Shown here piece by piece: positions 1-64,000 of a DNA stretch of 64,000 bases (positions are counted from its first letter, which is position 1; each line of letters opens with the position of its first letter). The DNA is taken from positions 62,001 through 126,000 of the forward strand of contig NZ_QLLK01000010.1 of NCBI RefSeq assembly GCF_003259505.1. Direction: 5' to 3'. Source of the DNA: Algoriphagus yeomjeoni (GTDB taxonomy: Bacteria; Bacteroidota; Bacteroidia; Cytophagales; Cyclobacteriaceae). Below the pieces are notes generated by a model. The model ran no database searches. It had not been told where the DNA came from and saw only the letters and a list, made by a program, of their open reading frames with translations. Position numbers and translations under genes: made by a program.

Positions 1-1015
1 CAGTATAGAACATTGTATCAACAGACCAGAACGGTTTGTTGACATACATTACATTATCTAAGGTGCCTTTTCGAGGAATTAGAACTGATTCATTCTCAAA
101 TAATGCCTTTTCAACATATCTCATTATACCACCAGAACCAAAGCAAGGAATATCTCCTTCTTCAAGTTTCTTGTGATCTTTGCCATACTTGACTTTTACT
201 AATTCTTGAAGCTTCTTCACCTCCCACCCCTCAGGAATCCATTTCCCCAGCGTTTCATTAAAGACAAAAGAAGACGGAAAGAGTGCGGCGAGCTCAGGGG
301 ACTTTGTGATTAGTTTCTTTGAATTTGGAACAAGCGCTCGCTTCTCCGCCATCGCCTGCAATTCATCAGGGATTTCTTGATTTGATGCCAGTGCATTATC
401 CAGCACCGGATCGAAGTCCACAAACCAGCTTTTAAACAAGGCTTGCGCCATGGCTTCCAGCGTTTGATTCATCTGACGGTTTAGCTCAATCTTATCATCC
501 AAAGTCCCTAAAATATGGGCTATGGCTTTTTGTTCGGGGAGAGGGGGTAATGGAACTTTTAGTGTCGATAAATCAGAACCTCTTATTCCAGATTGACCTG
601 CACCTTGCTCTGTAATCGTATAAATTAACCCTCGACCATAAGGACTTTTAAAAAGATAATGATAGTATAGTGGGTATGCTTTTTCTTTAATTAAACGCAC
701 TCTTATTAGATGTGATTCAAAGGTAATATCTTCATCATCTCGAATAAAAATCGAACATTTTCCAGCCCCACTCAAGACCAATGACTGTCTGGCAAACAAC
801 AAGTCCCCTTGTTCTAAAAGAGAAGTTTCACATTCCTTTTCCGTAATAGGAACTCTATCCGTTGGAGTATTTACAAATTGGTCATAGGCAAAAATCTCGC
901 CCATATTTATGAATTTAATCCCTTCTCCTCGAATTTTGGACGGTTTGGATAGACCATTCCTAGAAGGAACTAAGTAAAGCTCCCCGAATTTAATATGATT
1001 AGAAACTTCACTCAT
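1..1015 (-). CDS. hsdS: Type I restriction-modification specificity subunit HsdS (partial, runs off left edge)
   Basis: The DNA-recognition subunit of a type I restriction-modification complex; it directs HsdM and HsdR to a bipartite target. About 338 codons are visible, open from an ATG at 1015 to the window edge. The first target-recognition domain is followed by a central conserved segment with PLPPLPEQKAIA, then a helix with the linker-type sequence WFVDFDP, and a second recognition domain starts before the edge (PEGWEVKKL). The ATG overlaps the hsdM stop by 8 nt, so the two genes are translationally coupled. No hsdR is in the window; it may lie further left. The family assignment is firm; the target sequence cannot be inferred. 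Confidence 0.93.
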   Translation of the reverse strand, partial: MSEVSNHIKFGELYLVPSRNGLSKPSKIRGEGIKFINMGEIFAYDQFVNTPTDRVPITEKECETSLLEQGDLLFARQSLVLSGAGKCSIFIRDDEDITFESHLIRVRLIKEKAYPLYYHYLFKSPYGRGLIYTITEQGAGQSGIRGSDLSTLKVPLPPLPEQKAIAHILGTLDDKIELNRQMNQTLEAMAQALFKSWFVDFDPVLDNALASNQEIPDELQAMAEKRALVPNSKKLITKSPELAALFPSSFVFNETLGKWIPEGWEVKKLQELVKVKYGKDHKKLEEGDIPCFGSGGIMRYVEKALFENESVLIPRKGTLDNVMYVNKPFWSVDTMFYT

Positions 1016-2651
1016 ACCCCAATACCTTTAAATTCTCCCGAATAGCCAGATCTAATTCTTCAGCTTGAGCCATTTGCTTTTTCAGTGTTACAGTTAGCTC
1101 GGTCATTTTATCCTCGAAGTGTATGCCGTCGTCGTCTTCCTCGGCTACGCCTACATAGCGACCGGGAGTCAGGACGTAGTCGTTGGCTGCGATTTCGGAG
1201 AGGGTGGCGGATTTGCAGTAGCCGGGGATGTCTTCGTAGGATTCCGTCATTGCGAGCGCAGCGCGGCAATCTGTTCCATCGAGAGATTGAGATTGCTTCG
1301 CTCCTTCGTCGCTCGCAATGACGTTTCTCCAAGAATGGTAAGTAGAAGCAATATGCTCGATATCCTCTTTGGTCAGTTCTTTTTGGGTGCGGTCAATCAT
1401 GCTGCCGATTTGGCGGGCATCGATAAAGAGGGTTTCTCCTCGCCTATCCCGAAATTCCTTTTCCGGATCTTCTGGATGTGGTCTTCTTGTCTTGTTCTTG
1501 GTCACAAACCAAAGACAAACCGGAATCTGGGTGGTATAAAATAATTGTCCTGGCAAGGCGATCATGCAGTCCACCATATCCTTTTCTATCAGTTCGCGTC
1601 GTATATCTCCTTCCCCTGAAGTATTGGTACTCATAGAACCATTGGCAAGAACAAAGCCGGCAGTTCCGTTTTCGGAAAGCTTGCTCAGCATATGCAGAAT
1701 CCAGGCATAGTTGGCATTCCCAGCCGGTGGCGTGGTGAATCCCGCCCAGCGTGAATCATCTTCCAGTTCGCTTTTTTCCCGCCACTGACTTTGGTTGAAA
1801 GGTGGATTGGCCATGATGTAATCGGCCTTAAGATCAGGATGCTGGTCTTTGAAGAAGGTATTGGCAGGCACATCGCCAAGATTGGCAGAAATGCCACGGA
1901 TGGCAAGATTCATCTTAGCCAGTTTGTAAGTAACTGCGGTATATTCCTGTCCGTAGATGGAGATATCCTTGGTATTGCCCTGATGGCTTTTGACGAATTG
2001 CACCGACTGCACAAACATCCCACCCGAACCACAGGCGGGATCGTAGATCTTTCCCTTGTAAGGTTCCAGCATTTCGGCGATCAGATTTACGATACACTTT
2101 GGGGTATAGAATTCTCCCCCGCCCTTTCCTTCTGCTGCCGCAAAGCGACCGAGGAAATACTCATAAATCCTTCCCACCACATCCTCTTCCTCGTCTCCTA
2201 CGGTGTCGATGTTGTTGATTGTATCCAGTAGCGCGGCTAGTTTGCTGGGATCCAGATTGAGTCGGGAAAAGTAATTGTCAGGCAATGCGCCCTTCAGCGA
2301 AGGATTGTTCTTTTCGATGGTATGCAAGGCAGTATCGACGATCAAGGCGATATTATCCTGCTTGGAATTGGCTATGACATGGTTCCAGCGGCTTTCCGGA
2401 GCCAGAAAGAAGACATTCTTCATATTGTAGAATTCCTTCATCTCCAGGTATTTCTCCTTACCCTCAGCAATCAGTTCGGCCTTTCGTTCTTCAAACTTAT
2501 CCGAAGCAAACTTCAGAAATATCAGGCCCAGTACTACGTGTTTGTATTCGGAACTCTCTACCGTTCCTCTTAATTTATTGGCTGAATCCCAGAGGGTTTC
2601 CTCCATGGATTTTTGATTCTTTTGGGCTGCTTTTTTAGCCATTGGTGGCAT
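1008..2651 (-). CDS. hsdM: Type I restriction-modification DNA methyltransferase HsdM
   Basis: N6-adenine methyltransferase subunit of the type I system. The order is an N-terminal helical HsdM domain (about 15-150), then the methyltransferase domain with SAM motif DPACGSGG at 204-211 and catalytic motif NPPF at 282-285, then the C-terminal LTPGRYVG region. The length (547 aa) is slightly above normal because residues about 443-469 are encoded by a palindromic repeat inserted in frame (1245-1323) between the usual HSWR and YEDIPGYCKSATL segments. An alternative start three codons in (MAKKAA) is possible. It is followed directly by hsdS with an 8-nt overlap. Both catalytic motifs are intact, so activity is plausible, but the insert has not been tested. 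Confidence 0.96.
   Translation of the reverse strand: MPPMAKKAAQKNQKSMEETLWDSANKLRGTVESSEYKHVVLGLIFLKFASDKFEERKAELIAEGKEKYLEMKEFYNMKNVFFLAPESRWNHVIANSKQDNIALIVDTALHTIEKNNPSLKGALPDNYFSRLNLDPSKLAALLDTINNIDTVGDEEEDVVGRIYEYFLGRFAAAEGKGGGEFYTPKCIVNLIAEMLEPYKGKIYDPACGSGGMFVQSVQFVKSHQGNTKDISIYGQEYTAVTYKLAKMNLAIRGISANLGDVPANTFFKDQHPDLKADYIMANPPFNQSQWREKSELEDDSRWAGFTTPPAGNANYAWILHMLSKLSENGTAGFVLANGSMSTNTSGEGDIRRELIEKDMVDCMIALPGQLFYTTQIPVCLWFVTKNKTRRPHPEDPEKEFRDRRGETLFIDARQIGSMIDRTQKELTKEDIEHIASTYHSWRNVIASDEGAKQSQSLDGTDCRAALAMTESYEDIPGYCKSATLSEIAANDYVLTPGRYVGVAEEDDDGIHFEDKMTELTVTLKKQMAQAEELDLAIRENLKVLGYE
1245..1323. repeat. Palindromic repeat element inserted in frame inside hsdM
   Basis: A 79-bp unit has perfect 13-bp terminal inverted repeats (CGTCATTGCGAGC at 1245-1257 and its complement at 1311-1323). 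Read on the minus strand it is open and adds about 26 residues to HsdM without breaking the frame. Its ends resemble the widespread small palindromic repeats whose shadow translations read HCERRRSEAIS and CARND. Normal HsdM proteins have only a few residues at this point (from memory of the family). Confidence 0.8.
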
Positions 2652-3269
2652 GGGTATTTATTAGGATACTACATTAGCATCGGAATTTCCGGTAAGCCAA
2701 AAAACTAAGCTCACAATTGATTTAAAAAATTCCGAAATTGATTAAGTATTAAAGATATAAAAGTTCGTCCCTAAGAAAAGGCAATTTGTCACTTTTTAAG
2801 CTCAATAGGATATTTAAAAGATTTCTATTAAAGAAATACGCCAGGACAAGTGATTCAAGCTTTCAATTGTGCACACGCTGTGTGCACAATCCTAAGGGTT
2901 GGGAAATTTGGACGGTAACATCAACTTTAAGAAAAGTTTTTCCTTGAAAGATTTCTTTAGGTTCTGCCCTACCCTGTAATTCTTGGCAATCTGCAATTGG
3001 TTTTCTTAACCTCTCCCAACCTTCCCAAATCACTTTATTGGTTGTTTTAACCCTTCCACTGCTACCGATATTGCTTTGCTTCCCGAATCACTTCGTTTTC
3101 GAGATTTAAACATCAGGACTGGCTCTCTCCTGAAGTGACAGGGTAATTGATCCTCCTTTTAATGAAGCTTAAGGACAAGAATTAGGTAAGTGGATCCCGA
3201 ATTGCTATTTTCTCGTATCACTTTCCCGACAGGAATTATGTAAGTTAGATCAGCGGCAATTCCGCCCAA
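2652..3269. other. Gene-free stretch between hsdM and rloB
   Basis: No convincing coding region on either strand. It should hold the hsdM promoter. The only clear structure is the perfect inverted repeat at 2866-2890. Confidence 0.6.
2866..2890. promoter_or_regulatory. Perfect 11-bp inverted repeat upstream of hsdM (possible operator)
   Basis: The arms ATTGTGCACAC (2866-2876) and GTGTGCACAAT (2880-2890) are perfectly complementary with a 3-bp centre. There is no T-run after it, so it is unlike an intrinsic terminator. It lies about 215 bp upstream of hsdM and could be a dimer binding site that controls the restriction genes. This is inferred from symmetry and position only. Confidence 0.4.
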
Positions 3270-3857
3270 TCATCCGGCCTCTAGTGATTGAAAAAAGGAA
3301 ATCAAATCAGCTATGGTACAATAAGGGTTCCTCTCTGTGACGGTATTTTCCTCTTGCCTGCTATTCATCCTAGTGGCACGCTCCATGGCCAACGGCAGCT
3401 TTTCCTTCAACTCAGCAAAGTGGTTCAGTTTGGTTTTATGGTATTGAGGCCATAACCTTCTAAGATGACTAAGCGCATCTTCCCCCCGCTGAAACGCCCT
3501 TCCGCACTCTTCAAAATGAAGGATAAACCAATGCTCTAAGCAAAGCGCGGTAAAAGAAAATTTGAATTCCTCCGTCTCTATTAACCGGAATGCTTCTCTC
3601 AACTGCGGCCAATTGTCATGGTCAAAAAATATCCAGATGTCATCGTATGGATTCTTTTCCTTTCTGGCTTTTTTCTTTTTTGCGATAGCCTCCCTCACCA
3701 GGTCCAAAGGATTCTGTTGATCTCCCTGTGTTACCTCCACAGCTATACTCCTCTGTAGGTTTCTACCCAACTCTGCCCGAAGTGAGGTAGCATACAGTTT
3801 CTCAGTCACCCCCTCACATAAAATCAAAATCCGCTTATTCGGTCTCCTCAAGGACAT
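3270..3857 (-). CDS. rloB: RloB-like protein (Toprim-like fold, abortive-infection type)
   Basis: A 195-residue protein of the RloB family, first named for R-linked ORFs in type I restriction loci and related to the AbiLii half of AbiL. Visible marks are ILCEGVTEK at about 12-20 (the Toprim-type glutamate at 15), an acidic pair in FFDHDN at 77-82, and LEHWFILHFE further on. A Toprim-like nuclease role is inferred from the family. It starts 23 nt inside the end of the upstream ATPase gene, so the two are coupled and probably act together. Its position next to hsdMS matches the usual context of the family. Confidence 0.85.
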   Translation of the reverse strand: MSLRRPNKRILILCEGVTEKLYATSLRAELGRNLQRSIAVEVTQGDQQNPLDLVREAIAKKKKARKEKNPYDDIWIFFDHDNWPQLREAFRLIETEEFKFSFTALCLEHWFILHFEECGRAFQRGEDALSHLRRLWPQYHKTKLNHFAELKEKLPLAMERATRMNSRQEENTVTERNPYCTIADLISFFQSLEAG

Positions 3858-5166
3858 CTTCCTGCATTTTAATCAAAAAATCCACGTCATTGATGATAGG
3901 TGTCGCACCCAATTTCCCTGAAGCATACCATTTATCCAAGGGATTTTCAGTCCGAATCCCCTTGATATCAGAACAGGCGTATAATTCTGTGGCTCCAAAT
4001 TCATTCTTCTCCGTAAACCAAATCTGATCTCTTCTAAACGCCCCATTTGCAAGTTGGGTAATGTCATGTGTCGCAAAGATCAATTGCGCATTTTTTGGAT
4101 TGGTCAGGGGATTATGGAAAAGGCTGATCAGGTAACTGGTAATGGAAGGGTGCAGGTTTTTCTCAAACTCATCCACAACCAACACTCTTCCTGTTTCCAA
4201 TGAATCCAAAATAATCCCTCCGATCACCAACAAGCTTTTAGTCCCCGTAGATTCCTCTTCTACATCAAAAAGCTCCTGCCCTACCAGCTTCCCTCCATCG
4301 TACAAGGGATGGGAAGTCTTGATATCGTATTTATAGTCCTCTTGTATTTTTCGCTTGATCTCGTCGGGAACATTGTCAGGAAATTTAAAACTATGTGAAT
4401 CCACTTCCTTGGAGGAAACTGACAAAATCCCAGTGTCTAATGCACAGATCAATGCATTCAGCTTTCTGGTAAATCCTGAATCCTGCTGTTCTGCCAAGCG
4501 CCTTGCATAGAGTCTTTTCAGATTGGATTCATGATCCTCGCTTAAAAACGGAAAGACCATCATACCCTGATCAAAAAAATGATAGGGAATCAATAAGGAT
4601 TCAACGTTGTTTTCCGATGCTTTTGAAATAAACAGCTGATTGGGCAACAAGAGTTTTTCGATTGCTTTTTTAGCACCTTTATAACCTTCCCCAAACTTGA
4701 TCTCTTTACCGAAACTACGCTGGTACAGGACAGACTGCACACCATTAGGGTAAAAATACATTTCTTCCTTAATCACCTTTTTTTCAAGAAAGGCTAGATT
4801 AAATTCATACTTGATGCTGTCCTGTCCATAAAAAACCACGTGTAGCTCCACGGCCTCCTCACGGAAACCTTTGTCTAATAGATGCGGCTCATAGGGTGGT
4901 ATGGATTGGTCTGGCTTAAACCCTGCCGAATGAACCACCAAATATTCCAAGGCTTTGAATGCCTGGAGTACGGTACTTTTCCCTGATGCATTTGGTCCGT
5001 AAAGTACTGCAGTCTTTAACAGCTGGGTTTTAGCAGGTGCTGCAAAATAGTTTGAAGGCAACCCTTTTAATCCCGTCTTCTCAAAACTGATATCAACCCG
5101 ATCCTTGATAGACCGGAAATTCTGAACTGAAAAATGAACGATCATGGCTTTACGATTTGAATACAA
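3835..5166 (-). CDS. rloA: RloA-like AAA/ABC-type ATPase (AbiLi-like partner)
   Basis: A 443-residue ATPase of the AAA_15/AAA_21 (SMC-like) group. Motifs: FRSIKD near the N-terminus, Walker A GPNASGKST at 57-65, signature-like ESTGTKSL about 305-312, Walker B VLVVDEFEKNLHP about 328-340, and the H-loop FATHD near 365. Such ATPases pair with RloB, DUF4435 or other effectors in phage-defence modules, where the ATPase is thought to sense infection and release or activate the effector. The start used is ATG at 5166; MIVHFS eight codons in is an equally good start. It overlaps rloB by 23 nt. The two-gene unit could be a working AbiL-type system, which is inference. Confidence 0.85.
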   Translation of the reverse strand: MYSNRKAMIVHFSVQNFRSIKDRVDISFEKTGLKGLPSNYFAAPAKTQLLKTAVLYGPNASGKSTVLQAFKALEYLVVHSAGFKPDQSIPPYEPHLLDKGFREEAVELHVVFYGQDSIKYEFNLAFLEKKVIKEEMYFYPNGVQSVLYQRSFGKEIKFGEGYKGAKKAIEKLLLPNQLFISKASENNVESLLIPYHFFDQGMMVFPFLSEDHESNLKRLYARRLAEQQDSGFTRKLNALICALDTGILSVSSKEVDSHSFKFPDNVPDEIKRKIQEDYKYDIKTSHPLYDGGKLVGQELFDVEEESTGTKSLLVIGGIILDSLETGRVLVVDEFEKNLHPSITSYLISLFHNPLTNPKNAQLIFATHDITQLANGAFRRDQIWFTEKNEFGATELYACSDIKGIRTENPLDKWYASGKLGATPIINDVDFLIKMQEDVLEETE

Positions 5167-5441
5167 TGCTACGTGAAAAAAATATATTTATGTGATTTTA
5201 GAGTAAAAATTTACGTTTTTTATGCAAATTTTATTCATAATTCACCTGTCCCACGTATTCTTCCACTGCTGAAAAATGAAATTCCCAAGCGGGATTTTAT
5301 CCAGAGGATTGTCGGGATTATAGGTTTCCATTTGAAATCTGGCTCTGACAGACGGGTTAAGCAACCGCTTTACCGTACTTCTCAAGTAATTTAACACTAA
5401 GATTCTCACTTGCTCCCTCCCCATAATCCTCTCCTCCATTA

Positions 5442-5855
5442 GGATGATAATGAATAAACAACCTTCATCATCTTTCAGTCTAGCCCGGCTGTCAGTCCAC
5501 TTTTCTTCGCCAGCGCAGTGATGAAAAGTAGAACCAAGGTCGGTGCAAAGTCGAAGCAGAGCCTAAGGACTAGAACCTTTGGTTATAAATCCTTAGCATG
5601 TATGTTATAGTGAGATAGGCAAATGATCTGGCTCGCTTACCTCTAGCCACTTGCTGGAATTTTGCCATAGCTCCTTTTCCGTAGCTTAATTATAGTTACA
5701 AGAAGTCCGTTACTACTACCTTCAAATCCCAATCAATCTCCGTAGCTTCTTCAATACCAGATCGTACCAGCATCGAAGGAGCATCGGAGAAACTAGGTAT
5801 CCAGCTATAGGCAAAGTGTTTAGAACTCCCGAGTAATTCCCTTGCTGTTCCCTTA
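5442..5855. repeat. Dispersed ~410-bp noncoding repeat, copy 1
   Basis: This stretch aligns by eye, in the same orientation, with 12731-13150. Shared blocks include CTTCATCATC, TCTAGCCCGGCTGTCAG followed by TCCACTTTTCTTCGCCA, CCATAGCTCCTTTTCC, CTTAATTATAGTTACAAGAAG, AGCATCGAAGGAGCATCG and GAGTAATTCC. There is no shared open frame and no obvious transposase. The copies have diverged but keep the same block order. Confidence 0.75.
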
Positions 5856-6006
5856 TGTGTTTAGCTTAAAGATTCTTCCAACTGTTTTGATTTTACCCTG
5901 ATATCGGTCCCTCTTTTTATCCCCTTTTTGTTGTTCTACTTAAGATTTTTCGAATTCTGACGCCTGAAGGCACCAATTAGTATACTTATTTTACAGGAAT
6001 TCTTTT
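5856..6006. other. Short gene-free tail between repeat copy 1 and the TonB receptor gene
   Basis: No coding region or clear terminator seen. It is the region just downstream of the TonB receptor gene stop. Confidence 0.4.
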
Positions 6007-8433
6007 CTAAAAATTGAATTCCAGCGTTAGAAAGAATGTCCTACCGTCTGAAGGGATTATTCCCGGTCCCGGATATCCTGCTGCCCTCCGCGTGAAATAC
6101 AGGTTATCAGTCAGATTATTGACACTGGCTTCCAGCTTAATAAACTTGTAACAATAACTCATCGAAAGATCCATGACCTGATAAGAAGGTATAATTCCTT
6201 CTACAGCAGATGGCGTCCTCACTGCATTCGAGGCATCTGTAAAATGTTCCTCGACAAATGAAAACTGATAAGTCATATTAAATGCCCCCACTCCAAATGT
6301 TGCACCCGATCGGATACTGAATGGAGGCACCAGTTCCACCCTGTTTCCTTCCAGTACTTGTTCCTCCGAGCTTTGGTAACGAGCATCAATCAAAGAAATA
6401 TTAGTAAAGAAATTAAGCTTATATTTTTCATCCCATTCCAACACGCGAAGCAAATCAAATTCTCCAAAAGCCTCCAATCCTAAACTGTAGGCATCCGCAA
6501 CGTTGGTTCTGTATCGGAATATCCTAAAACTCTCAGGGTCGGTTCGTAAAATAGCACCGATCCGATCCCGATATTTCAAATAGAAAAAGCTGACATCATA
6601 ATTGAATTTCTTGTTTTGACTTCCCCTGATTCCCAAATCAAAATTATACCCTCTTTCATCCTGAATATTTTCATCAACCACCAAATTGGGATTGTTAACC
6701 CGGATATCATTGAAATTGATTGAGCGATAGTTTTGTGAAAAGTTGGCATAAAATTCATGGTTTTCTTTTGGCTTAAAACTGAAGCCCAAACCGCCAAAAA
6801 CAAAACTTCTTTTCCTATCCAGCTTTTCAAACACTTTAAAAGTGGAATCTCTCGCAAACCCCGTAGCTGGATCTGGAACCAAGGTATTCCCAGCATAATA
6901 ACCGTTGGCAGCTGTTCGGATATATTCCACTCGGATACCTGGTGTCAGGCTGATTTTATCACTCAGATTAAACACATTTTCGGCGAATACAGAAAAATTC
7001 CTTCCAGGGAAATCATAATCTGCATCCTCAAGATTTTGGGGATTGAGAAAACGGAAATCCGCATCATTCCCTGCTGAGCCCAATCCTTGTTTTCTGTCTG
7101 TAAATCCATTGTAATAGCGACTTCCTATCAAAAATGCATTTTCCTGCTTTCCAAGACGATAGTTATAAATCAGCCTGAGCTCCGAACCGAAGTTTCGGAA
7201 ATCATCCACAAAGAGATTTCGCTCCAGACCATCATCGACCCTGTCAATTCTACCTAGATTTCCTAGTGCATCCCGACCTCCGATTAGCCCAAAATTCCTG
7301 AGGTTGAGTTTAAGCTGATTGTTGATTTTAAAATCCAATTGGCTAGCAAAAAGATTCCAGTTCACCTTGAACCAATTCCTAGACCGGATGGACTGTCTGG
7401 GATTTTGCGCAAACAGTGCATCAGTAAGGCCGCCCGCCTGCCTGGCAAGATAATCCATCACCGTGTACTCCAACTTCACCTTAAACCTTTCATTTGGTTT
7501 AAAAGAAAGTGAAGTGTAGGCCATCTTGGAATCAAACCCACTGTTTTCCCTCCAACCATCTCCTCTTTTATATTGGAAAAATGAGTAGTAATTCCATTTA
7601 CCCAAAGTGCCACCAACGCTGCTGAATGTATTCAAAAACCCATAAGAGCCAACCGTATTCCTAAGTACTACTTTAGCCTTTTTGTCCTCCGGACCATCCT
7701 TCATTACAAAATTCAATAATCCCCCAAACTGAGTTCCGTATTGTAAAGATGCCGCACCTCGCACCACTTCAATGCGCGCCACTCCCTCGGTAGCTGGAGT
7801 ATAGTAACTTTCGGGGTATCCCAAAGCATCAGCACTGATATCATAACCGTTTTGGCGAACGTTGAAATGGGAAGTCCTATTAGGATCCAAACCTCTTGCC
7901 CCTATCCCCAACTGCAATCCAGCACCATCACTTTCATAGATATTCAGTCCCGGCACTTTAGCATAGATCTGCCGGCTGTTGTTTGTAGCCAAATTTGCAG
8001 TGATATTATCCAGCTGAATGACCTCATTTTTTTTAGCTTCATAGATGGCCGTGCCTTCTACTGAGTTTAGCCTTATGATACCATAGGAATCCGAATTGTT
8101 ACCCTCGACAGTTACCTGATTCAATTCACCGCTGATCTCCTCCATTTGAATTTTTAGCTCAATGACCTTGTCTTTAGGCCCAATAGTTAGGTCTCGGGAG
8201 AATGTTTTATTTCCCAAGAAAAACACGACAAGGGTATATTCCCCTTGAGGAATTGAGGAAAGCGTAAATGCTCCTTTCTGATCACTTACCGTCTGAAAGG
8301 CTGTTCCCTTCAGGTAAACATTGGCTCCGGGGAGAGTTTCACCCAAACTTTCCACCGAACCTTTTACCAGAACCTGCGCATGCAAAGGCAGATTGATCAA
8401 AATGAAAAGAAGGATAAGCAAAAAGAATTTCAT
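6007..8433 (-). CDS. TonB-dependent outer-membrane receptor (Fe-siderophore/dicitrate type)
   Basis: An 808-residue outer-membrane transporter. It has a signal peptide (about 1-19), a carboxypeptidase-regulatory-like beta-sandwich (about 20-105, with SLGETLPGANVYLKG), a plug domain (about 130-240, with IEVVRGAASLQYGTQFGG) and a 22-strand-type barrel ending in aromatic FFLTLEFNF. The plug and barrel resemble the FecA/siderophore class. It is the last gene of a four-gene operon, 8 bp after the HTTM gene, with imelysin-type proteins upstream, which points to iron or another metal complex as substrate. There is no STN domain, so signalling to an anti-sigma factor is unlikely. Substrate identity is inferred. 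Confidence 0.93.
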   Translation of the reverse strand: MKFFLLILLFILINLPLHAQVLVKGSVESLGETLPGANVYLKGTAFQTVSDQKGAFTLSSIPQGEYTLVVFFLGNKTFSRDLTIGPKDKVIELKIQMEEISGELNQVTVEGNNSDSYGIIRLNSVEGTAIYEAKKNEVIQLDNITANLATNNSRQIYAKVPGLNIYESDGAGLQLGIGARGLDPNRTSHFNVRQNGYDISADALGYPESYYTPATEGVARIEVVRGAASLQYGTQFGGLLNFVMKDGPEDKKAKVVLRNTVGSYGFLNTFSSVGGTLGKWNYYSFFQYKRGDGWRENSGFDSKMAYTSLSFKPNERFKVKLEYTVMDYLARQAGGLTDALFAQNPRQSIRSRNWFKVNWNLFASQLDFKINNQLKLNLRNFGLIGGRDALGNLGRIDRVDDGLERNLFVDDFRNFGSELRLIYNYRLGKQENAFLIGSRYYNGFTDRKQGLGSAGNDADFRFLNPQNLEDADYDFPGRNFSVFAENVFNLSDKISLTPGIRVEYIRTAANGYYAGNTLVPDPATGFARDSTFKVFEKLDRKRSFVFGGLGFSFKPKENHEFYANFSQNYRSINFNDIRVNNPNLVVDENIQDERGYNFDLGIRGSQNKKFNYDVSFFYLKYRDRIGAILRTDPESFRIFRYRTNVADAYSLGLEAFGEFDLLRVLEWDEKYKLNFFTNISLIDARYQSSEEQVLEGNRVELVPPFSIRSGATFGVGAFNMTYQFSFVEEHFTDASNAVRTPSAVEGIIPSYQVMDLSMSYCYKFIKLEASVNNLTDNLYFTRRAAGYPGPGIIPSDGRTFFLTLEFNF

Positions 8434-8440
8434 AAATTAT

Positions 8441-9784
8441 TTAGTAAGGTAAAATCCAGGTTTTATGACCAAAACTGTCTTTGATCTGGGTTAGGTCTAT
8501 ATTGGAATCAACCAACAAGCGATTCACTCCGCCATTTAAGCTGACATATACTTCAGCGCGTATCTCTACATCTTCATACCCTTGGTCAGCCCATCTTTGC
8601 TTTAAGTAATGAACAAACTGAAGAATCAGATCTGGCTGTGTTGACATTTGTTTTGTCTGCATCGCACTCAGATGATCGCTTGCATAATCTTCCCATTCTC
8701 TGCCTGTCTTTTTGTCCTTGATATGGAAGATGGCATATCCGGCCTTTTCTATCAACATGACCCTCCAGGAAAAGCGATATCCCTGCTCTGTCCAAAAAAG
8801 CTTGCCCGGATATAAAAAAGCTCTTAGCGGCAAGGCCATCTGTACGATTAGAAAAACAGTAAAAATGCTCCAGATTAGTTTCTGATAGTTTGTTTTATAT
8901 AGGGTACGTCTGGAAATGGGATTCAAAAATCCTTTCTGCGAAAAAATACTTTTCAAATGGGACAAGACTTTTTTGTGACTCTTGGGGGAAAAGAAAATAG
9001 TTGTGGCAAGAATCATGATAAAGGGAAACATGCCGATCGGAAATAGCAACCAAGTGGAAATATGAAAGACCACAACTGCAATGAATGCATACGGCCTCGT
9101 CCTACTGTAAAAAAGTAAAAAAGGAATGCTTAGATCGTAGATTGCACCAAACCAACTGAAGGCATAAGCCATCCAAAGCTCATTCATCAGTCCGCCAACA
9201 AGCGGTAAATGGCTATACATGGGGAGCCAAATTCTCAATGGAAGCGCTTCCAACATCCATTCTGGATTCAATTTGGCAAGTCCTGCATAAAAATAAACCA
9301 TGCTCAAAAGCAACTGAATAATCAATACATACCCATAAGGGATCTGAGTAATTGAGAAACCTTTTCTCCTTGAATCAAAAGAAAATCCTAAATGTGCAGG
9401 CATCCATATCATCAAAAATGCAACTAGGCTTACGAAGTAATAATGATTGAGGTAATTGGTCACATCAATCAATTCCACATAGGTAAAGGAAATAAAAAAA
9501 AGCACTGCCGATATCCTGTAAAACAAGCCTAGGGTAACGCCCAATGATGTCAATGCCATGATGGTAAAAAGCAGATAAATCCCTGCTTCACCAGGGTTGC
9601 TGATCCAGAAAAACCCATAGTAGCTGAAATGGAATTCGGGATCAATGTATTGGGTTTTTATCCAGCCATTTAAGACAAACCTGATAACGCTGATAAACAT
9701 AATCAAGCCAAAAAGCACCCTGAAATGAATCAAGGGTGCTATTGAAATCGGCTTGTTTATACAACTGTTTATCGATGGCTTCAC
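8441..9784 (-). CDS. HTTM-domain membrane protein (vitamin K-dependent gamma-carboxylase-like)
   Basis: A 447-residue multi-pass membrane protein with about eight hydrophobic segments in the first 320 residues, then a periplasmic C-terminal part (about 325-447). The segments FRVLFGLIMF and AGLAKLNPEWM fit the HTTM family, whose eukaryotic member is gamma-glutamyl carboxylase; bacterial members have no settled function. It is 10 bp downstream of the imelysin-like gene and 8 bp upstream of the TonB receptor, so it is co-transcribed with an iron-type uptake set. A role in modifying or inserting partners of that system is possible but unproven. Confidence 0.85.
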   Translation of the reverse strand: MKPSINSCINKPISIAPLIHFRVLFGLIMFISVIRFVLNGWIKTQYIDPEFHFSYYGFFWISNPGEAGIYLLFTIMALTSLGVTLGLFYRISAVLFFISFTYVELIDVTNYLNHYYFVSLVAFLMIWMPAHLGFSFDSRRKGFSITQIPYGYVLIIQLLLSMVYFYAGLAKLNPEWMLEALPLRIWLPMYSHLPLVGGLMNELWMAYAFSWFGAIYDLSIPFLLFYSRTRPYAFIAVVVFHISTWLLFPIGMFPFIMILATTIFFSPKSHKKVLSHLKSIFSQKGFLNPISRRTLYKTNYQKLIWSIFTVFLIVQMALPLRAFLYPGKLFWTEQGYRFSWRVMLIEKAGYAIFHIKDKKTGREWEDYASDHLSAMQTKQMSTQPDLILQFVHYLKQRWADQGYEDVEIRAEVYVSLNGGVNRLLVDSNIDLTQIKDSFGHKTWILPY

Positions 9785-9794
9785 TTTAACCTAA

Positions 9795-10925
9795 TTAATC
9801 CCCATCATTGTCTTGATAAGTAATCAGTACACCTAAAGCAGAGGAAAATTCTGTTTTGAATAGGATGACCAGTTTTTGTAATTCCACGTGGGCAGCCTCT
9901 GCAGGAGCCGGATTGGTTCGGATAGTTTCAGCGAGCGGTGAAGGTACCTGATCCAATCTACTGAGGATCAAATCGAATTGATCCGAAATCCGCTGAGCCA
10001 ACCGTTCATCTTCTCCTGCTTTGATTTCCTGAAGAAATTCATAAAAACCCTTACTATCCTGACTCCCGCCTTTACCATGATAATAGTCCTTCATTCCCGA
10101 GACATGTTCCTGGAAAAGAGGAATTGACTGACTGCTGTAATATGCCTCCACATTCCTAGGGATAATCACTCCCTGAGAGCGTTTGCCCAATGGAATGCCT
10201 ATCCGTGCATCTCTGGTGAATCGTTCCAGATATTGTGACATCGAATTGACCATTTCACCAAAGGATGATCCCACATCAGTACCATCGCTTTGGATAAATT
10301 CTTCCTGATAATTACCGCCGGTAGGAAGCCATTGATTATAGACCAAATCCACTTTAGTCAACATAAGCTGACTCACTGTCAAAAGGTATTGCTTTCTATT
10401 TTCAGCGTTGGAATCAGTGGAGTATTTCTCAAGGATTCCTTCATCAGAATCTGCAACTCCGTATAGCAGATAATCCATGGCTGGCAAACCTCTTCGGTTT
10501 TGAGTGCTGAATCCAGTGAAGGAAAATTCCCCGGATTGAACAGCATTATCAATAGAAAAATTATCCGTTGGGAAAGTATTGAGCTCGGCTCTTAAGGTTT
10601 GGGAAAAGGCAGGGCCGAATTCCAAAAAAGAAACTTTTTGCCATGCTGCGTAAGCATCCATAAAATCCCCCCTAAGTGATGTCAAGTTTTCGGCATTCGG
10701 TCCGGCGGTGAAATTTTTCACTGACTGATCTAACTTAGAAAGCAAAGAATGCAGGTTTTCATAGCCTGGAATGATCACAGTACTTGCCAGATTCTCCAAA
10801 ACAGGTCGTCTAGCGGTAGTCTGTTCTATTTTTTCCTCGGCATTGTCAACACAAGAAAGTAACATGCCCAAAAGGCATGTTACCATCAACATAGATCCAA
10901 ATGAAGAAATATGCTTACAACACAT
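9795..10925 (-). CDS. Imelysin-like (IrpA/M75 family) lipoprotein
   Basis: A 376-residue lipoprotein with a lipobox ending in LLSC (Cys25). It belongs to the imelysin/M75 superfamily of helical-bundle periplasmic proteins tied to iron uptake. GLPAMDYLLYG near 145-156 is the typical GLPALEYLLYG-like block. The canonical GxHxxE peptidase-type motif is not seen at this point, which is common in Bacteroidota members. Its start overlaps the upstream DUF4856 gene by 11 nt, so it is the second gene of the operon. It probably binds or delivers a metal or metal complex at the outer or periplasmic membrane face (family knowledge and inference). Confidence 0.88.
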   Translation of the reverse strand: MCCKHISSFGSMLMVTCLLGMLLSCVDNAEEKIEQTTARRPVLENLASTVIIPGYENLHSLLSKLDQSVKNFTAGPNAENLTSLRGDFMDAYAAWQKVSFLEFGPAFSQTLRAELNTFPTDNFSIDNAVQSGEFSFTGFSTQNRRGLPAMDYLLYGVADSDEGILEKYSTDSNAENRKQYLLTVSQLMLTKVDLVYNQWLPTGGNYQEEFIQSDGTDVGSSFGEMVNSMSQYLERFTRDARIGIPLGKRSQGVIIPRNVEAYYSSQSIPLFQEHVSGMKDYYHGKGGSQDSKGFYEFLQEIKAGEDERLAQRISDQFDLILSRLDQVPSPLAETIRTNPAPAEAAHVELQKLVILFKTEFSSALGVLITYQDNDGD

Positions 10926-12066
10926 CGGCGTGATCGTTTAGTTCAGGATAAGCGGTCGTCAATTTATTCTTGGCATTTTGCAAACTTTCATTGCTTATTT
11001 TCCAAAAATCCCCATCGGTTCCGAAATCGCTTGTGAGAATCTCTGTAATATCACTTTGAGTGATTTTTTTGCGTGGGCTAAACTGGAGAGCACTTACAAA
11101 AGTATAAGCTTCAGACAGGGAGTGAAAAAGGTTACCCTGATCGCCTGATGATAGATAGTCCATAGCATCATTAATGTAGTGAACTGCTGTTGCGGCAGAT
11201 ACCAATTCATGGAGATCGATGATTACCTCGACTTGTTCTTTTTTGACAGTATGGTCATTTGCTACAATTGCAGCCCTTCCTAAAATATAGGCATCCATCA
11301 GCGGTTGGTTTACATTAAGTAACCCATCTCTGCCGTTGGTATAGTTAGCCCAAAATCTTTTGTATTCAGGCGTTAAAACGGGGTCACCTTTTGGAAAATC
11401 AGTAGGTACTCCCCAATAGCCGAAAGCTTCATCCCAATGATGCTCCATCGTCGTGTAATTTTTCCCTTCGACAAGATTATCGTTGTCCACAGCATCGCCG
11501 ATTTTTGCATCGGTGAGATAAGAATTAAAGATCTGATCGTAAAAAACAGCTCCCATCAATCCTTTTTCTATTAGCTGGGTAAATTCCCAACCCTTCTCGT
11601 TTACGTTGACAAAATTTCCGGTATTACCCCTTTCGATCCTTCCTGCAATTCCCTCACCGGCAGCAGTACTATTTGCGGCTACGTCCTCGCTGACTTCAGC
11701 TGCATTTGCCATTAACCCCTTGAAAAAATCAACCTGAGCTGCATTGGTTTTGTTTTCAAGCTGTTTGGTTGTAGCCTGATTCAATTCTTGGCTGGAAAAA
11801 GGGGAATTGGTATTAGAGTACATGTCCAACAATTTCTGAAGGGAAAGTGCTTGACCCTGGTCTCCGGTCACCAGATAGCTTTTCACTTCAGAAAGCATAT
11901 TCAAGCGGTCTGTTTGGCCTTGATAATTGACAGTAGATGCTCCATCTCTTTCGAAAACATAAGTAGCAGGTGCATTGATTACTTCATTCTGAGGAATATC
12001 ATCTTCGATACACGAAAAAGCCAAAATTCCTGAACAGACTATTAAGGAAGCTTGTTTTAGATTCAT
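10915..12066 (-). CDS. DUF4856 family lipoprotein (imelysin-superfamily relative)
   Basis: A 383-residue lipoprotein with a lipobox near Cys19 (LAFSC) and a mostly helical body. The pattern EGKNYTTMEHHWDEAFGYWG matches DUF4856, a family found beside imelysin-like and HTTM genes in Bacteroidota. The HHWDEAFGYWG block is rich in possible metal ligands. It is the promoter-proximal gene of the four-gene operon and overlaps the imelysin-like gene by 11 nt. The ATG at 12066 is 44 nt from a strong candidate promoter flanked by iron-box-like sites. Function is inferred from neighbours: periplasmic or surface capture of an iron complex. Confidence 0.88.
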   Translation of the reverse strand: MNLKQASLIVCSGILAFSCIEDDIPQNEVINAPATYVFERDGASTVNYQGQTDRLNMLSEVKSYLVTGDQGQALSLQKLLDMYSNTNSPFSSQELNQATTKQLENKTNAAQVDFFKGLMANAAEVSEDVAANSTAAGEGIAGRIERGNTGNFVNVNEKGWEFTQLIEKGLMGAVFYDQIFNSYLTDAKIGDAVDNDNLVEGKNYTTMEHHWDEAFGYWGVPTDFPKGDPVLTPEYKRFWANYTNGRDGLLNVNQPLMDAYILGRAAIVANDHTVKKEQVEVIIDLHELVSAATAVHYINDAMDYLSSGDQGNLFHSLSEAYTFVSALQFSPRKKITQSDITEILTSDFGTDGDFWKISNESLQNAKNKLTTAYPELNDHADVL

Positions 12067-12083
12067 TGGATTTAGTATTGATT

Positions 12084-12165
12084 TTATTTAGATTAATTAC
12101 AAGTTAGCACAAATGTAAAATCCAAAGATCTAAATTCAAATATTATCTAGATTAATTATAAATAA
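12084..12165. promoter_or_regulatory. Two iron-box-like operator sites flanking the promoter
   Basis: Two sites share TAGATTAATTA (12089-12099 and 12148-12158, 59 bp apart). The second sits in an imperfect AT-rich inverted repeat from TTATCTA to TATAAATAA (12143-12165). The first (TTATTTAGATTAATTACAAG, 12084-12103) covers the start region and the second lies just upstream of -33. This resembles Fur-type boxes, and metal control fits the operon content. Regulator identity is inferred. Confidence 0.5.
12110..12140 (-). promoter_or_regulatory. Bacteroidota-type promoter of the DUF4856-imelysin-HTTM-TonB operon
   Basis: On the minus strand TTTG (12140-12137) and TACATTTG (12117-12110) match the -33 TTTG and -7 TAnnTTTG elements with a 19-nt spacer. 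The expected start of transcription is near 12104, giving a leader of about 38 nt to the ATG at 12066. Confidence 0.75.
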
Positions 12166-12730
12166 AATTTGGACATACTGAGTTTTGTCAGGAATCATAG
12201 GAAATACCCATGTGAAAAATCAAATGCAACCATTTGAGCTGAATGGACAGCAGGAAAAAATGTGCCTAAATAAAATTGTGAACATTACTCTGGACAAAGA
12301 TTTTTAGCAGAATAATAGCCCAGAATAAATCAACTAAGAAACATATTCTTAAAGTAAAATAAGGGGCGTTCAATTCGTACATTTCATATCCCTCACACAC
12401 CTCATACAGTTCGAAGATTCAAATTCGATTCAATTCAATTGAATTGAAATTTTGAGACAAATTGAACCTGTCCTCTAATTCTTCCTAACTGCATTGTAAA
12501 TAATTGAAAAATAGCAGGATATACCACTTGATTCGCATCCAGTTCGATGATAGGAACCACCAAAGCCTCGTCTTGATAGTCTATTCCGATGCAGAACCAA
12601 GCCAGAAAGAGGAATAAACCGTGCGTTTCGATTTTTTTGTAGAAGTACATAAAGGGAATGTTGCTACATGCTCCGGGTTTCCTCAGCATACAATTGTCAG
12701 GCATATGACACCTTTCAAAATTCTCCACGA
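12166..12730. other. Gene-free stretch upstream of the iron operon
   Basis: AT-rich and without a convincing gene. A 97-codon frame at 12435-12728 starts with GTG exactly at the border of repeat copy 2, and was not accepted as a gene. Confidence 0.45.
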
Positions 12731-13150
12731 AGATGATAAATGGAATAGAAAACCTTCATCATCATTCGGTCTAGCCCGGCTGTCAGTCCACTTTTCTTCG
12801 CCAACCTAGAGATGAAATATAGAACCATCGTCAATCTATTTTCGATGCAGTGTCGAAGGTATAGAACCATTGGTCTACTTCGCAAGTAAATTGAAAGATA
12901 GGAATATACCTTAGCAGGCTACGCTACTGTAACTGGCTGGAATATTGCCATAGCTCCTTTTCCGGAGCTTAATTATAGTTACAAGAAGTCCCTTGCTTCT
13001 ACCTTTTAATCCCAGTCAATCGGCGATGCTTCTTCGATACCAGATCGGACATGCATCGTAGAAGCATCGAAGGAGCATCGTAGACACACTGCATCTACCT
13101 TATAGCAAAGGGTATAGAACTCCAGAGTAATTCCTGTCCTGTCCCTTTAT
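12731..13150. repeat. Dispersed ~410-bp noncoding repeat, copy 2
   Basis: Same orientation and block order as 5442-5855. It also contains short internal echoes of GCATCGAAGGAGCATCG/GCATCGTAGAAGCATCG. Together the two copies bracket the four-gene iron operon. Confidence 0.75.
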
Positions 13151-13317
13151 TGATCCAGTACTCCTTCGGAGAATTAAGGGCGCTTCAAGGGAGTGATTTT
13201 AGTGCCTTAATCAAAGATTTACCGAGTGTTGCCATCGCCTAGCAAAACTTTCCTCACCAATTTTCTCTTTTTATTTTAACGCTACCCAAATCAAATGAAA
13301 TCTGATTTGCCGGAAGC

Positions 13318-14001
13318 TCAAACTATTTGGCTTTGCTTCAATTTCTTATTCAAACTGTTGATAAAATTCCTTCTTTCCATCAGCTTATCAAGTTTTGCCT
13401 CAAAGGCTTGGATTTCGCCAAGTTTTGGAAAAGTCAGTTTACCTTTTGCCAGGGAATTGGCACATACAAGGTTGAAGTAATTGTATATCAAAATAACTTT
13501 TTGCAAAAAATCAGTCTGAACTACCTGAAAGCCGATTTTGCTTGCTGTTCTCTTATTGAGGATATAGCTAGTCCCACGGATAGTAAGGTTATCCGAATTG
13601 TCTTTTTGCAGGTGATCAATCAGGTTTACCATGCCTTCGAGGTATTGCTCCATAATCAACTTGCTTCGTTCTCTGCCGTTGAGACTCCGGTCTATCACAA
13701 AAACATAATCAAACAAGGTTCCTCCATGAACATTTATTTTTCCATTTTTTGGCTTTTCAGCCAGAAATAAAGGGGAATAATAAACCAAATCCCCGCTCTT
13801 TTTCAGGGCAGGCACATCAAAAAAGGGAGCTACTAGTGGCAGGGTGATGGGAAGGCCTAATATTAAGGGAAGAAAAAAGCCAGTGTTCCAGCAAATCAGA
13901 AAAACCAACAGGAAAATGAGTAAAGCAATAAATCCTATTCTTACCTGAATCCAAATCCGTTCTTTTTTTGACTTCAGGTAAAATCCATGTTCCAGCTCCA
14001 A
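13318..14001 (-). CDS. Hypothetical membrane protein
   Basis: A 227-residue protein with two adjacent hydrophobic segments near the N-terminus (about 22-42 and 45-64), then a soluble, mostly helical region ending in a lysine-rich tail. I do not recognise a family. The soluble part has LNGRERSKLIMEQYLEGM and a long basic C-terminus that may face the cytoplasm. It lies 82 bp downstream of another small membrane protein and an ardC gene, all on the same strand, so it may be cargo of a mobile element. Function unknown. Confidence 0.55.
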   Translation of the reverse strand: MELEHGFYLKSKKERIWIQVRIGFIALLIFLLVFLICWNTGFFLPLILGLPITLPLVAPFFDVPALKKSGDLVYYSPLFLAEKPKNGKINVHGGTLFDYVFVIDRSLNGRERSKLIMEQYLEGMVNLIDHLQKDNSDNLTIRGTSYILNKRTASKIGFQVVQTDFLQKVILIYNYFNLVCANSLAKGKLTFPKLGEIQAFEAKLDKLMERRNFINSLNKKLKQSQIV

Positions 14002-14083
14002 TATCCAAAAGTTTACAATGGGGAATAATTCAATAACAGCCCAAAACTAGGAAAGAAGTTTCAAAATACCTGCATCTTCCCTT

Positions 14084-14545
14084 CTATTCTATAGTCCGCT
14101 CTTCCAAAAGCCAAGTACCCAGGCGGATCAGCACATATACAAAACTGATCAAGGCAAATACGAATGTCCACCAATAGGTCTTATAAATCCTCTTGGTATT
14201 CTTGACATCAAATTTCAATTTTTCGAGTTCCAGCTTTTTCTTCTCCTCCGTCTCCAACCTTTCTTTTTCCTGACTTTCGAAAATAGCTGTAAACGACCCC
14301 TCGTAATAAAAAGCAGGCAAATAATCACTTGCCAAAAACAATTCAGGACTTGGTTCTGGCTCTGGAAAAAACAAACTAGGACTATGGCTTTTCAAGTGAT
14401 GAAATAGAGCCATCAAATACGCTTCAGGTTTATCAGGAAAAAGAACTGACTTCATATCTTCTATTGAAGCAACTTTTGAATTATCCGCAACCAACTCTTT
14501 AATTAAAAGGTCTAGATCGCTTGCTGTCTCTTTGGTAAGTTTCAT
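14084..14545 (-). CDS. Hypothetical C-terminally anchored coiled-coil protein
   Basis: A 153-residue protein with an acidic N-terminal half, a charged helix rich in E, K and L (about 92-115, probably coiled coil) and one hydrophobic segment near the C-terminus (about 125-146). The build suggests a tail-anchored inner-membrane protein with a cytoplasmic domain. No family recognised. It lies between ardC and the 227-residue membrane protein on the same strand. Confidence 0.55.
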   Translation of the reverse strand: MKLTKETASDLDLLIKELVADNSKVASIEDMKSVLFPDKPEAYLMALFHHLKSHSPSLFFPEPEPSPELFLASDYLPAFYYEGSFTAIFESQEKERLETEEKKKLELEKLKFDVKNTKRIYKTYWWTFVFALISFVYVLIRLGTWLLEERTIE

Positions 14546-14616
14546 CAGATTGAAGTTGATTGGTTGCTTTCCTGAAAATAAACAATCAGCCTATCTTTAG
14601 CTAGATCGCCATGACC

Positions 14617-14637
14617 AAAAAAGGGGATCTCTCCCCT
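14617..14637 (-). terminator. Intrinsic terminator after ardC copy 1
   Basis: On the minus strand AGGGGAGAGATCCCCT is followed directly by TTTTTT: a GGGGA/TCCCC stem with a short loop and a U-run, ending 5 nt after the ardC stop. The same structure follows ardC copy 2. Confidence 0.85.
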
Positions 14638-14641
14638 AATT

Positions 14642-15628
14642 CTAAAACGGAGGTTCCATCAGGATGTAATCCACCGCCTTCTGGGCTTTGCTGGCAGCCT
14701 CTATCAGTAAGTGCTTGTCGTTGCGAAGTTCGCTTAGCCAGTTTTGAATGTAAGCTGCCGAGTTCTCCAGCAGGCTCTGATCCAATATCCCTGTAAGGTT
14801 GTTCAGGTACCCTGCTCCCATCTCGGCGATCAACTCCTCACGACTGTAAAATTCTGACGCAAATTGCTGAGGTTCTGAAACTCCTACCCTGTTTAATCTG
14901 GATGGGTGCCCTGTAGAATGGCAAATTTCATGGTACAATACCCCGAAATATTGTTCAGCGGAGTCAAACAGTTTTTTCTCCGGCATGGTAATCTGATCCA
15001 GGTCTGCCCTGTAGTAGGCTGAGGAACCAGAATGAATCAACTCAGGAGCCCGGAGCATTTCCTCATAGATCTTACGGCATTGTTCATTATCAGGCAGTGG
15101 TTCTTCTTTGCTGATTTCTGGAAACTCCCATTCTATTCCCTCAATCTGTTCTATGGGAAACACCTTAAACTCCTTGAGAAAACCGGATTTACTCACCAGT
15201 TTCAGATCATATTCTCCTATCCTATCTTCTGGAATCACCTTGCCCGTCTTTTTGTCCCGAAAGGCAAAGTTCCAGTAGCAGATCGGAAGTGCCTTCGCTC
15301 CCTTCTTGATTTTGCCTCCAAGTGAGTTCGCCTGCTTAAAAGTTAAATAGTAGGGATACTGATGTCCACAGGATAATAAAAGCCATAGATTGATCCCTTT
15401 GTAAGGCTTCCTTGTCAGGTAGTTGGAGGGCATCCCCATCTGATGCCAAGGCTGCTTCCAGGGAATCACCCCCTGCTCCAGTTTCTCGATGATCAGATCA
15501 GTAAACTTCTGATAGATATCCGGTGAGCCTTTTGGGCTTTGTGTACTGCGCCACTTGTTTCTTGCTAAGTCATTTCCCCCTTTTCTCTTAGTGGATGTTT
15601 TTGCTGATTTTTTTGTTTGCGTCTTCAT
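14642..15628 (-). CDS. ardC: ArdC-like antirestriction protein, copy 1
   Basis: A 328-residue protein from the ATG at 15628. The longer frame to 15697 runs into the conserved noncoding leader and starts 23 codons too early, whereas the second copy starts at the matching ATG. It has an N-terminal ArdC-type single-strand-DNA-binding domain (IYQKFTDLIIEKLEQG, PWHQMGMP) and a C-terminal zincin-like domain with YHEICH, an HExxH-type site, then STGHPSRL. ArdC proteins protect incoming conjugative DNA from restriction (family knowledge). It is nearly identical to copy 2 at 40314-41294 apart from the N-terminal 30 residues and scattered changes. A terminator follows immediately. Confidence 0.92.
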   Translation of the reverse strand: MKTQTKKSAKTSTKRKGGNDLARNKWRSTQSPKGSPDIYQKFTDLIIEKLEQGVIPWKQPWHQMGMPSNYLTRKPYKGINLWLLLSCGHQYPYYLTFKQANSLGGKIKKGAKALPICYWNFAFRDKKTGKVIPEDRIGEYDLKLVSKSGFLKEFKVFPIEQIEGIEWEFPEISKEEPLPDNEQCRKIYEEMLRAPELIHSGSSAYYRADLDQITMPEKKLFDSAEQYFGVLYHEICHSTGHPSRLNRVGVSEPQQFASEFYSREELIAEMGAGYLNNLTGILDQSLLENSAAYIQNWLSELRNDKHLLIEAASKAQKAVDYILMEPPF

Positions 15629-15808
15629 AGTCTTTTGTGTTTTGGTTTGACAAATACTTATGAAGCTGCACCAGCCTGAGACCGGCACTAAGTGCAAGAG
15701 GAAACGGAATAAACCAGCAAAGGCAAGCGTGAGGGCTTTATGCCGTAAGCTCTTGCCTCGTGTGACGGGGTCAGGCTAAATTGGCGGAAAAAGGAATGGA
15801 AAAAATAA
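15629..15808 (-). promoter_or_regulatory. Conserved structured leader of ardC, copy 1
   Basis: About 180 bp upstream of the start codon is shared with 41295-41475 and 47333-47515. It contains nested complementary arms: AGCCTGA (15673-15679) with TCAGGCT (15771-15777); AGGCAAG (15721-15727) with CTTGCCT (15752-15758); and an inner GGC/GCC around TTTAT. It could fold as single-stranded DNA or as RNA. Confidence 0.75.
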
Positions 15809-15996
15809 GAAGTCCTGTTATTGGCCTAGGAGAAATTCCTAACCGGCAGTCTGATTTATCAAAGCTTATAAATCCCATATGCAACAGCTAAAAAACATAC
15901 AGGTAGCTACAGAATCAGGAATCCTCAATATTGGAAATACGCCTTTATAGCAATCTGTCATCAATCGCAATTTTAAAAAAATGAATGCCTACGAAT

Positions 15997-16037
15997 AGTT
16001 TCCATGAATTTTCCGTTTCGGAAAATTCATGGAAACT
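15997..16037. repeat. Perfect 19-bp inverted repeat with 3-nt loop
   Basis: The arm AGTTTCCATGAATTTTCCG (15997-16015) is fully complementary to 16019-16037 around TTT. It lies 18 bp beyond the radC fragment. No U-run follows it in the minus direction, so it is not a standard intrinsic terminator; it could still end transcription or form a cruciform. Confidence 0.8.
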
Positions 16038-16055
16038 AAAAAAAGAAGAAGAGCC

Positions 16056-16303
16056 CTAAAGCTCTCCTTCTTCCGCAAAAGAATAATATCCTTCGGCTGT
16101 CATAATCAAATGATCAAGTACCAGGATATCCAGGGTTTCACCTGCTTTTTTGATTCGCTGGGTTAATATTTTATCCTGTTCTGATGGTAGTAGATTCCCA
16201 GACGGATGGCAATGGGCTAAGATCAGGGAACTTGAATTAGCTTTGATGGCAGCTGCATAAACCAGCTTTACATCCACTACAGTGCCTGCTGTAAAATCCA
16301 AGG
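16056..16303 (-). pseudogene. radC: 3' fragment of a RadC/JAB-domain gene
   Basis: About 80 residues match the C-terminal half of mobile-element RadC proteins: GTVVDVKLVYAAAIKA, then AHCHPSGNLLPSEQD (JAMM-type HxHPSG...SxxD, with C for the usual N), then LDHLIM and YYSFAEEG. The N-terminal half, including the upstream glutamate of the metalloprotease-like site, is missing. The only start in frame is a weak TTG at about 16301. Upstream, the sequence changes at about 16300 into the start of a different gene, so this is a recombination remnant. Its role in the intact form is uncertain; such genes accompany antirestriction genes on plasmids and islands. Confidence 0.8.
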
Positions 16304-16432
16304 GAAATAGCCAAAAAACAGCATATAGAACTCCTTGAAATAGGAGGTCCAGTTTCTCTTTTTCTAGACAATCGGCTTATTTGGATTGTGCTCTTCGATC
16401 CTCTGATCTTGATTTATGGATTGATTTTCCAT
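16304..16432 (-). pseudogene. 5' fragment of a second DUF6090-like gene, cut by the radC remnant
   Basis: From the ATG at 16432 (3 nt after the stop of the next gene upstream) the frame reads MENQSINQDQ..., hits a TAG, then continues NWTSYFKEFYMLFFGYF. This matches NWKSYFKEFFMLFLAVFCGF of the neighbouring 258-residue protein, after which the sequence becomes radC. So a tandem paralogue was interrupted at about codon 45. The stop codon and the fusion both show decay. Confidence 0.75.
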
Positions 16433-16434
16433 GT

Positions 16435-17211
16435 TCAGTCGAGTTTATATTCTGAATGAATCAATTCCAGTAAGCGAACTGCGTCAGACTTTAAGGATTC
16501 CGCTCGGAGGCTATTGCCTTTGGTCATTTTGGATAGGTAGTGGATCTGAAAAGCAATCTCATTGATGATCCCAAAATCATCTGTAATCAATTGAGGATTG
16601 GTCGTTGGCATCACGAATTTCATATTTGAATCCATCGTGGCATTCAAATCCGAGGAATGGAAAACCCTTCCTCCCATTTCGCGAAAAGTGGATTTGGTTC
16701 TGTTGTCATTTTCATCCCATTCCTCCAACACCTTTACCTTTTTCTCATATTTAAGCAATTCATTGACGACATTTCTTTTGCGAAGTAGCCGAAGGTTCCC
16801 GGCATTTTTAAGCTGCTGAATGGTGCCGTTGGAATAGAAAAACGGTTGATCATTGAAGACTTGTCTGGCTAAAAAGTAAATCTGATTCCCCAACAAACTC
16901 CGCTCTTCTGATAGGATCATTCCTGCCAATGAATCCATGAGTACGCTTTTTTCTTTCCGGAAGGAGATATACCCGCTAAGATTGGTCGTATCCGTTTTTA
17001 AGTCCTCTACCAAAGAGACGATATACTCTTTTTCAATTTTTTGGGCACTGAGAGATTCCCGATAATTCTCTGCCAGAAATCCGCAAAAGACCGCCAGAAA
17101 AAGCATAAAAAATTCCTTGAAATAGGATTTCCAGTTTGTCTTTTTCAAAGATTTAATTACCTCATTGTTGGAGAGATCTTTTTCAGTTTCGGGGGCTTGA
17201 TTTTCTTCCAT
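16435..17211 (-). CDS. DUF6090-like membrane-anchored protein
   Basis: A 258-residue protein with a short acidic N-terminus, the segment NWKSYFKEFFMLFLAVFCGFL with one membrane helix (about 30-48), and a helical extracytoplasmic region. The build and the block AENYRE fit a family common in Bacteroidota and annotated DUF6090; I am fairly but not fully sure of the name. Function unknown. A tandem paralogue used to follow it (16304-16432) and was destroyed by an insertion or deletion. It is 154 bp downstream of the APC permease gene on the same strand. Confidence 0.7.
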   Translation of the reverse strand: MEENQAPETEKDLSNNEVIKSLKKTNWKSYFKEFFMLFLAVFCGFLAENYRESLSAQKIEKEYIVSLVEDLKTDTTNLSGYISFRKEKSVLMDSLAGMILSEERSLLGNQIYFLARQVFNDQPFFYSNGTIQQLKNAGNLRLLRKRNVVNELLKYEKKVKVLEEWDENDNRTKSTFREMGGRVFHSSDLNATMDSNMKFVMPTTNPQLITDDFGIINEIAFQIHYLSKMTKGNSLRAESLKSDAVRLLELIHSEYKLD

Positions 17212-17365
17212 TATTTGCCAATGATTTCAATACTTTAATCCGGTTGAAAATTTAAACCAAAATCAGGTAAGGTCAAATTATCTTCCGTCTCCGGTGTTCC
17301 ATCTTCCGTCCAACCAAATAGGATAAAGAATTGGAATCTGATACCCTTGACCTTAGCTAGATATT

Positions 17366-18670
17366 TTAGCTTTTCCTCCATTTTCTATAAACCTTTCCCA
17401 AGAAATAGACCGCAGTCAGAATCCCTATCAAGAGCAACATTCCCTTTATCTCAGATCCTGTCAAATTGGACAGAAAAAAAAGAATGATTCCTGCAGAAAG
17501 CAGAGGAACAGTGTAACCAAAAGGGATTTTGAAACCTCCTTTTTCCAAATGCTTTCCTTTCCGAAGACCGATGACCGAGAGCGATACCCCAAAATAAACC
17601 AATAGTACGCTTGAAGCAGCAATCACTGCAAGCTGCCTAAATTCACCTATTGCCGCGAGCGTGAAGCCCAGCCCAGCATAAATCAAAATCGCTAAATATG
17701 GGGTTTTGAACCTATGGTGAATAGAAGCCAACTTGCTGAAAGGGATCACGCCATCCCGGGACAATCTAAATATCACTCTTGGATTGTTCAGGGTTTGTCC
17801 ACTGATCATTCCAAACATGGATATGCCTGTGCCCACAAAAAGCAGGGTATAGCCTATTGGGCCGAAAACAAGTTGAGCTGTTTCTGCCAAAGGAGCTTCC
17901 TTGAAATTTGGCAGTTCACTTCCCATGACTCCCTGAGAAACCAATTGGATCAGGACATAAAGCAATAAGACACCAGAAATACCGATAAATATCGCACGTG
18001 GAACAGTCTTTTGGGGATTTCTGATTTCCCCTCCAATGGCCAATCCTGCATCCCCACCCATAAAAGCAAAAAACAAAATCAGGGATGTTTCTCCCAGCTT
18101 TTGGATAGTCGGTTCTGATTCCCAAGCAAGATTGACCCATTGCACATCCTTCCAACCAATAGTGATCAATAAAACAATCGGAATCAATTTGGCAATAGTG
18201 GTGATTTTGACCAAACCGATCCCCTGTTTGACACCAATGACATTGAGAATGGCCAATCCAGAAAAAAGGAAAAATAAGGAAAGCACTCTGACTGTCGGAT
18301 TTTTGAAAACAGGGAAAATCAAAGCTAAAATTTCCACGAGGGCATTGGAAACTGCCGCATCCGCAAAAATGGATCCTGTCAGAAAAAACGCCGAAATCAA
18401 AAATCCGGGAAATGATCCAAATGCGGTCTCCACATAGGCATAGGCCCCTCCTGAATGGGTGACTTTACTACCCGCCTCTGCAAAGCATAGCATCACCAAA
18501 CCGATCAGCAATCCGCAAAAAAGGTAAGCCAAGACCCCTGAAGCCCCCATGGTTTCGGCGATGATGGCAGGCAAAACAAAGATGCCGGCCCCTACCATGA
18601 TATTGACAATATTGGCTGAGAGCCCCCATACGCCGACTTCTCGTTTTAATCCTTCTTGGGTGGTTTTCAT
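17366..18670 (-). CDS. APC-superfamily amino acid permease
   Basis: A 434-residue inner-membrane transporter with about 12 hydrophobic segments. The first carries GAGIFVLP, the unwound substrate-site motif of APC transporters, and CFAEAGSKVTHSGGAYAYVE follows. The length is normal. The exact substrate cannot be read off. It lies 315 bp from a run of exported peptidase and hydrolase genes on the same strand, so import of the released amino acids is a reasonable guess. Confidence 0.9.
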   Translation of the reverse strand: MKTTQEGLKREVGVWGLSANIVNIMVGAGIFVLPAIIAETMGASGVLAYLFCGLLIGLVMLCFAEAGSKVTHSGGAYAYVETAFGSFPGFLISAFFLTGSIFADAAVSNALVEILALIFPVFKNPTVRVLSLFFLFSGLAILNVIGVKQGIGLVKITTIAKLIPIVLLITIGWKDVQWVNLAWESEPTIQKLGETSLILFFAFMGGDAGLAIGGEIRNPQKTVPRAIFIGISGVLLLYVLIQLVSQGVMGSELPNFKEAPLAETAQLVFGPIGYTLLFVGTGISMFGMISGQTLNNPRVIFRLSRDGVIPFSKLASIHHRFKTPYLAILIYAGLGFTLAAIGEFRQLAVIAASSVLLVYFGVSLSVIGLRKGKHLEKGGFKIPFGYTVPLLSAGIILFFLSNLTGSEIKGMLLLIGILTAVYFLGKVYRKWRKS

Positions 18671-18985
18671 AGGTTTTTTAAAAAATTTATCTCAATGATT
18701 TTTCATTAAAATTTGATTTAGGAGATGCTGGAAAAGATAAAAAAATCAAAAGCCACTATGCCTCCACTTAGGACGAACTGCCTTGATTTATTCCCCAACA
18801 GACCAGATTATTCTTCAGGCAAAGTGGGATTGGTGGTTTTATCAAGAATATTTTCAAATTCAACCCCTTCGAGGTCGGGAAATTCGGGGCGGAAGGAGCA
18901 GTCCTACTTCTCCAGAAACCGGACTCCGGTTTGGATTAACAAACTGCTTCTGGAAAAGCAACTTAACGACATTTTTCACAATTAT
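18671..18985. other. Gene-free stretch between the APC permease and P1 peptidase genes
   Basis: Probably contains the permease promoter. Plus-strand frames here (for example from 18725) have poor composition and overlap the peptidase gene. No clear terminator or operator seen. Confidence 0.45.
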
Positions 18986-20167
18986 TCATTCAACCTTATT
19001 GTATTTCCTCAGCAAGTCCACTAGCAATCCATGAGGTAATGCATAAGACTTATTTCCATTGATTCCTTCCATAGTTTCTGCTGCGATCATGGCATTGATA
19101 ATGGCTTCTTCGACAGACTGCACCGTCGCTTCCAATAGCGGATCGATCAAATCATTTGGCAGCATGTCAACACCTGAGAAATCATAGCGCTGAAAAGCAT
19201 TTGGATTTGCGGTGGAGAATGCTACAAAAATATCACCCGAGCCATTTGTACCTATTCCACCTGTCAATCCAATTCCGATCGGAACACGATTGGCAATCCG
19301 TTTCAACTGATGAGGCAGCAAAGGCGCGTCGGTCGCGACCACCACGATGATGGATCCGTCTCCTTCTTTCCTGTATGATTGAGGAGGCAATTTCAATTCA
19401 TTATTTAAGGTATCCATTAGTTCTTTTCCTACAGGGACTCCTGCAATCGTGAGGGAAGGTTTCCTGCCAAAATTAGCCTGAACTAAAACACCGACTGTGT
19501 AAGTGGAATCCATAATCTTTATCATTCTTGAGGATGTCCCGGTTCCACCTTTGAAACCCAAAGCCATCATTCCGGTGCCTCCGCCCACATTTCCTTCGGC
19601 TATTTGACCACCAGATGAATTGTTGATAGCTTCCAGCACATGTTCCTCTTTGACATGAAATCCATAGATGTCATTCAAAAACCCATCGTAAGTTTCTGCC
19701 ACTACCGGATAGGTGTACCACCACTCTTCGCCATTATACCAGTCAGTATCTACATACCACTTCAAAACAGCATCTCGAACCACTCCAACACTGTTGGTAT
19801 TGGTAATCATAATTGGTGTTTCCAAAAAGCCGGATTCCGTGACCCATGTGGTCCCGGTCATTTCCCCATTTCCATTCAGGCTATACCAATTGGCAAATAC
19901 AGGACTAAATTTTTGAGTTTTGCCCCGTGGAAAAATGGCAGTGACCCCTGTTCTTACCGGACCTTTTCCTACAATGTTTTCACCACTTCCAGAAATGATT
20001 GTGCTGTATCCGACTTCCACACCTTTTACATCGGTGATGGCATTGAATTGACCAGTTGTGCCATTAAAGGGAACTCCCAAATCTCTCGCTCGTGGTTTTT
20101 GGGCGTAGGATGGCGAACAAATAAGCAGTATTATAAAAGTTGAGAATAATCGGATTATATGTTTCAT
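18986..20167 (-). CDS. Exported P1 (DmpA/S58) family aminopeptidase
   Basis: A 393-residue protein with a signal peptide (about 1-22, ending SYA|Q). The blocks RARDLGVPFNG, VRTGVTAIFPRG, GGGTGMMALGFKGGTGTSSR and YTVGVLVQANFG are those of DmpA-like N-terminal nucleophile hydrolases, which self-cleave and remove N-terminal residues, including D-, beta- or amidated amino acids. Length fits the family. It is the most downstream member of a same-strand series of exported enzymes. Substrate unknown. Confidence 0.92.
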   Translation of the reverse strand: MKHIIRLFSTFIILLICSPSYAQKPRARDLGVPFNGTTGQFNAITDVKGVEVGYSTIISGSGENIVGKGPVRTGVTAIFPRGKTQKFSPVFANWYSLNGNGEMTGTTWVTESGFLETPIMITNTNSVGVVRDAVLKWYVDTDWYNGEEWWYTYPVVAETYDGFLNDIYGFHVKEEHVLEAINNSSGGQIAEGNVGGGTGMMALGFKGGTGTSSRMIKIMDSTYTVGVLVQANFGRKPSLTIAGVPVGKELMDTLNNELKLPPQSYRKEGDGSIIVVVATDAPLLPHQLKRIANRVPIGIGLTGGIGTNGSGDIFVAFSTANPNAFQRYDFSGVDMLPNDLIDPLLEATVQSVEEAIINAMIAAETMEGINGNKSYALPHGLLVDLLRKYNKVE

Positions 20168-20243
20168 TTTAAAATGTTTAGCTCTTCTTTTTTCGTTTAA
20201 TTGATAAATCTTTTGGCCATCAGATCATGGTTATGGGTAAGCT

Positions 20244-20750
20244 TCATTGGTCAGCCATAAATTCAGTGAAGACAGCACTATTTTCAGTTTCCATTTCACA
20301 AGTCCAACTATCAATCCACCATCTCCCATTCTCATAATGGAGCTGAATGCTATTCAGTCCGCGTAGGGTTGATTCCTTTTCGGGCTCAGTTCTTATTTCA
20401 AAAGCACTCCACACCTGCGCCATATTACCAAATTGGCTGACTTTTCTTTTCAGTTCTTTTTCATAAAAATCTTCTTTTGGAGCTAGTGCAAGCGGAATGT
20501 ATTCAGCTTCTAGGGCATGGGATTCTGCTTGCCCGTTTTCATCAATTCTTGTTATCACAGCATTTGGGGAATGAATGTAGCGGTCTCTTTCAAATTGCCA
20601 AGGTTCCTGACTCGAACCTGAGACTACATCATAATATGCATTGATAATGGCATCGATGGATTGAATATCTTTGGCATATTTATCTTCAGCTTTTTGGCCG
20701 AAAACCAGTGAATAACTCATGAATAAGGTTACAAATAGTATGTATTTCAT
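20244..20750 (-). CDS. Exported NTF2/SnoaL-like protein
   Basis: A 168-residue protein with a signal peptide (about 1-18, ending VFG|Q). IDAIINAYYDVVSG near the start, a central YIHSPNAVITRI and a C-terminal YENGRWWIDSWTC follow the alpha-plus-beta cone of NTF2-like proteins. Members act as small-molecule binders or isomerases; a catalytic role cannot be shown here. It lies between the P1 peptidase and cupin genes, 70-80 bp from each. Confidence 0.75.
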   Translation of the reverse strand: MKYILFVTLFMSYSLVFGQKAEDKYAKDIQSIDAIINAYYDVVSGSSQEPWQFERDRYIHSPNAVITRIDENGQAESHALEAEYIPLALAPKEDFYEKELKRKVSQFGNMAQVWSAFEIRTEPEKESTLRGLNSIQLHYENGRWWIDSWTCEMETENSAVFTEFMADQ

Positions 20751-20823
20751 CTAGATTTATTTTCTGTCAGTCGGTATTTATTATGCTTTTGATTTGTAAT
20801 CCACCACTCAATAAGTTGTAAAC

Positions 20824-21348
20824 TTATTTCTCCAATAGAGGATTTGGACCAATTTCTTGATAGCTAGTGTTGTTTTCGGGTAATATGCCCACAATATTTA
20901 TTGGAGTTTCCCCTCGATTCATAAATGCATGGGGAGCGCCTGCTGGAATTTTCACAATGTAGGGTCCAACTGCCGTAAATTGCTTTTCATTGATCATGTA
21001 CTCCACAGTGCCATCATACACTATATGTAATTCTTCCATGCCGTGTGAATGCAATGGTGGCCCTCCATTTGGCATTGCCATTGCCATTATTACTGAAAGG
21101 GATTTAAAATCATAATCTTCACCCTGAGCTATGTAACCAAGTTCACCAGGATGGTCATAATATTTCTTTAAATGCTTAGGATCAATAATATAATCAGATG
21201 TGTCAAATCGTATCTGTGACTGTATCACAAAGCTTGAATCAGGAATTTCATCGAATCCAAAAGCTTTAACAGGTGAGTTAAATTTTTCATGTTTCTCAGA
21301 ACATCCAAGCAGGCACAAATAAGTCAGAAGGATTATTTTTCTATTCAT
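20824..21348 (-). CDS. Cupin-domain lipoprotein
   Basis: A 174-residue lipoprotein (Cys16 in LCLLGC). The cupin core has PPLHSHGMEELHIVYDG, giving the metal ligands H-x-H...E, and a second motif PAGAPHAFMNRGETP with the final histidine. Both cupin motifs are complete, so metal binding is likely. It may be a dioxygenase, isomerase or binding protein; the substrate is unknown. It lies 24 bp downstream of the amidohydrolase gene and is probably co-transcribed. Confidence 0.85.
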   Translation of the reverse strand: MNRKIILLTYLCLLGCSEKHEKFNSPVKAFGFDEIPDSSFVIQSQIRFDTSDYIIDPKHLKKYYDHPGELGYIAQGEDYDFKSLSVIMAMAMPNGGPPLHSHGMEELHIVYDGTVEYMINEKQFTAVGPYIVKIPAGAPHAFMNRGETPINIVGILPENNTSYQEIGPNPLLEK

Positions 21349-21372
21349 AGGGTCATTTTAATTGGGATGAGG

Positions 21373-22281
21373 TTACTCTTCCATCTTCAAAAATCTCGCT
21401 GCATTTCCATAAAATATCCCTTCTTTATCCTCCTCTGTCAGGAAGTCAAGACTATTCAAAAAATCAATAGACTTCTCGATTGCGTAAGGCCAGATCATCT
21501 GATCAGAACCAAACATAACTCGATCCAAGTAGCCTGCATGCTTAATGTTTTTCAGAAATTCTGTGATATAGCGTTGCGTATTGGGTTCCACCCACAGCAT
21601 GACACCTAGGTCAGTGTAGAGCTGTGGATAATAGGCCATCAATCTGATGGCATGCTCGGGCCAGTCTTCACCACCTGCATGCATCATATAAATTCTGAGT
21701 TTCGGGTAGTTGACCAGCACATCTTCAATCAGGTAGGGATCACCTAATTGAAGTCTTGCTTTGGGAGCCCATGTTTGGGTGCCTAATGGTTCACCTCCAC
21801 CAGTATGTACGGCTACAGGAATATCATATCTTTCGCAAATCCTCAGGTAAGGTTGCCATTCAGGATCACTAAGTGTGGTGCCACTATAGTAAGGTCCCAA
21901 TTCCCCGAAAATTTCAATTTCCCCGTCCTTTATCATTTGCTCAAAGCGGATGGTATCCATGTCGTAACTATCCGGAGCAAACTGTAATATCCCTTTAATC
22001 ACCCGATCGGAATTATCCTTATCTGCCCATGTTACTACGCTTTCAGGATTTCCGCTGACCATCGCTTTCACAATATTGAATTGCTCAAAATACTTAAAAG
22101 TCACTAGGCGATGTTCTTCTGCATTTGTTGAACCTTTGATTCCATAATGATCTGTGGCTGGTTGTCTATCTCCGAAATCACTTGGTGAATAAGAGTGAAC
22201 ATGCATGTCTATTATTTTCGTTTGCGCCTGGACGATAAAGATTTCCAGTAGTAATGTGAGTAAGAGAAGAAGTTTTTTCAT
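21373..22281 (-). CDS. Exported amidohydrolase-family (TIM-barrel) hydrolase
   Basis: A 302-residue protein with a signal peptide (about 1-19). IIDMHVHSY supplies the first HxH metal pair, VAVHTGGGEP a third histidine, MMHAGGEDWPEH a fourth, and MFGSDQMIWP the terminal aspartate. These match amidohydrolase-2 (PF04909) proteins, which hydrolyse or decarboxylate small organic molecules. It is in a row with RidA-like and cupin genes, suggesting one small-molecule degradation route. Confidence 0.88.
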   Translation of the reverse strand: MKKLLLLLTLLLEIFIVQAQTKIIDMHVHSYSPSDFGDRQPATDHYGIKGSTNAEEHRLVTFKYFEQFNIVKAMVSGNPESVVTWADKDNSDRVIKGILQFAPDSYDMDTIRFEQMIKDGEIEIFGELGPYYSGTTLSDPEWQPYLRICERYDIPVAVHTGGGEPLGTQTWAPKARLQLGDPYLIEDVLVNYPKLRIYMMHAGGEDWPEHAIRLMAYYPQLYTDLGVMLWVEPNTQRYITEFLKNIKHAGYLDRVMFGSDQMIWPYAIEKSIDFLNSLDFLTEEDKEGIFYGNAARFLKMEE

Positions 22282-22348
22282 AATTTATTTTAATTAGGCG
22301 CTTATGGCAGATATAATAGAGGTTGAATAAATTCAGCAGTGAGCGTTA

Positions 22349-22870
22349 CTATTTCTTTTGAGGATTATAGGCCCAGCATTCCATTTCTACCCTAGCACCC
22401 AGGGCAAGGCCATTTACTCCCATTGCTGAGCGTGTAGGATATCGGCCCAGCTCGAAATAACCTGCATATATTTTATTGAAGGCCTGCCACTCGGACATGT
22501 CAGCCAGCATTACTGTGCATTTGAAGACATCCTCCAGACCCAGGCCGTGGCTGGCAAGTGTTGCCTTAATGCGCTCGAACATGCGGTGTGTTTCAGGTTC
22601 TATGCCTCCCGGCACGGGGCCAGTTCCATCTCCAGCATCTCCGATCTCACCTGAAAGAAAAAGGATATCCCCTACCTGTACTGCACTGGAGAAAGGATAG
22701 GGAAGTTCGGAAGGAGTAAATACCGGAGATTGATTTATCCCACCAATCGCTATTCCTGTTTTTTGATGGTTATTATGCGATTCAGTAAAACCGGCCGTCT
22801 CCTTTTGATTATTTGTACAGCCCATGATGAGCGCAAAAGTAATTAAAACAGGTGCTGATAAATTTTTCAT
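22349..22870 (-). CDS. RidA (YjgF/YER057c) family lipoprotein
   Basis: A 173-residue protein with a lipobox (Cys18 in ALIMGC), about 40 residues of linker, then a RidA domain: YPFSSAVQVGDILFLSGEIG, a central FKCTVMLADMSEW, and YPTRSAMGVNGLALGARVEMECWA. The arginine of YPTRSAMGV is the one that holds the carboxylate in enamine/imine deaminases. RidA proteins hydrolyse reactive enamines. Export is unusual for RidA but seen in Bacteroidota. It sits between two hydrolase genes. Confidence 0.9.
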   Translation of the reverse strand: MKNLSAPVLITFALIMGCTNNQKETAGFTESHNNHQKTGIAIGGINQSPVFTPSELPYPFSSAVQVGDILFLSGEIGDAGDGTGPVPGGIEPETHRMFERIKATLASHGLGLEDVFKCTVMLADMSEWQAFNKIYAGYFELGRYPTRSAMGVNGLALGARVEMECWAYNPQKK

Positions 22871-23007
22871 AGTTATGGTTGACTATTTAATAATAAGATG
22901 ACTGGCTTTTGTTGTCGTTCTTTATCCAATTCTGGGGTTCGTATTTTGTCCGATATTTCATGATTTATCAAGGGAATTTGTGCAATCCGACAGGTATTGG
23001 ATTTTCT

Positions 23008-23892
23008 TTATAAGCCTTCTAAAAAATTGAATATTTCCACATAGGCATTGGCTAGTTCTTCCTTTGTAGGACTATGCTTTCCGTTAGGGATAAACATCCT
23101 GGTATCTTTCCCCTTCCTCATCAGGGAAACAAACTGCTCGAAAGTCGCAGGTGGAATTTGGTCATCCAGGCCTCCATGCCAAAGAAAAACCGGGGGGTCA
23201 TTATCATCAAAATAGGTTACAGGTTCGTAAACCGATAACACCTCTCTGCTAGCGTAGCCATCTGAGGGAAAGAGCGCATTACCGGCTTTACTAAATAGCT
23301 CGTATTCGTGATCTACAAATATTTTTTCTATAACATCTAAGTCATCTACAGGGCCAGAGACGTTTATAACTCCAATAATCTCAATCTCATCTTCCAGCTT
23401 ATCAGGAAACATAGGGTTGTTTTGAGCTAATCCTACATTCGTGGCAATTTGTGCTCCCGCAGAAAAGCCTGTTACAATAATTTGAGAGAGATTTAAATTG
23501 TATTCACCATTATTAGATTTGAGAAAGTTGAGTGCATTGGTAAGGTCACTTGTCGCTAGTGGTATTCCTCTTTTTAATCTATAATTGAGGTTGACTACAT
23601 GGAAGCCTTTTTTGAGGTATGGCTCAATATATCTTTCTTCCTGGCTTTTGTCACTTAAATAATAGGCTCCTCCATGAAGGAATACAATAGTAAAGCCTTT
23701 ATTTCCATTGGCTTTTTCCTTTTCAGCAAGATAGATGTCCATCTTCTGTTCCATGTCTTCACCATAAGGTATGTCTTTAAATACCTCATATCCGGCTATT
23801 TGTTGTGCAAATAAAAGATTGCCCGGATTGAGATTGAACAACAATATTAGAATTACAAGTATTCGGTTCAATAAGTCTGATGATTTTTCCAT
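23008..23892 (-). CDS. Exported alpha/beta-hydrolase (esterase/BD-FAE-like)
   Basis: A 294-residue protein with an N-terminal hydrophobic signal or anchor (about 9-29). The oxyanion motif HGGAYYL is at 73-79, the nucleophile elbow GFSAG at 142-146 (Ser144), a later acidic residue in WHGGLDDQIPP, and the histidine in NGKHSPT. The set is complete for a carboxylesterase or lipase of the Est/BD-FAE group. Natural substrate unknown. Confidence 0.88.
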   Translation of the reverse strand: MEKSSDLLNRILVILILLFNLNPGNLLFAQQIAGYEVFKDIPYGEDMEQKMDIYLAEKEKANGNKGFTIVFLHGGAYYLSDKSQEERYIEPYLKKGFHVVNLNYRLKRGIPLATSDLTNALNFLKSNNGEYNLNLSQIIVTGFSAGAQIATNVGLAQNNPMFPDKLEDEIEIIGVINVSGPVDDLDVIEKIFVDHEYELFSKAGNALFPSDGYASREVLSVYEPVTYFDDNDPPVFLWHGGLDDQIPPATFEQFVSLMRKGKDTRMFIPNGKHSPTKEELANAYVEIFNFLEGL

Positions 23893-23952
23893 TGTGCTAT
23901 TTTTATATCCAATGCCTACTCTAACCGGTTTTTGGCTTTTCTAATTATAGAT

Positions 23953-25482
23953 TTACTTGGTATCAGTGCGATTTTGATCGACAAATGCATGTAATAATTG
24001 CGCATAAATGAGTTGACCTTTTTTAAAGCTAGCAATTCTCATAAATTCATTATCGGCATGAAAATTCTCATCACTTCGCTGAAAGCCAATCGAGACCAAA
24101 TCAGGCCCACCTGCATCAGGGATAAAAGATAGGGCTGGGACAGTTCCACCTATGTAGAGAATTTTTGGGGAAATTCCGAAGAAGTCAGTTAGCACTTTTT
24201 TTCCAATCTTATACCCCATATCATCTTCATTTAAGACAGTAGCGGCTGCCATTCCACTTGCTTTAAATTCTGCTTGGATTCCCCAGGGAATATTTCTTTC
24301 GATATGGCTTTTAATCAAGCTGTTAATTTTTTCCGGGTTCTGACCTGGCCCCAATCGTGTCATGATCCTGAACCAGGCTGTATGCGGTATAATAGAGGCT
24401 TTTCCGTCAGTATAACCTGATTTGAGACCAGTGATATCCATGGATCCACGAATCCATGTTCGTTCAGTATAGGTGTAGTCGGCTTCTCCAATCCATTGAT
24501 CAATTTCAAATTTCTTCAATTCATCTGCTTCTTGGTTTTTGTCTACAGAAGCAGCGATTTCTATTTTTTCCCCCTCAGAGAATATTTTTAAATCATCATA
24601 AAATCCTTCAATGGCGACTGACCCATCATCATTATACATAGAAGCAATTACTCTGGAGGAAGCAACTGCAGCATTGGGTGCAACTCCTCCATAGATGCCT
24701 GAATGTAAATCAGTATTGGCGGAGGTTAAAGTGACTTCTATATCCGAAGCACCACGAAGGCCTTTCCATATCAAACCCTGCTCATCACTATACATGGCGG
24801 CATCTACATTGATGCCGAAATCTATATCTTTTAACCAATCTTTGTGATCGGCTAACCAGCCTGGTAAATGCGGGCTCCCGATTTCTTCTCCTCCATCCAA
24901 AAGGATTTTAATATTTACTGGAAGCTTCCCATCTATAGTCATTAAGGCTTCAAGAGTGCTTATTAAGGCTATGATAGGGCCTTTGTCATCAGTGGCTCCT
25001 CTACCATACAATCGACCATCTCTGATTTCCGCTTTGAAGGGATCATTCTGCCATTGCTCGCTATTGACAGGTTGCACATCAAAATGTCCATAAAAAAGGA
25101 CAGTAGGCTGATCTATATGCTGATTGTAATCCGAAATGACTACCGGCAAGCCATAGGAGAAATTTATTTGGCTTTTTTCTAAGCCAATATTGATTAGTTT
25201 ATTTTTAAGGAATTCTGCTGCTTCTATCAAATCATTTTGATGATCAGCTTGCATAGATAAAGAGGGGTATGAAATTAAAGCTATCAATTCATCAATATGC
25301 CTTTCATAATTCTGGTCAAAATAATTATTGTAGGCTATAATTTGATTATCAGTAGGTCTAGTGACTTTTAAAGAATCGCTTGTATTTTCCGCCTTCTGTT
25401 TGATTTGACTCAGACAGATTTGATTGTAGCCGGTAAAGACAATAATCAAATAGAAAAAATGGATTTTAGATTTTTTCATCAT
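23953..25482 (-). CDS. Exported M20-family dipeptidase/carboxypeptidase
   Basis: A 509-residue metallopeptidase with a signal peptide (about 1-25). YGHFDVQP gives the first metal ligand and catalytic aspartate, GRGATDDKGP the bridging aspartate, GGEEIGSPH the catalytic glutamate pair, NVDAAMY another ligand and ENFHADNEF the last histidine. The lid domain holds HSGIYGG. It is close to the beta-Ala-dipeptidase/carnosinase-like branch (M20). It fits with the neighbouring P1 peptidase and permease as a peptide scavenging set. Confidence 0.92.
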   Translation of the reverse strand: MMKKSKIHFFYLIIVFTGYNQICLSQIKQKAENTSDSLKVTRPTDNQIIAYNNYFDQNYERHIDELIALISYPSLSMQADHQNDLIEAAEFLKNKLINIGLEKSQINFSYGLPVVISDYNQHIDQPTVLFYGHFDVQPVNSEQWQNDPFKAEIRDGRLYGRGATDDKGPIIALISTLEALMTIDGKLPVNIKILLDGGEEIGSPHLPGWLADHKDWLKDIDFGINVDAAMYSDEQGLIWKGLRGASDIEVTLTSANTDLHSGIYGGVAPNAAVASSRVIASMYNDDGSVAIEGFYDDLKIFSEGEKIEIAASVDKNQEADELKKFEIDQWIGEADYTYTERTWIRGSMDITGLKSGYTDGKASIIPHTAWFRIMTRLGPGQNPEKINSLIKSHIERNIPWGIQAEFKASGMAAATVLNEDDMGYKIGKKVLTDFFGISPKILYIGGTVPALSFIPDAGGPDLVSIGFQRSDENFHADNEFMRIASFKKGQLIYAQLLHAFVDQNRTDTK

Positions 25483-25543
25483 TGTATTAAATTGTGTTTT
25501 GCCTACTTTGATAGGTTTTCGGTTATCTCTTTTTACTATGAGT

Positions 25544-25987
25544 TTATTTTGTATTCGCCCATAGCCAATTTATCATTTTCCATTCCCCACTTATCTTTCC
25601 TAACTGAACATAGTCAAAGAAACTATATTTATTTTGGGTTATTTTTATAGTTGCGATATCTGATGCAATATCAAAGATTATAACATCCGCTTTAAAAGGT
25701 TCTTCTGGTTTTTCATCATTGGGCGTTAAAGTTTTTGTGTAAAACAGTAATTCTGAATACCCCATATTACTTAATCGATAATTCCCTTTGTCATCTTTTC
25801 TAATTACCCTTTTTGCCAATTCTGGATGTATTGCTTTTTCCATTCTCTCATAATTATTTGTCCATAGACCTTCAATATAGTTTAGAGCGGTTTCTTTGAT
25901 TAATAAAGAATCACTCTTCGTCTGTCCAAACAGAGAGCTGGATGATACCAACATTATCACAACACATATAACATGAGATATTTTCAT
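25544..25987 (-). CDS. Exported lumazine-binding-like (NTF2-fold) protein
   Basis: A 147-residue protein with a signal peptide (about 1-21, ending LFG|Q). ALNYIEGLWTNNYERMEKAIHPELAKR and the C-terminal YVQLGKISGEWKMINWLW follow the pattern of the putative lumazine-binding family in Bacteroidota. Ligand unknown. It lies upstream of the M20 peptidase gene, with the small repeat at 25501-25528 between them. Confidence 0.8.
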   Translation of the reverse strand: MKISHVICVVIMLVSSSSLFGQTKSDSLLIKETALNYIEGLWTNNYERMEKAIHPELAKRVIRKDDKGNYRLSNMGYSELLFYTKTLTPNDEKPEEPFKADVIIFDIASDIATIKITQNKYSFFDYVQLGKISGEWKMINWLWANTK

Positions 25988-26041
25988 TATTTCCCTTATT
26001 TAATATTGCCTACTCTAGATAGTTTTCGGCTTTCCTGTTTT

Positions 26042-26794
26042 TTATCGAAATAATATTGTTTCTGCAAACCATCGCCAGCGAGCAGTTTCACTTGCGTTGT
26101 TGTTGATCAGGAAAACAATGGTATAAAGACCAATCACCACCAATACAGGTTTGAGCGAGAGTTGCTTGGACCATTGAAAAATTGCTAAGGCAACTAACAA
26201 GATCATGGCAAATAATTGGGAAGCATAAGTAAGGAAGAAGTTGGGCTCGAGTTCAAAGGAATTGGACCAAAACCCAATCAGTCGGTCTAAAGCGGGGTCA
26301 ATGGAGGTAAAAATAGCCCCTATCATGTAGGTGGCATGTGGAAGGATTTTTTTGCGATGGACAATGGCAAGTACGTAACAGATGATGAGTAAAAGCAAAA
26401 ACAGGATTCCGATGCTTTGTAAACTTGCTACTCTTTCAAGCACCTCCTGAGGAGAAAGCTGAAGTTCACCGGTTTCCACTCTGTCCTGTACACGTAGAAG
26501 CACTCTGTCATATCGTGCCTGAATTAGTGTATATCCGGAAATTACTATTAGAACTATCAACACATAACTTATTTTGCCTATCATTTTATGTGCGTGGATC
26601 TTCTTTTTTAAAATCAAATACGGCTGCACAATACTCATGATTACCCATAAGCACATAAAGAAGGCATGAATATGCTGTACAGTTGTTTTATTATCTGTCA
26701 ACTTACTCCAATAACTTGGGTAAAAGCCAAAGAATATTAAAGGTATCAATAAGAATAACCATTTTTCGATATGTGGGAATAAGGTTCTATTCAC
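26042..26794 (-). CDS. Multi-pass membrane protein of unknown function
   Basis: A 250-residue protein with about seven hydrophobic segments. VQHIHAFFMCLWVIMSIVQP and KIHAHKMIGKISYVLIVL carry conserved-looking histidines inside or near helices, reminiscent of heme-linked DUF2306-type proteins. This similarity is from pattern only. It is placed between a DinB-like gene and the lumazine-binding-like gene on the same strand. It could be a quinone- or heme-interacting membrane protein; I am not sure. Confidence 0.7.
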   Translation of the reverse strand: MNRTLFPHIEKWLFLLIPLIFFGFYPSYWSKLTDNKTTVQHIHAFFMCLWVIMSIVQPYLILKKKIHAHKMIGKISYVLIVLIVISGYTLIQARYDRVLLRVQDRVETGELQLSPQEVLERVASLQSIGILFLLLLIICYVLAIVHRKKILPHATYMIGAIFTSIDPALDRLIGFWSNSFELEPNFFLTYASQLFAMILLVALAIFQWSKQLSLKPVLVVIGLYTIVFLINNNASETARWRWFAETILFR

Positions 26795-26872
26795 TGATTT
26801 TTAATTTTTGCGCATGTTGATTTTCGAAGTTTTCATTTTCTTACTTTCAATTTACCTGACAATTAATTCCTG

Positions 26873-27526
26873 CTATTTAAGTCCCGGCAGCCTGCTTTTA
26901 ATGTATTTGAACTGCCCGTTGTGGTTGGACTCATGTTCGCAGACATGGAACCATTTGCAATAGTTATTGGTAGGTCCCCATGGCCATTCTTCATCGACTG
27001 ACATCAGCCATTCGTCGTCTCTTTTCTTAAATTCCTTTATGGTGTTTTCTCTCACTTCCTTCATAATATCCAGATAGTATTCAAGATTATTGCCCTTGAT
27101 TGTTTTTCTGGCTTCCTCTCCAAGATTCATCGCCACATCAAACCGATCTAAATCTTGCTTACTAAAATCTCCCCATTCCTTCCCATCGAAAGTATGGACT
27201 TGATAAAAACGCTCTGTAGCAGCTAAGTGAAGCAGCATAGCCCCGATGGAATTGGAGTTTTCATCATGGATATAATCCAGCTGATCCACAGTCAGGCCCA
27301 TGACAGGCATTAATATTACTCCCCGCATCCAAGTCATCATAGATAAGAGTGTACCGACTTGGGGAGCAAATCCATCGCGCGGACCGATGACATTGACACG
27401 TTCATCGGACTTAAAGGCAGTTGCAAGGATTGCGTTTGGAATCATTGACAGGCCTAATGTACCTGAACTCAGGACCATGGAAGATTTCATAAAATCTCTG
27501 CGGGTAGAAGGGTTGTTATTTTTCAT
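26873..27526 (-). CDS. DinB-like four-helix protein with Tat signal
   Basis: A 217-residue protein. The N-terminus STRRDFMKSS fits the twin-arginine motif, so it is probably exported folded. The body follows the DinB/DUF664 fold: GAMLLHLAATERFYQ and a C-terminal HVCEHESNHNGQ, which offers the histidine metal site of this superfamily. Such proteins include thiol-dependent metal transferases. It starts 4 bp downstream of the SDR gene, so they share a transcript. Confidence 0.8.
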   Translation of the reverse strand: MKNNNPSTRRDFMKSSMVLSSGTLGLSMIPNAILATAFKSDERVNVIGPRDGFAPQVGTLLSMMTWMRGVILMPVMGLTVDQLDYIHDENSNSIGAMLLHLAATERFYQVHTFDGKEWGDFSKQDLDRFDVAMNLGEEARKTIKGNNLEYYLDIMKEVRENTIKEFKKRDDEWLMSVDEEWPWGPTNNYCKWFHVCEHESNHNGQFKYIKSRLPGLK

Positions 27527-27530
27527 TTTC

Positions 27531-28469
27531 TTAGGAGGAATAGTTATTCAAAGGATTGCTGACAGGCTTAAATGCTATTCCCAAATCCTTTATTGCCAAA
27601 ACAGAACTATAGACGATTTCAGGGGTACCTGCAGGAGGTTGATTGTTGAGCATCAATGTCACATCCGATACCCTGTAACTTTCCCCTGACAAGAGATAGT
27701 TTTTTCCATGGATGTTTTTGGTTGTAGTCGCTTTGTAAATCGCTTCGGCAACATCTTCTACATCTACCAATGCCCATAAAACATCCACGTCATAGATCAT
27801 TTGTATGAAGGGGTTGGGAGCAATTTTATTTTTAAACAGAAATTGTATTCCCGTAGAAGTGGAATCCTGTCTGTTTGATAAAGATTTGCCCATCACTCCC
27901 ACCGGTGAAACGGATGTGATTTCAAAACTTAAATCAGAGTTGTCGGCGATGAATTTATTAACCGCCTGATTGGCTATAAACTTAGCTTGGGCATAGGGAA
28001 TGCCTTCTTCGCTCATAAATGGCGCATCATTTTCAGTGATTTGCTCACCTTCTGCTTTTCCAGCAGGTAAAAATGGAAAGTTGGTGTTAAAAGCAGCTAC
28101 GGAAGCAATGAACACGACTTTCTCAATCCCGGGAGTCTTAAGAACTGCTTCTAGAAAGTTTTCCGTTCCCTTGATGGTCGGGTCAAACAGCTCTTTCTGG
28201 AGGTCTTTCACATCCAATTGAAATGGTGTTCCTCCGTGGATCACTATGTTACAGTCTTTCAGAAAATCCAAAAGCTCCTCTTTGTTTTCCACATCCAATT
28301 GAGCGATTTCCAGATTCCCAGCATTTTTGAGGCTGAGCAAATGTTCATACTTTTCCTTTTTGGAAAGGTCTGTGGTAGATACTTTTACCTGGTATCCTTC
28401 ATTTAAGAACTTTTGGGTGTTGTAGCTTCCAATAAAGCCTGAACCCCCGATGATACCTACTTTTTTCAT
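27531..28469 (-). CDS. NAD(P)-dependent extended SDR (epimerase/dehydratase family)
   Basis: A 312-residue cytoplasmic oxidoreductase. The Rossmann motif GGSGFIG lies at about 8-14, followed by VFIASVAAFN, the catalytic-type YAQAK, and VWALVDVEDVAEAIYKA as found in dihydroflavonol-reductase-like extended SDRs. It is the first gene of the same-strand series and the only clear cytoplasmic enzyme in it. Substrate unknown. Confidence 0.9.
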   Translation of the reverse strand: MKKVGIIGGSGFIGSYNTQKFLNEGYQVKVSTTDLSKKEKYEHLLSLKNAGNLEIAQLDVENKEELLDFLKDCNIVIHGGTPFQLDVKDLQKELFDPTIKGTENFLEAVLKTPGIEKVVFIASVAAFNTNFPFLPAGKAEGEQITENDAPFMSEEGIPYAQAKFIANQAVNKFIADNSDLSFEITSVSPVGVMGKSLSNRQDSTSTGIQFLFKNKIAPNPFIQMIYDVDVLWALVDVEDVAEAIYKATTTKNIHGKNYLLSGESYRVSDVTLMLNNQPPAGTPEIVYSSVLAIKDLGIAFKPVSNPLNNYSS

Positions 28470-29024
28470 GACTTCCTGGCTTAGTTTTATATTGGATAAA
28501 GTAGTAAAACCAATGTTTCAAAGTCCCAAGCTTTGGACAAACTGTACCAAAACATGTCCAAATGCAAGGGAATACTTTTCGGAGGAAGGATTGGCAGAAA
28601 AATGGTTCACTATAAAACTTCACTTTACCACTAGTTTATAATTATCGAATGCTAAAAAGCCGTGAGAAACTGACTATCTCGACAAATACAATTATGTTTG
28701 GAAGATGCGGGTTAGCCTCCAAACGCCACTTAAGTTCAAAATTTCTAGATGTTTTTTCAGCTGTTTATCCGCCTTCCTATTCTTCTTTTCTGAGACGTTA
28801 GATTCCTATGGCCAAAATCCAAATTTGGATAACAGCCAATTTTAGAAAGGGTTACTGGAGTTAAAATTCAAAGAAGCTTGGCACTATCAACTTGGATATA
28901 ATTTGGAGTGGGCCACCCAAATTTTTAAGATTCTGATTGGCACAAAATTGACCCAAATGGCTTAATAGCATATCAAATGCCTGATAGCTTGTAGAAAGGG
29001 CTTGGGTGGCGGAGGGTTACTTTT
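28470..29024. other. Gene-free stretch
   Basis: Upstream region of the SDR gene. No convincing gene; short frames here overlap on both strands with poor composition. Probably contains the promoter of the SDR-DinB unit. Confidence 0.45.
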
Positions 29025-30022
29025 ACAGCAGATCCATATACATTAGAAGCAATTGACAGGATATATTTTTCTTCTTGGCAGCAGCAGAAAAGTATTTGGA
29101 TGGAGTTATCATTCTTCCGCCAATGTAATTTCAACTCCATTAGTGAAAGACGATCACGTCTTTTTTTGGAAAAGTATAAGGAAATTCGAAGCATTGGATG
29201 CAGGAACTAGCCAAGTAAACTGGCCTTACCAAACTTCTGCAGGTATCTTTTACTCTACTACTGCAATGGATGGCTTAGTCATTTTCAGATATGGACATGG
29301 TAATATTTATGCTTTAAACACTGAAAATGGAGATTTAGAATGGAAAGTAACAACTGGAGCTGCCGTACTGGGATCACCTATCATTGAAGGTGATTCAGTA
29401 CATATAGGAGGAAGCGATGGCAAATTCAGAGCTTTATCTGCATCGATTGGTGAAGTCAATTGGGAATTTGAAGGACTTCAGCGAGTGGTAGTAAGCAAGC
29501 CTCTGCTATCAGAGGGATTCGTAATTTTTGGGGCTTGGGACAAAAACCTCTATGCGCTTGATCAGAATACAGGGCTATTGAAATGGGCTTGGAATAACGG
29601 TTCCCCAAACCGAATCTACTCCACGGTCATGTACATTCCAGTGACAGACAACGGTATTGTATCCATTGTTGCTCCAGACCGCTATCCAACTGCACTTGAT
29701 ATTCATTCTGGCAAAGAATTATGGCGGAGCAATGAGGCAACTGTCCGAGAATCATTTGGTATTTCTTAAGACAAAAATTGGATCAATGGCAAAACCATGA
29801 ATGATGAAATTGTGCCTTATGCCACCAGCAAGGAATACTTACCGATTGCTTGGAAAATGGACGCAGCCTTTTGCTATGAACATATACCATCCATGGTAAC
29901 AGAGAAAAATGGTAATATATATTTTGGGGTTCTACCCTTAAGTTAGTGGAAAACATGGTTCTTGTTAGCCTTAAATATCAATGGAGAAAAGGCCAAGAGC
30001 ATTTTAAGACTGAATATTAGGC
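29025..30022 (+). pseudogene. Broken PQQ-like beta-propeller repeat gene
   Basis: The main open part (29053-29769, 238 aa) has several PQQ/BamB-type blades: NIYALNTENGDLEWKV, KFRALSASIGEVNWEF, NLYALDQNTGLLKWAW and ALDIHSGKELWRS. After FGIS a TAA (29767-29769) interrupts, but the same frame continues with protein-like sequence (DKNWINGKT..., EHIPSMVTEKNGNIYFG) to a TAG and beyond. Upstream, DPYTLEAID lies in another frame, so a frameshift is also present near 29090. At least two lesions mean a decayed gene. It is one of the few plus-strand genes. Confidence 0.8.
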
Positions 30023-30503
30023 TCCTTTAAGCGTTATTCAGCAAGGAGGTAGATTTTCTTACCGGACTTCCATTAAATTCGTGGTAGAACCACAATTATA
30101 AATACCACTTTTCCGAATACTGAATCTTCAGAAAATAATGTACCCCGTCTAGCTCGAGCCACGCCTGGCTGTGGTCAATTCGTCATTTTGACTGGGTGGG
30201 ATTTGCTGCTCGTGCTCCCTGGCTCAAGTCTAAAGTCTTCCAGAGGAAGACTAATTAACGCCATGTCCTACCCTCCAATCCTTACCAATTTAAATTTGGT
30301 CCCCTTCCTCACCTCAACCCTCTTCCCGAATTCCTACTTATCCGATTGCGTCTAGGGCGCATCACTGCCATTGGTCTTTGGATTTGGCTAAATTAGTTTA
30401 TTATGGATCAGCGTGAGTTCCTTTACTCGGGTCATATTGTGGCACAGATCAGAATTCCACCATCCAATTTCCTACTTTTCGCCTTTGTACTTTTTCAACC
30501 TTC
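30023..30503. other. Gene-free stretch with one short hairpin
   Basis: No gene seen. AGTCTTCC (30234-30241) and GGAAGACT (30245-30252) form a perfect 8-bp hairpin with a 3-nt loop, about 250 bp beyond the GLPGLI gene; no U-run follows. Confidence 0.4.
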
Positions 30504-31247
30504 TCAATAGCGAATGCCCCACATCCAAGCTTGCTTCCTTTCCATAGAAGTCTGGATAAACTCACTGACTAGTTCTTGATATTTAATACCCGAAACCTCC
30601 TTCCCTTTCATTTTTTTTGGCAGAGTAATGATTTCCTCCGGTTCCCCAAAAGTGATTTTCTCGGCCTCCACGATAAGCATGCCGTCGTTGATGTCGTAGG
30701 CCAAAATCAAACCCGGAAGCCCGAATTGCTCTTCAGGACCGACTGAAACTGGAATATCAGAGGCGAACCAAGCAGTGATCTTTTGGCCTTTAATGCTGTC
30801 TTCAGCCACGGCTTTCATACACATGTGTCCGAGAATATCTCGTATTTCGTTCATAACCCTCCATTTTGGACTATTTAGGCTGTCACGAACGATGTAAGTT
30901 TTACCCATTTGATCCATGTATTTAAGATAGGTCTGATCTTCTAAATTATTTTCAATAAAATAGTCTTGCACTTGCCAAGAGTAACTGCTTACCTCATAAG
31001 GTTCCCCGAAAGTGTAGATACTTTTTTCTGGCCAAAACTGGAGTTTCATCCGGGTACTATAACCTTCAGGGTTACTCCAAGTTAGTAGAATTCTATCCTT
31101 TTCCTGTTGAGTAATGTGGGGTAGGTTGGAATAGATTTTATCATAGAAAATGCGGTATCTGTATTCTACCTCACCAACTATATTTTGGGCTCTAAGTCCT
31201 GTGGAAATCAGAATTAGCGCAAGGATTATAAGATATTTTAATTTCAT
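30504..31247 (-). CDS. GLPGLI family protein
   Basis: A 247-residue exported protein with a signal peptide (about 1-20). The family-defining GLPGLI is at 176-181, in the usual context PEEQFGLPGLILAYD. Function is unknown, but in Bacteroidota these genes often sit next to large outer-membrane barrel proteins with a carboxypeptidase-like domain, as here (28 bp downstream of one). It may work with that barrel protein in the outer membrane or periplasm. Confidence 0.93.
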   Translation of the reverse strand: MKLKYLIILALILISTGLRAQNIVGEVEYRYRIFYDKIYSNLPHITQQEKDRILLTWSNPEGYSTRMKLQFWPEKSIYTFGEPYEVSSYSWQVQDYFIENNLEDQTYLKYMDQMGKTYIVRDSLNSPKWRVMNEIRDILGHMCMKAVAEDSIKGQKITAWFASDIPVSVGPEEQFGLPGLILAYDINDGMLIVEAEKITFGEPEEIITLPKKMKGKEVSGIKYQELVSEFIQTSMERKQAWMWGIRY

Positions 31248-31275
31248 GGTTATTAAGGTTGGCTGCTAGTTTAAA

Positions 31276-34128
31276 CTATCTTCTATTTTTCACTTCTACT
31301 CCCCGCATATTGTAGGTCACTCCAAGTAGGAAATATCTTGATAGCGTTTCAATCCTTCCTGTGGAAACGTAGTTTTGGCCTGCATACTGGCTGATGGTTT
31401 GATTTTGCTTAAAGATGTCGTAAGCGGATAGTCTGACTTCCCATTTTTTAGCCTTGCCGAGTAATTTATAGACAAATGCATTTAGGATAGGGACTTTCTG
31501 ATCAAATCCAAAACTTTCGTTTTCGTATCGGTTGTAGTTGAATTTCACGTCTAAGTAAAAATCTTTGGGAAATTTTATGTTCATATTACTATAAGCACTC
31601 CAATTTATGATATCCTGGTTTTGGGAGGGGTTTTGTTCGTATTTGGTTTTGCTCAGACGAAACGATGACCCTGTATATAGGCTGAGCCATTCTAAAGGGG
31701 TCAAGTTTAAGTTTAGCCCAAAGTTATGGCTTAAAGTCTCGGTCTCTGTCTCTATGGAGTTGATGAGGGAAAGGCTTTTTGAATAGGATGGATTTGCAGA
31801 TAAGAACGCGGTGGCCTTGGTTTTTACGATGGGAAAACCAAAACTTAAATAGGGGTAATAACGCTGTCCGCCTGAAACATTTCCTGCCTTGTAAGTCGTA
31901 ACAAAGGTTTCGGGGTCTATGGTTTGATTTTGAACGACTTGATTCTGATAGAATGTTGAATTGAATGAAAACTGCAAACTTATAAATGTGGCAGGATCAT
32001 ACATACTATATCCTGTATTGAAAGAATGGGATACCTGGGGCTCCAGATCAGGATTTCCTTCACGTATATACAATGGATTTGATATGTCCTTGAATGGCTG
32101 CAAATCCGCGATATTTGGGGGAGTGACGGCCATTGCATAGCTTGCGTTGATACGCTTGTTGCCTTTCATTGTTTTAAAGTAAGACACATTAGGAGTGAGA
32201 TTGAGATAACTCTTATCCACTCGGCCTAATATCTCACTATCTTCTACCACTGAAAACTGTCCATTCAACCGGTAATTGGAGGCGGCTAAACCCAAGCTTA
32301 AGTTAGAGCCTTTGTTAGCATATCGGATGCTGGAGCCAAACCTGTTGTAAGTAATTGTGTTGTCAAAAAATCGACTGAGGTCTGGATTTAGTTCTTGGGT
32401 GTCACTTGATTCCACATCGTATACTTGTCGGTTTGTTTCGCTCTTTGACTGGCTGAAATTGTAGAAAGTCTCCCAGAAAAATATTTTTTTGATAGGCTCA
32501 ACAAAGAGTAAACTTGATTTGATTAGGTTAGAGCCATTCAGTGCCTGGTTTAATTGATCCAAGTTTCGGAAATAGGTATTTGGGTCTGTTGAGTTCATCA
32601 GATCTACCACGGATTTTTGTGTGCCCTCCTGGTCTGCCTTGCTCCAAGTGTCACTGATGCTGGCAGCAAAGTTTCGTCCGTTCTTTTTGAATTTATGCCT
32701 ATAGAGTGCTGTTCCCTGAAAGGCTCCTGACCATCTATCCGATTGGTTGTCCCGATCCATTTGACTTTGCTCGGTGCTACTTCGAATCAGCTCCTGATGG
32801 CTGAACAATGATGTAGTGAGTGAACTTAGCCTTCCCTTTGCATTAATGGTGATGGTGTTGGCGCTGTCTAATTCGTTTTGAAAACGAAGGTTTACCCGAT
32901 GGTGACCTGCCATGTTATTTTGTAAGCTTTGGTCAGTGGAAGTGAAGGAGGAATTGTCCTGTAAGAAGTTTGTCCTGCTGTTAAAGCTCTCTACCGTTTG
33001 ATCACTGCGGCTATAGAAGTAGTTGCTACTGAAATCCTTCTTGTCCTTCAGGTAATTATAATTGATGCCAATGGCTTGGTTGTTGGAGTAGCCGGAGTTG
33101 AGGTTGTTGAAGGGGATTTCGAAGGATTCTCCATTATCCCCACCTGAAATCGAAATAATATTCATCCCACCGCTTCCATTAAAACCAAAGTCCCCAGTGT
33201 CTCCAAATTGGAAAGCACTGCTCCCTCTAAACTCCTGCAAGTCATCCCAGCTCAGACCTGATTGGTTGACATTATTGCCATATCCGATCACCGAAAATTG
33301 GTTTACTTTGTCAAATTTATTGAAAGAGGCATTTGTAGTCCATCTTCCGTCTGTACCCCCTGCCGCTGAAAGCTTGCCAAAACCTCCCTTTTTTGCTTCC
33401 TCCTTCAGTTCAACGTTTAACGTTTTTTCCTTCACTCCATCTTCCACACCTGTGAGCTTGGACTGTTCTGACTTGTCATCGTATAGCTGAAGCTTGCTTA
33501 TTGACTCTGCATTCAGGTTTTGCGTGGCCATTTTGGTGTTTCCTCCAAAAAAACGCCTTCCATCTATTGTTACCTTTTGCACTTGTTGCCCTTGAGCAAC
33601 TATATTTCCATCCTTGTCAATCTCTATCCCCGGTAGCTTGCGGAGCAATTCTTCCAGGGTTGCTCCAGGCGGTACTTTGAATTTACTAGCATCGTACTCT
33701 ATTGTGTCTCCCCGCATAATCAAAGGTGCTTTGGCAGCCTTCACCACCACCTCGTAAAGTTCCTGTAAGATGGGCATCAACTGAATCTCTTCCACTTCCA
33801 AGTCCCCTGTTTCGGGCAGAACAAGTTCTTTTTGGACAGGAAGGTAGCCCATATAGGTGGCTTTGACGAGCAGCGGTTGCCTATCTACGTTTTTAAATTG
33901 GTACTCTCCTTCTTTATTAGTCAGCGTATATGCCACCAAAGCCGAGTCTTTTGGGCTAAGAAGTAACACTGAGGTGTAATCTAGCGGAGTATCAGTGGTG
34001 TCTTTCACCACACCCCGAATAGTAAGTTTGGATTGGGCATGGGAGGCAAAAGTGATGGCAGCCAGGAGAAGGCATGAAATGAGGAATTTCATTTTTTTCA
34101 GTTTTATATTTTTAACAATCATTTCCAT
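31276..34128 (-). CDS. Outer-membrane beta-barrel protein with carboxypeptidase-like domain (TonB-receptor-like)
   Basis: A frame of 950 residues; the better start is the internal Met13 (ATG at 34092), which gives a clean signal peptide MKFLISCLLLAAITFASHA|Q. Next come a carboxypeptidase-regulatory-like domain (about 35-120 of the long form), a plug-like region (PGATLEELLRKLPGIEID) and a long barrel with TonB-receptor character. The family is often annotated outer membrane beta-barrel family protein. It is followed by the GLPGLI gene in the same transcript. A perfect 11-bp inverted repeat lies just upstream (34153-34185). Substrate unknown. Confidence 0.9.
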   Translation of the reverse strand: MEMIVKNIKLKKMKFLISCLLLAAITFASHAQSKLTIRGVVKDTTDTPLDYTSVLLLSPKDSALVAYTLTNKEGEYQFKNVDRQPLLVKATYMGYLPVQKELVLPETGDLEVEEIQLMPILQELYEVVVKAAKAPLIMRGDTIEYDASKFKVPPGATLEELLRKLPGIEIDKDGNIVAQGQQVQKVTIDGRRFFGGNTKMATQNLNAESISKLQLYDDKSEQSKLTGVEDGVKEKTLNVELKEEAKKGGFGKLSAAGGTDGRWTTNASFNKFDKVNQFSVIGYGNNVNQSGLSWDDLQEFRGSSAFQFGDTGDFGFNGSGGMNIISISGGDNGESFEIPFNNLNSGYSNNQAIGINYNYLKDKKDFSSNYFYSRSDQTVESFNSRTNFLQDNSSFTSTDQSLQNNMAGHHRVNLRFQNELDSANTITINAKGRLSSLTTSLFSHQELIRSSTEQSQMDRDNQSDRWSGAFQGTALYRHKFKKNGRNFAASISDTWSKADQEGTQKSVVDLMNSTDPNTYFRNLDQLNQALNGSNLIKSSLLFVEPIKKIFFWETFYNFSQSKSETNRQVYDVESSDTQELNPDLSRFFDNTITYNRFGSSIRYANKGSNLSLGLAASNYRLNGQFSVVEDSEILGRVDKSYLNLTPNVSYFKTMKGNKRINASYAMAVTPPNIADLQPFKDISNPLYIREGNPDLEPQVSHSFNTGYSMYDPATFISLQFSFNSTFYQNQVVQNQTIDPETFVTTYKAGNVSGGQRYYPYLSFGFPIVKTKATAFLSANPSYSKSLSLINSIETETETLSHNFGLNLNLTPLEWLSLYTGSSFRLSKTKYEQNPSQNQDIINWSAYSNMNIKFPKDFYLDVKFNYNRYENESFGFDQKVPILNAFVYKLLGKAKKWEVRLSAYDIFKQNQTISQYAGQNYVSTGRIETLSRYFLLGVTYNMRGVEVKNRR

Positions 34129-34152
34129 GACTAAAAACTATCCCATTAATCC

Positions 34153-34185
34153 CTACCAATTCATCTTCATATGTTGAATTGGTAG
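34153..34185. promoter_or_regulatory. Perfect 11-bp inverted repeat upstream of the barrel/GLPGLI operon
   Basis: CTACCAATTCA (34153-34163) and TGAATTGGTAG (34175-34185) are exactly complementary with an 11-bp spacer, placing the arms two helical turns apart centre to centre. It lies about 60 bp upstream of the preferred start. An operator is the simplest reading; an RNA hairpin in the leader is possible. Confidence 0.5.
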
Positions 34186-35119
34186 TATGAGATGATAGGC
34201 TCAGCAATAATTGAATTGCTTTTCAATCCAGCTAAAAAAGTTGAAGAAGAGTGACTTTTACTGTATGCACGCTTTAACGACCTTCTTAAATAGTACTATT
34301 GAGCCTCAAATTTTACTTGTATATATCCCCTTCACTTCGCTATCCTTCGAATAGTTATCTTTTTAAACAAATCAAAAATTCCTTCAATCAAGTAGTGCCA
34401 TGTAATAAAAAATCAGCAAATACTTAATTAGTATTCTAGTTTCTATTATTTTACTACTGCTAGTTTAGTGATAATTTAAATAATGGCAAGAAACTAATTT
34501 GTTAAATATTGTTATTAAGCTTAGTTGCTGTGAAAATATTTCAGGTAAAAAAGTAACAAATGACTCCTGTTAATAGGTGAATTTTTCTCTAGGGTGACCT
34601 GGTCTTACAGGAAAAATTGTAGTGTTGTAATGCCCGGCTAAAGTATCATAGCTCTCGCTCAGAACAGGCGAATATTTCCTGCCTTTGGTAACTGCTATAC
34701 AGCAATTGTCTGGTATAATTACCCAGAGTCATCGCTAAAGAATTCCAGCACCCTCCTACGGCTTCCAATCCAATAAAGGTTGAAATTTCAAATGCGGGAA
34801 AATGTGAAGGAAATGCGGTGTTTTCTAGTCTGCCAGCAGAATTAGCTTATAAGCTAAAGAAAATAGAGGCTAACAACCAAAGCTATCGTCAGAGTGGTCA
34901 ATCCCGATATTCGGGAGAGGCAATGCGCTGGAATATCCTCCATTTGTTAGATATTGGATTTGTTATAAAGAATTATCACTCAACTCAGTTGTTGAGAGTT
35001 GACATTGCTCCCAAACACCCATTTTTAATCCGTAATAGGATCCCATCAGTGTATATAGCGAAATTTCTCGCAGTTATAAGGAATTCTTATCTGACAATTC
35101 TTTTGTTGATATTTTTCAA
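34186..35119. other. Gene-free stretch
   Basis: AT-rich, no supported gene. A plus-strand frame at 34818-35147 overlaps the end of the next gene and has no recognisable content. Confidence 0.45.
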
Positions 35120-35509
35120 TTACTTCATCAAACAGAATATTGCATAATCGATTCTTGGGATTAAAATAGGGAGGTGGGTAGTGCGTAATTCTATGGCATA
35201 ATCTATCCGATGGATCCCATTTTCAATCATAGTGCTTTTTGTAGAATAATCCCAAAAAAGAAGTGGCGGATCAATAGGTAAATCAACCGTCCACCTGTCT
35301 TTAATATTCTCAATTTTATCTTTGCTCAGATATGGATTAAACAAACCTTCAGAATTAAACAGTCTATTATAGGAGCTGTGTAGCAGCTTAATTATTTTTC
35401 CCACGGGATAATCAAGAATCAGCTGATATCTTTGATGATCTTCTACGCTCCATACCTCATCATAGGGCTTGAACAATTTCGGGTTTAGAGTTTCCCATAC
35501 AGGTTTCAT
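35120..35509 (-). CDS. Hypothetical protein (second gene of a two-gene unit)
   Basis: A 129-residue soluble protein with many aromatic and acidic residues (VWETLNPKLFKPYDEVW, WTVDLPIDPPLLFWDYS). No family recognised. It follows the 195-residue anchored protein by 27 bp, so they are probably expressed together. Plausible composition and the operon position support it as real. Confidence 0.5.
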   Translation of the reverse strand: MKPVWETLNPKLFKPYDEVWSVEDHQRYQLILDYPVGKIIKLLHSSYNRLFNSEGLFNPYLSKDKIENIKDRWTVDLPIDPPLLFWDYSTKSTMIENGIHRIDYAIELRTTHLPILIPRIDYAIFCLMK

Positions 35510-35536
35510 TAATCTTTTTTTTAGTTACCAATCCAT

Positions 35537-36124
35537 CTACTTGTCAACAATCTTTAGTTGAAGGTCAAAACCTGACTGACGTAGTTTTTCTATCATTCCA
35601 AAGAAAATATCGTTTACACCATCAGTGATCAAATTATTTTCATCTGCAAAACCTTTAGGTATGATTTGGTACATCTTCTTTAATTTGCTGGGATTGTAGT
35701 CTGTCTGTAAGTATTTTAGAAACTTACCATAGACAGAATCAAGGTCGGAATACACATTCTCTAAATCATTGTATGCTTCCCGAAATTCCCTTTCTCCGGA
35801 ATCCTCCAAGTCAGTCCTTATACTGTTTCTCAAATCAAGCATTGTACTGACCAGTTGTTGGCGCTTAAGCGTATGCTGAATTACCAAAAGCTTCCCCTCA
35901 TTGGAAATATCATCCTTGCCTTCATTACCAAAGTCGAGATCCGGTATTTTATACATTTCGTGGGAAAGCGGATAGAGTTTTAAAAGGTTGGCCATTGCAG
36001 AGTATAGATGATCACCCTTCATCTTAAGATGGGTTTTCCTTTGTTTATGATACAGAAAATAAACTAGAAGAAAAACTATCAAGCAAATCAATACAAACTG
36101 AATAATCTCTAGATATGTGCTCAT
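35537..36124 (-). CDS. Hypothetical membrane-anchored protein (first gene of a two-gene unit)
   Basis: A 195-residue protein with one N-terminal hydrophobic segment (about 8-27) followed by a basic stretch (YHKQRKTHLKMKGD), which predicts a cytoplasmic helical body. The charged region (about 95-150) is likely helical. No family recognised. It is paired with the 129-residue gene. Confidence 0.6.
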   Translation of the reverse strand: MSTYLEIIQFVLICLIVFLLVYFLYHKQRKTHLKMKGDHLYSAMANLLKLYPLSHEMYKIPDLDFGNEGKDDISNEGKLLVIQHTLKRQQLVSTMLDLRNSIRTDLEDSGEREFREAYNDLENVYSDLDSVYGKFLKYLQTDYNPSKLKKMYQIIPKGFADENNLITDGVNDIFFGMIEKLRQSGFDLQLKIVDK

Positions 36125-36324
36125 CGGTATTAGCTTTAAAAATATAAACTGAAAGAAGTGGTTTGAAATGCGCCTATTGAGATTTGGATGCAGTGAAATT
36201 CAATACCAATAAAAAACCCAACAGAACAATAAAAACCTAAATTACTTTACATCATTAATTAAAGAGAAATAAATTAAAGGAACAAATGAAAACTACTATT
36301 TTAACCCAAAGCCGAATTATACTT

Positions 36325-36903
36325 TTAATTCAAAACTTTCCATTCTCCGGCTTTTGTAGATCCAACACGCATTATTTTCTTCTCCTTTTTCAGTTTGCTT
36401 ATCTGATATTCAACGCCTCTCCTTGTCAGTCCTTTCCTTTCTTGTAACTCTATAGATGTTATCTTAGGGTTTGATTTCATAGCATTCAGTATTATCTCCA
36501 CAGTTTCTTCCACAGTCCTATGGAGAACTACTGAAAACATCCCTTAAGTCTTAAATACAGGTTCAGGAAGATTGGCTTTTTTCATCAAATCCCTAATCCG
36601 GTCAATCCCGGAGCCCACCTGTTCCACCATATGAATACGGAGAAACAAACCAAAAATCAAGGGATTTCTGCTGTGGCTTTTGGTACCAAAACCAACTAAA
36701 GAAATAGCACTGCTCAATCCACCCGGATCACTGACCTCCACACGGTCTTTAAAAAGCTCAACGGTTATTTTCGCCTCCTTGTCGTAATAGTCTCGGTGTG
36801 AGATTGCATTAAGGATAGCTTCTTTCAGAGCCGTTTCGGGAATCTCCCAAATTTCCTTTCTTGGCCCTACTCCTTCAATTTCACACCTAATATAAAGCTC
36901 AAT
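36325..36903 (-). pseudogene. Broken AlbA_2/HATPase_c_4-type ATP-binding regulator
   Basis: Three features mark decay of a COG2865-type regulator. The N-terminal DNA-binding domain is missing (an in-frame TAA lies at 36906-36904). The ATP-binding part remains: PETALKEAILNAISHRDYYD, EVSDPGGL, FGTKSHSRNPLIFGLF and VEQVGSGIDRIRDLM. A second in-frame TAA (36546-36544) separates it from the C-terminal winged helix (36325-36540; ELQERKGLTRRGVEYQISKL). The remaining pieces have the usual order of the family. Confidence 0.85.
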
Positions 36904-37066
36904 TTATTTAGTGTCTTTTTTATTTAAACTCAATCTCTTTCGGGATTTTAAGCTGCTTAACTCTATCTATATCTCCTTCGTAGACTAAGTAGACTCAATC
37001 TTCAAAACTCTTTTTTTGCTAAATTGGACGAAATAACAATTGTTCAACCTATTGCATTAAAAATTT

Positions 37067-37588
37067 ATGAAAAATCCCCTATTAAAAATTTTTGGTATTG
37101 TCGCTGGAATGATGATTACTTATACTGCCCACTCCCAGTCTAATTTCAGCAGTAATTTAATAGGCTCGGGTGTGGTGGTATCTGACCTAGATCGTTCCTT
37201 AGATTTCTACATGGATGGAATCGGTATGGTCAAGGCATATAACTTCACCATCAACGAAGAGTTTTCCAAACGTTCGGGCCTTTCAAATGGTGTGGCCGTC
37301 GAGGTAAGTGTCCTGAAATTAGAGAATAGCCCAAATGCAAATGAATGGAAGCTAATGAGCTTTGGCAATGAACAAACTGAAACTAAACCGGAATATATCC
37401 AAGATGGAACGGGCGTTCAGTACATCACCATCAATGTAAAAGCGCTAAACCCCGTGATCAAACGATTAAAAGAAAAAGGGGTGAAATTATTGGGAAGTAC
37501 ACCAACGCCATTAAATGAAAATTTACATTTTGTTTTGGTACAGGATCCAGATGGTATCTTTATTGAATTGATAGGGCCATTGGAATAA
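37067..37588 (+). CDS. Exported VOC-family (glyoxalase/dioxygenase fold) protein
   Basis: A 173-residue protein with a signal peptide (about 1-23, ending AHS|Q) and one VOC domain: VVVSDLDRSLDFYMDGIGM, a central block ending YITINVKALNPVIKRLKEKGVKL, and VLVQDPDGIFIELIGPLE with the terminal glutamate ligand. Export is unusual for glyoxalase-type enzymes but occurs in Bacteroidota. Substrate unknown. It stands alone on the plus strand. Confidence 0.9.
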   Translation: MKNPLLKIFGIVAGMMITYTAHSQSNFSSNLIGSGVVVSDLDRSLDFYMDGIGMVKAYNFTINEEFSKRSGLSNGVAVEVSVLKLENSPNANEWKLMSFGNEQTETKPEYIQDGTGVQYITINVKALNPVIKRLKEKGVKLLGSTPTPLNENLHFVLVQDPDGIFIELIGPLE

Positions 37589-38038
37589 AGTCACAACTAT
37601 AACCATATAGTCATTATTAGTGGCTCAAGTGATGTGCAAATCCTTTACAATATAGGAAAAAGGGCCTTATAGACCGCAGCGTTACCGCCATTGTTATCCT
37701 TACATCAACAATAAAAAAATCAGGATTTACCAATTCCTGATGGTGTGATTTAAGTAGGCTGCCTACAAAAGCTGGTTCTTTTTCATAAAAGTTAGGGAAA
37801 GGAGATCATCGCCTATTAAAATCCATTTGTCTTCTGATGGAACAGGATTTGGATAAAGATGCTGAGATGATCCTGAGAATACTGTTAGAAAAAGGAGTCA
37901 AGCTGAAATCTGTGAGGGAATAGTGCTTAATACAAGTTTGATGGGTGTTTTCCGCCTCAGAGAAATATGGTTTAAGGTAAACTGGGGAGGACAACTTGGG
38001 GAGTATTTTACATATTTGCAGCAGAGAAGTAGAGACGC
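37589..38038. other. Gap with a possible small ORF or gene fragment
   Basis: A plus-strand frame at 37837-37923 (28 codons, ending ILRILLEKGVKLKSVRE) looks protein-like and is preceded in frame by similar sequence back to a stop. It may be a very small gene or the tail of a lost one. Nothing else recognised. Confidence 0.35.
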
Positions 38039-38338
38039 ATGAGAAAATTAACCGTCCATTTTATAGAAAAGGACAAAAAAAGCAAGGAAGCTATCAAGAT
38101 CCTGAAGATCGGGGGAGTAAACAATACCGGTCAGCGATGGGCGATCAGCACCAAAGAAGCCATAGAAGGAATCCGGTCCGGGCAGTGGGAGCTGTTTATT
38201 TTGGCCAACAACAATGAAATCCCGGTGCGGATCAGGCAAGAAGAAAATCAACCCCCGGTATTGATCGCCCAGGGAGACGGATACCTCCATAACCTGTTGG
38301 AAGACCTGCCAGAAATTAATTCAGAGGAAATTCTTTAA
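38039..38338 (+). CDS. DUF3892-like small protein
   Basis: A 99-residue protein. ILKIGGVNNTGQRWAIST, then EAIEGIRSGQWELFI, and a C-terminal GYLHNLLEDLPE follow the pattern of DUF3892 (from memory). Members are small, often near mobile elements, and of unknown role. It is transcribed on the plus strand, convergent with the Fic gene. Confidence 0.7.
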   Translation: MRKLTVHFIEKDKKSKEAIKILKIGGVNNTGQRWAISTKEAIEGIRSGQWELFILANNNEIPVRIRQEENQPPVLIAQGDGYLHNLLEDLPEINSEEIL

Positions 38339-38486
38339 TCTGATTATCCTAAATAATGCCAATAGCCGTATTTTCTTGCTGAACCGCAGGGAAGACAGAA
38401 AACGGAAGAAGCCTAGTGCCGCAAGTGATGTCCGAATGGATACACTTTAACATCAATTGGATTTAGTTACTATAGCTACTTTACAC

Positions 38487-39965
38487 TTAGCCAATAATCC
38501 TCAATTTACCCTCCGTATGTTCCAAAAAGGCATTGCTTTGTTCCAACAATGCCTGCATTTTGTCCATGTCCTCGCTTACTATTGTGGCGCTGAATTCATG
38601 GGTACGGGTAAGCATTCTAATGTATGGTTTAGGATCACTTTGCCTGGTTAATTTTCTTAAGGATCCCAAATAATCCTCCCTATACACAGTAGGTACTATT
38701 ATTTTGGATTGCATCGCTTTTGTCAGCTCAGCATTCATCATTACCCTGGCCACACGGCCGTTTCCATCCAAAAACGGATGAATCTCGCTTACAACGAACA
38801 TAATATAGGCTGCTTTCGCAAATGGGTGCTTGAGTGCTTGGTAAAATTCAAAACTTTTAATAAGTGTTCCCCTCACAAGTGAAGCATCAACAAATTCAGT
38901 TTGACCTGCATAATTATTTATATGTTTAAAATTTCCGGGATTCTTATCTACCCTAGCTGACAACAATAGCTGGTGTCTGTAACTCAATATGGTAAGCAAT
39001 TCTTCCGGAGAGTTGGGGGTTGTACTCATTTCACTCTTATTTGAGACAATCTTATAGGTGCCCAAAACGTCATGCGAATCTTCATTTCTCTTTACCAGTG
39101 GTTGTTGGGTCTGGATAATCTGCTTTGCCTCCGCCACTTCAAACACGGTACCCTCGATGTAATTAGAAAAATAACTTTCAAAAAATGCAAAACTCCGGTA
39201 AGACTTGTTACTTACGTTTTGCTCTTCCCTGAATTTGAATTCCTGTTGAGTCAATTCCTGAAACAGCATTTCGAATAAACTAATCCTGGCAGGATCATAA
39301 GGATTACCAAATGCCCGTGCGGCAGCTATTGGAGATTTTATTATAGTAGATGGATGCGTGGTGAGTAGTGCACTGATTATCTTGTTCAGTTTATCAAACT
39401 CGGGTTCCATATTTAATTCCTTGGCTATGATACTAGCCCGGTCTCTTACTTTATTCAGCTCCTGTTCTCCGTTTACTCTTATAATTTGTTCCAGACGATC
39501 TTCGATTTCAGGAAATGTTAGCGTTTTTGAATCTGGACCCGGCTTTCTTGAGACTTGCAGGTTCTCCAAAAATGCCCGTTCGCGTTGGGAAGCATATAAC
39601 TCCCCAGATAATGGGTTATCTCCTTCTATTGGCCCATTGCCTTTCAAAAAGTGGATCATTATGCCCGGAAGTTCAATTTTTCTGGTGTATTTATATGTCA
39701 GGAATATCTGATCGGCTTTCGTAGGTTTAAATTCCAGCGCAGAACGATGGCTTAACACCGCTCCTGGATATAATTTTCCAAGAACAGAAAACAGGTTTCT
39801 TCTTATGATAGCTGCCGGACTATCGTCGAAATTAGCCGAATATAGTCTAGGCGCTATCTTTCGAATTGCTCCTTCTTTTTCCAGTTTTGAAACATACCTG
39901 GAGATAGTTGGGTCAGAGGAACTATATATAATTTCCTGTAAGTGGATTGGTATATTTTTTTCCAT
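38487..39965 (-). CDS. Fic-domain protein with N-terminal AbiEi-like DNA-binding domain
   Basis: A 492-residue protein joining two parts. Residues about 1-130 look like a type IV antitoxin/AbiEi-like winged helix plus linker (ISRYVSKLEKEGAIRKIAPRLY, VLSHRSALEFKPT). The C-terminal Fic domain has HPFLDGNGR at 396-404, followed by VAR, and an inhibitory motif of the (S/T)xxxE(G/N) type, SNYIEG at 267-272. Fic enzymes add AMP or related groups to protein side chains; the inhibitory glutamate keeps the enzyme off until released. One protein could act as self-regulated toxin and repressor. The gene is preceded by an array of repeats (39949-40148) that could be its operator. All catalytic residues are intact. 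Confidence 0.88.
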   Translation of the reverse strand: MEKNIPIHLQEIIYSSSDPTISRYVSKLEKEGAIRKIAPRLYSANFDDSPAAIIRRNLFSVLGKLYPGAVLSHRSALEFKPTKADQIFLTYKYTRKIELPGIMIHFLKGNGPIEGDNPLSGELYASQRERAFLENLQVSRKPGPDSKTLTFPEIEDRLEQIIRVNGEQELNKVRDRASIIAKELNMEPEFDKLNKIISALLTTHPSTIIKSPIAAARAFGNPYDPARISLFEMLFQELTQQEFKFREEQNVSNKSYRSFAFFESYFSNYIEGTVFEVAEAKQIIQTQQPLVKRNEDSHDVLGTYKIVSNKSEMSTTPNSPEELLTILSYRHQLLLSARVDKNPGNFKHINNYAGQTEFVDASLVRGTLIKSFEFYQALKHPFAKAAYIMFVVSEIHPFLDGNGRVARVMMNAELTKAMQSKIIVPTVYREDYLGSLRKLTRQSDPKPYIRMLTRTHEFSATIVSEDMDKMQALLEQSNAFLEHTEGKLRIIG

Positions 39966-40148
39966 TATAAAGCAGATTCAAGATCAATATGACAAATAAT
40001 TTCTATTTTGAATGATATTTCTACAAATATTTTCTATGATAGTGGAAGTCATTTTTCGCAAATATTTTCCATTACAAGTGCTCTGAAAATCGAAAAAGAT
40101 AAATATTTTCTATTATAAGCCTCAGTATTGACAATATTTTCTATTAAA
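39949..40148. promoter_or_regulatory. Iteron-like repeat array upstream of the Fic gene
   Basis: Five repeats resembling AAATATTTTCTATTATA lie at 39991, 40022, 40057, 40098 and 40129 (start positions of ~20-nt units, spacing 31, 35, 41 and 31 bp), with a weaker sixth over the start codon (39949-39969). All have the same orientation and a palindromic AAATATTT core. They occupy the presumed promoter of the Fic gene. Confidence 0.75.
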
Positions 40149-40288
40149 AAATAATTTACAGAATTGAATTTTACGTCCTAAAGGCTTCCATAGTACACAC
40201 TTCAGCAGGTACATCAAATGTTCAATTTCTTCATTTTTAAATGCTGAGTTTAGACAGACCAAAACCTGTTTAGCATTCAGCCATAACC
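40149..40288. other. Short spacer between the Fic upstream region and the ardC terminator
   Basis: No gene seen in this stretch. Confidence 0.35.
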
Positions 40289-40309
40289 AAAAAAGGGGAT
40301 CTCTCCCCT
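40289..40309 (-). terminator. Intrinsic terminator after ardC copy 2
   Basis: The same GGGGA/TCCCC hairpin followed by TTTTTT on the minus strand as after copy 1, starting 5 nt beyond the stop. Confidence 0.85.
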
Positions 40310-40313
40310 AGTT

Positions 40314-41294
40314 CTAAAACGGAGGTTCCATCAGGATGTAATCCACCGCTTTTTGTGCTTTGCTCGCAGCCTCTATCAGTAAGTGCTTGTCGTTGCGAAG
40401 TTCGTTTAGCCAGTTTTGAATGTAAGCTGCAGAGTTCTCCAGCAGATTCTCATCCAATATCCCGGTGAGGTTGTTCAGGTACCCCGCTCCCATCTCGGCG
40501 ATCAACTCCTCGCGACTGTAAAATTCTGACGCAAATTGCTGAGGTTCTGAAACTCCTATCCTGTTTAATCTGGAAGGGTGCCCTGTGCTGTGGACGAGCT
40601 CATGGTACAATACCGCAAAATATTGCTCAGCGGATGCAAAGAGTTTTTTCTCCGGCATGGTAATCTGATCCAAGTCTGCCCGGTAGTAGGCTGAGGAACC
40701 GGAATGTATCAACTCAGGTGCCCGCAGCATTTCCTCATAGATCTTCCTGCATTGTTCATTATCAGGCACTGGCTCTTCTTTGCTGATTTCTGGAAACTCC
40801 CAGTCTATTCCCTCAATCTGTTCTATGGGAAACACCTTGAACTCCTTGAGAAAACCGGATTTACTCACCAGTTTGAGATCATATTCTCCTATTCTATCTT
40901 CTGGTATAACTTTCCCAGTCTTCTTGTCCCGAAAGGCAAAGTTCCAGTAGCAGATCGGCAGTGCCTTTGCACCTTTCTTGATCTTACCTCCCAGTGAGTT
41001 GGCCTGTTTAAAAGTCAGGTAGTAGGGATACTGATGGTTACAGGATAATAGCAGCCAGAGGTTGATCCCTTTGTAAGGTTTCTTAGTCAGGTAATTTGCT
41101 GGCATTCCCATCTCATGCCAAGGCTGTCTCCAGGGAATAACTCCCTGCTCCAGTTTCTCAATAATCAGGTCGGTAAACTTCTGATAGATATCCGATGAGC
41201 CTTTTACTGGTGGTGTCCACTTGTTTCTTCCAAGGTCATTTCCATCTTTTCTCTTAACCGATGGTTTTGCTGATGATTTTGCTAGTGTCTTCAT
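40314..41294 (-). CDS. ardC: ArdC-like antirestriction protein, copy 2
   Basis: A 326-residue paralogue of the protein at 14642-15628. The N-terminal ssDNA-binding-type domain is followed by a zincin-like C-terminal domain; the HExxH site is HELVH (231-235) in YHELVHSTGHPSRL. The N-terminal 30 residues differ most between copies; the rest is nearly the same. The start is fixed by alignment with copy 1 and by the conserved leader ending at the ATG. A terminator follows at once. It probably protects incoming DNA from restriction (family knowledge). Having two near-identical copies suggests repeated arrival of related mobile elements. Confidence 0.92.
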   Translation of the reverse strand: MKTLAKSSAKPSVKRKDGNDLGRNKWTPPVKGSSDIYQKFTDLIIEKLEQGVIPWRQPWHEMGMPANYLTKKPYKGINLWLLLSCNHQYPYYLTFKQANSLGGKIKKGAKALPICYWNFAFRDKKTGKVIPEDRIGEYDLKLVSKSGFLKEFKVFPIEQIEGIDWEFPEISKEEPVPDNEQCRKIYEEMLRAPELIHSGSSAYYRADLDQITMPEKKLFASAEQYFAVLYHELVHSTGHPSRLNRIGVSEPQQFASEFYSREELIAEMGAGYLNNLTGILDENLLENSAAYIQNWLNELRNDKHLLIEAASKAQKAVDYILMEPPF

Positions 41295-41475
41295 AGTCTT
41301 TTGTGTTTTGGTTTAACAAATACTTATGAAGCTGCACCAGCCTGAGACCGGCACTAAGTGCAAGAGGAATCGGAATAAATCAGCAAAGGCAGGAGTGCGG
41401 GCTTTATGCCGAAGTCTCTTGCCTCGTGTGACGGTATCAGGCTAAATTGGCGGAAGAAGGAATGGAAAAAATAAA
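41295..41475 (-). promoter_or_regulatory. Conserved structured leader of ardC, copy 2
   Basis: Same leader as at 15629-15808. Arms here: AGCCTGA (41339-41345) with TCAGGCT (41437-41443), and AGGCAGGAG (41387-41395) with CTCTTGCCT (41416-41424; one G-T pair). The outer stem extends through ACCG and CAC with two mismatches. Confidence 0.75.
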
Positions 41476-41852
41476 ACATTTTGAATTAAAGAAGCGATCA
41501 TATTAAAGGCCTAATTTTCTTTGACTCAAAGGCTGGAAAAATAACGCGGGTCCGAATTAGTGAGAGATTGAAGCAGCAAAAAAGATCTTGGAAATCGCAA
41601 TGACACGGGTCAACCAACTCAAATATGATGTGGGTTTTGCTTACCTAAAAGCATTCATACAGGTTTTCAAAAAAATCACGCTAAGTGCGTCAACGTATTT
41701 AAGTCCAAAACCAAACCCAACTAGGAACGGATCAATAAGTTGTTTCAAAAAGTATGGAGGTATTCACCATGCACCCATTCGCACATCCCACTCGCACTTA
41801 AGGGACAAGTTCTTTTTTGAACTTTTAATCCTCATCATTCCTATTTCCATTG
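41476..41852. other. Gene-free stretch
   Basis: No supported gene. GAGAGATTGA (about 41564) and CGCAATGAC (about 41596) echo parts of the palindromic element inside hsdM, so a decayed copy may lie here; the match is weak. Confidence 0.35.
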
Positions 41853-44288
41853 CTACTCACTCTTCAAACTGTTCACCGGATTCATCAGTGCTGCTTTGAT
41901 GGATTGGAAACTGATCGTAATAAGAGCCATAAACCAGACTAGAACCACGGGTAACGCTAGAAGCCACCAATGGAACTCCATCTGATAAGCAAAATTTTCA
42001 AGCCATTTTTTCATAAAAAACCATACTACCGGGAGTATGACTATACTGGCTATACCTATTAGCCCGATAAATTCCCGGGAAAGCAGAGACATGATGGTAA
42101 ACACTGAGGCTCCCAAAACTTTCCTTATCCCTATTTCTTTTGTGCGCTGCAATGTCATGTAAGAAGATAGCCCAAATAAGCCCAGGCACGCGATCAGGAT
42201 AGCCAAACCAGCAAACAGGCTAAACACTTTTGCGAATTGCTTGTCAGATTTATACTGGTTATCAAAATAGGTATCAAGAAAAAAGTAATCAAAGGGACTT
42301 CCCCGAAAAGCTTCACTCCAATTAGCTTGGATTTGTTCTAATGCAAAGGGGTAGTCAGCTGAAGTGATTTTCAATGAATAATATTCCCCTGCCCAAGGAG
42401 CGTTCAGGTATTCTTTCAGTGCAAAAACCATAGGACCTACTTCATTATGCAGAGATTGCTGGTTAAAATCGCTGATCACACCCAAGATTTCCTTTTCATG
42501 TTGATCATTATCAGATTCATCCCAAATGATTGTTTGACCGACTGCACCTTCTGGACTGTTGAATCCTAGTTGGCGGATGGCTGTTTCGTTGAAAATCACC
42601 GCTCCTCTATCAGAGGTGATTTCTGGGGAAAAGTTACGTCCAGCAAGAAATGTTCTGCCATATAATTCGAAAAAATCTTCATCAACAGCGACTATTTTCA
42701 CTCCCTTCCTGAATTCTGGGTTTGCGGGTGGATAAAAAGACCTTCCCCAGCTAAGTTGTTGTCCCGGAATATTGGAAGAGACACTTACAGATTCAACCTC
42801 AGGTAGCATTTGCACTTCATTTTTGAAAAATGTAAGCTGGCTCTGATAGGTAGAATCTTTAATCCCAGGTCCTTTAAGGATAAGCGTTTGCCCCAAATCC
42901 AAACCCATGTCCTGATGTTGCATAAAGTCAAGCTGCTTACGTACACCAAATGTTCCGGCAATCAGGGCAATCGATGCAGCAAACTGGAACACAACAAGTG
43001 CTTTCCTGAGCTGTACACCCTTGGTTTTTTTTAAATTCCCCTTGATCAACTGCACCGGCTGAAATGACAGTGCTATCGCAGGGTACAATCCCGAAATAAG
43101 GATACCGAATAAAAACAAGCCCATGATGCCAAGCCCCATTTCTAAATCAAACCCCTTTGCAAAATGCCCCTGTGTGAGGTCATGAAAGGGGGTCATCAGC
43201 AGATTTGAAATTAGCAGGGCCATCAGTGCGGCAACCAAGTTAATCAAACATGATTCCGTCAAAAACTGGACGATCAACTGTCCCCTATTTGATCCCACTA
43301 CTTTCCGTATTCCAATTTCTTTTGCCCGCTCAATAGCTTTCGCAGTGGTCAGGTTTAGGTAATTGATCCAGGCAATAACGAGGATAAAAAAAGCAATAAG
43401 TATAAGAAAAGTTACGGTACGCCGGCTGCCATTTACTTCCGCCTCCGCTTCCAGATTTGAGTCCAAATGGATTCCTTGGATGGGTTGCAATTCAAACTCC
43501 TCGTAATAACCATCTTTACGCCATTCAGCTAGTGTCTCCCCTCTGTATTTTTCCAGTACCCCATGAATTTTTTGCTTTACTATCGCCACATCGCTACCTG
43601 GCAAAATCTCGATGTAATTGTAGAAGTTCCCCCAATCCCAATCTTCATTAAGATTCCAAGGCAAGGAAATGAAGGAGATAAGAAAATCTGATTGCAGGTG
43701 GGAATTATTAGGAATATCTTCAAAAACCCCGCTGATAAGCAACTGTGTCTGACCTCTATCTCCCATATAAAAATTTAGAGACTCTCCTACTGCATCTCCG
43801 TCGGGAAAATATTTTTTTGACATCGATTCAGATAAGACTACACTACCAGGTTGGGTAAGTGCCGTCTGGATATCCCCCCGCAACACCTTATAAGAAAACA
43901 TGGAGAGGAATGAAGAATCCGCATAATAGATTTTTTCTTCATGAAAACTCCGATCACCTACTTGAAAAACGGGATCTGACATCAATGGAGCAGTGTGCAC
44001 GATACGGGCTCCATGAATCACCTCTGAAATATCCCTTTGAAAGGCAGGTGCCAGCGCAGGAACAGTCTGGGCCCGTTTCCCCACTAGTTCCCCGTTCATA
44101 TATGCATTACTCGAGACACGATAAATCGTGGGCTTTCGGAAGTCATCGTAGCTCAGTTCAAAATCCACGTACCTAAAAATCAGTAGGCAGGCAGCCATGC
44201 CGACTGCCAATCCCATAATATTTATCAGCGAAAACACTTTGTTCCGCCAAAGATTCCTATGTGCGATTTTGAGATAATGGTAAAACAT
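41853..44288 (-). CDS. FtsX/MacB-type ABC transporter permease (811 aa)
   Basis: An 811-residue inner-membrane protein of the Bacteroidota long FtsX-permease group: an N-terminal membrane helix (about 20-40), a MacB-like periplasmic core, a three-helix FtsX block with RAKEIGIRKVVGS, a second periplasmic core, and a final FtsX block with RTKEIGIRKVLGAS. No ATPase gene lies in the window, so it must pair with a partner encoded elsewhere. It follows a paralogue by 96 bp. Function may be export of a small molecule or lipoprotein-linked mechanotransmission (inference). Confidence 0.93.
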   Translation of the reverse strand: MFYHYLKIAHRNLWRNKVFSLINIMGLAVGMAACLLIFRYVDFELSYDDFRKPTIYRVSSNAYMNGELVGKRAQTVPALAPAFQRDISEVIHGARIVHTAPLMSDPVFQVGDRSFHEEKIYYADSSFLSMFSYKVLRGDIQTALTQPGSVVLSESMSKKYFPDGDAVGESLNFYMGDRGQTQLLISGVFEDIPNNSHLQSDFLISFISLPWNLNEDWDWGNFYNYIEILPGSDVAIVKQKIHGVLEKYRGETLAEWRKDGYYEEFELQPIQGIHLDSNLEAEAEVNGSRRTVTFLILIAFFILVIAWINYLNLTTAKAIERAKEIGIRKVVGSNRGQLIVQFLTESCLINLVAALMALLISNLLMTPFHDLTQGHFAKGFDLEMGLGIMGLFLFGILISGLYPAIALSFQPVQLIKGNLKKTKGVQLRKALVVFQFAASIALIAGTFGVRKQLDFMQHQDMGLDLGQTLILKGPGIKDSTYQSQLTFFKNEVQMLPEVESVSVSSNIPGQQLSWGRSFYPPANPEFRKGVKIVAVDEDFFELYGRTFLAGRNFSPEITSDRGAVIFNETAIRQLGFNSPEGAVGQTIIWDESDNDQHEKEILGVISDFNQQSLHNEVGPMVFALKEYLNAPWAGEYYSLKITSADYPFALEQIQANWSEAFRGSPFDYFFLDTYFDNQYKSDKQFAKVFSLFAGLAILIACLGLFGLSSYMTLQRTKEIGIRKVLGASVFTIMSLLSREFIGLIGIASIVILPVVWFFMKKWLENFAYQMEFHWWLLALPVVLVWFMALITISFQSIKAALMNPVNSLKSE

Positions 44289-44384
44289 GATACTAGCCTT
44301 TAAAATTTAATAGATCAGCCCCAGCGTTTCCCACTATTAGCTGCCAACCTTTAATGCTCATACTCCTCTTCACTTTTGCGTGCC

Positions 44385-46745
44385 TCACTCATTCTTTAAA
44401 CTATCAACTGGGTTTACCAGTGCCGCTTTGATCGCCTGAGAGCTCACTGTAATAAATGCAAGAACCATTGCGACAATTCCTGTCCATAGAAATACTTTCC
44501 AATCAATTGATATTCTATACGCAAATGTATCCAGCCAGGAATCCATCAGGTACCAGGTCACGGGGATTGCCAGCACAACTGAAACCAAAACAAGCTTGGT
44601 GAAATCGGAAGAAATCAATCGAATCAAACCTGCCACAGAAGCTCCAAAAACCTTCCGCACGGAAATCTCCTTACTTCTCTGCTCTGCCACAAATGCCGAC
44701 AATCCTAATAGCCCCATACAGGAAATCAAAATAGCCAATCCAGTGAATAGAGCAGCAAGCTTGGCGGTGCGTTCCTGAGAACTGAATTTGCGGGCATGTT
44801 CCTGATCCACGAACTTATAATCGAAGGGAGAGTCTGGGTTGAACTTATCGAAAACAGCCTCCACATTTGTCAAAGCATTCACATAATTACCTCCCTCGGC
44901 AAATCGGATATGGATGAAATTTAAGTTACGCTTAGGTCCCATTACCATGATCGGTATGACATCATCGAATGGTGATTCCATAATAAAATCCTTTACCACG
45001 CCCACAATAGTAAACTCAAAGGAATCATCCTTAATCACCTGCCCAATCGGATCATCCAATCCCATTACCTCCACCGTTTTTTCATTGACAATTGCCGAGA
45101 GACTATCGCCTGCATATGTGTAAATATCAATATCCCTACCTGCTATAAGCTCCATTCCAGCAGTTTTCACCAAGTTAGCGTCAGTTCCCATTCTGCTAAT
45201 CATTGGGCTGTACTCGGGATCTTTCCCCTGCCATTCCATGCCGTCTGTATCACTATGTATATTTGTCAATGGAGAAAAAGTATAGCTCACTTCAGCTACT
45301 TCTGGCAGAGCCAATAATTCGTTTCGAAGAGCTGCTTTATTATTTCGAATACTTTCTGTGACCTGGTGAAAAATCAAGTTGTCTTTGTCAATTCCCAAGT
45401 CTCTATTTTGCACGTAACTGAGCTGATCTCGCACAATCCAAACACTAGAGATCAAAATTACCACTATCACAAATTGAAAAACCACCAAAACTTCCCGCGG
45501 CTTGATTCCAAAACTTCGATTGGAATTCATCTTTGATTTCATTGCAATCGCAGGTTGAAACGAACTCATCAAAAATGCAGGGTAACTTCCGGCCAAAATT
45601 CCTGTGACAAAAACATACCCAATAGAAATCCACCAGAAATAAGGTTGGTTAAATGGATTTTCCAGTTCCTGTCCCACCAAATCCTTGAACCATGGAAAAG
45701 TTAAGTTAACCATAACAATTGCTACCAAATAGCCAGTAATAGCTATTAAAATCGATTCCGCCAGAAACTGACCAATCAACATTCCTCTCCCGGCTCCTGA
45801 GATTTTTCTAATCCCTACTTCTTTTGATCGCTTGTCACTCTGAGCAGTGCTCAGGTTGACAAAGTTGATGGCGGCTATGAGCAAGACGATAATGGAAACT
45901 ACCCCAAATAATCGGATCATTTCAATTTTCCCCCCTACGGACTTACCATTTTCAAACTTCGAATACAAATGAAGATCCCTGATCGGAAAGAGGAAATCAG
46001 AGACCTCAGCCATTTCTGAGTTTTTGGCCGTGAAATCCTTAAACTTCTCATTAAAAGAAGTAATGTTAGTTCCTTCACTTAGCATGGTAAAGGTTCGAAA
46101 CGAATTATTTCCCCAATAATCATCCACCCATCCCATTGCCTCCAGTTTTTTGAAAGGCAAAAAGACGGTAAAAGGAAAGTCTGTATTCTCAGGCAAATCC
46201 TCAATTACCGCTTTTACCTCAAAGTCCCATTGCTTTTCCACCGAGACGGTTTTACCCAGAGCTGAGGCCTCTCCAAACAGCTTTTTAGCCACAGAGGATG
46301 TCAAGACAATATTCCCCGGTTCTGTCAAGGCTGCTACCGGATCCCCCTCCAATGCTTGGAAGCTAAACATCTCGAAAAATCCGGGATCAGTAAAGGTAGT
46401 TTCCTCGTAAAAATTTCTCTCCCCTACTGTCAAAAGTGATTGATCCCACTCGGTGATTCTTGCCACCACTTCCACTTCGGGAAACTGTTCTTTTATTGTA
46501 GGTGCATAGGTCGCAGGTGTATAATCCCAGGTAAACATATCACCCTGCATTTCAGTATTTCTCCAGTTTGCATAGACCCGATCCGAATTCTCATGAAAGC
46601 GGTCTACAGATAGTTCAAATTGAACCCAGATAAGGATCAAGATCGACGCCGCCATCCCGATTCCAAGTCCAGCGACATTAATCAAAGTAAATCCCTTACT
46701 TCTTTGAATGTTTCTCCAAGCTATTTTGATATAGTTTTTGATCAT
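44385..46745 (-). CDS. FtsX/MacB-type ABC transporter permease (786 aa)
   Basis: A 786-residue paralogue of the next gene with the same two-core, two-FtsX layout: N-terminal helix, then RSKEVGIRKISGAG in the first FtsX block and RSKEISVRKVFGAS in the second. Tandem duplicates of this kind are common in Cytophagales. The upstream region has a sigma-54-like element and repeated CGGAC half-sites (46896-47015), a possible control region for both genes. Confidence 0.93.
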   Translation of the reverse strand: MIKNYIKIAWRNIQRSKGFTLINVAGLGIGMAASILILIWVQFELSVDRFHENSDRVYANWRNTEMQGDMFTWDYTPATYAPTIKEQFPEVEVVARITEWDQSLLTVGERNFYEETTFTDPGFFEMFSFQALEGDPVAALTEPGNIVLTSSVAKKLFGEASALGKTVSVEKQWDFEVKAVIEDLPENTDFPFTVFLPFKKLEAMGWVDDYWGNNSFRTFTMLSEGTNITSFNEKFKDFTAKNSEMAEVSDFLFPIRDLHLYSKFENGKSVGGKIEMIRLFGVVSIIVLLIAAINFVNLSTAQSDKRSKEVGIRKISGAGRGMLIGQFLAESILIAITGYLVAIVMVNLTFPWFKDLVGQELENPFNQPYFWWISIGYVFVTGILAGSYPAFLMSSFQPAIAMKSKMNSNRSFGIKPREVLVVFQFVIVVILISSVWIVRDQLSYVQNRDLGIDKDNLIFHQVTESIRNNKAALRNELLALPEVAEVSYTFSPLTNIHSDTDGMEWQGKDPEYSPMISRMGTDANLVKTAGMELIAGRDIDIYTYAGDSLSAIVNEKTVEVMGLDDPIGQVIKDDSFEFTIVGVVKDFIMESPFDDVIPIMVMGPKRNLNFIHIRFAEGGNYVNALTNVEAVFDKFNPDSPFDYKFVDQEHARKFSSQERTAKLAALFTGLAILISCMGLLGLSAFVAEQRSKEISVRKVFGASVAGLIRLISSDFTKLVLVSVVLAIPVTWYLMDSWLDTFAYRISIDWKVFLWTGIVAMVLAFITVSSQAIKAALVNPVDSLKNE

Positions 46746-46895
46746 TGCGGTTGAAAGGTTTATAGGTGGTAAAGTTGGAAGGTTGTTCCCCCAACTAGGT
46801 TATTACTTAATTTTTTGGTTCTTATTTCTTATGTCTCAATTCTTATCCCCTGATAATGAATACTGATGTCTTACTTCTTGAGTCTAAAAAAGTAT
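46746..46895. other. Presumed 5' untranslated region of the permease operon
   Basis: If the sigma-54-like element is real, transcription would start near 46884, leaving about 140 nt before the ATG at 46745. No other feature seen. Confidence 0.3.
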
Positions 46896-47015
46896 TTCCA
46901 CTTTTGTGCCACTAAAAAGAGCCTCAGAACAATTCGAAAAGCATATTTAGAAACAAAAAAATCTACGGCTCGGACAATTTCGTCCGTGATCGGACAAATT
47001 ATTCGATTACGTCTG
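46896..47015 (-). promoter_or_regulatory. Possible sigma-54-type promoter and enhancer sites for the permease pair
   Basis: On the minus strand TGGCAC (46911-46906) and TGGAA (46900-46896) have the spacing of -24/-12 elements; the -12 core is imperfect (GA for GC). About 60-100 bp upstream are CGGAC (46971-46975) with GTCCG (46982-46986), another CGGACAA (46991-46997) and GTCTG (47011-47015), which look like enhancer half-sites. Confidence 0.4.
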
Positions 47016-47251
47016 TGAAACAAAAACAATTAACTAAGTACTACCTGTTCGTGTGAAACGAGTAATCGACAGAAAATCAATTCCCATAAAAACCTCTTCA
47101 ATTTTCCCGAAACGCTTAAATTTTGGGGCAGGAAGCTTGTCGCAGGATCTCCAATGATTTCGGGGTCGGCTTTGCTAGCTTATCCCCGGATGTGTTGTGG
47201 CCATTATCTTCCGATTGCGCTCCTTACTTTTATTGTCATAAAAGTAACTAC

Positions 47252-47332
47252 CTATTTTCCATATCGTAGTTTGCGAGAGAGGCTTCTTCTTTTTAAAGAC
47301 CAGTTTGTTGATGTTTTTAATTCAGTCTTCAT
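47252..47332 (-). pseudogene. Remnant of a third ardC gene (N-terminal codons only)
   Basis: Directly after the third leader copy an ATG (47332) opens MKTELKTSTN..., matching the MKT start of the two ardC genes (MKTQTKKSAK and MKTLAKSSAK) for a few residues, then diverges and stops after 26 codons. No metallopeptidase domain follows. The leader has outlived its gene. Confidence 0.6.
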
Positions 47333-47515
47333 AGTCTTTTGTGTTTAGGTTTTTACAAATACTTATGAAGCTGCACCAGCCTGAGACCGTCACTACCTGC
47401 AAGAGGAAACGGAATAAACCAGCATAGGCAAGAGCTCTGGCTTTATACCGAAGTCTTTTGCCTCGTGTGACCGGATCAGGCTAAATTGGCTGAAGAAGGA
47501 ATAGAAAAAATAATA
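47333..47515 (-). promoter_or_regulatory. Conserved structured leader, copy 3 (orphan)
   Basis: Aligns along its length with the two ardC leaders. Arms: AGCCTGA (47378-47384) with TCAGGCT (47476-47482), extended by CCG and TCAC pairs; AGGCAAGAG (47426-47434) with CTTTTGCCT (47455-47463, one G-T pair). It lies between the ardC remnant and the mobilisation genes. Confidence 0.75.
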
Positions 47516-47640
47516 TGTTTTTAACTATCTAAGAATATTTCGAGCCAGTATGATTATAAAATTGAGCAAAAGCAAAAACCACTTACTCCTACAAGGATTG
47601 TTCTATTAGAGTTTCAATTATCCCCTCTAAAAATCACCTT

Positions 47641-47683
47641 AGTTTTTTGTCACAAATCTTATTACTATTTGTGACAAAAAACT
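47641..47683. repeat. Perfect 17-bp inverted repeat beside the mobilisation genes
   Basis: AGTTTTTTGTCACAAAT (47641-47657) is exactly complementary to 47667-47683, with a 9-nt spacer. It lies 59 bp beyond the coupling-protein gene. The 3' arm ends in an A-run on both strands, so it is not a normal intrinsic terminator. It could be a protein-binding site, a transfer-related hairpin or an element end. Confidence 0.75.
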
Positions 47684-47742
47684 ATCATTAAATTGATGTT
47701 TCTCTACTGATTAGTGTCATAAACGCGTCAAGTTTATAGATT

Positions 47743-49722
47743 TCAACCCCTAATAATCAAATGTCCCAACTCGGGCGTATCCAACACCCTTTCCATTTCC
47801 ATTCGGATAATCTCTTCCACCTCACGCTTAATACTCCGGTAGTTCTCCTCCACATCCTCCTGTGAGATATCCCGCACTTTAGGGATTGGGCGATAGCTTT
47901 CTTCCTCCTGCTTCAAAGCTTTATGATCATTGATGATTTCGGAATGAAACGCTTTCAGTTCAATCTTCTGATCTGGAGTATCCGCTACCATTCCCACAAA
48001 TTCACCAGAAGAGAGTGACGATATCCTTGATGACGGAACCGCCTGATCCAGTTGCGTGGATTTACTTACCGATGTCTCTGAACTGTTGATCGAGATACTC
48101 TCCCGGTTTTGAATAATCCTACCAAAACGCTCTGAAAGTTGTTTGGCTGTATCACCCAAAACCTGACCACTGATGAAATTCCCCACGGTGTTCATAATCA
48201 CATCCGCCTGTTCCCTGCCATAATCCTTTCGAAGCTGGCTATAATCCTGTACCCCCAAACAGGTAGCTACCTTGTTGGATCTTGCCGTGGCAATCAGGTT
48301 ATCAATTCCGTTGAAATAAATCGTGGGAAATTCGTCAAACACCAGACTGGATTTCAGCTTCCCCTTCTGGTTGACCAATTTCACTATTCTTGAAATATAA
48401 AGCGATAAAACTGCCCCATGGACCTGCTGCTTTTGGGGATTGTTTCCCATGCAGATGATTTTAGGTTCATCAGGTTTATTCAGGTCAAGTGTAAATTCAC
48501 TCTCTGAAAGCACATAATACAGTTGGGGGGAAGATAGCCGTGCCATGGTAATCTTGGCACTTGCCACCTGACCTTCCAACTGATCAAATGCCTTTTTAAC
48601 CAAAGCAGAGACAAAAGGATTCACCAGAACTTCAATTTCCGGTTCGGTTCGGAGCACAGTAAACAGCTTTTCATATTCGACTTGCATTAACTCAATCACA
48701 TGGGGTAGCGTACAGTATTTTCCTTGCCTGTGCTTTTTGAGAAACCAGACAATAGCTGTAAGAAAATTAATCGGACTTTCTACGAAGAAGTCTCCCTGCT
48801 TTTTGATCCACTCCCTATTCAGTCCAAGCATAATAGTACGGGCTGCTTCGGAGGCATCTGTAATGTCCAACATGGTATCCGGCTCTAAGGGATTACACCG
48901 ATGGGTATGTGACAGGCGGTCAAAATTGATAGTATAGAATTTAGGCTTTATACGGTAGGCAGATAAATTCTTTTGAAGCGTATTGTAGGCTATTCGGGAG
49001 AGGTCATCGTATTTGAAGTCATAGACAAACATGGAAAACCCTTTACTGATGTGTTGGGTAATCACATGTCGGATCACAAAGTAACTTTTTCCAGAACCTG
49101 GCGTACCTGCCACCAATAATGCTCGGAAGGGATTGATGATATTGATCCATGATTTTCTGACCTTATCCTTCAGTCGGTATTGTGCAGGAAGATTAACCGA
49201 GTATTCATTTTCCAAGCAGCGCTCTTCCTGAGGAAATGTCTCGTTCAAATGATTAAACACCCCCTGATCAAATCGGTTCTTCAGCAACCGGCTGAGAAGG
49301 GCTCCTCCCCTCAGAATAAGAATGAACCCAAGACTGGTGATAGCTATGTAAATAATACTTACCGTATCCTCATTATAGGGTAGCAAAAAGACAAAAAAGC
49401 TGCCCGCATAAATTAACAAGCCACAGATCAGTGGCCAGAGTATCTGAGCTATTCTGAGTTTATCATCCTTCTTGCCTTTCGCTCCGATCAAGGAAATCAG
49501 CAAAAGGCCCAACGCAAAAGCTTTGGTAATATAGAATTCATTAAACACGCCCGTATCCCGAATATTGACCAGAAGTCTTTCTGAAACAGGATGCGTAAGT
49601 CCCCATTGATCGAAGGAATGATAACAGTAGTAATAGCAATGCAGACACAGCATTCCAATACTTGCCTTCCTGGTAAGATCAATGATCTTTCTTAACCCCT
49701 CCGTATTTTCTCCGGTTTGCAT
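47743..49722 (-). CDS. Type IV coupling protein (TraG/MobC-like, YWFCY domain)
   Basis: A 659-residue ATPase that links a relaxosome to a conjugation pore. The N-terminal part has the CYYYCY-type YWFCY motif (about 29-34) and membrane helices (about 66-80, 94-112, 122-138). Then Walker A GTPGSGKS at 206-213, Walker B SSLVFDEFPTIYF further on, and a TraG/TraD C-terminal domain. It is 8 bp downstream of the relaxase gene. No mating-pair-formation genes are in the window, so the element is probably mobilised by another conjugative element. Confidence 0.92.
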   Translation of the reverse strand: MQTGENTEGLRKIIDLTRKASIGMLCLHCYYYCYHSFDQWGLTHPVSERLLVNIRDTGVFNEFYITKAFALGLLLISLIGAKGKKDDKLRIAQILWPLICGLLIYAGSFFVFLLPYNEDTVSIIYIAITSLGFILILRGGALLSRLLKNRFDQGVFNHLNETFPQEERCLENEYSVNLPAQYRLKDKVRKSWINIINPFRALLVAGTPGSGKSYFVIRHVITQHISKGFSMFVYDFKYDDLSRIAYNTLQKNLSAYRIKPKFYTINFDRLSHTHRCNPLEPDTMLDITDASEAARTIMLGLNREWIKKQGDFFVESPINFLTAIVWFLKKHRQGKYCTLPHVIELMQVEYEKLFTVLRTEPEIEVLVNPFVSALVKKAFDQLEGQVASAKITMARLSSPQLYYVLSESEFTLDLNKPDEPKIICMGNNPQKQQVHGAVLSLYISRIVKLVNQKGKLKSSLVFDEFPTIYFNGIDNLIATARSNKVATCLGVQDYSQLRKDYGREQADVIMNTVGNFISGQVLGDTAKQLSERFGRIIQNRESISINSSETSVSKSTQLDQAVPSSRISSLSSGEFVGMVADTPDQKIELKAFHSEIINDHKALKQEEESYRPIPKVRDISQEDVEENYRSIKREVEEIIRMEMERVLDTPELGHLIIRG

Positions 49723-49730
49723 AGACTCGT

Positions 49731-50948
49731 TTATTGAATTCGCTTTTTGCGCCTTTTCTTTTTCTTTTGCCTCAGCTCATAAGGGGTTGGGCCTTCCGGT
49801 TGGTAAGAATCCAAAGAAATATCCAGACTGGGAATTCTTGTGTCTGGCTCACTTTGCTGCCCACTTATTCTTACCTCCTGCTGTATTTCCGGTCCATTGG
49901 GAAGAGCAGAGTCCATCGAAAATCTAACAGCAAGCGCATTAGCAGCTAATTCCTTACCCAAAGCCGAACCATTGAACACCGAACGACTGACATTGTCCAC
50001 ATAGGTTATCCCATACAATCTACCCTCTGAATTGACTCTGAATACCGGTCGGATGCCTTTACTTCTGAGTCTGGCTGTAAGGTCTTCCTGAGATTTACAT
50101 GCACCCAATGCATCGAGCACAGCTTCACGGACGGCATTTCTGAAAGGCTTACGGCTCTCTTTGTTTCGCACAAAACTTAATTCAAGCTTAGCCAAAGTAG
50201 GTTTACTGTAAATAGAACTGGCTTTGATGGGAATTCCGATTCTATTCCCCTCTGGATCGAGAACTGCATAGACAAGCCCCTTATTCTTAAACATTTCACT
50301 ATCCGGTTCACCCCGATAGGCACCTACATTAAATTGGCCCAAAACCACATTCAGTTCCGGTAAAGAAGTGAAACTATAGGTTCTAATTACCTCTGACACT
50401 ATATTGGAAATAGCTGCTTTTGTTTCCCGGGCTCCATAACTCGCTTTTTCCAAAGGCTTAAGCAGATTGACTTTTTGCTTTCGCTGCTCTTCCGCTTTTA
50501 CAAGATGGTATCGGCGCTCAATTTCCTTTCGGGTCTGTTCTGACAGCACCTTGCCTAGGTTATGCGTTTCAATCCGCTTTCCATCCCTTGAAATATTGGT
50601 AGTAACAACGTGCACATGGGGATGGGCTGAATCATAATGCTGATAAAGCAAATACGGCTGTTCCCCAAACCCGATTCCAATCAGGTAATCAGACGCAATC
50701 TGCTGCATTTTCAATTCGTCCAACTTATCCCTTGAGGAGAAGTTTAATGAAATATGAACTGCATTGGTTTTTGTTCGAGAATTTAGTTTCTGCAGCTGCT
50801 CAAAGTTTCTGATCTTCTCGGCCACTGAAAGTTCTTGGAATGCAAAACCTCCCATCTCTAACAAGCTTGCCTGTCCGGATGACACCTTCTGTTCATTATA
50901 TCGGATCACTCCTCCTATTGTCTTTCCAGTTATGATTTTTGCAACCAA
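49731..50948 (-). CDS. mobB: Relaxase/mobilisation nuclease (MobB-like, MobP type)
   Basis: A 405-residue relaxase. The metal-binding HUH-type motif HPHVHV is at 109-114, and the likely nucleophile tyrosine is Y17 in GVIRYNEQK. Another conserved segment, NAVHISLNFS, is at about 62-71. It nicks one strand at oriT and pilots it into the recipient (family knowledge). It overlaps no neighbour: it is 1 bp from mobA and 8 bp from the coupling protein gene, so the three are one operon. The basic C-terminal tail is RQKKKKRRKKR. Confidence 0.92.
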   Translation of the reverse strand: MVAKIITGKTIGGVIRYNEQKVSSGQASLLEMGGFAFQELSVAEKIRNFEQLQKLNSRTKTNAVHISLNFSSRDKLDELKMQQIASDYLIGIGFGEQPYLLYQHYDSAHPHVHVVTTNISRDGKRIETHNLGKVLSEQTRKEIERRYHLVKAEEQRKQKVNLLKPLEKASYGARETKAAISNIVSEVIRTYSFTSLPELNVVLGQFNVGAYRGEPDSEMFKNKGLVYAVLDPEGNRIGIPIKASSIYSKPTLAKLELSFVRNKESRKPFRNAVREAVLDALGACKSQEDLTARLRSKGIRPVFRVNSEGRLYGITYVDNVSRSVFNGSALGKELAANALAVRFSMDSALPNGPEIQQEVRISGQQSEPDTRIPSLDISLDSYQPEGPTPYELRQKKKKRRKKRIQ

Positions 50949-50949
50949 C

Positions 50950-51336
50950 TTATTTGATCCTTTTTAACCCTTCAATCAAAGCATAGACTTCGCCTATCTT
51001 ACGTTTGGTAAGCTCCAGGTGTGGAAGCAATTCGGCAACAAAAAACTTTCTCTCTTCAGGCTCAGCCTTCATATGAAAATAGTGTGTAATCTGGTTGATA
51101 TTCACTCCGATTTTGTTGAGCTCATTCCTAAGTATACCTAACTCATTTTGGACTTGATCAAAGGACTCATTCCTAGAATTTATAGTCAGCCTTCTTTTAA
51201 AAAGCATTGCCCTGACCAACTCACTTATTGTCTGGCAATACGCACTTTTTTTCAAAAGGCCTTCCAACTTTTCAACCTCTTCTGACTTAAATCGAATAGT
51301 CTTTCTTACCGGATAGTGAACCGTTCGTTTCTTCAT
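50950..51336 (-). CDS. mobA: Relaxosome accessory protein (MobA/MobC-like, ribbon-helix-helix)
   Basis: A 128-residue basic protein. The N-terminal RKTIRFKSEEVEKLEGLLKKS fits a ribbon-helix-helix DNA-binding domain, and the C-terminal half (LRNELNKIGVNINQITHYFH) is typical of mobilisation accessory proteins that help the relaxase at oriT. The likely oriT is immediately upstream. Confidence 0.88.
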   Translation of the reverse strand: MKKRTVHYPVRKTIRFKSEEVEKLEGLLKKSAYCQTISELVRAMLFKRRLTINSRNESFDQVQNELGILRNELNKIGVNINQITHYFHMKAEPEERKFFVAELLPHLELTKRKIGEVYALIEGLKRIK

Positions 51337-51500
51337 GAGACACTCATTTAAAATGCGACTTCGGAGTATTTTATCACCACTGCAACTCCGGCAGCTGTGG
51401 GCAAGATCGGATTGGCGTCAGACAATCCTACATCTTGCTCATTGCCAACACGCAATGCATACTACTATCAGCAGGATAGCATTTGATTGTAGATGGAGAA
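51337..51500. other. Probable origin of transfer (oriT)
   Basis: Directly upstream of mobA lies a strong hairpin: GCAAGAT-c-GGATTG (51401-51414) pairs with CAATCC-tac-ATCTTGC (51423-51438) around an 8-nt loop. CTATC/GATAG with a 5-nt loop follows (about 51465-51479). Position and structure fit an oriT with relaxosome sites; the nick site cannot be fixed by eye. Confidence 0.5.
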
Positions 51501-51523
51501 AATTATTTACGTGTTAAAAAGAA

Positions 51524-51739
51524 TCAGTTTTCCAGGTTCCAAACCCAGTCGTCAGCGGCCATTATCCAATCACGGATAGCTGACCCCATTTCATTACGCC
51601 AGTCCATTCCCTGGTAATAGAAATAGAAAACCTCTGCTTCGGTAACAGGGACGTGAAGAGAGTTAAAGTAGGCTTGTACTTGTTCCAGCGTCGGTGGAAC
51701 GTTTCTTGAAAAATTGAGATTCTGAGTTTCGAGATTCAT
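51524..51739 (-). CDS. Small mobile-element protein of unknown function
   Basis: A 71-residue protein. PPTLEQVQAYF, AEVFYFYYQGMDW and RDWIMAADDWVW repeat the pattern seen at the C-terminal end of some phage and plasmid replication proteins (proline-threonine lead, FYxYY, W-rich end). As a separate gene its role is unknown. It lies upstream of the mobilisation genes on the same strand. Confidence 0.6.
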   Translation of the reverse strand: MNLETQNLNFSRNVPPTLEQVQAYFNSLHVPVTEAEVFYFYYQGMDWRNEMGSAIRDWIMAADDWVWNLEN

Positions 51740-51988
51740 AACGATTATCGTTTTTGATGAAGCTCAAAAGTGTGGTAGTGTGTGTTGGAAAGGTCACACT
51801 GAAATCAGAAAGGGGAAGGAATTTTTCACGCTTAAAAGACACTAACTTTAGCACTATGAAGAAAGAAGGTTAAGTGGTGAATTCTAACTATAAAAAAATA
51901 AGAATAACCTGATTATCATTATTCAGAAATGACACTATCAAATAACGTCGAGAATATTTAAGAGTACTTCTTGTCAACTTCATAAAGG
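51740..51988. other. Gap between the mobilisation module and the RiPP cluster
   Basis: AT-rich; nothing recognised. The boundary between the mobility and cargo regions probably falls here. Confidence 0.4.
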
Positions 51989-53362
51989 TTAAAAATTCTC
52001 CTTACTGCAAACTGCAAATTTTTTCTTATCCCCTTCAATGATTTTGTAGGTCAAACTCAAACTACTACAAAAGCTCTCCATAATTTCAAAATCCTCCTTT
52101 CTATTAATATCATCAAAAATATAAACACTATCGAGTGACCTAAAAAGAGAAATATGATTTAAAATCCCACTTCTTAAATCCCCAGGGGGGCCATCGACTA
52201 AAACAAAGTCATATTTTTTCTTTATTAGAACTGATTCTACCTGTTCAACTTTATACCACCCATTTTCTATCGGTGCTAGAAGACAATGATGTCGTTCTGA
52301 CCTTTGCGTGCAAAATTCAATATTATGCTCAATACTGGTTACGTTATGATTCTTTAGAAGAGCCTCAGTACCCATTCCAGATCCAAATTCAAGAATAGCT
52401 AAGGGTTTTAGCGAAAGTTCATTAAGATAATTCAGAAGGGTCTTTTCTATAGACCAAATACCCAATTTATTATTTTCAATAGCTCTTAGCCCTAGATCAG
52501 CAAAAAATGTATATAAGAGATCACTATCATAAATCTTTCTTACTTCATTGGCCTCTAATATTTTATTGATCCAGTTCTCAATCTGCGAGATTTCTACATC
52601 ATCTAAATACCCTCGGCGTAGCAAGGTAAGATGGAGGGACAATTCTTGTTTTGTAAATTTGAATTTAAAATTTTCAAGTTGCCTTCTTCTGATATTATCA
52701 CCTGAAATAGTGCGCTTACGACTTTCATGAATAGATAATTGTTCCTTGTGAACCCGATATTTCACAAGGAAGTCAGGTAAATTTTGAACCTTAAAAAATT
52801 GCGAAATTGAAACTATAAAGTTATACCCATCCGAGTATTGAAAAAAATTCTTGAATAGACAATGATGTTTATAAAGGAAAGGATTTCTAAAAAACCAAGT
52901 ATGCTGATGAATGTAATTATCTGCAAGTAAAAAAATTTTTACCATTTCAAAATCCAAGGGACGTATTACTTTATCTATTAAATCCCCTTCCTTATCAATA
53001 CTTAAATATTGGGATCCAATGCAAAAAGCATCTGAATTCTCCATAAAATCGTACTGAGTCTTCAATCTTTCCGGCAAAGAAATATCATCACCATCAGCCA
53101 GAGCTATATACCTTCCCTTTGCCTTACGAATTCCAAAATTTTTCGCAAAGTTACTTCCCATATTTTCTTCTAATCGAAAATAAAAAATCCTATCATCATT
53201 GAAACTATGAATTATATTCGTAGAACTATCACAAGATCCATCATCAATAATTAGGAGTTCAAAGTTTGAAAAGCTCTGAGAAATAATGCTTTCTATAGCT
53301 GAATCGAGGTAATTTTCGGCATTGAAGCAAGGCATTATAATGGAGATTTGTGGGCTTATCAT
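51989..53362 (-). CDS. Family 2 glycosyltransferase fused to a methyltransferase-like domain
   Basis: A 457-residue two-domain protein. Residues about 1-250 form a GT-A fold glycosyltransferase: IIMPCFNAENYL at the start, LLIIDDGS, and the metal-binding ALADGDDIS near 91-99. From about 325 the sequence switches to a Rossmann domain with LEFGSGMGTEALL (SAM-type glycine loop) and FVLVDGPPGDLRSG, a methyltransferase-like or related nucleotide-binding fold. The linker region is helical. It ends the RiPP-type operon, 53 bp after another glycosyltransferase. A role in glycosylating the precursor peptide is plausible, as GT2 enzymes do this in glycocins (inference). Confidence 0.85.
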   Translation of the reverse strand: MISPQISIIMPCFNAENYLDSAIESIISQSFSNFELLIIDDGSCDSSTNIIHSFNDDRIFYFRLEENMGSNFAKNFGIRKAKGRYIALADGDDISLPERLKTQYDFMENSDAFCIGSQYLSIDKEGDLIDKVIRPLDFEMVKIFLLADNYIHQHTWFFRNPFLYKHHCLFKNFFQYSDGYNFIVSISQFFKVQNLPDFLVKYRVHKEQLSIHESRKRTISGDNIRRRQLENFKFKFTKQELSLHLTLLRRGYLDDVEISQIENWINKILEANEVRKIYDSDLLYTFFADLGLRAIENNKLGIWSIEKTLLNYLNELSLKPLAILEFGSGMGTEALLKNHNVTSIEHNIEFCTQRSERHHCLLAPIENGWYKVEQVESVLIKKKYDFVLVDGPPGDLRSGILNHISLFRSLDSVYIFDDINRKEDFEIMESFCSSLSLTYKIIEGDKKKFAVCSKENF

Positions 53363-53415
53363 ATATAAGGAATTCGCATCAAAAAAGTAGAAAATTTTCT
53401 AATTATTCTTCTAAA

Positions 53416-54192
53416 TTATTTCCACATTTTAATTTCCTCCTTCAGCTCTTCTTTGGACATAGCTACAGACCTGTGAATTTCTGCCATCTTTCTATTGTCT
53501 TGATTGGGACTATGAAAAGTGCTGTTTACTCCACGCTCATGAGTCAGGTGATAAAGAATCCCCTCAACATGCTCATGTTTATGACACAAAATCTTCCAAC
53601 GGTTCAGCCGATCCCCGTCTTCCCTTCCCCAACCGTAAAACTTTTCGTTTTCCATTCCTGCTTCAATGTAGGTTTGCCTATGAGCCATAAATGCTCCCCC
53701 TACAGGATTGGGATTGTACAATGCCTTCATTTTACCCTGATGCATTTCAAGAATTCCAAGGTCTCGTGTCTGGATGTAGAGCTCCCGTAATGTTTCAGAA
53801 GTATCCAAAAAATTATCCTTATACGGAGTAACAAAATCAGCTTCCTTTTTTCTCAACAAATCAACTGATTTAACGATCTGTTCAACGGGAACTATGATAT
53901 CCGTGTCCCACACGATGATATACTCAGTGTCAACAGACTTAACTAGATGATTGATGTACCTAGTCCGATGAAAGATCGTATCCATATCTTCTATAAATAC
54001 ATAATTTACCTCTCGAGGCAATAACCTATGCAATAATCCGGTATTTCTTCCCGAAGCCTCTAATACACATACCTCAGTTTTAAAATTACTCATTATATGC
54101 TCAATGGTAACCAAGGTATTCTCCAGGCGATTAACTGTATCAATTCGCAAGGGAATCAAAAAAGTAAAATCATTTAAGTTTAACTTATCCAT
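53416..54192 (-). CDS. Galactosyltransferase-like (GT7/GT27-type) glycosyltransferase
   Basis: A 258-residue GT-A fold protein. FTFLIPLRID at the N-terminus, the DxD-type WDTDI, then NPVGGAFMAHRQTYIEAGMENEKFYGWGREDGD, in which WGREDGD is the acceptor-binding/catalytic block of GT7-C-type domains. It is 4 bp downstream of the LanC-like gene and so translationally linked to it. Proteins of this kind next to C39-ABC exporters in Bacteroidota suggest peptide modification; the sugar donor is unknown. Confidence 0.85.
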   Translation of the reverse strand: MDKLNLNDFTFLIPLRIDTVNRLENTLVTIEHIMSNFKTEVCVLEASGRNTGLLHRLLPREVNYVFIEDMDTIFHRTRYINHLVKSVDTEYIIVWDTDIIVPVEQIVKSVDLLRKKEADFVTPYKDNFLDTSETLRELYIQTRDLGILEMHQGKMKALYNPNPVGGAFMAHRQTYIEAGMENEKFYGWGREDGDRLNRWKILCHKHEHVEGILYHLTHERGVNSTFHSPNQDNRKMAEIHRSVAMSKEELKEEIKMWK

Positions 54193-54196
54193 AATA

Positions 54197-55285
54197 TTAA
54201 AGGTTTACTCTCATAGATTTTTCTTCTACTTCTAACATCTCAATTAAAGCCCAAGCTACTCCTGACAGACCGGAAGACAAGCCAATACTTTTTTTGAAAG
54301 GGTTATAAAAATCATTCCCACCCCAACATGCTGACTTGTTGATCTTATTAAGAACGTGCTCATCTGAGATCAAAATCGATTCAATATCCCCGTAAATCTT
54401 GTTTAGTTTCTCTCCTATAAGCCGCAAGCCGCTAGCACCATCTGTAACTGAAATATTAAGGTTTTTACACTCAGAGTTGAAAATCGTCTCCATATCAATG
54501 GATTCCTTTAAAAATAAGGCATGTTTTCTTAAACCAAGATGATTAATCTTCTTTAACACTGTTTCGACTCCCAGCAACAGATACAATCTATTGCTGTTTA
54601 GACGAGGGTAAAGAGCTAGCAAGTTTGGAAGGAGGAAGTCAAGAATCCGGTCCACTTTAAACACGTTTATCTCTAAACTTTTTGCCTTTGCCAGTAAAAT
54701 CAGTACAATTGGTAGATCCCAAAAGATATTGAATAATTGTGGCTCCCTGTCCTGAAATTTTTCTTCCTCAATCAATTGTCCCAGTTGATTGATTAGTCCT
54801 GCTGAGAGTTTTTGAAAAATATATGTATTTGACTGATGCCCTGATTTCAAGGAACTCTCCAGTCTATCAAGACTATAAATTAAGTATCCGAGGAGCCCAT
54901 TCCTTAAATTCGCTGATAGCTTGCCTTTTTGATCTTCCAAAAACTTAAAAATTCTGTCGTCTAGATCTCCCAAGGTATTGTCGAGATCCGCATCAACAAA
55001 GTCTAAATTAACCAAATAGCTGATACCATATGCAATACCAGCCAGACCATTTTCGAAATCTGCCGGAAGTTTTGCTTCACTTAGCTTTTCGAAAATCTCT
55101 TCTATCAGATTCTCAGCTTCTTCCAGAAAATCGGGGTTTCCGGTTTTCCTTGCAAAATGATAGAAGTAGATACTCAAACCCAGCTTCCCATTCAGCAACC
55201 CTAACTCATTTTCTCCTTTTGCAATTCCCATCAGACACCCGTTGATTTCCTGAAGTTTTTCCAATGCTTTTACCATATAATTCAT
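54197..55285 (-). CDS. LanC-like (lanthionine synthetase C-like) protein
   Basis: A 362-residue alpha/alpha-barrel protein. GLLNGKLGLSIYFYHFA and GLAGIAYGISYLV near the N-terminus and GLSSGLSGVAWALIEML at the C-terminus are LanC-type inner-helix repeats. The zinc site of true cyclases (a cysteine in a WCxG block and a CHG block) is not apparent: only SACWGG is present, and no CHG. There is also no LanB or LanM dehydratase in the window, so classic lanthionine formation looks unlikely. It may act as a scaffold or maturation factor for the modified peptide. It is tightly packed between the HlyD and glycosyltransferase genes (6 and 4 bp). Confidence 0.82.
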   Translation of the reverse strand: MNYMVKALEKLQEINGCLMGIAKGENELGLLNGKLGLSIYFYHFARKTGNPDFLEEAENLIEEIFEKLSEAKLPADFENGLAGIAYGISYLVNLDFVDADLDNTLGDLDDRIFKFLEDQKGKLSANLRNGLLGYLIYSLDRLESSLKSGHQSNTYIFQKLSAGLINQLGQLIEEEKFQDREPQLFNIFWDLPIVLILLAKAKSLEINVFKVDRILDFLLPNLLALYPRLNSNRLYLLLGVETVLKKINHLGLRKHALFLKESIDMETIFNSECKNLNISVTDGASGLRLIGEKLNKIYGDIESILISDEHVLNKINKSACWGGNDFYNPFKKSIGLSSGLSGVAWALIEMLEVEEKSMRVNL

Positions 55286-55291
55286 CTATTT

Positions 55292-56596
55292 TTAATATTC
55301 AGTCACTGATTTCAGTTTGAAAAACAGCCTTTCAGCTACACTCAGATCTTCTGTAATGATCTCGGCCGTACCCAGTAGTTCTTGCTTTAGTTGTATCTCC
55401 TTTCCATAGGAGGTTTTCGTCCCCTCTGGCAGGGAGCTATATACTACATAATTACCCTCTGCATCTGGGGAGACTGACATACTTCCTACTTCCCCCCTAA
55501 GGGTTCCAAATTGCTGAAAAGGAAAATTATCCAACTTGATCAATACTCGCTGTCCCATAAAGATTTTACCCGTATTTTGCGAAGAGACAATCATTTTACC
55601 CAGAAGTTCAGAACGCTGGTCAGGTAATATGGAAAAGACGTGCTCTCCGGACTGGACAAATTGATGCTCCCCCCAAACTGCCTGGTAGCTAACCTCACCA
55701 TCGGTGGAGGAAACCAACACATAATTACGCTCCCATTCCTTTACAGCCCGTTTCAAACCATGATAGGACTGGATCAGATTAATTAATGACCTAGACTCAT
55801 CCTGCTCTTTGATCACATGTGTACTTTTTAGGGTTTGCCCCGCATTAACCAAAGCTTCTCGAAGCTGAGAAATGGTTATCGCCATTCCATTGACATTTTC
55901 TTGTATCTGAAGGTATTCCATTTCTCGGCTCTCAAAGTCTTTGGCAGCAATTATACCACCTTCATAGAGTTTTTTGTTTCGATTAAAATCCTTCTCTACC
56001 AAGCTAACCTTCCTCTCCAGAATTTCTTTTTGAGCCAATTGGCTTGTAAGTCGTCCATGAATTTCCTGAATTGACTGCCGGTTCCCTTCGAGCTGAACCT
56101 GAGATGGCTGAAGCCTTTCTAGTAGTTTGAATTCCATGTAGCTTTGCTCAAACTCCACAAATGCCAGTTCAATCTCTCCCAAGACTACATCCGAAAGAGA
56201 ATCTATCGGAAAGAAAAACCTATTTCTCTCTCCAAATGGAACCTCATTCAGTAGCTTTTTCAGTAACATTACACTGCTAACATCAGAAGTGCTTTTAATA
56301 CTTGCCAATGGCTGACCGGCCTGAACTTTTTCTCCGTTGTCCACCCAAAGCCTATCGATCTGACCTGAAGTTCTGGCTATTATCTTTTCCGTTGGTTCTA
56401 CCGTGGTAACCATCACCCTAGACATGATAAAATCGGGATATTTGATGAAAAAGGACAAAAAAATCAAAACACAGGTTATTAAAAAAACCATAGTGATCCC
56501 CCACCGGATCAGCCATGCAGGAGGAGTTGTAATAATCTCCTGCACCTCTTCAGATCTGAGCTGCAGATTGTCAATATTATGGAGATTTTCAGGCAT
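55292..56596 (-). CDS. HlyD-family membrane-fusion (adaptor) protein of the peptide exporter
   Basis: A 434-residue type I secretion adaptor. One membrane helix (about 33-54), then biotinyl-lipoyl-like half-motif (IIARTSGQIDRLWVDNGEKVQAGQPL), a long coiled-coil hairpin (about 150-265), and the C-terminal beta domain (VLVSSTDGEVSYQAVWGEHQFV). It lies 2 bp after the C39-ABC gene, the standard pairing for exporters that cut the leader and export the peptide. A TolC-like outer-membrane channel is not in the window and would be supplied elsewhere. Confidence 0.92.
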   Translation of the reverse strand: MPENLHNIDNLQLRSEEVQEIITTPPAWLIRWGITMVFLITCVLIFLSFFIKYPDFIMSRVMVTTVEPTEKIIARTSGQIDRLWVDNGEKVQAGQPLASIKSTSDVSSVMLLKKLLNEVPFGERNRFFFPIDSLSDVVLGEIELAFVEFEQSYMEFKLLERLQPSQVQLEGNRQSIQEIHGRLTSQLAQKEILERKVSLVEKDFNRNKKLYEGGIIAAKDFESREMEYLQIQENVNGMAITISQLREALVNAGQTLKSTHVIKEQDESRSLINLIQSYHGLKRAVKEWERNYVLVSSTDGEVSYQAVWGEHQFVQSGEHVFSILPDQRSELLGKMIVSSQNTGKIFMGQRVLIKLDNFPFQQFGTLRGEVGSMSVSPDAEGNYVVYSSLPEGTKTSYGKEIQLKQELLGTAEIITEDLSVAERLFFKLKSVTEY

Positions 56597-56598
56597 TC

Positions 56599-58797
56599 CT
56601 AGTTTTCTCTAATTTTTCCCAGTTCCAATTGATTTTTGACCAGATTGTAATAAACTCCTTCTTGTAAAACCAATTCTTCATGGGATCCTGTCTCCTTAAT
56701 TCCCCCTTCATCCATTACGATGATCTGATCTGCATTTCTCACTGTACTTAGTCGGTGAGCGATGATGAAGACCGTCTTTCCTTTCATAAAATGGTTTAGG
56801 TTTTCCATTACAATCCGTTCGTTTTTAGCATCCAAGGCAGAGGTTGCTTCGTCAAAAAACAAGATCTCCGGATTTTTATATACAGCACGTGCAATAAACA
56901 AACGTTGTTTTTGCCCAGTACTGATTCCAACCCCTTCATTTCCTATTTTAGTGTTGAATCTTAAAGGAAGGGATTGTATAAAGTCATAGATATTGGCAGT
57001 TTTTGAAGCCATCACCAATCGATCGAGATCAACAACTTCCTCTCCCACTGCAATATTTGCAGCGATATTATCATTAAACACATAGCCTTCCTGCATCACA
57101 ACTCCACAATGGTCTCTCCAACTGCGGGGCGATATGGAATCAAAACTATGTTTACCATAATAGATTTCACCCTCATTTGGCTCATAAAATTTTAGAAGGA
57201 GTTTCATCAAGGTGGTTTTCCCACATCCACTAGCGCCCACTACTGCTGTAATTTTCTGTCTAGGAACAGTGAGACTTATTTCTTTGAGGACATTTTCCTC
57301 GGCTCCTAGATATCGAAAGCTGAGCTTACTAACATTTAAATCCTCGCCAGGCACAATCTTATAAACCAATTGCCTATTCCTATTTTCCTCGTCTTCTTTG
57401 TCGTGGATCTCATTAAGTCGCTCCAGGCTGATCTTGGCATCCTGATAGGTACGGACAAAAGTCACGAGGCCCATAATCGGGCCGTTGAGTTGGCCTATAA
57501 TATATTGCAGAGACAGCATCATCCCCAATGTAAGCTGACCCTCTATTACCAAAAGAGCAGAGGCAAAAGTGACTAAAATATTTTTTAGCTCATTGATAAC
57601 TGAAGATCCCACTCCTTGGGTCTGCTCTAGAGCCAGAGTCTTAATGGAAACATTAAAAAGACTGGCCTGGACAAATTCCCATTTCCAGCGTTTTTGGGTT
57701 TCTGCATTGTGCAACTTGATCTCCTGCATTCCATTGATCAGTTCGATCACGGTACTTTGTTCCTGGCTGAGCTGGGCAAAGCGCATGTAATCCAGTTCTT
57801 TCCTACGTTTTAGAAAGTAGAAAATCCATAGGATATAAACTATGCTTCCTCCCATAAATATCATGAAGATCATAGGGCTGTAATAAATCAATACTCCACC
57901 GAAAACAAAGAGGTTGAAAAAAGAAAAGAAGGTATTCAATGCCGTACCAGTAAGCAAGTTTTCTATACGCCTATGATCCCCAATCCGCTGCATAATATCC
58001 CCAGTCATCCTTGTGTCAAAGAAGGAAATAGGCAAATTCATCAGCTTGATAAAAAAATCGGATACTAAGGAAATATTTACCCGGGTACTAAGGTGGAGTA
58101 GGATCCAACTGCGGAATACCTCAACACTTGTCCGTCCTAAAAATAGCATTACCTGTGCTATCAAAACAAGGTAGATAAACCCGATATCCTGGTTTTGAAT
58201 CCCAATATCAACAATACTCTGAGTTAAAAATGGAAAAATCAATTGAAGCAAACTTCCTACAAGTAAACCAATACCCAGTTGTATAATCAGACTTTTATAC
58301 TTGAACAGATATTGGAAAAGGAAACCCAGTGAGCGTTTATCCACGCTTTCCCACTTCATTTTTTTGAACTGAGGGGTCGCTTCGAGTAGCAACGTTATTC
58401 CTTCCTTACTCTCATCCGAAGCATTGTTACCAATCCAACGCGAGATAAACTCTTCCTTTGTAAGCTGAATCAATCCATGAGCTGGGTCAGATAAATAGAC
58501 CTTGCCTTTATTAATTTTATATACTACCACAAAGTGATTTTTATCCCAGTGTACAATCAGGGGTAACTGAGCGTGCTCCAATCTTTTAAAATCCAACTTC
58601 GCTCCTAACGTCTTAAACCCAATTGCTTCTGCGGCATCGCTAAGTTTGAGAAGATTACTACCAGACCGTGTAGTTTCGGAAAGGCCCCTAATCTCCTGCA
58701 ATGATATCAGCTTTCCATAATACTTTGCTATAATGCGTAGGCATGTAGGACCGCAATCTTTCCCATCGGGCTGTTTGTAGAATGGAAACTTACTCAT
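56599..58797 (-). CDS. Peptidase-containing ABC exporter (C39-PCAT)
   Basis: A 732-residue exporter with three parts. The N-terminal C39 peptidase has Q9, C15 (DCGPTC), H88 (NHFVVVY) and D104 (LSDPAHG), a full catalytic set, which cuts after double-glycine leaders. The membrane domain has about six helices (about 165-435). The ATPase domain has VVGASGCGKTTL (Walker A), a diverged signature ISTGQKQRL and ILFFDEATSALD (Walker B). The precursor at 60143-60382 has just such a leader. It is 106 bp downstream of the propeller lipoprotein gene and starts a tightly packed run (HlyD, LanC-like, GT). Confidence 0.95.
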   Translation of the reverse strand: MSKFPFYKQPDGKDCGPTCLRIIAKYYGKLISLQEIRGLSETTRSGSNLLKLSDAAEAIGFKTLGAKLDFKRLEHAQLPLIVHWDKNHFVVVYKINKGKVYLSDPAHGLIQLTKEEFISRWIGNNASDESKEGITLLLEATPQFKKMKWESVDKRSLGFLFQYLFKYKSLIIQLGIGLLVGSLLQLIFPFLTQSIVDIGIQNQDIGFIYLVLIAQVMLFLGRTSVEVFRSWILLHLSTRVNISLVSDFFIKLMNLPISFFDTRMTGDIMQRIGDHRRIENLLTGTALNTFFSFFNLFVFGGVLIYYSPMIFMIFMGGSIVYILWIFYFLKRRKELDYMRFAQLSQEQSTVIELINGMQEIKLHNAETQKRWKWEFVQASLFNVSIKTLALEQTQGVGSSVINELKNILVTFASALLVIEGQLTLGMMLSLQYIIGQLNGPIMGLVTFVRTYQDAKISLERLNEIHDKEDEENRNRQLVYKIVPGEDLNVSKLSFRYLGAEENVLKEISLTVPRQKITAVVGASGCGKTTLMKLLLKFYEPNEGEIYYGKHSFDSISPRSWRDHCGVVMQEGYVFNDNIAANIAVGEEVVDLDRLVMASKTANIYDFIQSLPLRFNTKIGNEGVGISTGQKQRLFIARAVYKNPEILFFDEATSALDAKNERIVMENLNHFMKGKTVFIIAHRLSTVRNADQIIVMDEGGIKETGSHEELVLQEGVYYNLVKNQLELGKIREN

Positions 58798-58903
58798 CAG
58801 AAATTTTTATTAATCATATAGACAGCATCTATAAACAGCTTTGTGTATAATTGCACAAAATAATTATTACCAATAAAGAATTGAATTCCCTACAATTGAA
58901 CTA

Positions 58904-60076
58904 CTACTCTACTTTCAGCCCCACGCGAAACAGTCTGAAAAAATCCTGCTCCACTTCCTTGTTTGGTGTTTCCAGCATCCAAAGTTCACCGTTGCGATAT
59001 AACATACTTTGAGCCTCTAAACCATCAGGAACAATATCATTTACTAAATTCCCGAGTGAATCGAGAATAGCGAGATGTACAGGATATTTCTCAGCCATTC
59101 TGGCATTGAAATCAATAGTTTCCTCTTCGGATTTATTTGCTATTCGAATTTCTATATCTTCAGGGCTGTAGCCTTGAGTATATGCAACCAAAAAACACCC
59201 ATCAACCTCCTTTATGTTTAATATTCTACCTGTAGTCACTATGCTTACAAAGAAAAAATTTAGGTCTCTTGAATACTTATCCATTCCTTCAAAGTAGCGG
59301 TATTCCGGAAGATCAAGTGCAATACTGGAAAGTAGAGAGTAAGGTGGATTGGTATCGAAAACATAGATTACTGGCTCCAATCCAAATGCCGCATAGATCT
59401 TATCATCAGAAATGCTATACATAGGAGCCCAAGAGTTTGGATAAAAGTATTTTCCATTTCTGTAAACACTACTTTCTGGAAATTGGGCAAACGATTCTTG
59501 CTGGCCTGTAGTTGGGTACCACCACTTCAATAAATACATTTCCTCATAAATCTCCTTATCCGAATATCCCAAGTTTCCTGGAAGATCCTGATTCACATGT
59601 AAATACCGATCACCAAATTTTTCAATACCCTGTCCCATACCTATTGGTCCAGAATTTAAAGGTTGGAAATCAACTGCCTTAAATTGAGAGATGAGATTTC
59701 CATCAAAATCATAGGTTGTAAAGCCTTTAGAGCCAAAAACCAACATCTGATTTTCACCTAACAACCTTATTGAACTCATCAATTTTCCATAACCATAAGG
59801 TACATCCCCAAGTTTGGAAAATGAATTGATGATTGACCCATTGAAATTTGCTAATACAATAATCTGTGAAGTATTTCCATCACCTCCATCAAATACAACA
59901 GTTTTAGACACCGGATCTAAATCATGTACTTTAAATTTACCCACATAATTAATTTGAATACTGTCCCGCTTTTCTAAAGTAATCTTTGAATTAGGCTCTA
60001 AAGAAGTGGTCTTGCTTGTGGGATCACATGAAATTAAAAGTAGGAAAAGGAACAATAAAACAGCTGAGTTTCTCAT
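58904..60076 (-). CDS. Six-bladed beta-propeller lipoprotein (TolB-like/DUF4221-like)
   Basis: A 390-residue lipoprotein (Cys17 in LLLISC). Repeated segments such as GNTSQIIVLANFNGSIINSF, LVFGSKGFTTYDFDGNLIS and FDTNPPYSLLSSIALD fit a six-bladed propeller. Such proteins are regular members of Bacteroidota peptide clusters; a role in immunity, surface docking or peptide handling is possible. It is directly downstream of the precursor (66 bp), the position often taken by an immunity gene (inference). Confidence 0.75.
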   Translation of the reverse strand: MRNSAVLLFLFLLLISCDPTSKTTSLEPNSKITLEKRDSIQINYVGKFKVHDLDPVSKTVVFDGGDGNTSQIIVLANFNGSIINSFSKLGDVPYGYGKLMSSIRLLGENQMLVFGSKGFTTYDFDGNLISQFKAVDFQPLNSGPIGMGQGIEKFGDRYLHVNQDLPGNLGYSDKEIYEEMYLLKWWYPTTGQQESFAQFPESSVYRNGKYFYPNSWAPMYSISDDKIYAAFGLEPVIYVFDTNPPYSLLSSIALDLPEYRYFEGMDKYSRDLNFFFVSIVTTGRILNIKEVDGCFLVAYTQGYSPEDIEIRIANKSEEETIDFNARMAEKYPVHLAILDSLGNLVNDIVPDGLEAQSMLYRNGELWMLETPNKEVEQDFFRLFRVGLKVE

Positions 60077-60142
60077 GATGTAAATGAAATATGGAAAATT
60101 GAGTTAAAAGGCTGCCTATTTATAGGCAGCCTAATATTGAAT

Positions 60143-60382
60143 TTAACTACCACAATAGGAAGTAGTACTACATTGATCACAACACCAATATGTACCTGGC
60201 CAGGCCTCAGCATGTGCTTTTGCATCGCTCATTGTAAGGTCGCATATTGGTGGGAGGTTACCGTAGCCGCTCCATCCACAAGCAGAACATCCACCTGACC
60301 CCCCATAAATCATAGCCAATTGACTTCTTTCAAGGACTTCATCTGAGAGAAGATTTAATTTACCTAAACTCAACTTTTTCAT
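60143..60382 (-). CDS. RiPP precursor peptide with double-glycine leader and seven-cysteine core
   Basis: A 79-residue peptide. The leader (1-28) reads MKKLSLGKLNLLSDEVLERS then QLAMIYGG, a Bacteroidota double-glycine leader of the kind cut by C39 exporters. The core (29-79) has seven cysteines at 32, 35, 47, 67, 68, 71 and 77, plus many Ser, Thr, Trp and Tyr. An odd number of cysteines leaves one over if the rest form three disulfides. It lies among a C39-ABC exporter, three glycosyltransferase-type proteins, a LanC-like protein and an oxidoreductase. No radical-SAM enzyme is in the window, although close leader relatives are often grouped with rSAM-modified peptides. Confidence 0.88.
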   Translation of the reverse strand: MKKLSLGKLNLLSDEVLERSQLAMIYGGSGGCSACGWSGYGNLPPICDLTMSDAKAHAEAWPGTYWCCDQCSTTSYCGS

Positions 60383-60509
60383 AATTCAGTTATTTAAAAT
60401 TTATTTATTTTCCCAGTCATTTAAGAGTGCCTAGGCATACACCCATTCATCGCGATAGAATTTCTTTATCAATCCATTAGTGATACTGAATCAAATTATT
60501 TTTCCATTA

Positions 60510-61316
60510 TTAGTTTTTTACAGGATGATATAATTTATTTGAAACATTGCCTACTTCATCATAAACAGGTCTAAACCTTAAAGAACCCTTATATAGCCTG
60601 TAGTCATCATCTCTTTCTTCTATATAAAACCTATTTTCAAATCCAGGAGCAACAAATTCCCCCATTCCTCCAAAATCAAAAATTTCAAGCTCTGCCTGAT
60701 AAATCAAAGAAGGAAATAAAACTTCGTGGTGTCCACACCATTTGTTTTGAAGGGCTTTATGAATTAATTGCAGCGCCTCATTAGATATCCGATAGATAGG
60801 ATTAAAAGATCTTATTCGTTCTTCAAATGGGATTACTTTATATGGATGAGCCAGCGTATCCCACCAAGGCCAATTTGGAACAATAGGAGCTTTTTGAATA
60901 TGCGAACTGATAAAATCAGCAGAAACTTCTGTAAAACAAGAGAATAAATTACTCCAATCTCCTGAGAAACGTACGTCATCTTCTATGCACCAGTAATAAT
61001 CATAATCCGGGTATTCCTGATAAAATTTTAGAAGAGGAAAATGGTTATTTCCAGGAACCAAACTAAATCCTATTGGGAAATAATTAAGCTCAAAAAGTAT
61101 TTCATTTGTAAATGTGAAATGCGATTCGTTTTTCACAAATTCAGGAACTTCAAAACTTTTCTTGTGATAAAGAAGATAAAGATCTCCAAAGGATTGAGCC
61201 TCAAAAGTTAATTTCTTAAATGGTTCAATAAGACTAGGTGTTGTCTTCTGAGTTAAATACAAAAATACTTGCTTGTTCATCTTTCCTTTTAAATAAAATT
61301 TAGTGGCCTTAAACAA
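60510..61316 (-). CDS. Glycosyltransferase-like protein of the RiPP cluster
   Basis: A 268-residue protein. Its frame opens MFKATKFYLKGKMNKQVFLY; the better start may be the Met at residue 13. DYYWCIEDDVRFSGDW (about 105-120) has an acidic EDD(V) motif like the metal site of GT-A enzymes, and WCGHHEVLFPSLIYQ lies further on. This resembles DUF3405-like nucleotide-diphospho-sugar transferases, but the match is by pattern only. It lies immediately upstream of the precursor gene (127 bp) and 23 bp after the VKOR fusion. Confidence 0.7.
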   Translation of the reverse strand: MFKATKFYLKGKMNKQVFLYLTQKTTPSLIEPFKKLTFEAQSFGDLYLLYHKKSFEVPEFVKNESHFTFTNEILFELNYFPIGFSLVPGNNHFPLLKFYQEYPDYDYYWCIEDDVRFSGDWSNLFSCFTEVSADFISSHIQKAPIVPNWPWWDTLAHPYKVIPFEERIRSFNPIYRISNEALQLIHKALQNKWCGHHEVLFPSLIYQAELEIFDFGGMGEFVAPGFENRFYIEERDDDYRLYKGSLRFRPVYDEVGNVSNKLYHPVKN

Positions 61317-61339
61317 ATGATCAACTTAATTCACGTCGT

Positions 61340-62902
61340 TCACACCAAAACATAGTGTAAATCTTCAACTTTATACCCCTTAGGTAACTCATAGCCATCA
61401 ATGAACAAAGTTGGTGTATAAGAGATGTCCTCCTTAACACACCATTCTTCCATAGCCTTTAATTTTTCTTCTTGTTGCATCAGCTCGCCATTCATCGGAT
61501 ATTTGGCAGCAAATAAACTATAATCTTTCTTCTCAGCTCCGTACCAATCATCTAAAGCTTGGTGCATAAGTTTTGAATCACCTTTATCTTTTATAGCTAG
61601 TAAATGCCGAATTGTTCTTTCTTTTTGATCGTCACCATTACCTGGAACAAAAAGAATTTGAAGGTCTATATTCCCCTTTGCAAAAAGGTTTTCCAATACC
61701 GGATGTGCTCGGGCACAAGGACCACAATAAGGATTGCATACTTTTAAGACTTGGTATTTCGATTTTTCACCCTTCATCACTATCCCCAAACCTTGAGGCT
61801 CATTCTTCATTTTTTTAGATCGGGAAAGAGATAATTCAAATAACTCCTTATTGCTTTTTAGCTTTGCAAGCTGTCTTTTGGATTTATAGATTTCATCTTG
61901 GATTCCAAGCAAAGGCTTGATGAAAATCCCTCCCAAGATCACTCCTGTGAAAAGAAACAGAAACAAAAGGACTACACTACCATCAATACCACCAGACCAA
62001 AATGCTTCTCCACCTGTTGCCATAACCTCCATTACTAATACTCCTTGGATCAGCAAACAGAACCTGCACCACTTCTTGAGTACTTTAGTCTGATAATAGA
62101 AGGAGTAGATTACTACCGGAATGGTTAGAGCACTAAGCCATGCAAGGAATGTAATGTATGAGAAGGATAAGCCTACAAGCAAACCCGCCCCTGTAAAGAA
62201 ATAGGCGAATGCTACCAGACTGGGGTTGATCTGTCCATCCAGCAGTTGAAAGGACTTTGAATCCAGTACGGAATTGCAATCCACATTTTTTCCGCTGGAA
62301 CACAGGTTTTGAAGGATAGGATTATGCTTATCCTGCTGATACCATAGTAGGACACCCGAAATGGACAATCCCAGTAGTTTAAGAACAAAATAGAATAGAT
62401 GTAATCCTGAAATCCCAATTTCAATTACTCTAAGTCCAAGCCAAAACAGAAAGCTAGCTCCACAAATTATTGCTATACCTTGGATGATCCTCTGATCCCG
62501 AATCTTTTGGTTGATTTCCGGTTCTGCCGCATCTTCCCCTGCTTCTACCATTAAACTCACACCTGTCCAACTCTTTAAGAAATCCAGCCGGGATACGTCC
62601 TTTTGCTTCCCTTTTTCATCAAATAGGGATACTGAATTTTCAGAAACAGCCGTGATCACATTAAAATAGCTGCCATTGGGCAGCGATACCTGCACTATTC
62701 CCGGTAGAGGAAAGTCATCCAACCGATCCGGTCCAAGCTTGACTGCCATAGATCTAACTCCATAATCCTCTAGAGTGTCTGATATACCAAGTAAGCTGGA
62801 ATATTGGGGATGGGTAAAAATTTTTTCTTTAAGGTATTTGCCAGTATAAGGCACCTTAAGTGATTCCAGTAATCTCTTGCAAATGACTAAACAGTTATCC
62901 AT
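61340..62902 (-). CDS. C39-like/VKOR/thioredoxin fusion (disulfide-forming membrane enzyme)
   Basis: A 520-residue protein with three parts. The N-terminal 130 residues resemble a C39 peptidase domain (FPLPGIVQVSLPNGSYFNVI). A VKOR domain follows with about five membrane helices, the loop cysteines in CSSGKNVDC and the active pair CRFC. A C-terminal thioredoxin/DsbA-like domain has NPYCGPC. VKOR-thioredoxin proteins oxidise cysteines to disulfides, which fits a cysteine-rich exported peptide. It is the first gene of the minus-strand cluster, divergent from the XRE regulator (138 bp). Confidence 0.9.
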   Translation of the reverse strand: MDNCLVICKRLLESLKVPYTGKYLKEKIFTHPQYSSLLGISDTLEDYGVRSMAVKLGPDRLDDFPLPGIVQVSLPNGSYFNVITAVSENSVSLFDEKGKQKDVSRLDFLKSWTGVSLMVEAGEDAAEPEINQKIRDQRIIQGIAIICGASFLFWLGLRVIEIGISGLHLFYFVLKLLGLSISGVLLWYQQDKHNPILQNLCSSGKNVDCNSVLDSKSFQLLDGQINPSLVAFAYFFTGAGLLVGLSFSYITFLAWLSALTIPVVIYSFYYQTKVLKKWCRFCLLIQGVLVMEVMATGGEAFWSGGIDGSVVLLFLFLFTGVILGGIFIKPLLGIQDEIYKSKRQLAKLKSNKELFELSLSRSKKMKNEPQGLGIVMKGEKSKYQVLKVCNPYCGPCARAHPVLENLFAKGNIDLQILFVPGNGDDQKERTIRHLLAIKDKGDSKLMHQALDDWYGAEKKDYSLFAAKYPMNGELMQQEEKLKAMEEWCVKEDISYTPTLFIDGYELPKGYKVEDLHYVLV

Positions 62903-62991
62903 TGACTAGCAATAAAAACTTCACCTAAAATTTTGATATTTAAAATCATTCAATAAATTTGAGAATTACCTTTTTAAAAGACAATACCGTA

Positions 62992-63021
62992 TTTACTAAC
63001 ATTCAGTAACTTTTTACTAAC
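62992..63021. promoter_or_regulatory. Repeated TTACTAAC sites in the divergent promoter region
   Basis: TTACTAAC occurs at 62993-63000 and 63014-63021, 21 bp apart (two helical turns), with a related CAGTAAC (63004-63010) between. They lie 20-50 bp upstream of the XRE gene and about 90 bp from the VKOR-fusion gene. A binding site for the XRE regulator is the simplest reading. Confidence 0.5.
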
Positions 63022-63040
63022 CCAATTAACCTTTTAAGCC

Positions 63041-63292
63041 ATGAAAATAGGCCACAAATTAAAAAAAGCCAGAGAATCCAAAAGACTAAGCCAGCATGAA
63101 GTATCTGATCTTTTAGGCGTTTCACAAAAGACACTTTCTAATATAGAGAGTAACAAAAGTCAGCCATCTGTTGCACAACTTTCTGTGATGGGAGAGATTT
63201 ATGAGATAGATGTACTGAAATTATTAGCCGAAAACGGAATACATTTAACCCCCCCCTCCCACGCAATCATTCTGAAGCCGAGGAAGAATTAA
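63041..63292 (+). CDS. XRE-family transcriptional regulator with frameshifted tail
   Basis: An 83-residue helix-turn-helix protein: HKLKKARESKRLSQHEVSDLL, SQKTLSNIESNKSQPSVAQL. The start is ATG at 63041. After LAENGIHLTP the gene passes a C8 tract (63248-63255) and ends soon after. One more C (or two fewer) would instead read PPLPRNHSEAEEELRKLKNALERILGK to a stop at 63331-63333, a coiled-coil tail typical of these regulators. The regulator faces the RiPP cluster and probably controls it. Confidence 0.88.
   Translation: MKIGHKLKKARESKRLSQHEVSDLLGVSQKTLSNIESNKSQPSVAQLSVMGEIYEIDVLKLLAENGIHLTPPSHAIILKPRKN
63248..63255 (+). other. C8 homopolymer in the XRE regulator
   Basis: Eight C residues in a row at the point where the frame is lost. 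A possible slipped-strand switch, mutation or sequence error. Confidence 0.7.
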
Positions 63293-63333
63293 GGAAATTG
63301 AAGAATGCGCTGGAGAGAATTTTGGGGAAATAG

Positions 63334-63720
63334 ATTCTGAAGATCTTGATAAGTAGTATACTGCTCAGGAAGTTATTTTAGAAACTCCAAATTTAATCAC
63401 TTAGAGGTAATTGAAAAGCCTCCCCAATAACTCCAAATCCGCCTCAAAAGAGTTCGACTTCTGTAACACCAGCTCCTCCTGACGAGACAAATCCATATTT
63501 GAAGGATTTTTGCATTTATTTTTACTATACAACTCTATATTAATCAGGTATTTATGAATAAAAAATTTATTGACTTAGAGAGTTTGAACTTTTCAGACTG
63601 AAAAGTTACTCTTTCCAAAAATGTCGAACTCAATAATATTTTCTTCCTTAGCACTCGTATTCTCAAATATTCATAGGCACCTTATTACTGGAAAAAGTAA
63701 ATTAATTTAGTTCCGCAGTT
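63334..63720. other. Gap with a possible 31-residue ORF
   Basis: On the minus strand 63401-63496 reads MDLSRQEELVLQKSNSFEAD..., 31 codons with a plausible helical composition. It could be a small peptide or a fragment. No other feature seen. Confidence 0.3.
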
Positions 63721-64000
63721 TTAATCAAAATCCATCATCCCCTCTATCAGTTTCTGCTCACTTTCTTCATCCATGATGCTATCGATATAGGATTTAGTTG
63801 TTCGAATATCTGCATGACCAAGGGATTCTCCTACATATTCAATTGATGCATTTTTCCTGATTGCCATAGTTGCGAAGCTATGTCTAGCCCAATAAGTACT
63901 AATATCTTCTGTAAATCCAGCATGTTTGGCAAAGCGCTTCATGTGCTGATTAACTAACCTTGTGAAATTTTGCTTGGCTTTGAATTTTTCTTCCTCGTTC
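63721..64000 (-). CDS. Tyrosine recombinase/integrase, C-terminal part (runs off right edge)
   Basis: The visible 93 residues end an integrase: YWARHSFATMAI (arginine of the catalytic set; tyrosine replaces the usual first histidine, as is common in Bacteroidota), SLGHADIRTTKSYID with the LGH histidine and the nucleophile tyrosine. The frame is open to the window edge. It could be the integrase of the mobilisable island that carries the RiPP cluster, or belong to the next element. Confidence 0.88.
   Translation of the reverse strand, partial: NEEEKFKAKQNFTRLVNQHMKRFAKHAGFTEDISTYWARHSFATMAIRKNASIEYVGESLGHADIRTTKSYIDSIMDEESEQKLIEGMMDFD

Follow-up and report, generated by a model that had tools for sequence, protein, structure and literature searches.

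A gene cluster of Algoriphagus yeomjeoni that probably makes a secreted, disulfide-bonded glycopeptide with the aid of a LanC-like protein lacking its metal site

What does a cluster make that encodes a Cys-rich precursor together with three glycosyltransferase-type proteins, a LanC-like protein, a C39-ABC exporter with an HlyD-type protein, and a VKOR/thioredoxin oxidoreductase? Such a cluster lies on the minus strand of Algoriphagus yeomjeoni DNA, at positions 51989–62902 of the window (the whole stretch of 64,000 nucleotides analyzed). The initial annotation listed these genes and regarded them as a glycocin-like set. The list holds, and each named gene is found at its position and strand with domain matches; membership of the glycocins is not borne out, as described later. 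The best reading is a RiPP system for glycopeptides that is distributed over the phylum: an exported Cys-rich peptide with a GG leader is probably disulfide-bonded, probably glycosylated, and produced with no dehydratase encoded in the cluster. The sugar on the peptide is read from the gene content.

The cluster is flanked by mobilization genes on one side (47743–51336, minus strand; a TraG/TraD-like coupling protein, a MobA/VirD2-type relaxase, and MobC) and by a tyrosine integrase on the other, in agreement with the mobilizable setting proposed at the outset. The C-terminal end of the integrase lies inside the window (63721–64000, minus strand) and the gene continues beyond the window end; the full-length protein has 419 residues (L077, 1721–2980; PF00589, 59 bits). 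The 3′ half of a tRNA-Asn is located just past the integrase on the right side, and an intact copy is on another contig. No forward repeat of 12 bases or more is found between positions 46001–51400 of the window and 2701–3900 of L077, and the left end was not found. The divergent XRE-family regulator (63041–63292, plus strand; PF01381, HTH_3) is present as annotated. Rfam scanning of the window at the gathering thresholds gave no matches, and promoter and terminator scans yielded no more than in shuffled sequence.

The precursor (60143–60382, minus strand; 79 residues) consists of a 28-residue leader, MKKLSLGKLNLLSDEVLERSQLAMIYGG, which ends in GG, and a 51-residue core with seven Cys residues, so that the double-glycine, Cys-rich peptide of the initial annotation is confirmed. 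It only just clears the TIGR04149 model (25.5 bits against a cut-off of 25) and is the sole match to this model in the whole genome at E 1. Six of 10 relatives fall under the cut-off and four give no match; two in genome G016 pass. At E 0.01, matches occur in 3 of 18 genomes of the genus, its own included, and a database search with the precursor at E 0.001 gave six proteins, the query among them. The leaders are conserved and the cores hypervariable across such precursors, judging from mean identities of 57% and 27%, respectively (24% for shuffled cores).

Two features of the cores should be noted. The number of Cys residues is even in 28 of 34 cores, and the odd number in the window core is a point against the glycopeptide reading. 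Ser directly follows GG in 27 of the 37 precursors picked up by a leader pattern at such loci, against none of eight at comparison loci. A plus-strand ORF at 56403–56612 of the window also fits the precursor pattern and was left out of both counts. In precursors missed by the pattern, the residue after GG is Ser (L024, L025, and L122), Gly (L112 and L123), or Cys (L110). The preference for Ser may reflect either a preference of the C39 peptidase or common descent.

Directly after the precursor stop codon, a perfect 9-bp inverted repeat (GGCTGCCTA TAAA TAGGCAGCC) followed by TTTT (60110–60131, minus strand) is a candidate attenuator or terminator; the terminator scan, which needs five T, does not report it. 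The next gene (58904–60076, minus strand), absent from the initial annotation, encodes a putative lipoprotein of 390 residues with a lipobox recognized by eye. It has no Pfam match, and a 48% identical protein comes after a precursor in L062. In a profile comparison it weakly resembles DUF5128 relatives (61 columns, probability 81%) and is perhaps of the 6-bladed β-propeller type. This protein is a candidate partner or immunity factor of the peptide.

The membrane thiol oxidase (61340–62902, minus strand) had been described as a VKOR/thioredoxin protein. This is correct but incomplete, since a degenerate C39-like domain is also present at the N terminus. The C39 and VKOR domains are matched (PF03412 and PF07884), and the thioredoxin match is sub-threshold. 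Cys residues 201, 209, 279, 282, 393, and 396 are at least 90% conserved in 13 sequences. In the C39-like domain, the catalytic His is replaced in all 13 sequences and the Asp is retained in 12, and a Cys residue stands at the catalytic place or one residue away in eight. The C39 peptidase ABC exporter (56599–58797, minus strand; 732 residues; PF03412, PF00664, and PF00005) has C15, H88, and D104 in 14 of 15 aligned sequences, the remaining row being without its C39 part. The adjacent HlyD-type membrane fusion protein (55292–56596, minus strand) matches PF13437 (HlyD_3) and gives 102 bits with TIGR01843, under the cut-off of 208.65.

The GT7-type glycosyltransferase (53416–54192, minus strand; PF02709, 26.4 bits, cut-off 23) carries DxD (D96 and D98) and GWGxED motifs with at least 90% conservation among 23 sequences, and its nearest sequence in the PDB is β-1,4-galactosyltransferase 7 (E 0.027). 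The second enzyme (60510–61280, minus strand; 256 residues, probably starting at ATG 61280) is a candidate glycosyltransferase of DUF3405 type (PF11885, 30.4 bits, cut-off 25) with an EDD motif, whose E100 and D102 are at least 90% conserved in 18 sequences. In an AlphaFold model of modest confidence (pTM 0.73, mean pLDDT 67.5), the strand of residues 94–100 runs into EDD. A profile comparison with the PDB gave nothing of use for this protein.

The third enzyme (51989–53362, minus strand) is a GT2 protein (PF00535, 106 bits), earlier described as fused to a methyltransferase-like domain. Its C-terminal half is indeed a conserved fused domain. Its class is assigned by eye from the motifs FGSGxGT, SIEHD, and VDGPPG, with no Pfam match above the cut-off and none useful in the PDB. 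Nine homologs of this domain were found besides itself, of which eight have precomputed GT2 domains and the ninth is a 298-residue protein. A model and a structure of the glycocin S-glycosyltransferase (SunS type) exist in the NCBIfam and PDB libraries, and no such enzyme is among the matches listed for GT2 (24 NCBIfam models at E 0.1 and 28 PDB sequences at E 0.01). The cluster shares with glycocins the combination of a Cys-rich GG-leader precursor, a C39 exporter, and a thiol oxidoreductase, but by the models and structures listed its GT2 is not of the SunS-type family.

The LanC-like protein (54197–55285, minus strand; PF05147, LANC_like, 31.1 bits, cut-off 23.2) lacks zinc ligands. Since a phmmer search of the PDB gave only apparent designed proteins, a LanB-linked LanC with an alignment to 8byk served to place the ligand positions. 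The four zinc/catalytic columns, where Cys, Cys, His, and the catalytic His are expected, are occupied by Trp, Leu, Thr, and Asp. None of 96 scoreable LanC-like sequences retains more than one of these residues, whereas all four LanB-linked LanCs retain the full set (HCCH). Two motifs, W-D-L-P and N-R-L-Y, are conserved among the LanC-like proteins. Fusion of the LanC-like protein to a sulfotransferase is seen in three database entries, of which one is apparently the L063 protein itself. The inactive fold probably presents the precursor to the glycosyltransferases; this docking role, like that of the degenerate C39 domain, is proposed from the lost residues only, and the Cys at or next to the C39 catalytic place in eight of the 13 oxidases speaks against the latter.

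The LanC-like and GT7 genes occur together. Each is found in 15 of 245 genomes of the family, 14 being common to both (E 1e-20; nominal p 1e-20 for the co-occurrence). GT7 lies within 1 kb of the LanC-like gene on the same strand in 17 of 25 LanC-like genes examined (13 of 21 counting only loci fetched for LanC-like alone), and the other eight lack GT7 inside 1 kb. L033 has the LanC-like protein, GT4, and an exporter, with GT7 absent. The gene set was sought in Bacteroidota genomes and recurs with little change: a similar core adjoins Cys-rich leader peptides in genomes of the same family (L060–L064 and L119), in a pair of genomes from a different family within the phylum (L024 and L025), and in the human gut bacterium Parabacteroides distasonis (L122 and L123). 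The accessory enzymes beside the LanC-like gene are mostly glycan enzymes; GT2, GT4, GT10, GT32-like, GT90, sulfotransferases, a methyltransferase, and a pyruvyl transferase are swapped around the common core. An unrelated polysaccharide locus, the alternative named in the initial annotation, is rejected for GT7 and the LanC-like protein, since GT7 pairs with the latter, often with exporter genes. The evidence is mixed for the DUF3405-type enzyme, which is also found outside peptide loci (L026, L027, L109, and L111) and may partly belong to such a locus.

From the genes, the conserved motifs, the loss of the LanC metal site and of the C39 His, and the linkage across genomes, we infer the substrate, the order of steps, the glycan, the docking roles, and a biological role in competition or signaling. 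The precursor would be translated with its conserved GG leader, and GT7 and the two further glycosyltransferase-type enzymes would assemble a short core-linked glycan in the cytosol, with a Ser just after the GG site as a candidate acceptor. The LanC-like protein, a cyclase fold without its metal site, would hold the leader or core for these enzymes. The C39-ABC exporter with HlyD would then cleave at GG and export the peptide. Disulfides would be formed by the VKOR-thioredoxin oxidase, whose degenerate C39 domain perhaps anchors it to the leader, and the product of the gene following the precursor may be the cognate partner or immunity factor. We regard this scheme as probable. The many-enzyme set (GT7 with swapped glycosyltransferases, sulfotransferases, and a methyltransferase) is more in keeping with an assembled glycan than with a single sugar.

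An ordinary lanthipeptide-type RiPP, with the LanC-like protein as the cyclase partner of a dehydratase encoded elsewhere and the glycosyltransferases secondary, would account for the PF05147 fold and for the Cys and Ser/Thr residues of the core. L112 has a LanB-like ORF (24% over 234 residues), though at the edge, more than 6 kb from LanC-like/GT7 and on the opposite strand, and cyclase domains of LanKC are likewise without zinc residues according to a literature passage. Against this stand the missing zinc ligands described above, the Pfam domain search, which found no LanB or LanM dehydratase among the 10 cluster proteins, in line with the initial annotation, and a blast comparison, which found no LanB-like ORF at the GT-linked loci of the 25-gene survey. 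We consider this reading highly improbable. A disulfide bacteriocin cluster resembling the bacteroidetocins is also unlikely, though less so; the glycosyltransferase and LanC-like genes would then modify something else, such as a self-protecting surface glycan or the product of the gene following the precursor. A Cys-containing GG peptide, a thiol oxidoreductase, and an ABC transporter with a double-glycine peptidase are indeed the bacteroidetocin set in the passages cited (PMC6671954), which describe four genes without a glycosyltransferase or LanC-like gene and a different precursor. L005, and L003 over the stretch covered, which stops inside HlyD, have the peptide, oxidase, and exporter without the LanC-like/GT7 pair, and the DUF3405-type enzyme occurs outside peptide loci. 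However, fewer than 100 bases or just that many separate the LanC-like gene from HlyD in 9 of 25 cases, the proximity of GT7 points the same way, and inspection of the window-locus ORFs by eye revealed no flippase or polymerase gene.

The remaining alternative differs from the glycopeptide reading in the LanC-like role only: the protein would be a sugar-processing enzyme supplying or trimming the glycan instead of a docking scaffold. α/α-Barrel folds related to LanC act on sugars. Two LanC-like database entries bear the name glycoside hydrolase family protein, and the W-D-L-P and N-R-L-Y motifs may form an active site. LanCs without the zinc motif in BGC3-5 of Bacteroidales, near carbohydrate enzymes, are argued to resemble endoglucanases in the passages cited of PMC10352776. 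The close pairing with GT7 and the sulfotransferase fusion would instead suggest a shared substrate handle, and we find the sugar-enzyme role rather doubtful.

Within the glycopeptide reading, we tentatively put forward, as possible rather than probable, a distinct class of RiPPs spread through Bacteroidota, namely hypervariable disulfide peptides whose glycans vary and resemble those of capsules (galactosyl-, fucosyl-, sulfated, methylated, or pyruvylated), with interchangeable enzymes assembling them on the peptide. Its core would be GT7, a dead LanC as the precursor handle, and a degenerate C39 domain as the oxidase handle, with Ser-Gly beside the cleavage site as the anchor; proteoglycan chains also start on Ser-Gly. 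If true, Bacteroidota, a gut species included, would secrete peptides with enzymatically built glycans outside the glycocins of Firmicutes, some "orphan" LanC-like proteins set aside by genome mining would be explained, many candidate peptide-glycosylating enzymes would be supplied, and the reuse of inactive enzyme folds as precursor-peptide handles would gain a testable example. The gene set, found with little change in relatives and also in a bacterium of the human gut, points to a widespread, little-studied peptide-making system.

Known systems resemble the cluster in part. Glycocins (sublancin, glycocin F, and thermoglycocin), as far as the passages cited describe them, share the Cys-rich precursor, glycosyltransferase, thiol-disulfide protein, and C39 exporter, and the thermoglycocin precursor likewise has seven Cys residues (PMC12457901); here, the models listed do not place the glycosyltransferase in the glycocin type, and three glycosyltransferase-type enzymes, a LanC-like partner, and Gram-negative HlyD export are present. 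Class I and II lanthipeptides differ by the dehydratase, the LanC zinc ligands, and the catalytic His, all absent from this cluster. The GG-leader radical SAM peptide systems of Bacteroidetes (TIGR04149, TIGR04148, TIGR04150, and TIGR04157) share C39 export and, marginally, the leader family TIGR04149. However, Pfam and NCBIfam searches found no radical SAM maturase among the 10 cluster proteins, which have the LanC-like/GT7 core, VKOR-thioredoxin oxidase, and other glycosyltransferases instead. L033 and L112 have TIGR04157-like GT4 proteins, both sub-cut-off (204 and 273 of 400 bits), and in L004, GT7-GT2 and DUF3405-type genes are joined to a TIGR04148 radical SAM and a TIGR04150 pseudo-radical SAM protein that each exceed the cut-off. 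In PMC7268733, 1392 LanC-like proteins remained without a class, and ABC transporters and proteases adjoin a number of these; PMC10352776 describes areas with radical SAM, LanC, and S-glycosyltransferase genes in certain strains of B. fragilis and P. distasonis. Neither the pairing with GT7 nor the exchange of glycan enzymes comes up in the passages cited of these two reports. The P. distasonis records in our survey, called plasmids 21 and 26, carry housekeeping genes by eye and may be chromosomal pieces.

The cluster lies in a genome of 4.97 Mb (30 contigs), and the nearest named relatives of the window's proteins are from Algoriphagus. In transcription order on the minus strand, a C39-like/VKOR/thioredoxin protein (61340–62902) is followed by a DUF3405-type protein (60510–61280), the precursor peptide (60143–60382), a putative lipoprotein (58904–60076), the C39-ABC exporter (56599–58797), HlyD (55292–56596), the LanC-like protein (54197–55285), a GT7-type glycosyltransferase (53416–54192), and a GT2 that carries a fused C-terminal domain (51989–53362). 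An XRE gene (63041–63292) diverges on the plus strand. The gene set described in the initial annotation is indeed present at these positions. Its G+C content is 0.35–0.41 versus 0.40–0.44 in most of the window, though the 34–38 kb part is also low. The best-supported reading is a secreted RiPP system with a LanC-like/GT7 core, whose product is a predicted glycopeptide bearing a putative sugar. The proposed term glycocin-like holds for the logic of the cluster, which matches that of glycocins, but membership of the group is not supported. The system is new as a variant. No description of a LanC-like/GT7 peptide system was found in titles and abstract openings of the papers listed by the searches. 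Overlap with Singh and Rao 2021 is possible; a passage of PMC9576775 cites that work, whose subject is glycocin clusters outside Firmicutes.

The LanC-like and GT7 genes co-occur across genomes. Among 245 genomes of Cyclobacteriaceae, the LanC-like protein is found in 18 at E 1e-10 and in 15 at E 1e-20, and GT7 in 15 at the latter threshold. At E 1e-20 the two share 14 genomes versus 0.9 expected (p ~1e-20, which is nominal because the family genomes are related). Each side has one exception: G548, where the LanC-like gene is broken, and G494, where the LanC-like gene adjoins GT7 (locus L112) but is too distant for the threshold. Of the 25 LanC-like genes in the examined loci (26 ORFs, as one gene is split in two), 17 have GT7 as a same-strand neighbor no more than 1 kb away. 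Those lacking one are at L065 (at a contig end), L066, L067 (both genes), L068, L069, L073, and L075. Four of the 25 are from the window, L007 (DUF3405 search), and L024 and L025 (genomes matched by both queries); among the 21 from loci fetched for the LanC-like protein alone, 13 have GT7 within 1 kb. The LanC-like protein of L033, which is below the threshold of the linkage script, has no adjoining GT7. In a sample of 395 Bacteroidota genomes, GT7 (E 1e-10) occurs in four and the LanC-like protein (E 1e-6) in eight. The three genomes with LanC-like matches of E 1e-50 or better are all among the four with GT7, and the five weaker matches are four LanB-linked LanCs and L033.

The residues of the LanC-like protein at the metal and catalytic positions should be noted. 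The window protein was aligned with 74 database relatives and 29 locus sequences (104 rows, some proteins doubled). The LanCs of L029–L032, each with a LanB-like gene within 2.2 kb, served as references; one can be aligned to PDB 8byk, the His, Cys, and Cys-His motifs included, and all four residues are kept in 4/4. Among the other 100 rows, four (P0038, P0067, P0078, and L033) have no letters at the four columns and were set aside. Two or more of the residues are kept in none of the 96 scoreable rows, and the last His alone is kept in four. The L112 and L119 proteins are outside this comparison. The window protein reads FWDLP and SNRLYLLLG where the cyclase motifs would stand. By these residues the LanC-like protein does not qualify as a cyclase. 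The part of PMC10352776 concerned with LanCs from three Bacteroidales clusters gives the same residue loss.

A similar loss is found in the oxidase. In its C39-like part, the His is lost in 13/13 sequences, the Asp is kept in 12/13, and a Cys stands at the catalytic place or one residue off in 8/13; the VKOR and thioredoxin Cys residues are conserved. In the exporter, 14/15 rows retain the C39 catalytic residues (Cys, His, and Asp); the remaining row has no C39 part. The C39 fold of the oxidase and the LanC fold therefore appear to be retained without their usual catalysis, and both would serve as handles for the leader or core. In the glycosyltransferase-type proteins, D96, D98, and the GWGxED block of GT7 (23 sequences), and E100 and D102 of the DUF3405-type protein (18 sequences), are at least 90% conserved.

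At LanC-like or DUF3405-type loci, 34 cores (not counting a spurious plus-strand ORF that would make a 35th) contain two to eight Cys residues, and the number is even in 28 (binomial p 1e-4, the sequences not being independent). The window core has seven; its computed average mass, cleaved and unmodified, is 5300.8 Da. Several cores, including that of the window, carry a (Y/W)CCxxC motif close to the end. Mean pairwise identity in 25 precursors is 57% for leaders, partly owing to their selection by leader pattern, and 27% for cores, with 24% for shuffled cores. Across two leader types, 25/33 precursors from loci of this system have Ser directly after GG; L119/L120 add 2/4, giving 27/37. The proportion is 0/8 at the loci used for comparison, among them L005 and L006, which carry a DUF3405-type gene. 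Among peptides missed by the pattern, those of L024, L025, and L122 have AG instead of GG, then Ser-Gly; the position is occupied by Gly in L112 and L123 and by Cys in L110. This Ser might anchor a glycan or might just belong to the cleavage site. Precursors of a second type adjoin LanC-like or DUF3405-type genes in L070, L071, L073, L110, and L112; their leader is hydrophobic (VAMSVGLFNSFNVEAEGG-like) and their cores are rich in Cys. The three of these compared with NCBIfam gave no match. In L003, a related locus of Algoriphagus antarcticus, three precursors each have a distinct larger protein encoded right after them (DUF5128 above the cut-off in one case, below it in another, and a redoxin domain in the third), suggesting cognate pairs.

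The accessory enzymes near the LanC-like gene are swapped between loci: GT90 (L007), GT4 (L033 and L068), GT10 fucosyltransferase (L075), GT32-like enzyme (L119), STELLO-type GTs (L065 and L074), FkbM methyltransferase (L070), polysaccharide pyruvyl transferase (L062), sulfotransferases (two in L076, one in L112, and one fused to the LanC-like protein in L063), and the function-unassigned DUF6625 (L024) and DUF707 (L061) proteins. Three database LanC-like proteins bear a sulfotransferase domain, one apparently L063's own. The set looks like one for glycan building and capping. In L004, GT7-GT2 and DUF3405-type genes occur together with a TIGR04148 rSAM and a TIGR04150 pseudo-rSAM; the glycan enzymes are therefore common to rSAM peptide clusters too.

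On the left side of the cluster are a coupling protein, a MobA/VirD2-type relaxase, and MobC, beyond which a MacB/FtsX-type permease (44385–46745) is possibly the chromosomal flank. The left end of the island was looked for and not found. On the right, a 419-residue tyrosine integrase extends past the window end, and about 150 bases past it lies the 3′ half of a tRNA-Asn gene (L077 3143–3176 = G000:C10:127143–127176), likely an attachment remnant; the complete gene is on contig C7. This arrangement is consistent with insertion of a mobilisable element at a tRNA.

Flavobacterium daejeonense has the LanC-like, GT7, GT90, and DUF3405-type genes, and two genomes in another family of the phylum carry the set. 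In Parabacteroides distasonis, NZ_OY725766.1 (L122) encodes a VKOR protein, a 59-residue six-Cys peptide, a DUF4369/thioredoxin protein, the LanC-like protein, GT7, a family-A GT, a C39-ABC exporter, and HlyD, in this order. NZ_OY725771.1 (L123) has the peptide, a propeller, a C39-domain protein, a thioredoxin protein, the LanC-like protein, and GT7, with no exporter beside them. Both LanC-like proteins likewise do not pass the residue comparison. These records of a gut species are labelled plasmids yet carry housekeeping genes. Mobilisable plasmid pB3-10 of Rhizosphaericola mali (L124) encodes a 580-residue protein with a GT7 domain; its neighbor gives a sub-threshold LanC-like match (18.8 versus 23.2 bits), and no exporter is present within the stretch examined. 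At the edge of L112 (1–1996) is a LanB-like ORF (24% over 234 residues); that genome also carries a LanB/LanC cluster at a separate place (L113).

Twelve family genomes carry the DUF3405-type gene, nine of them together with the LanC-like gene. In G533, a LanC-like carrier, it sits elsewhere (L109) with no peptide exporter in view, and it is also apart from peptide loci in L111, L026, and L027. The relative in L027 (9330–10136) lies amid genes that look phage-structural by eye.
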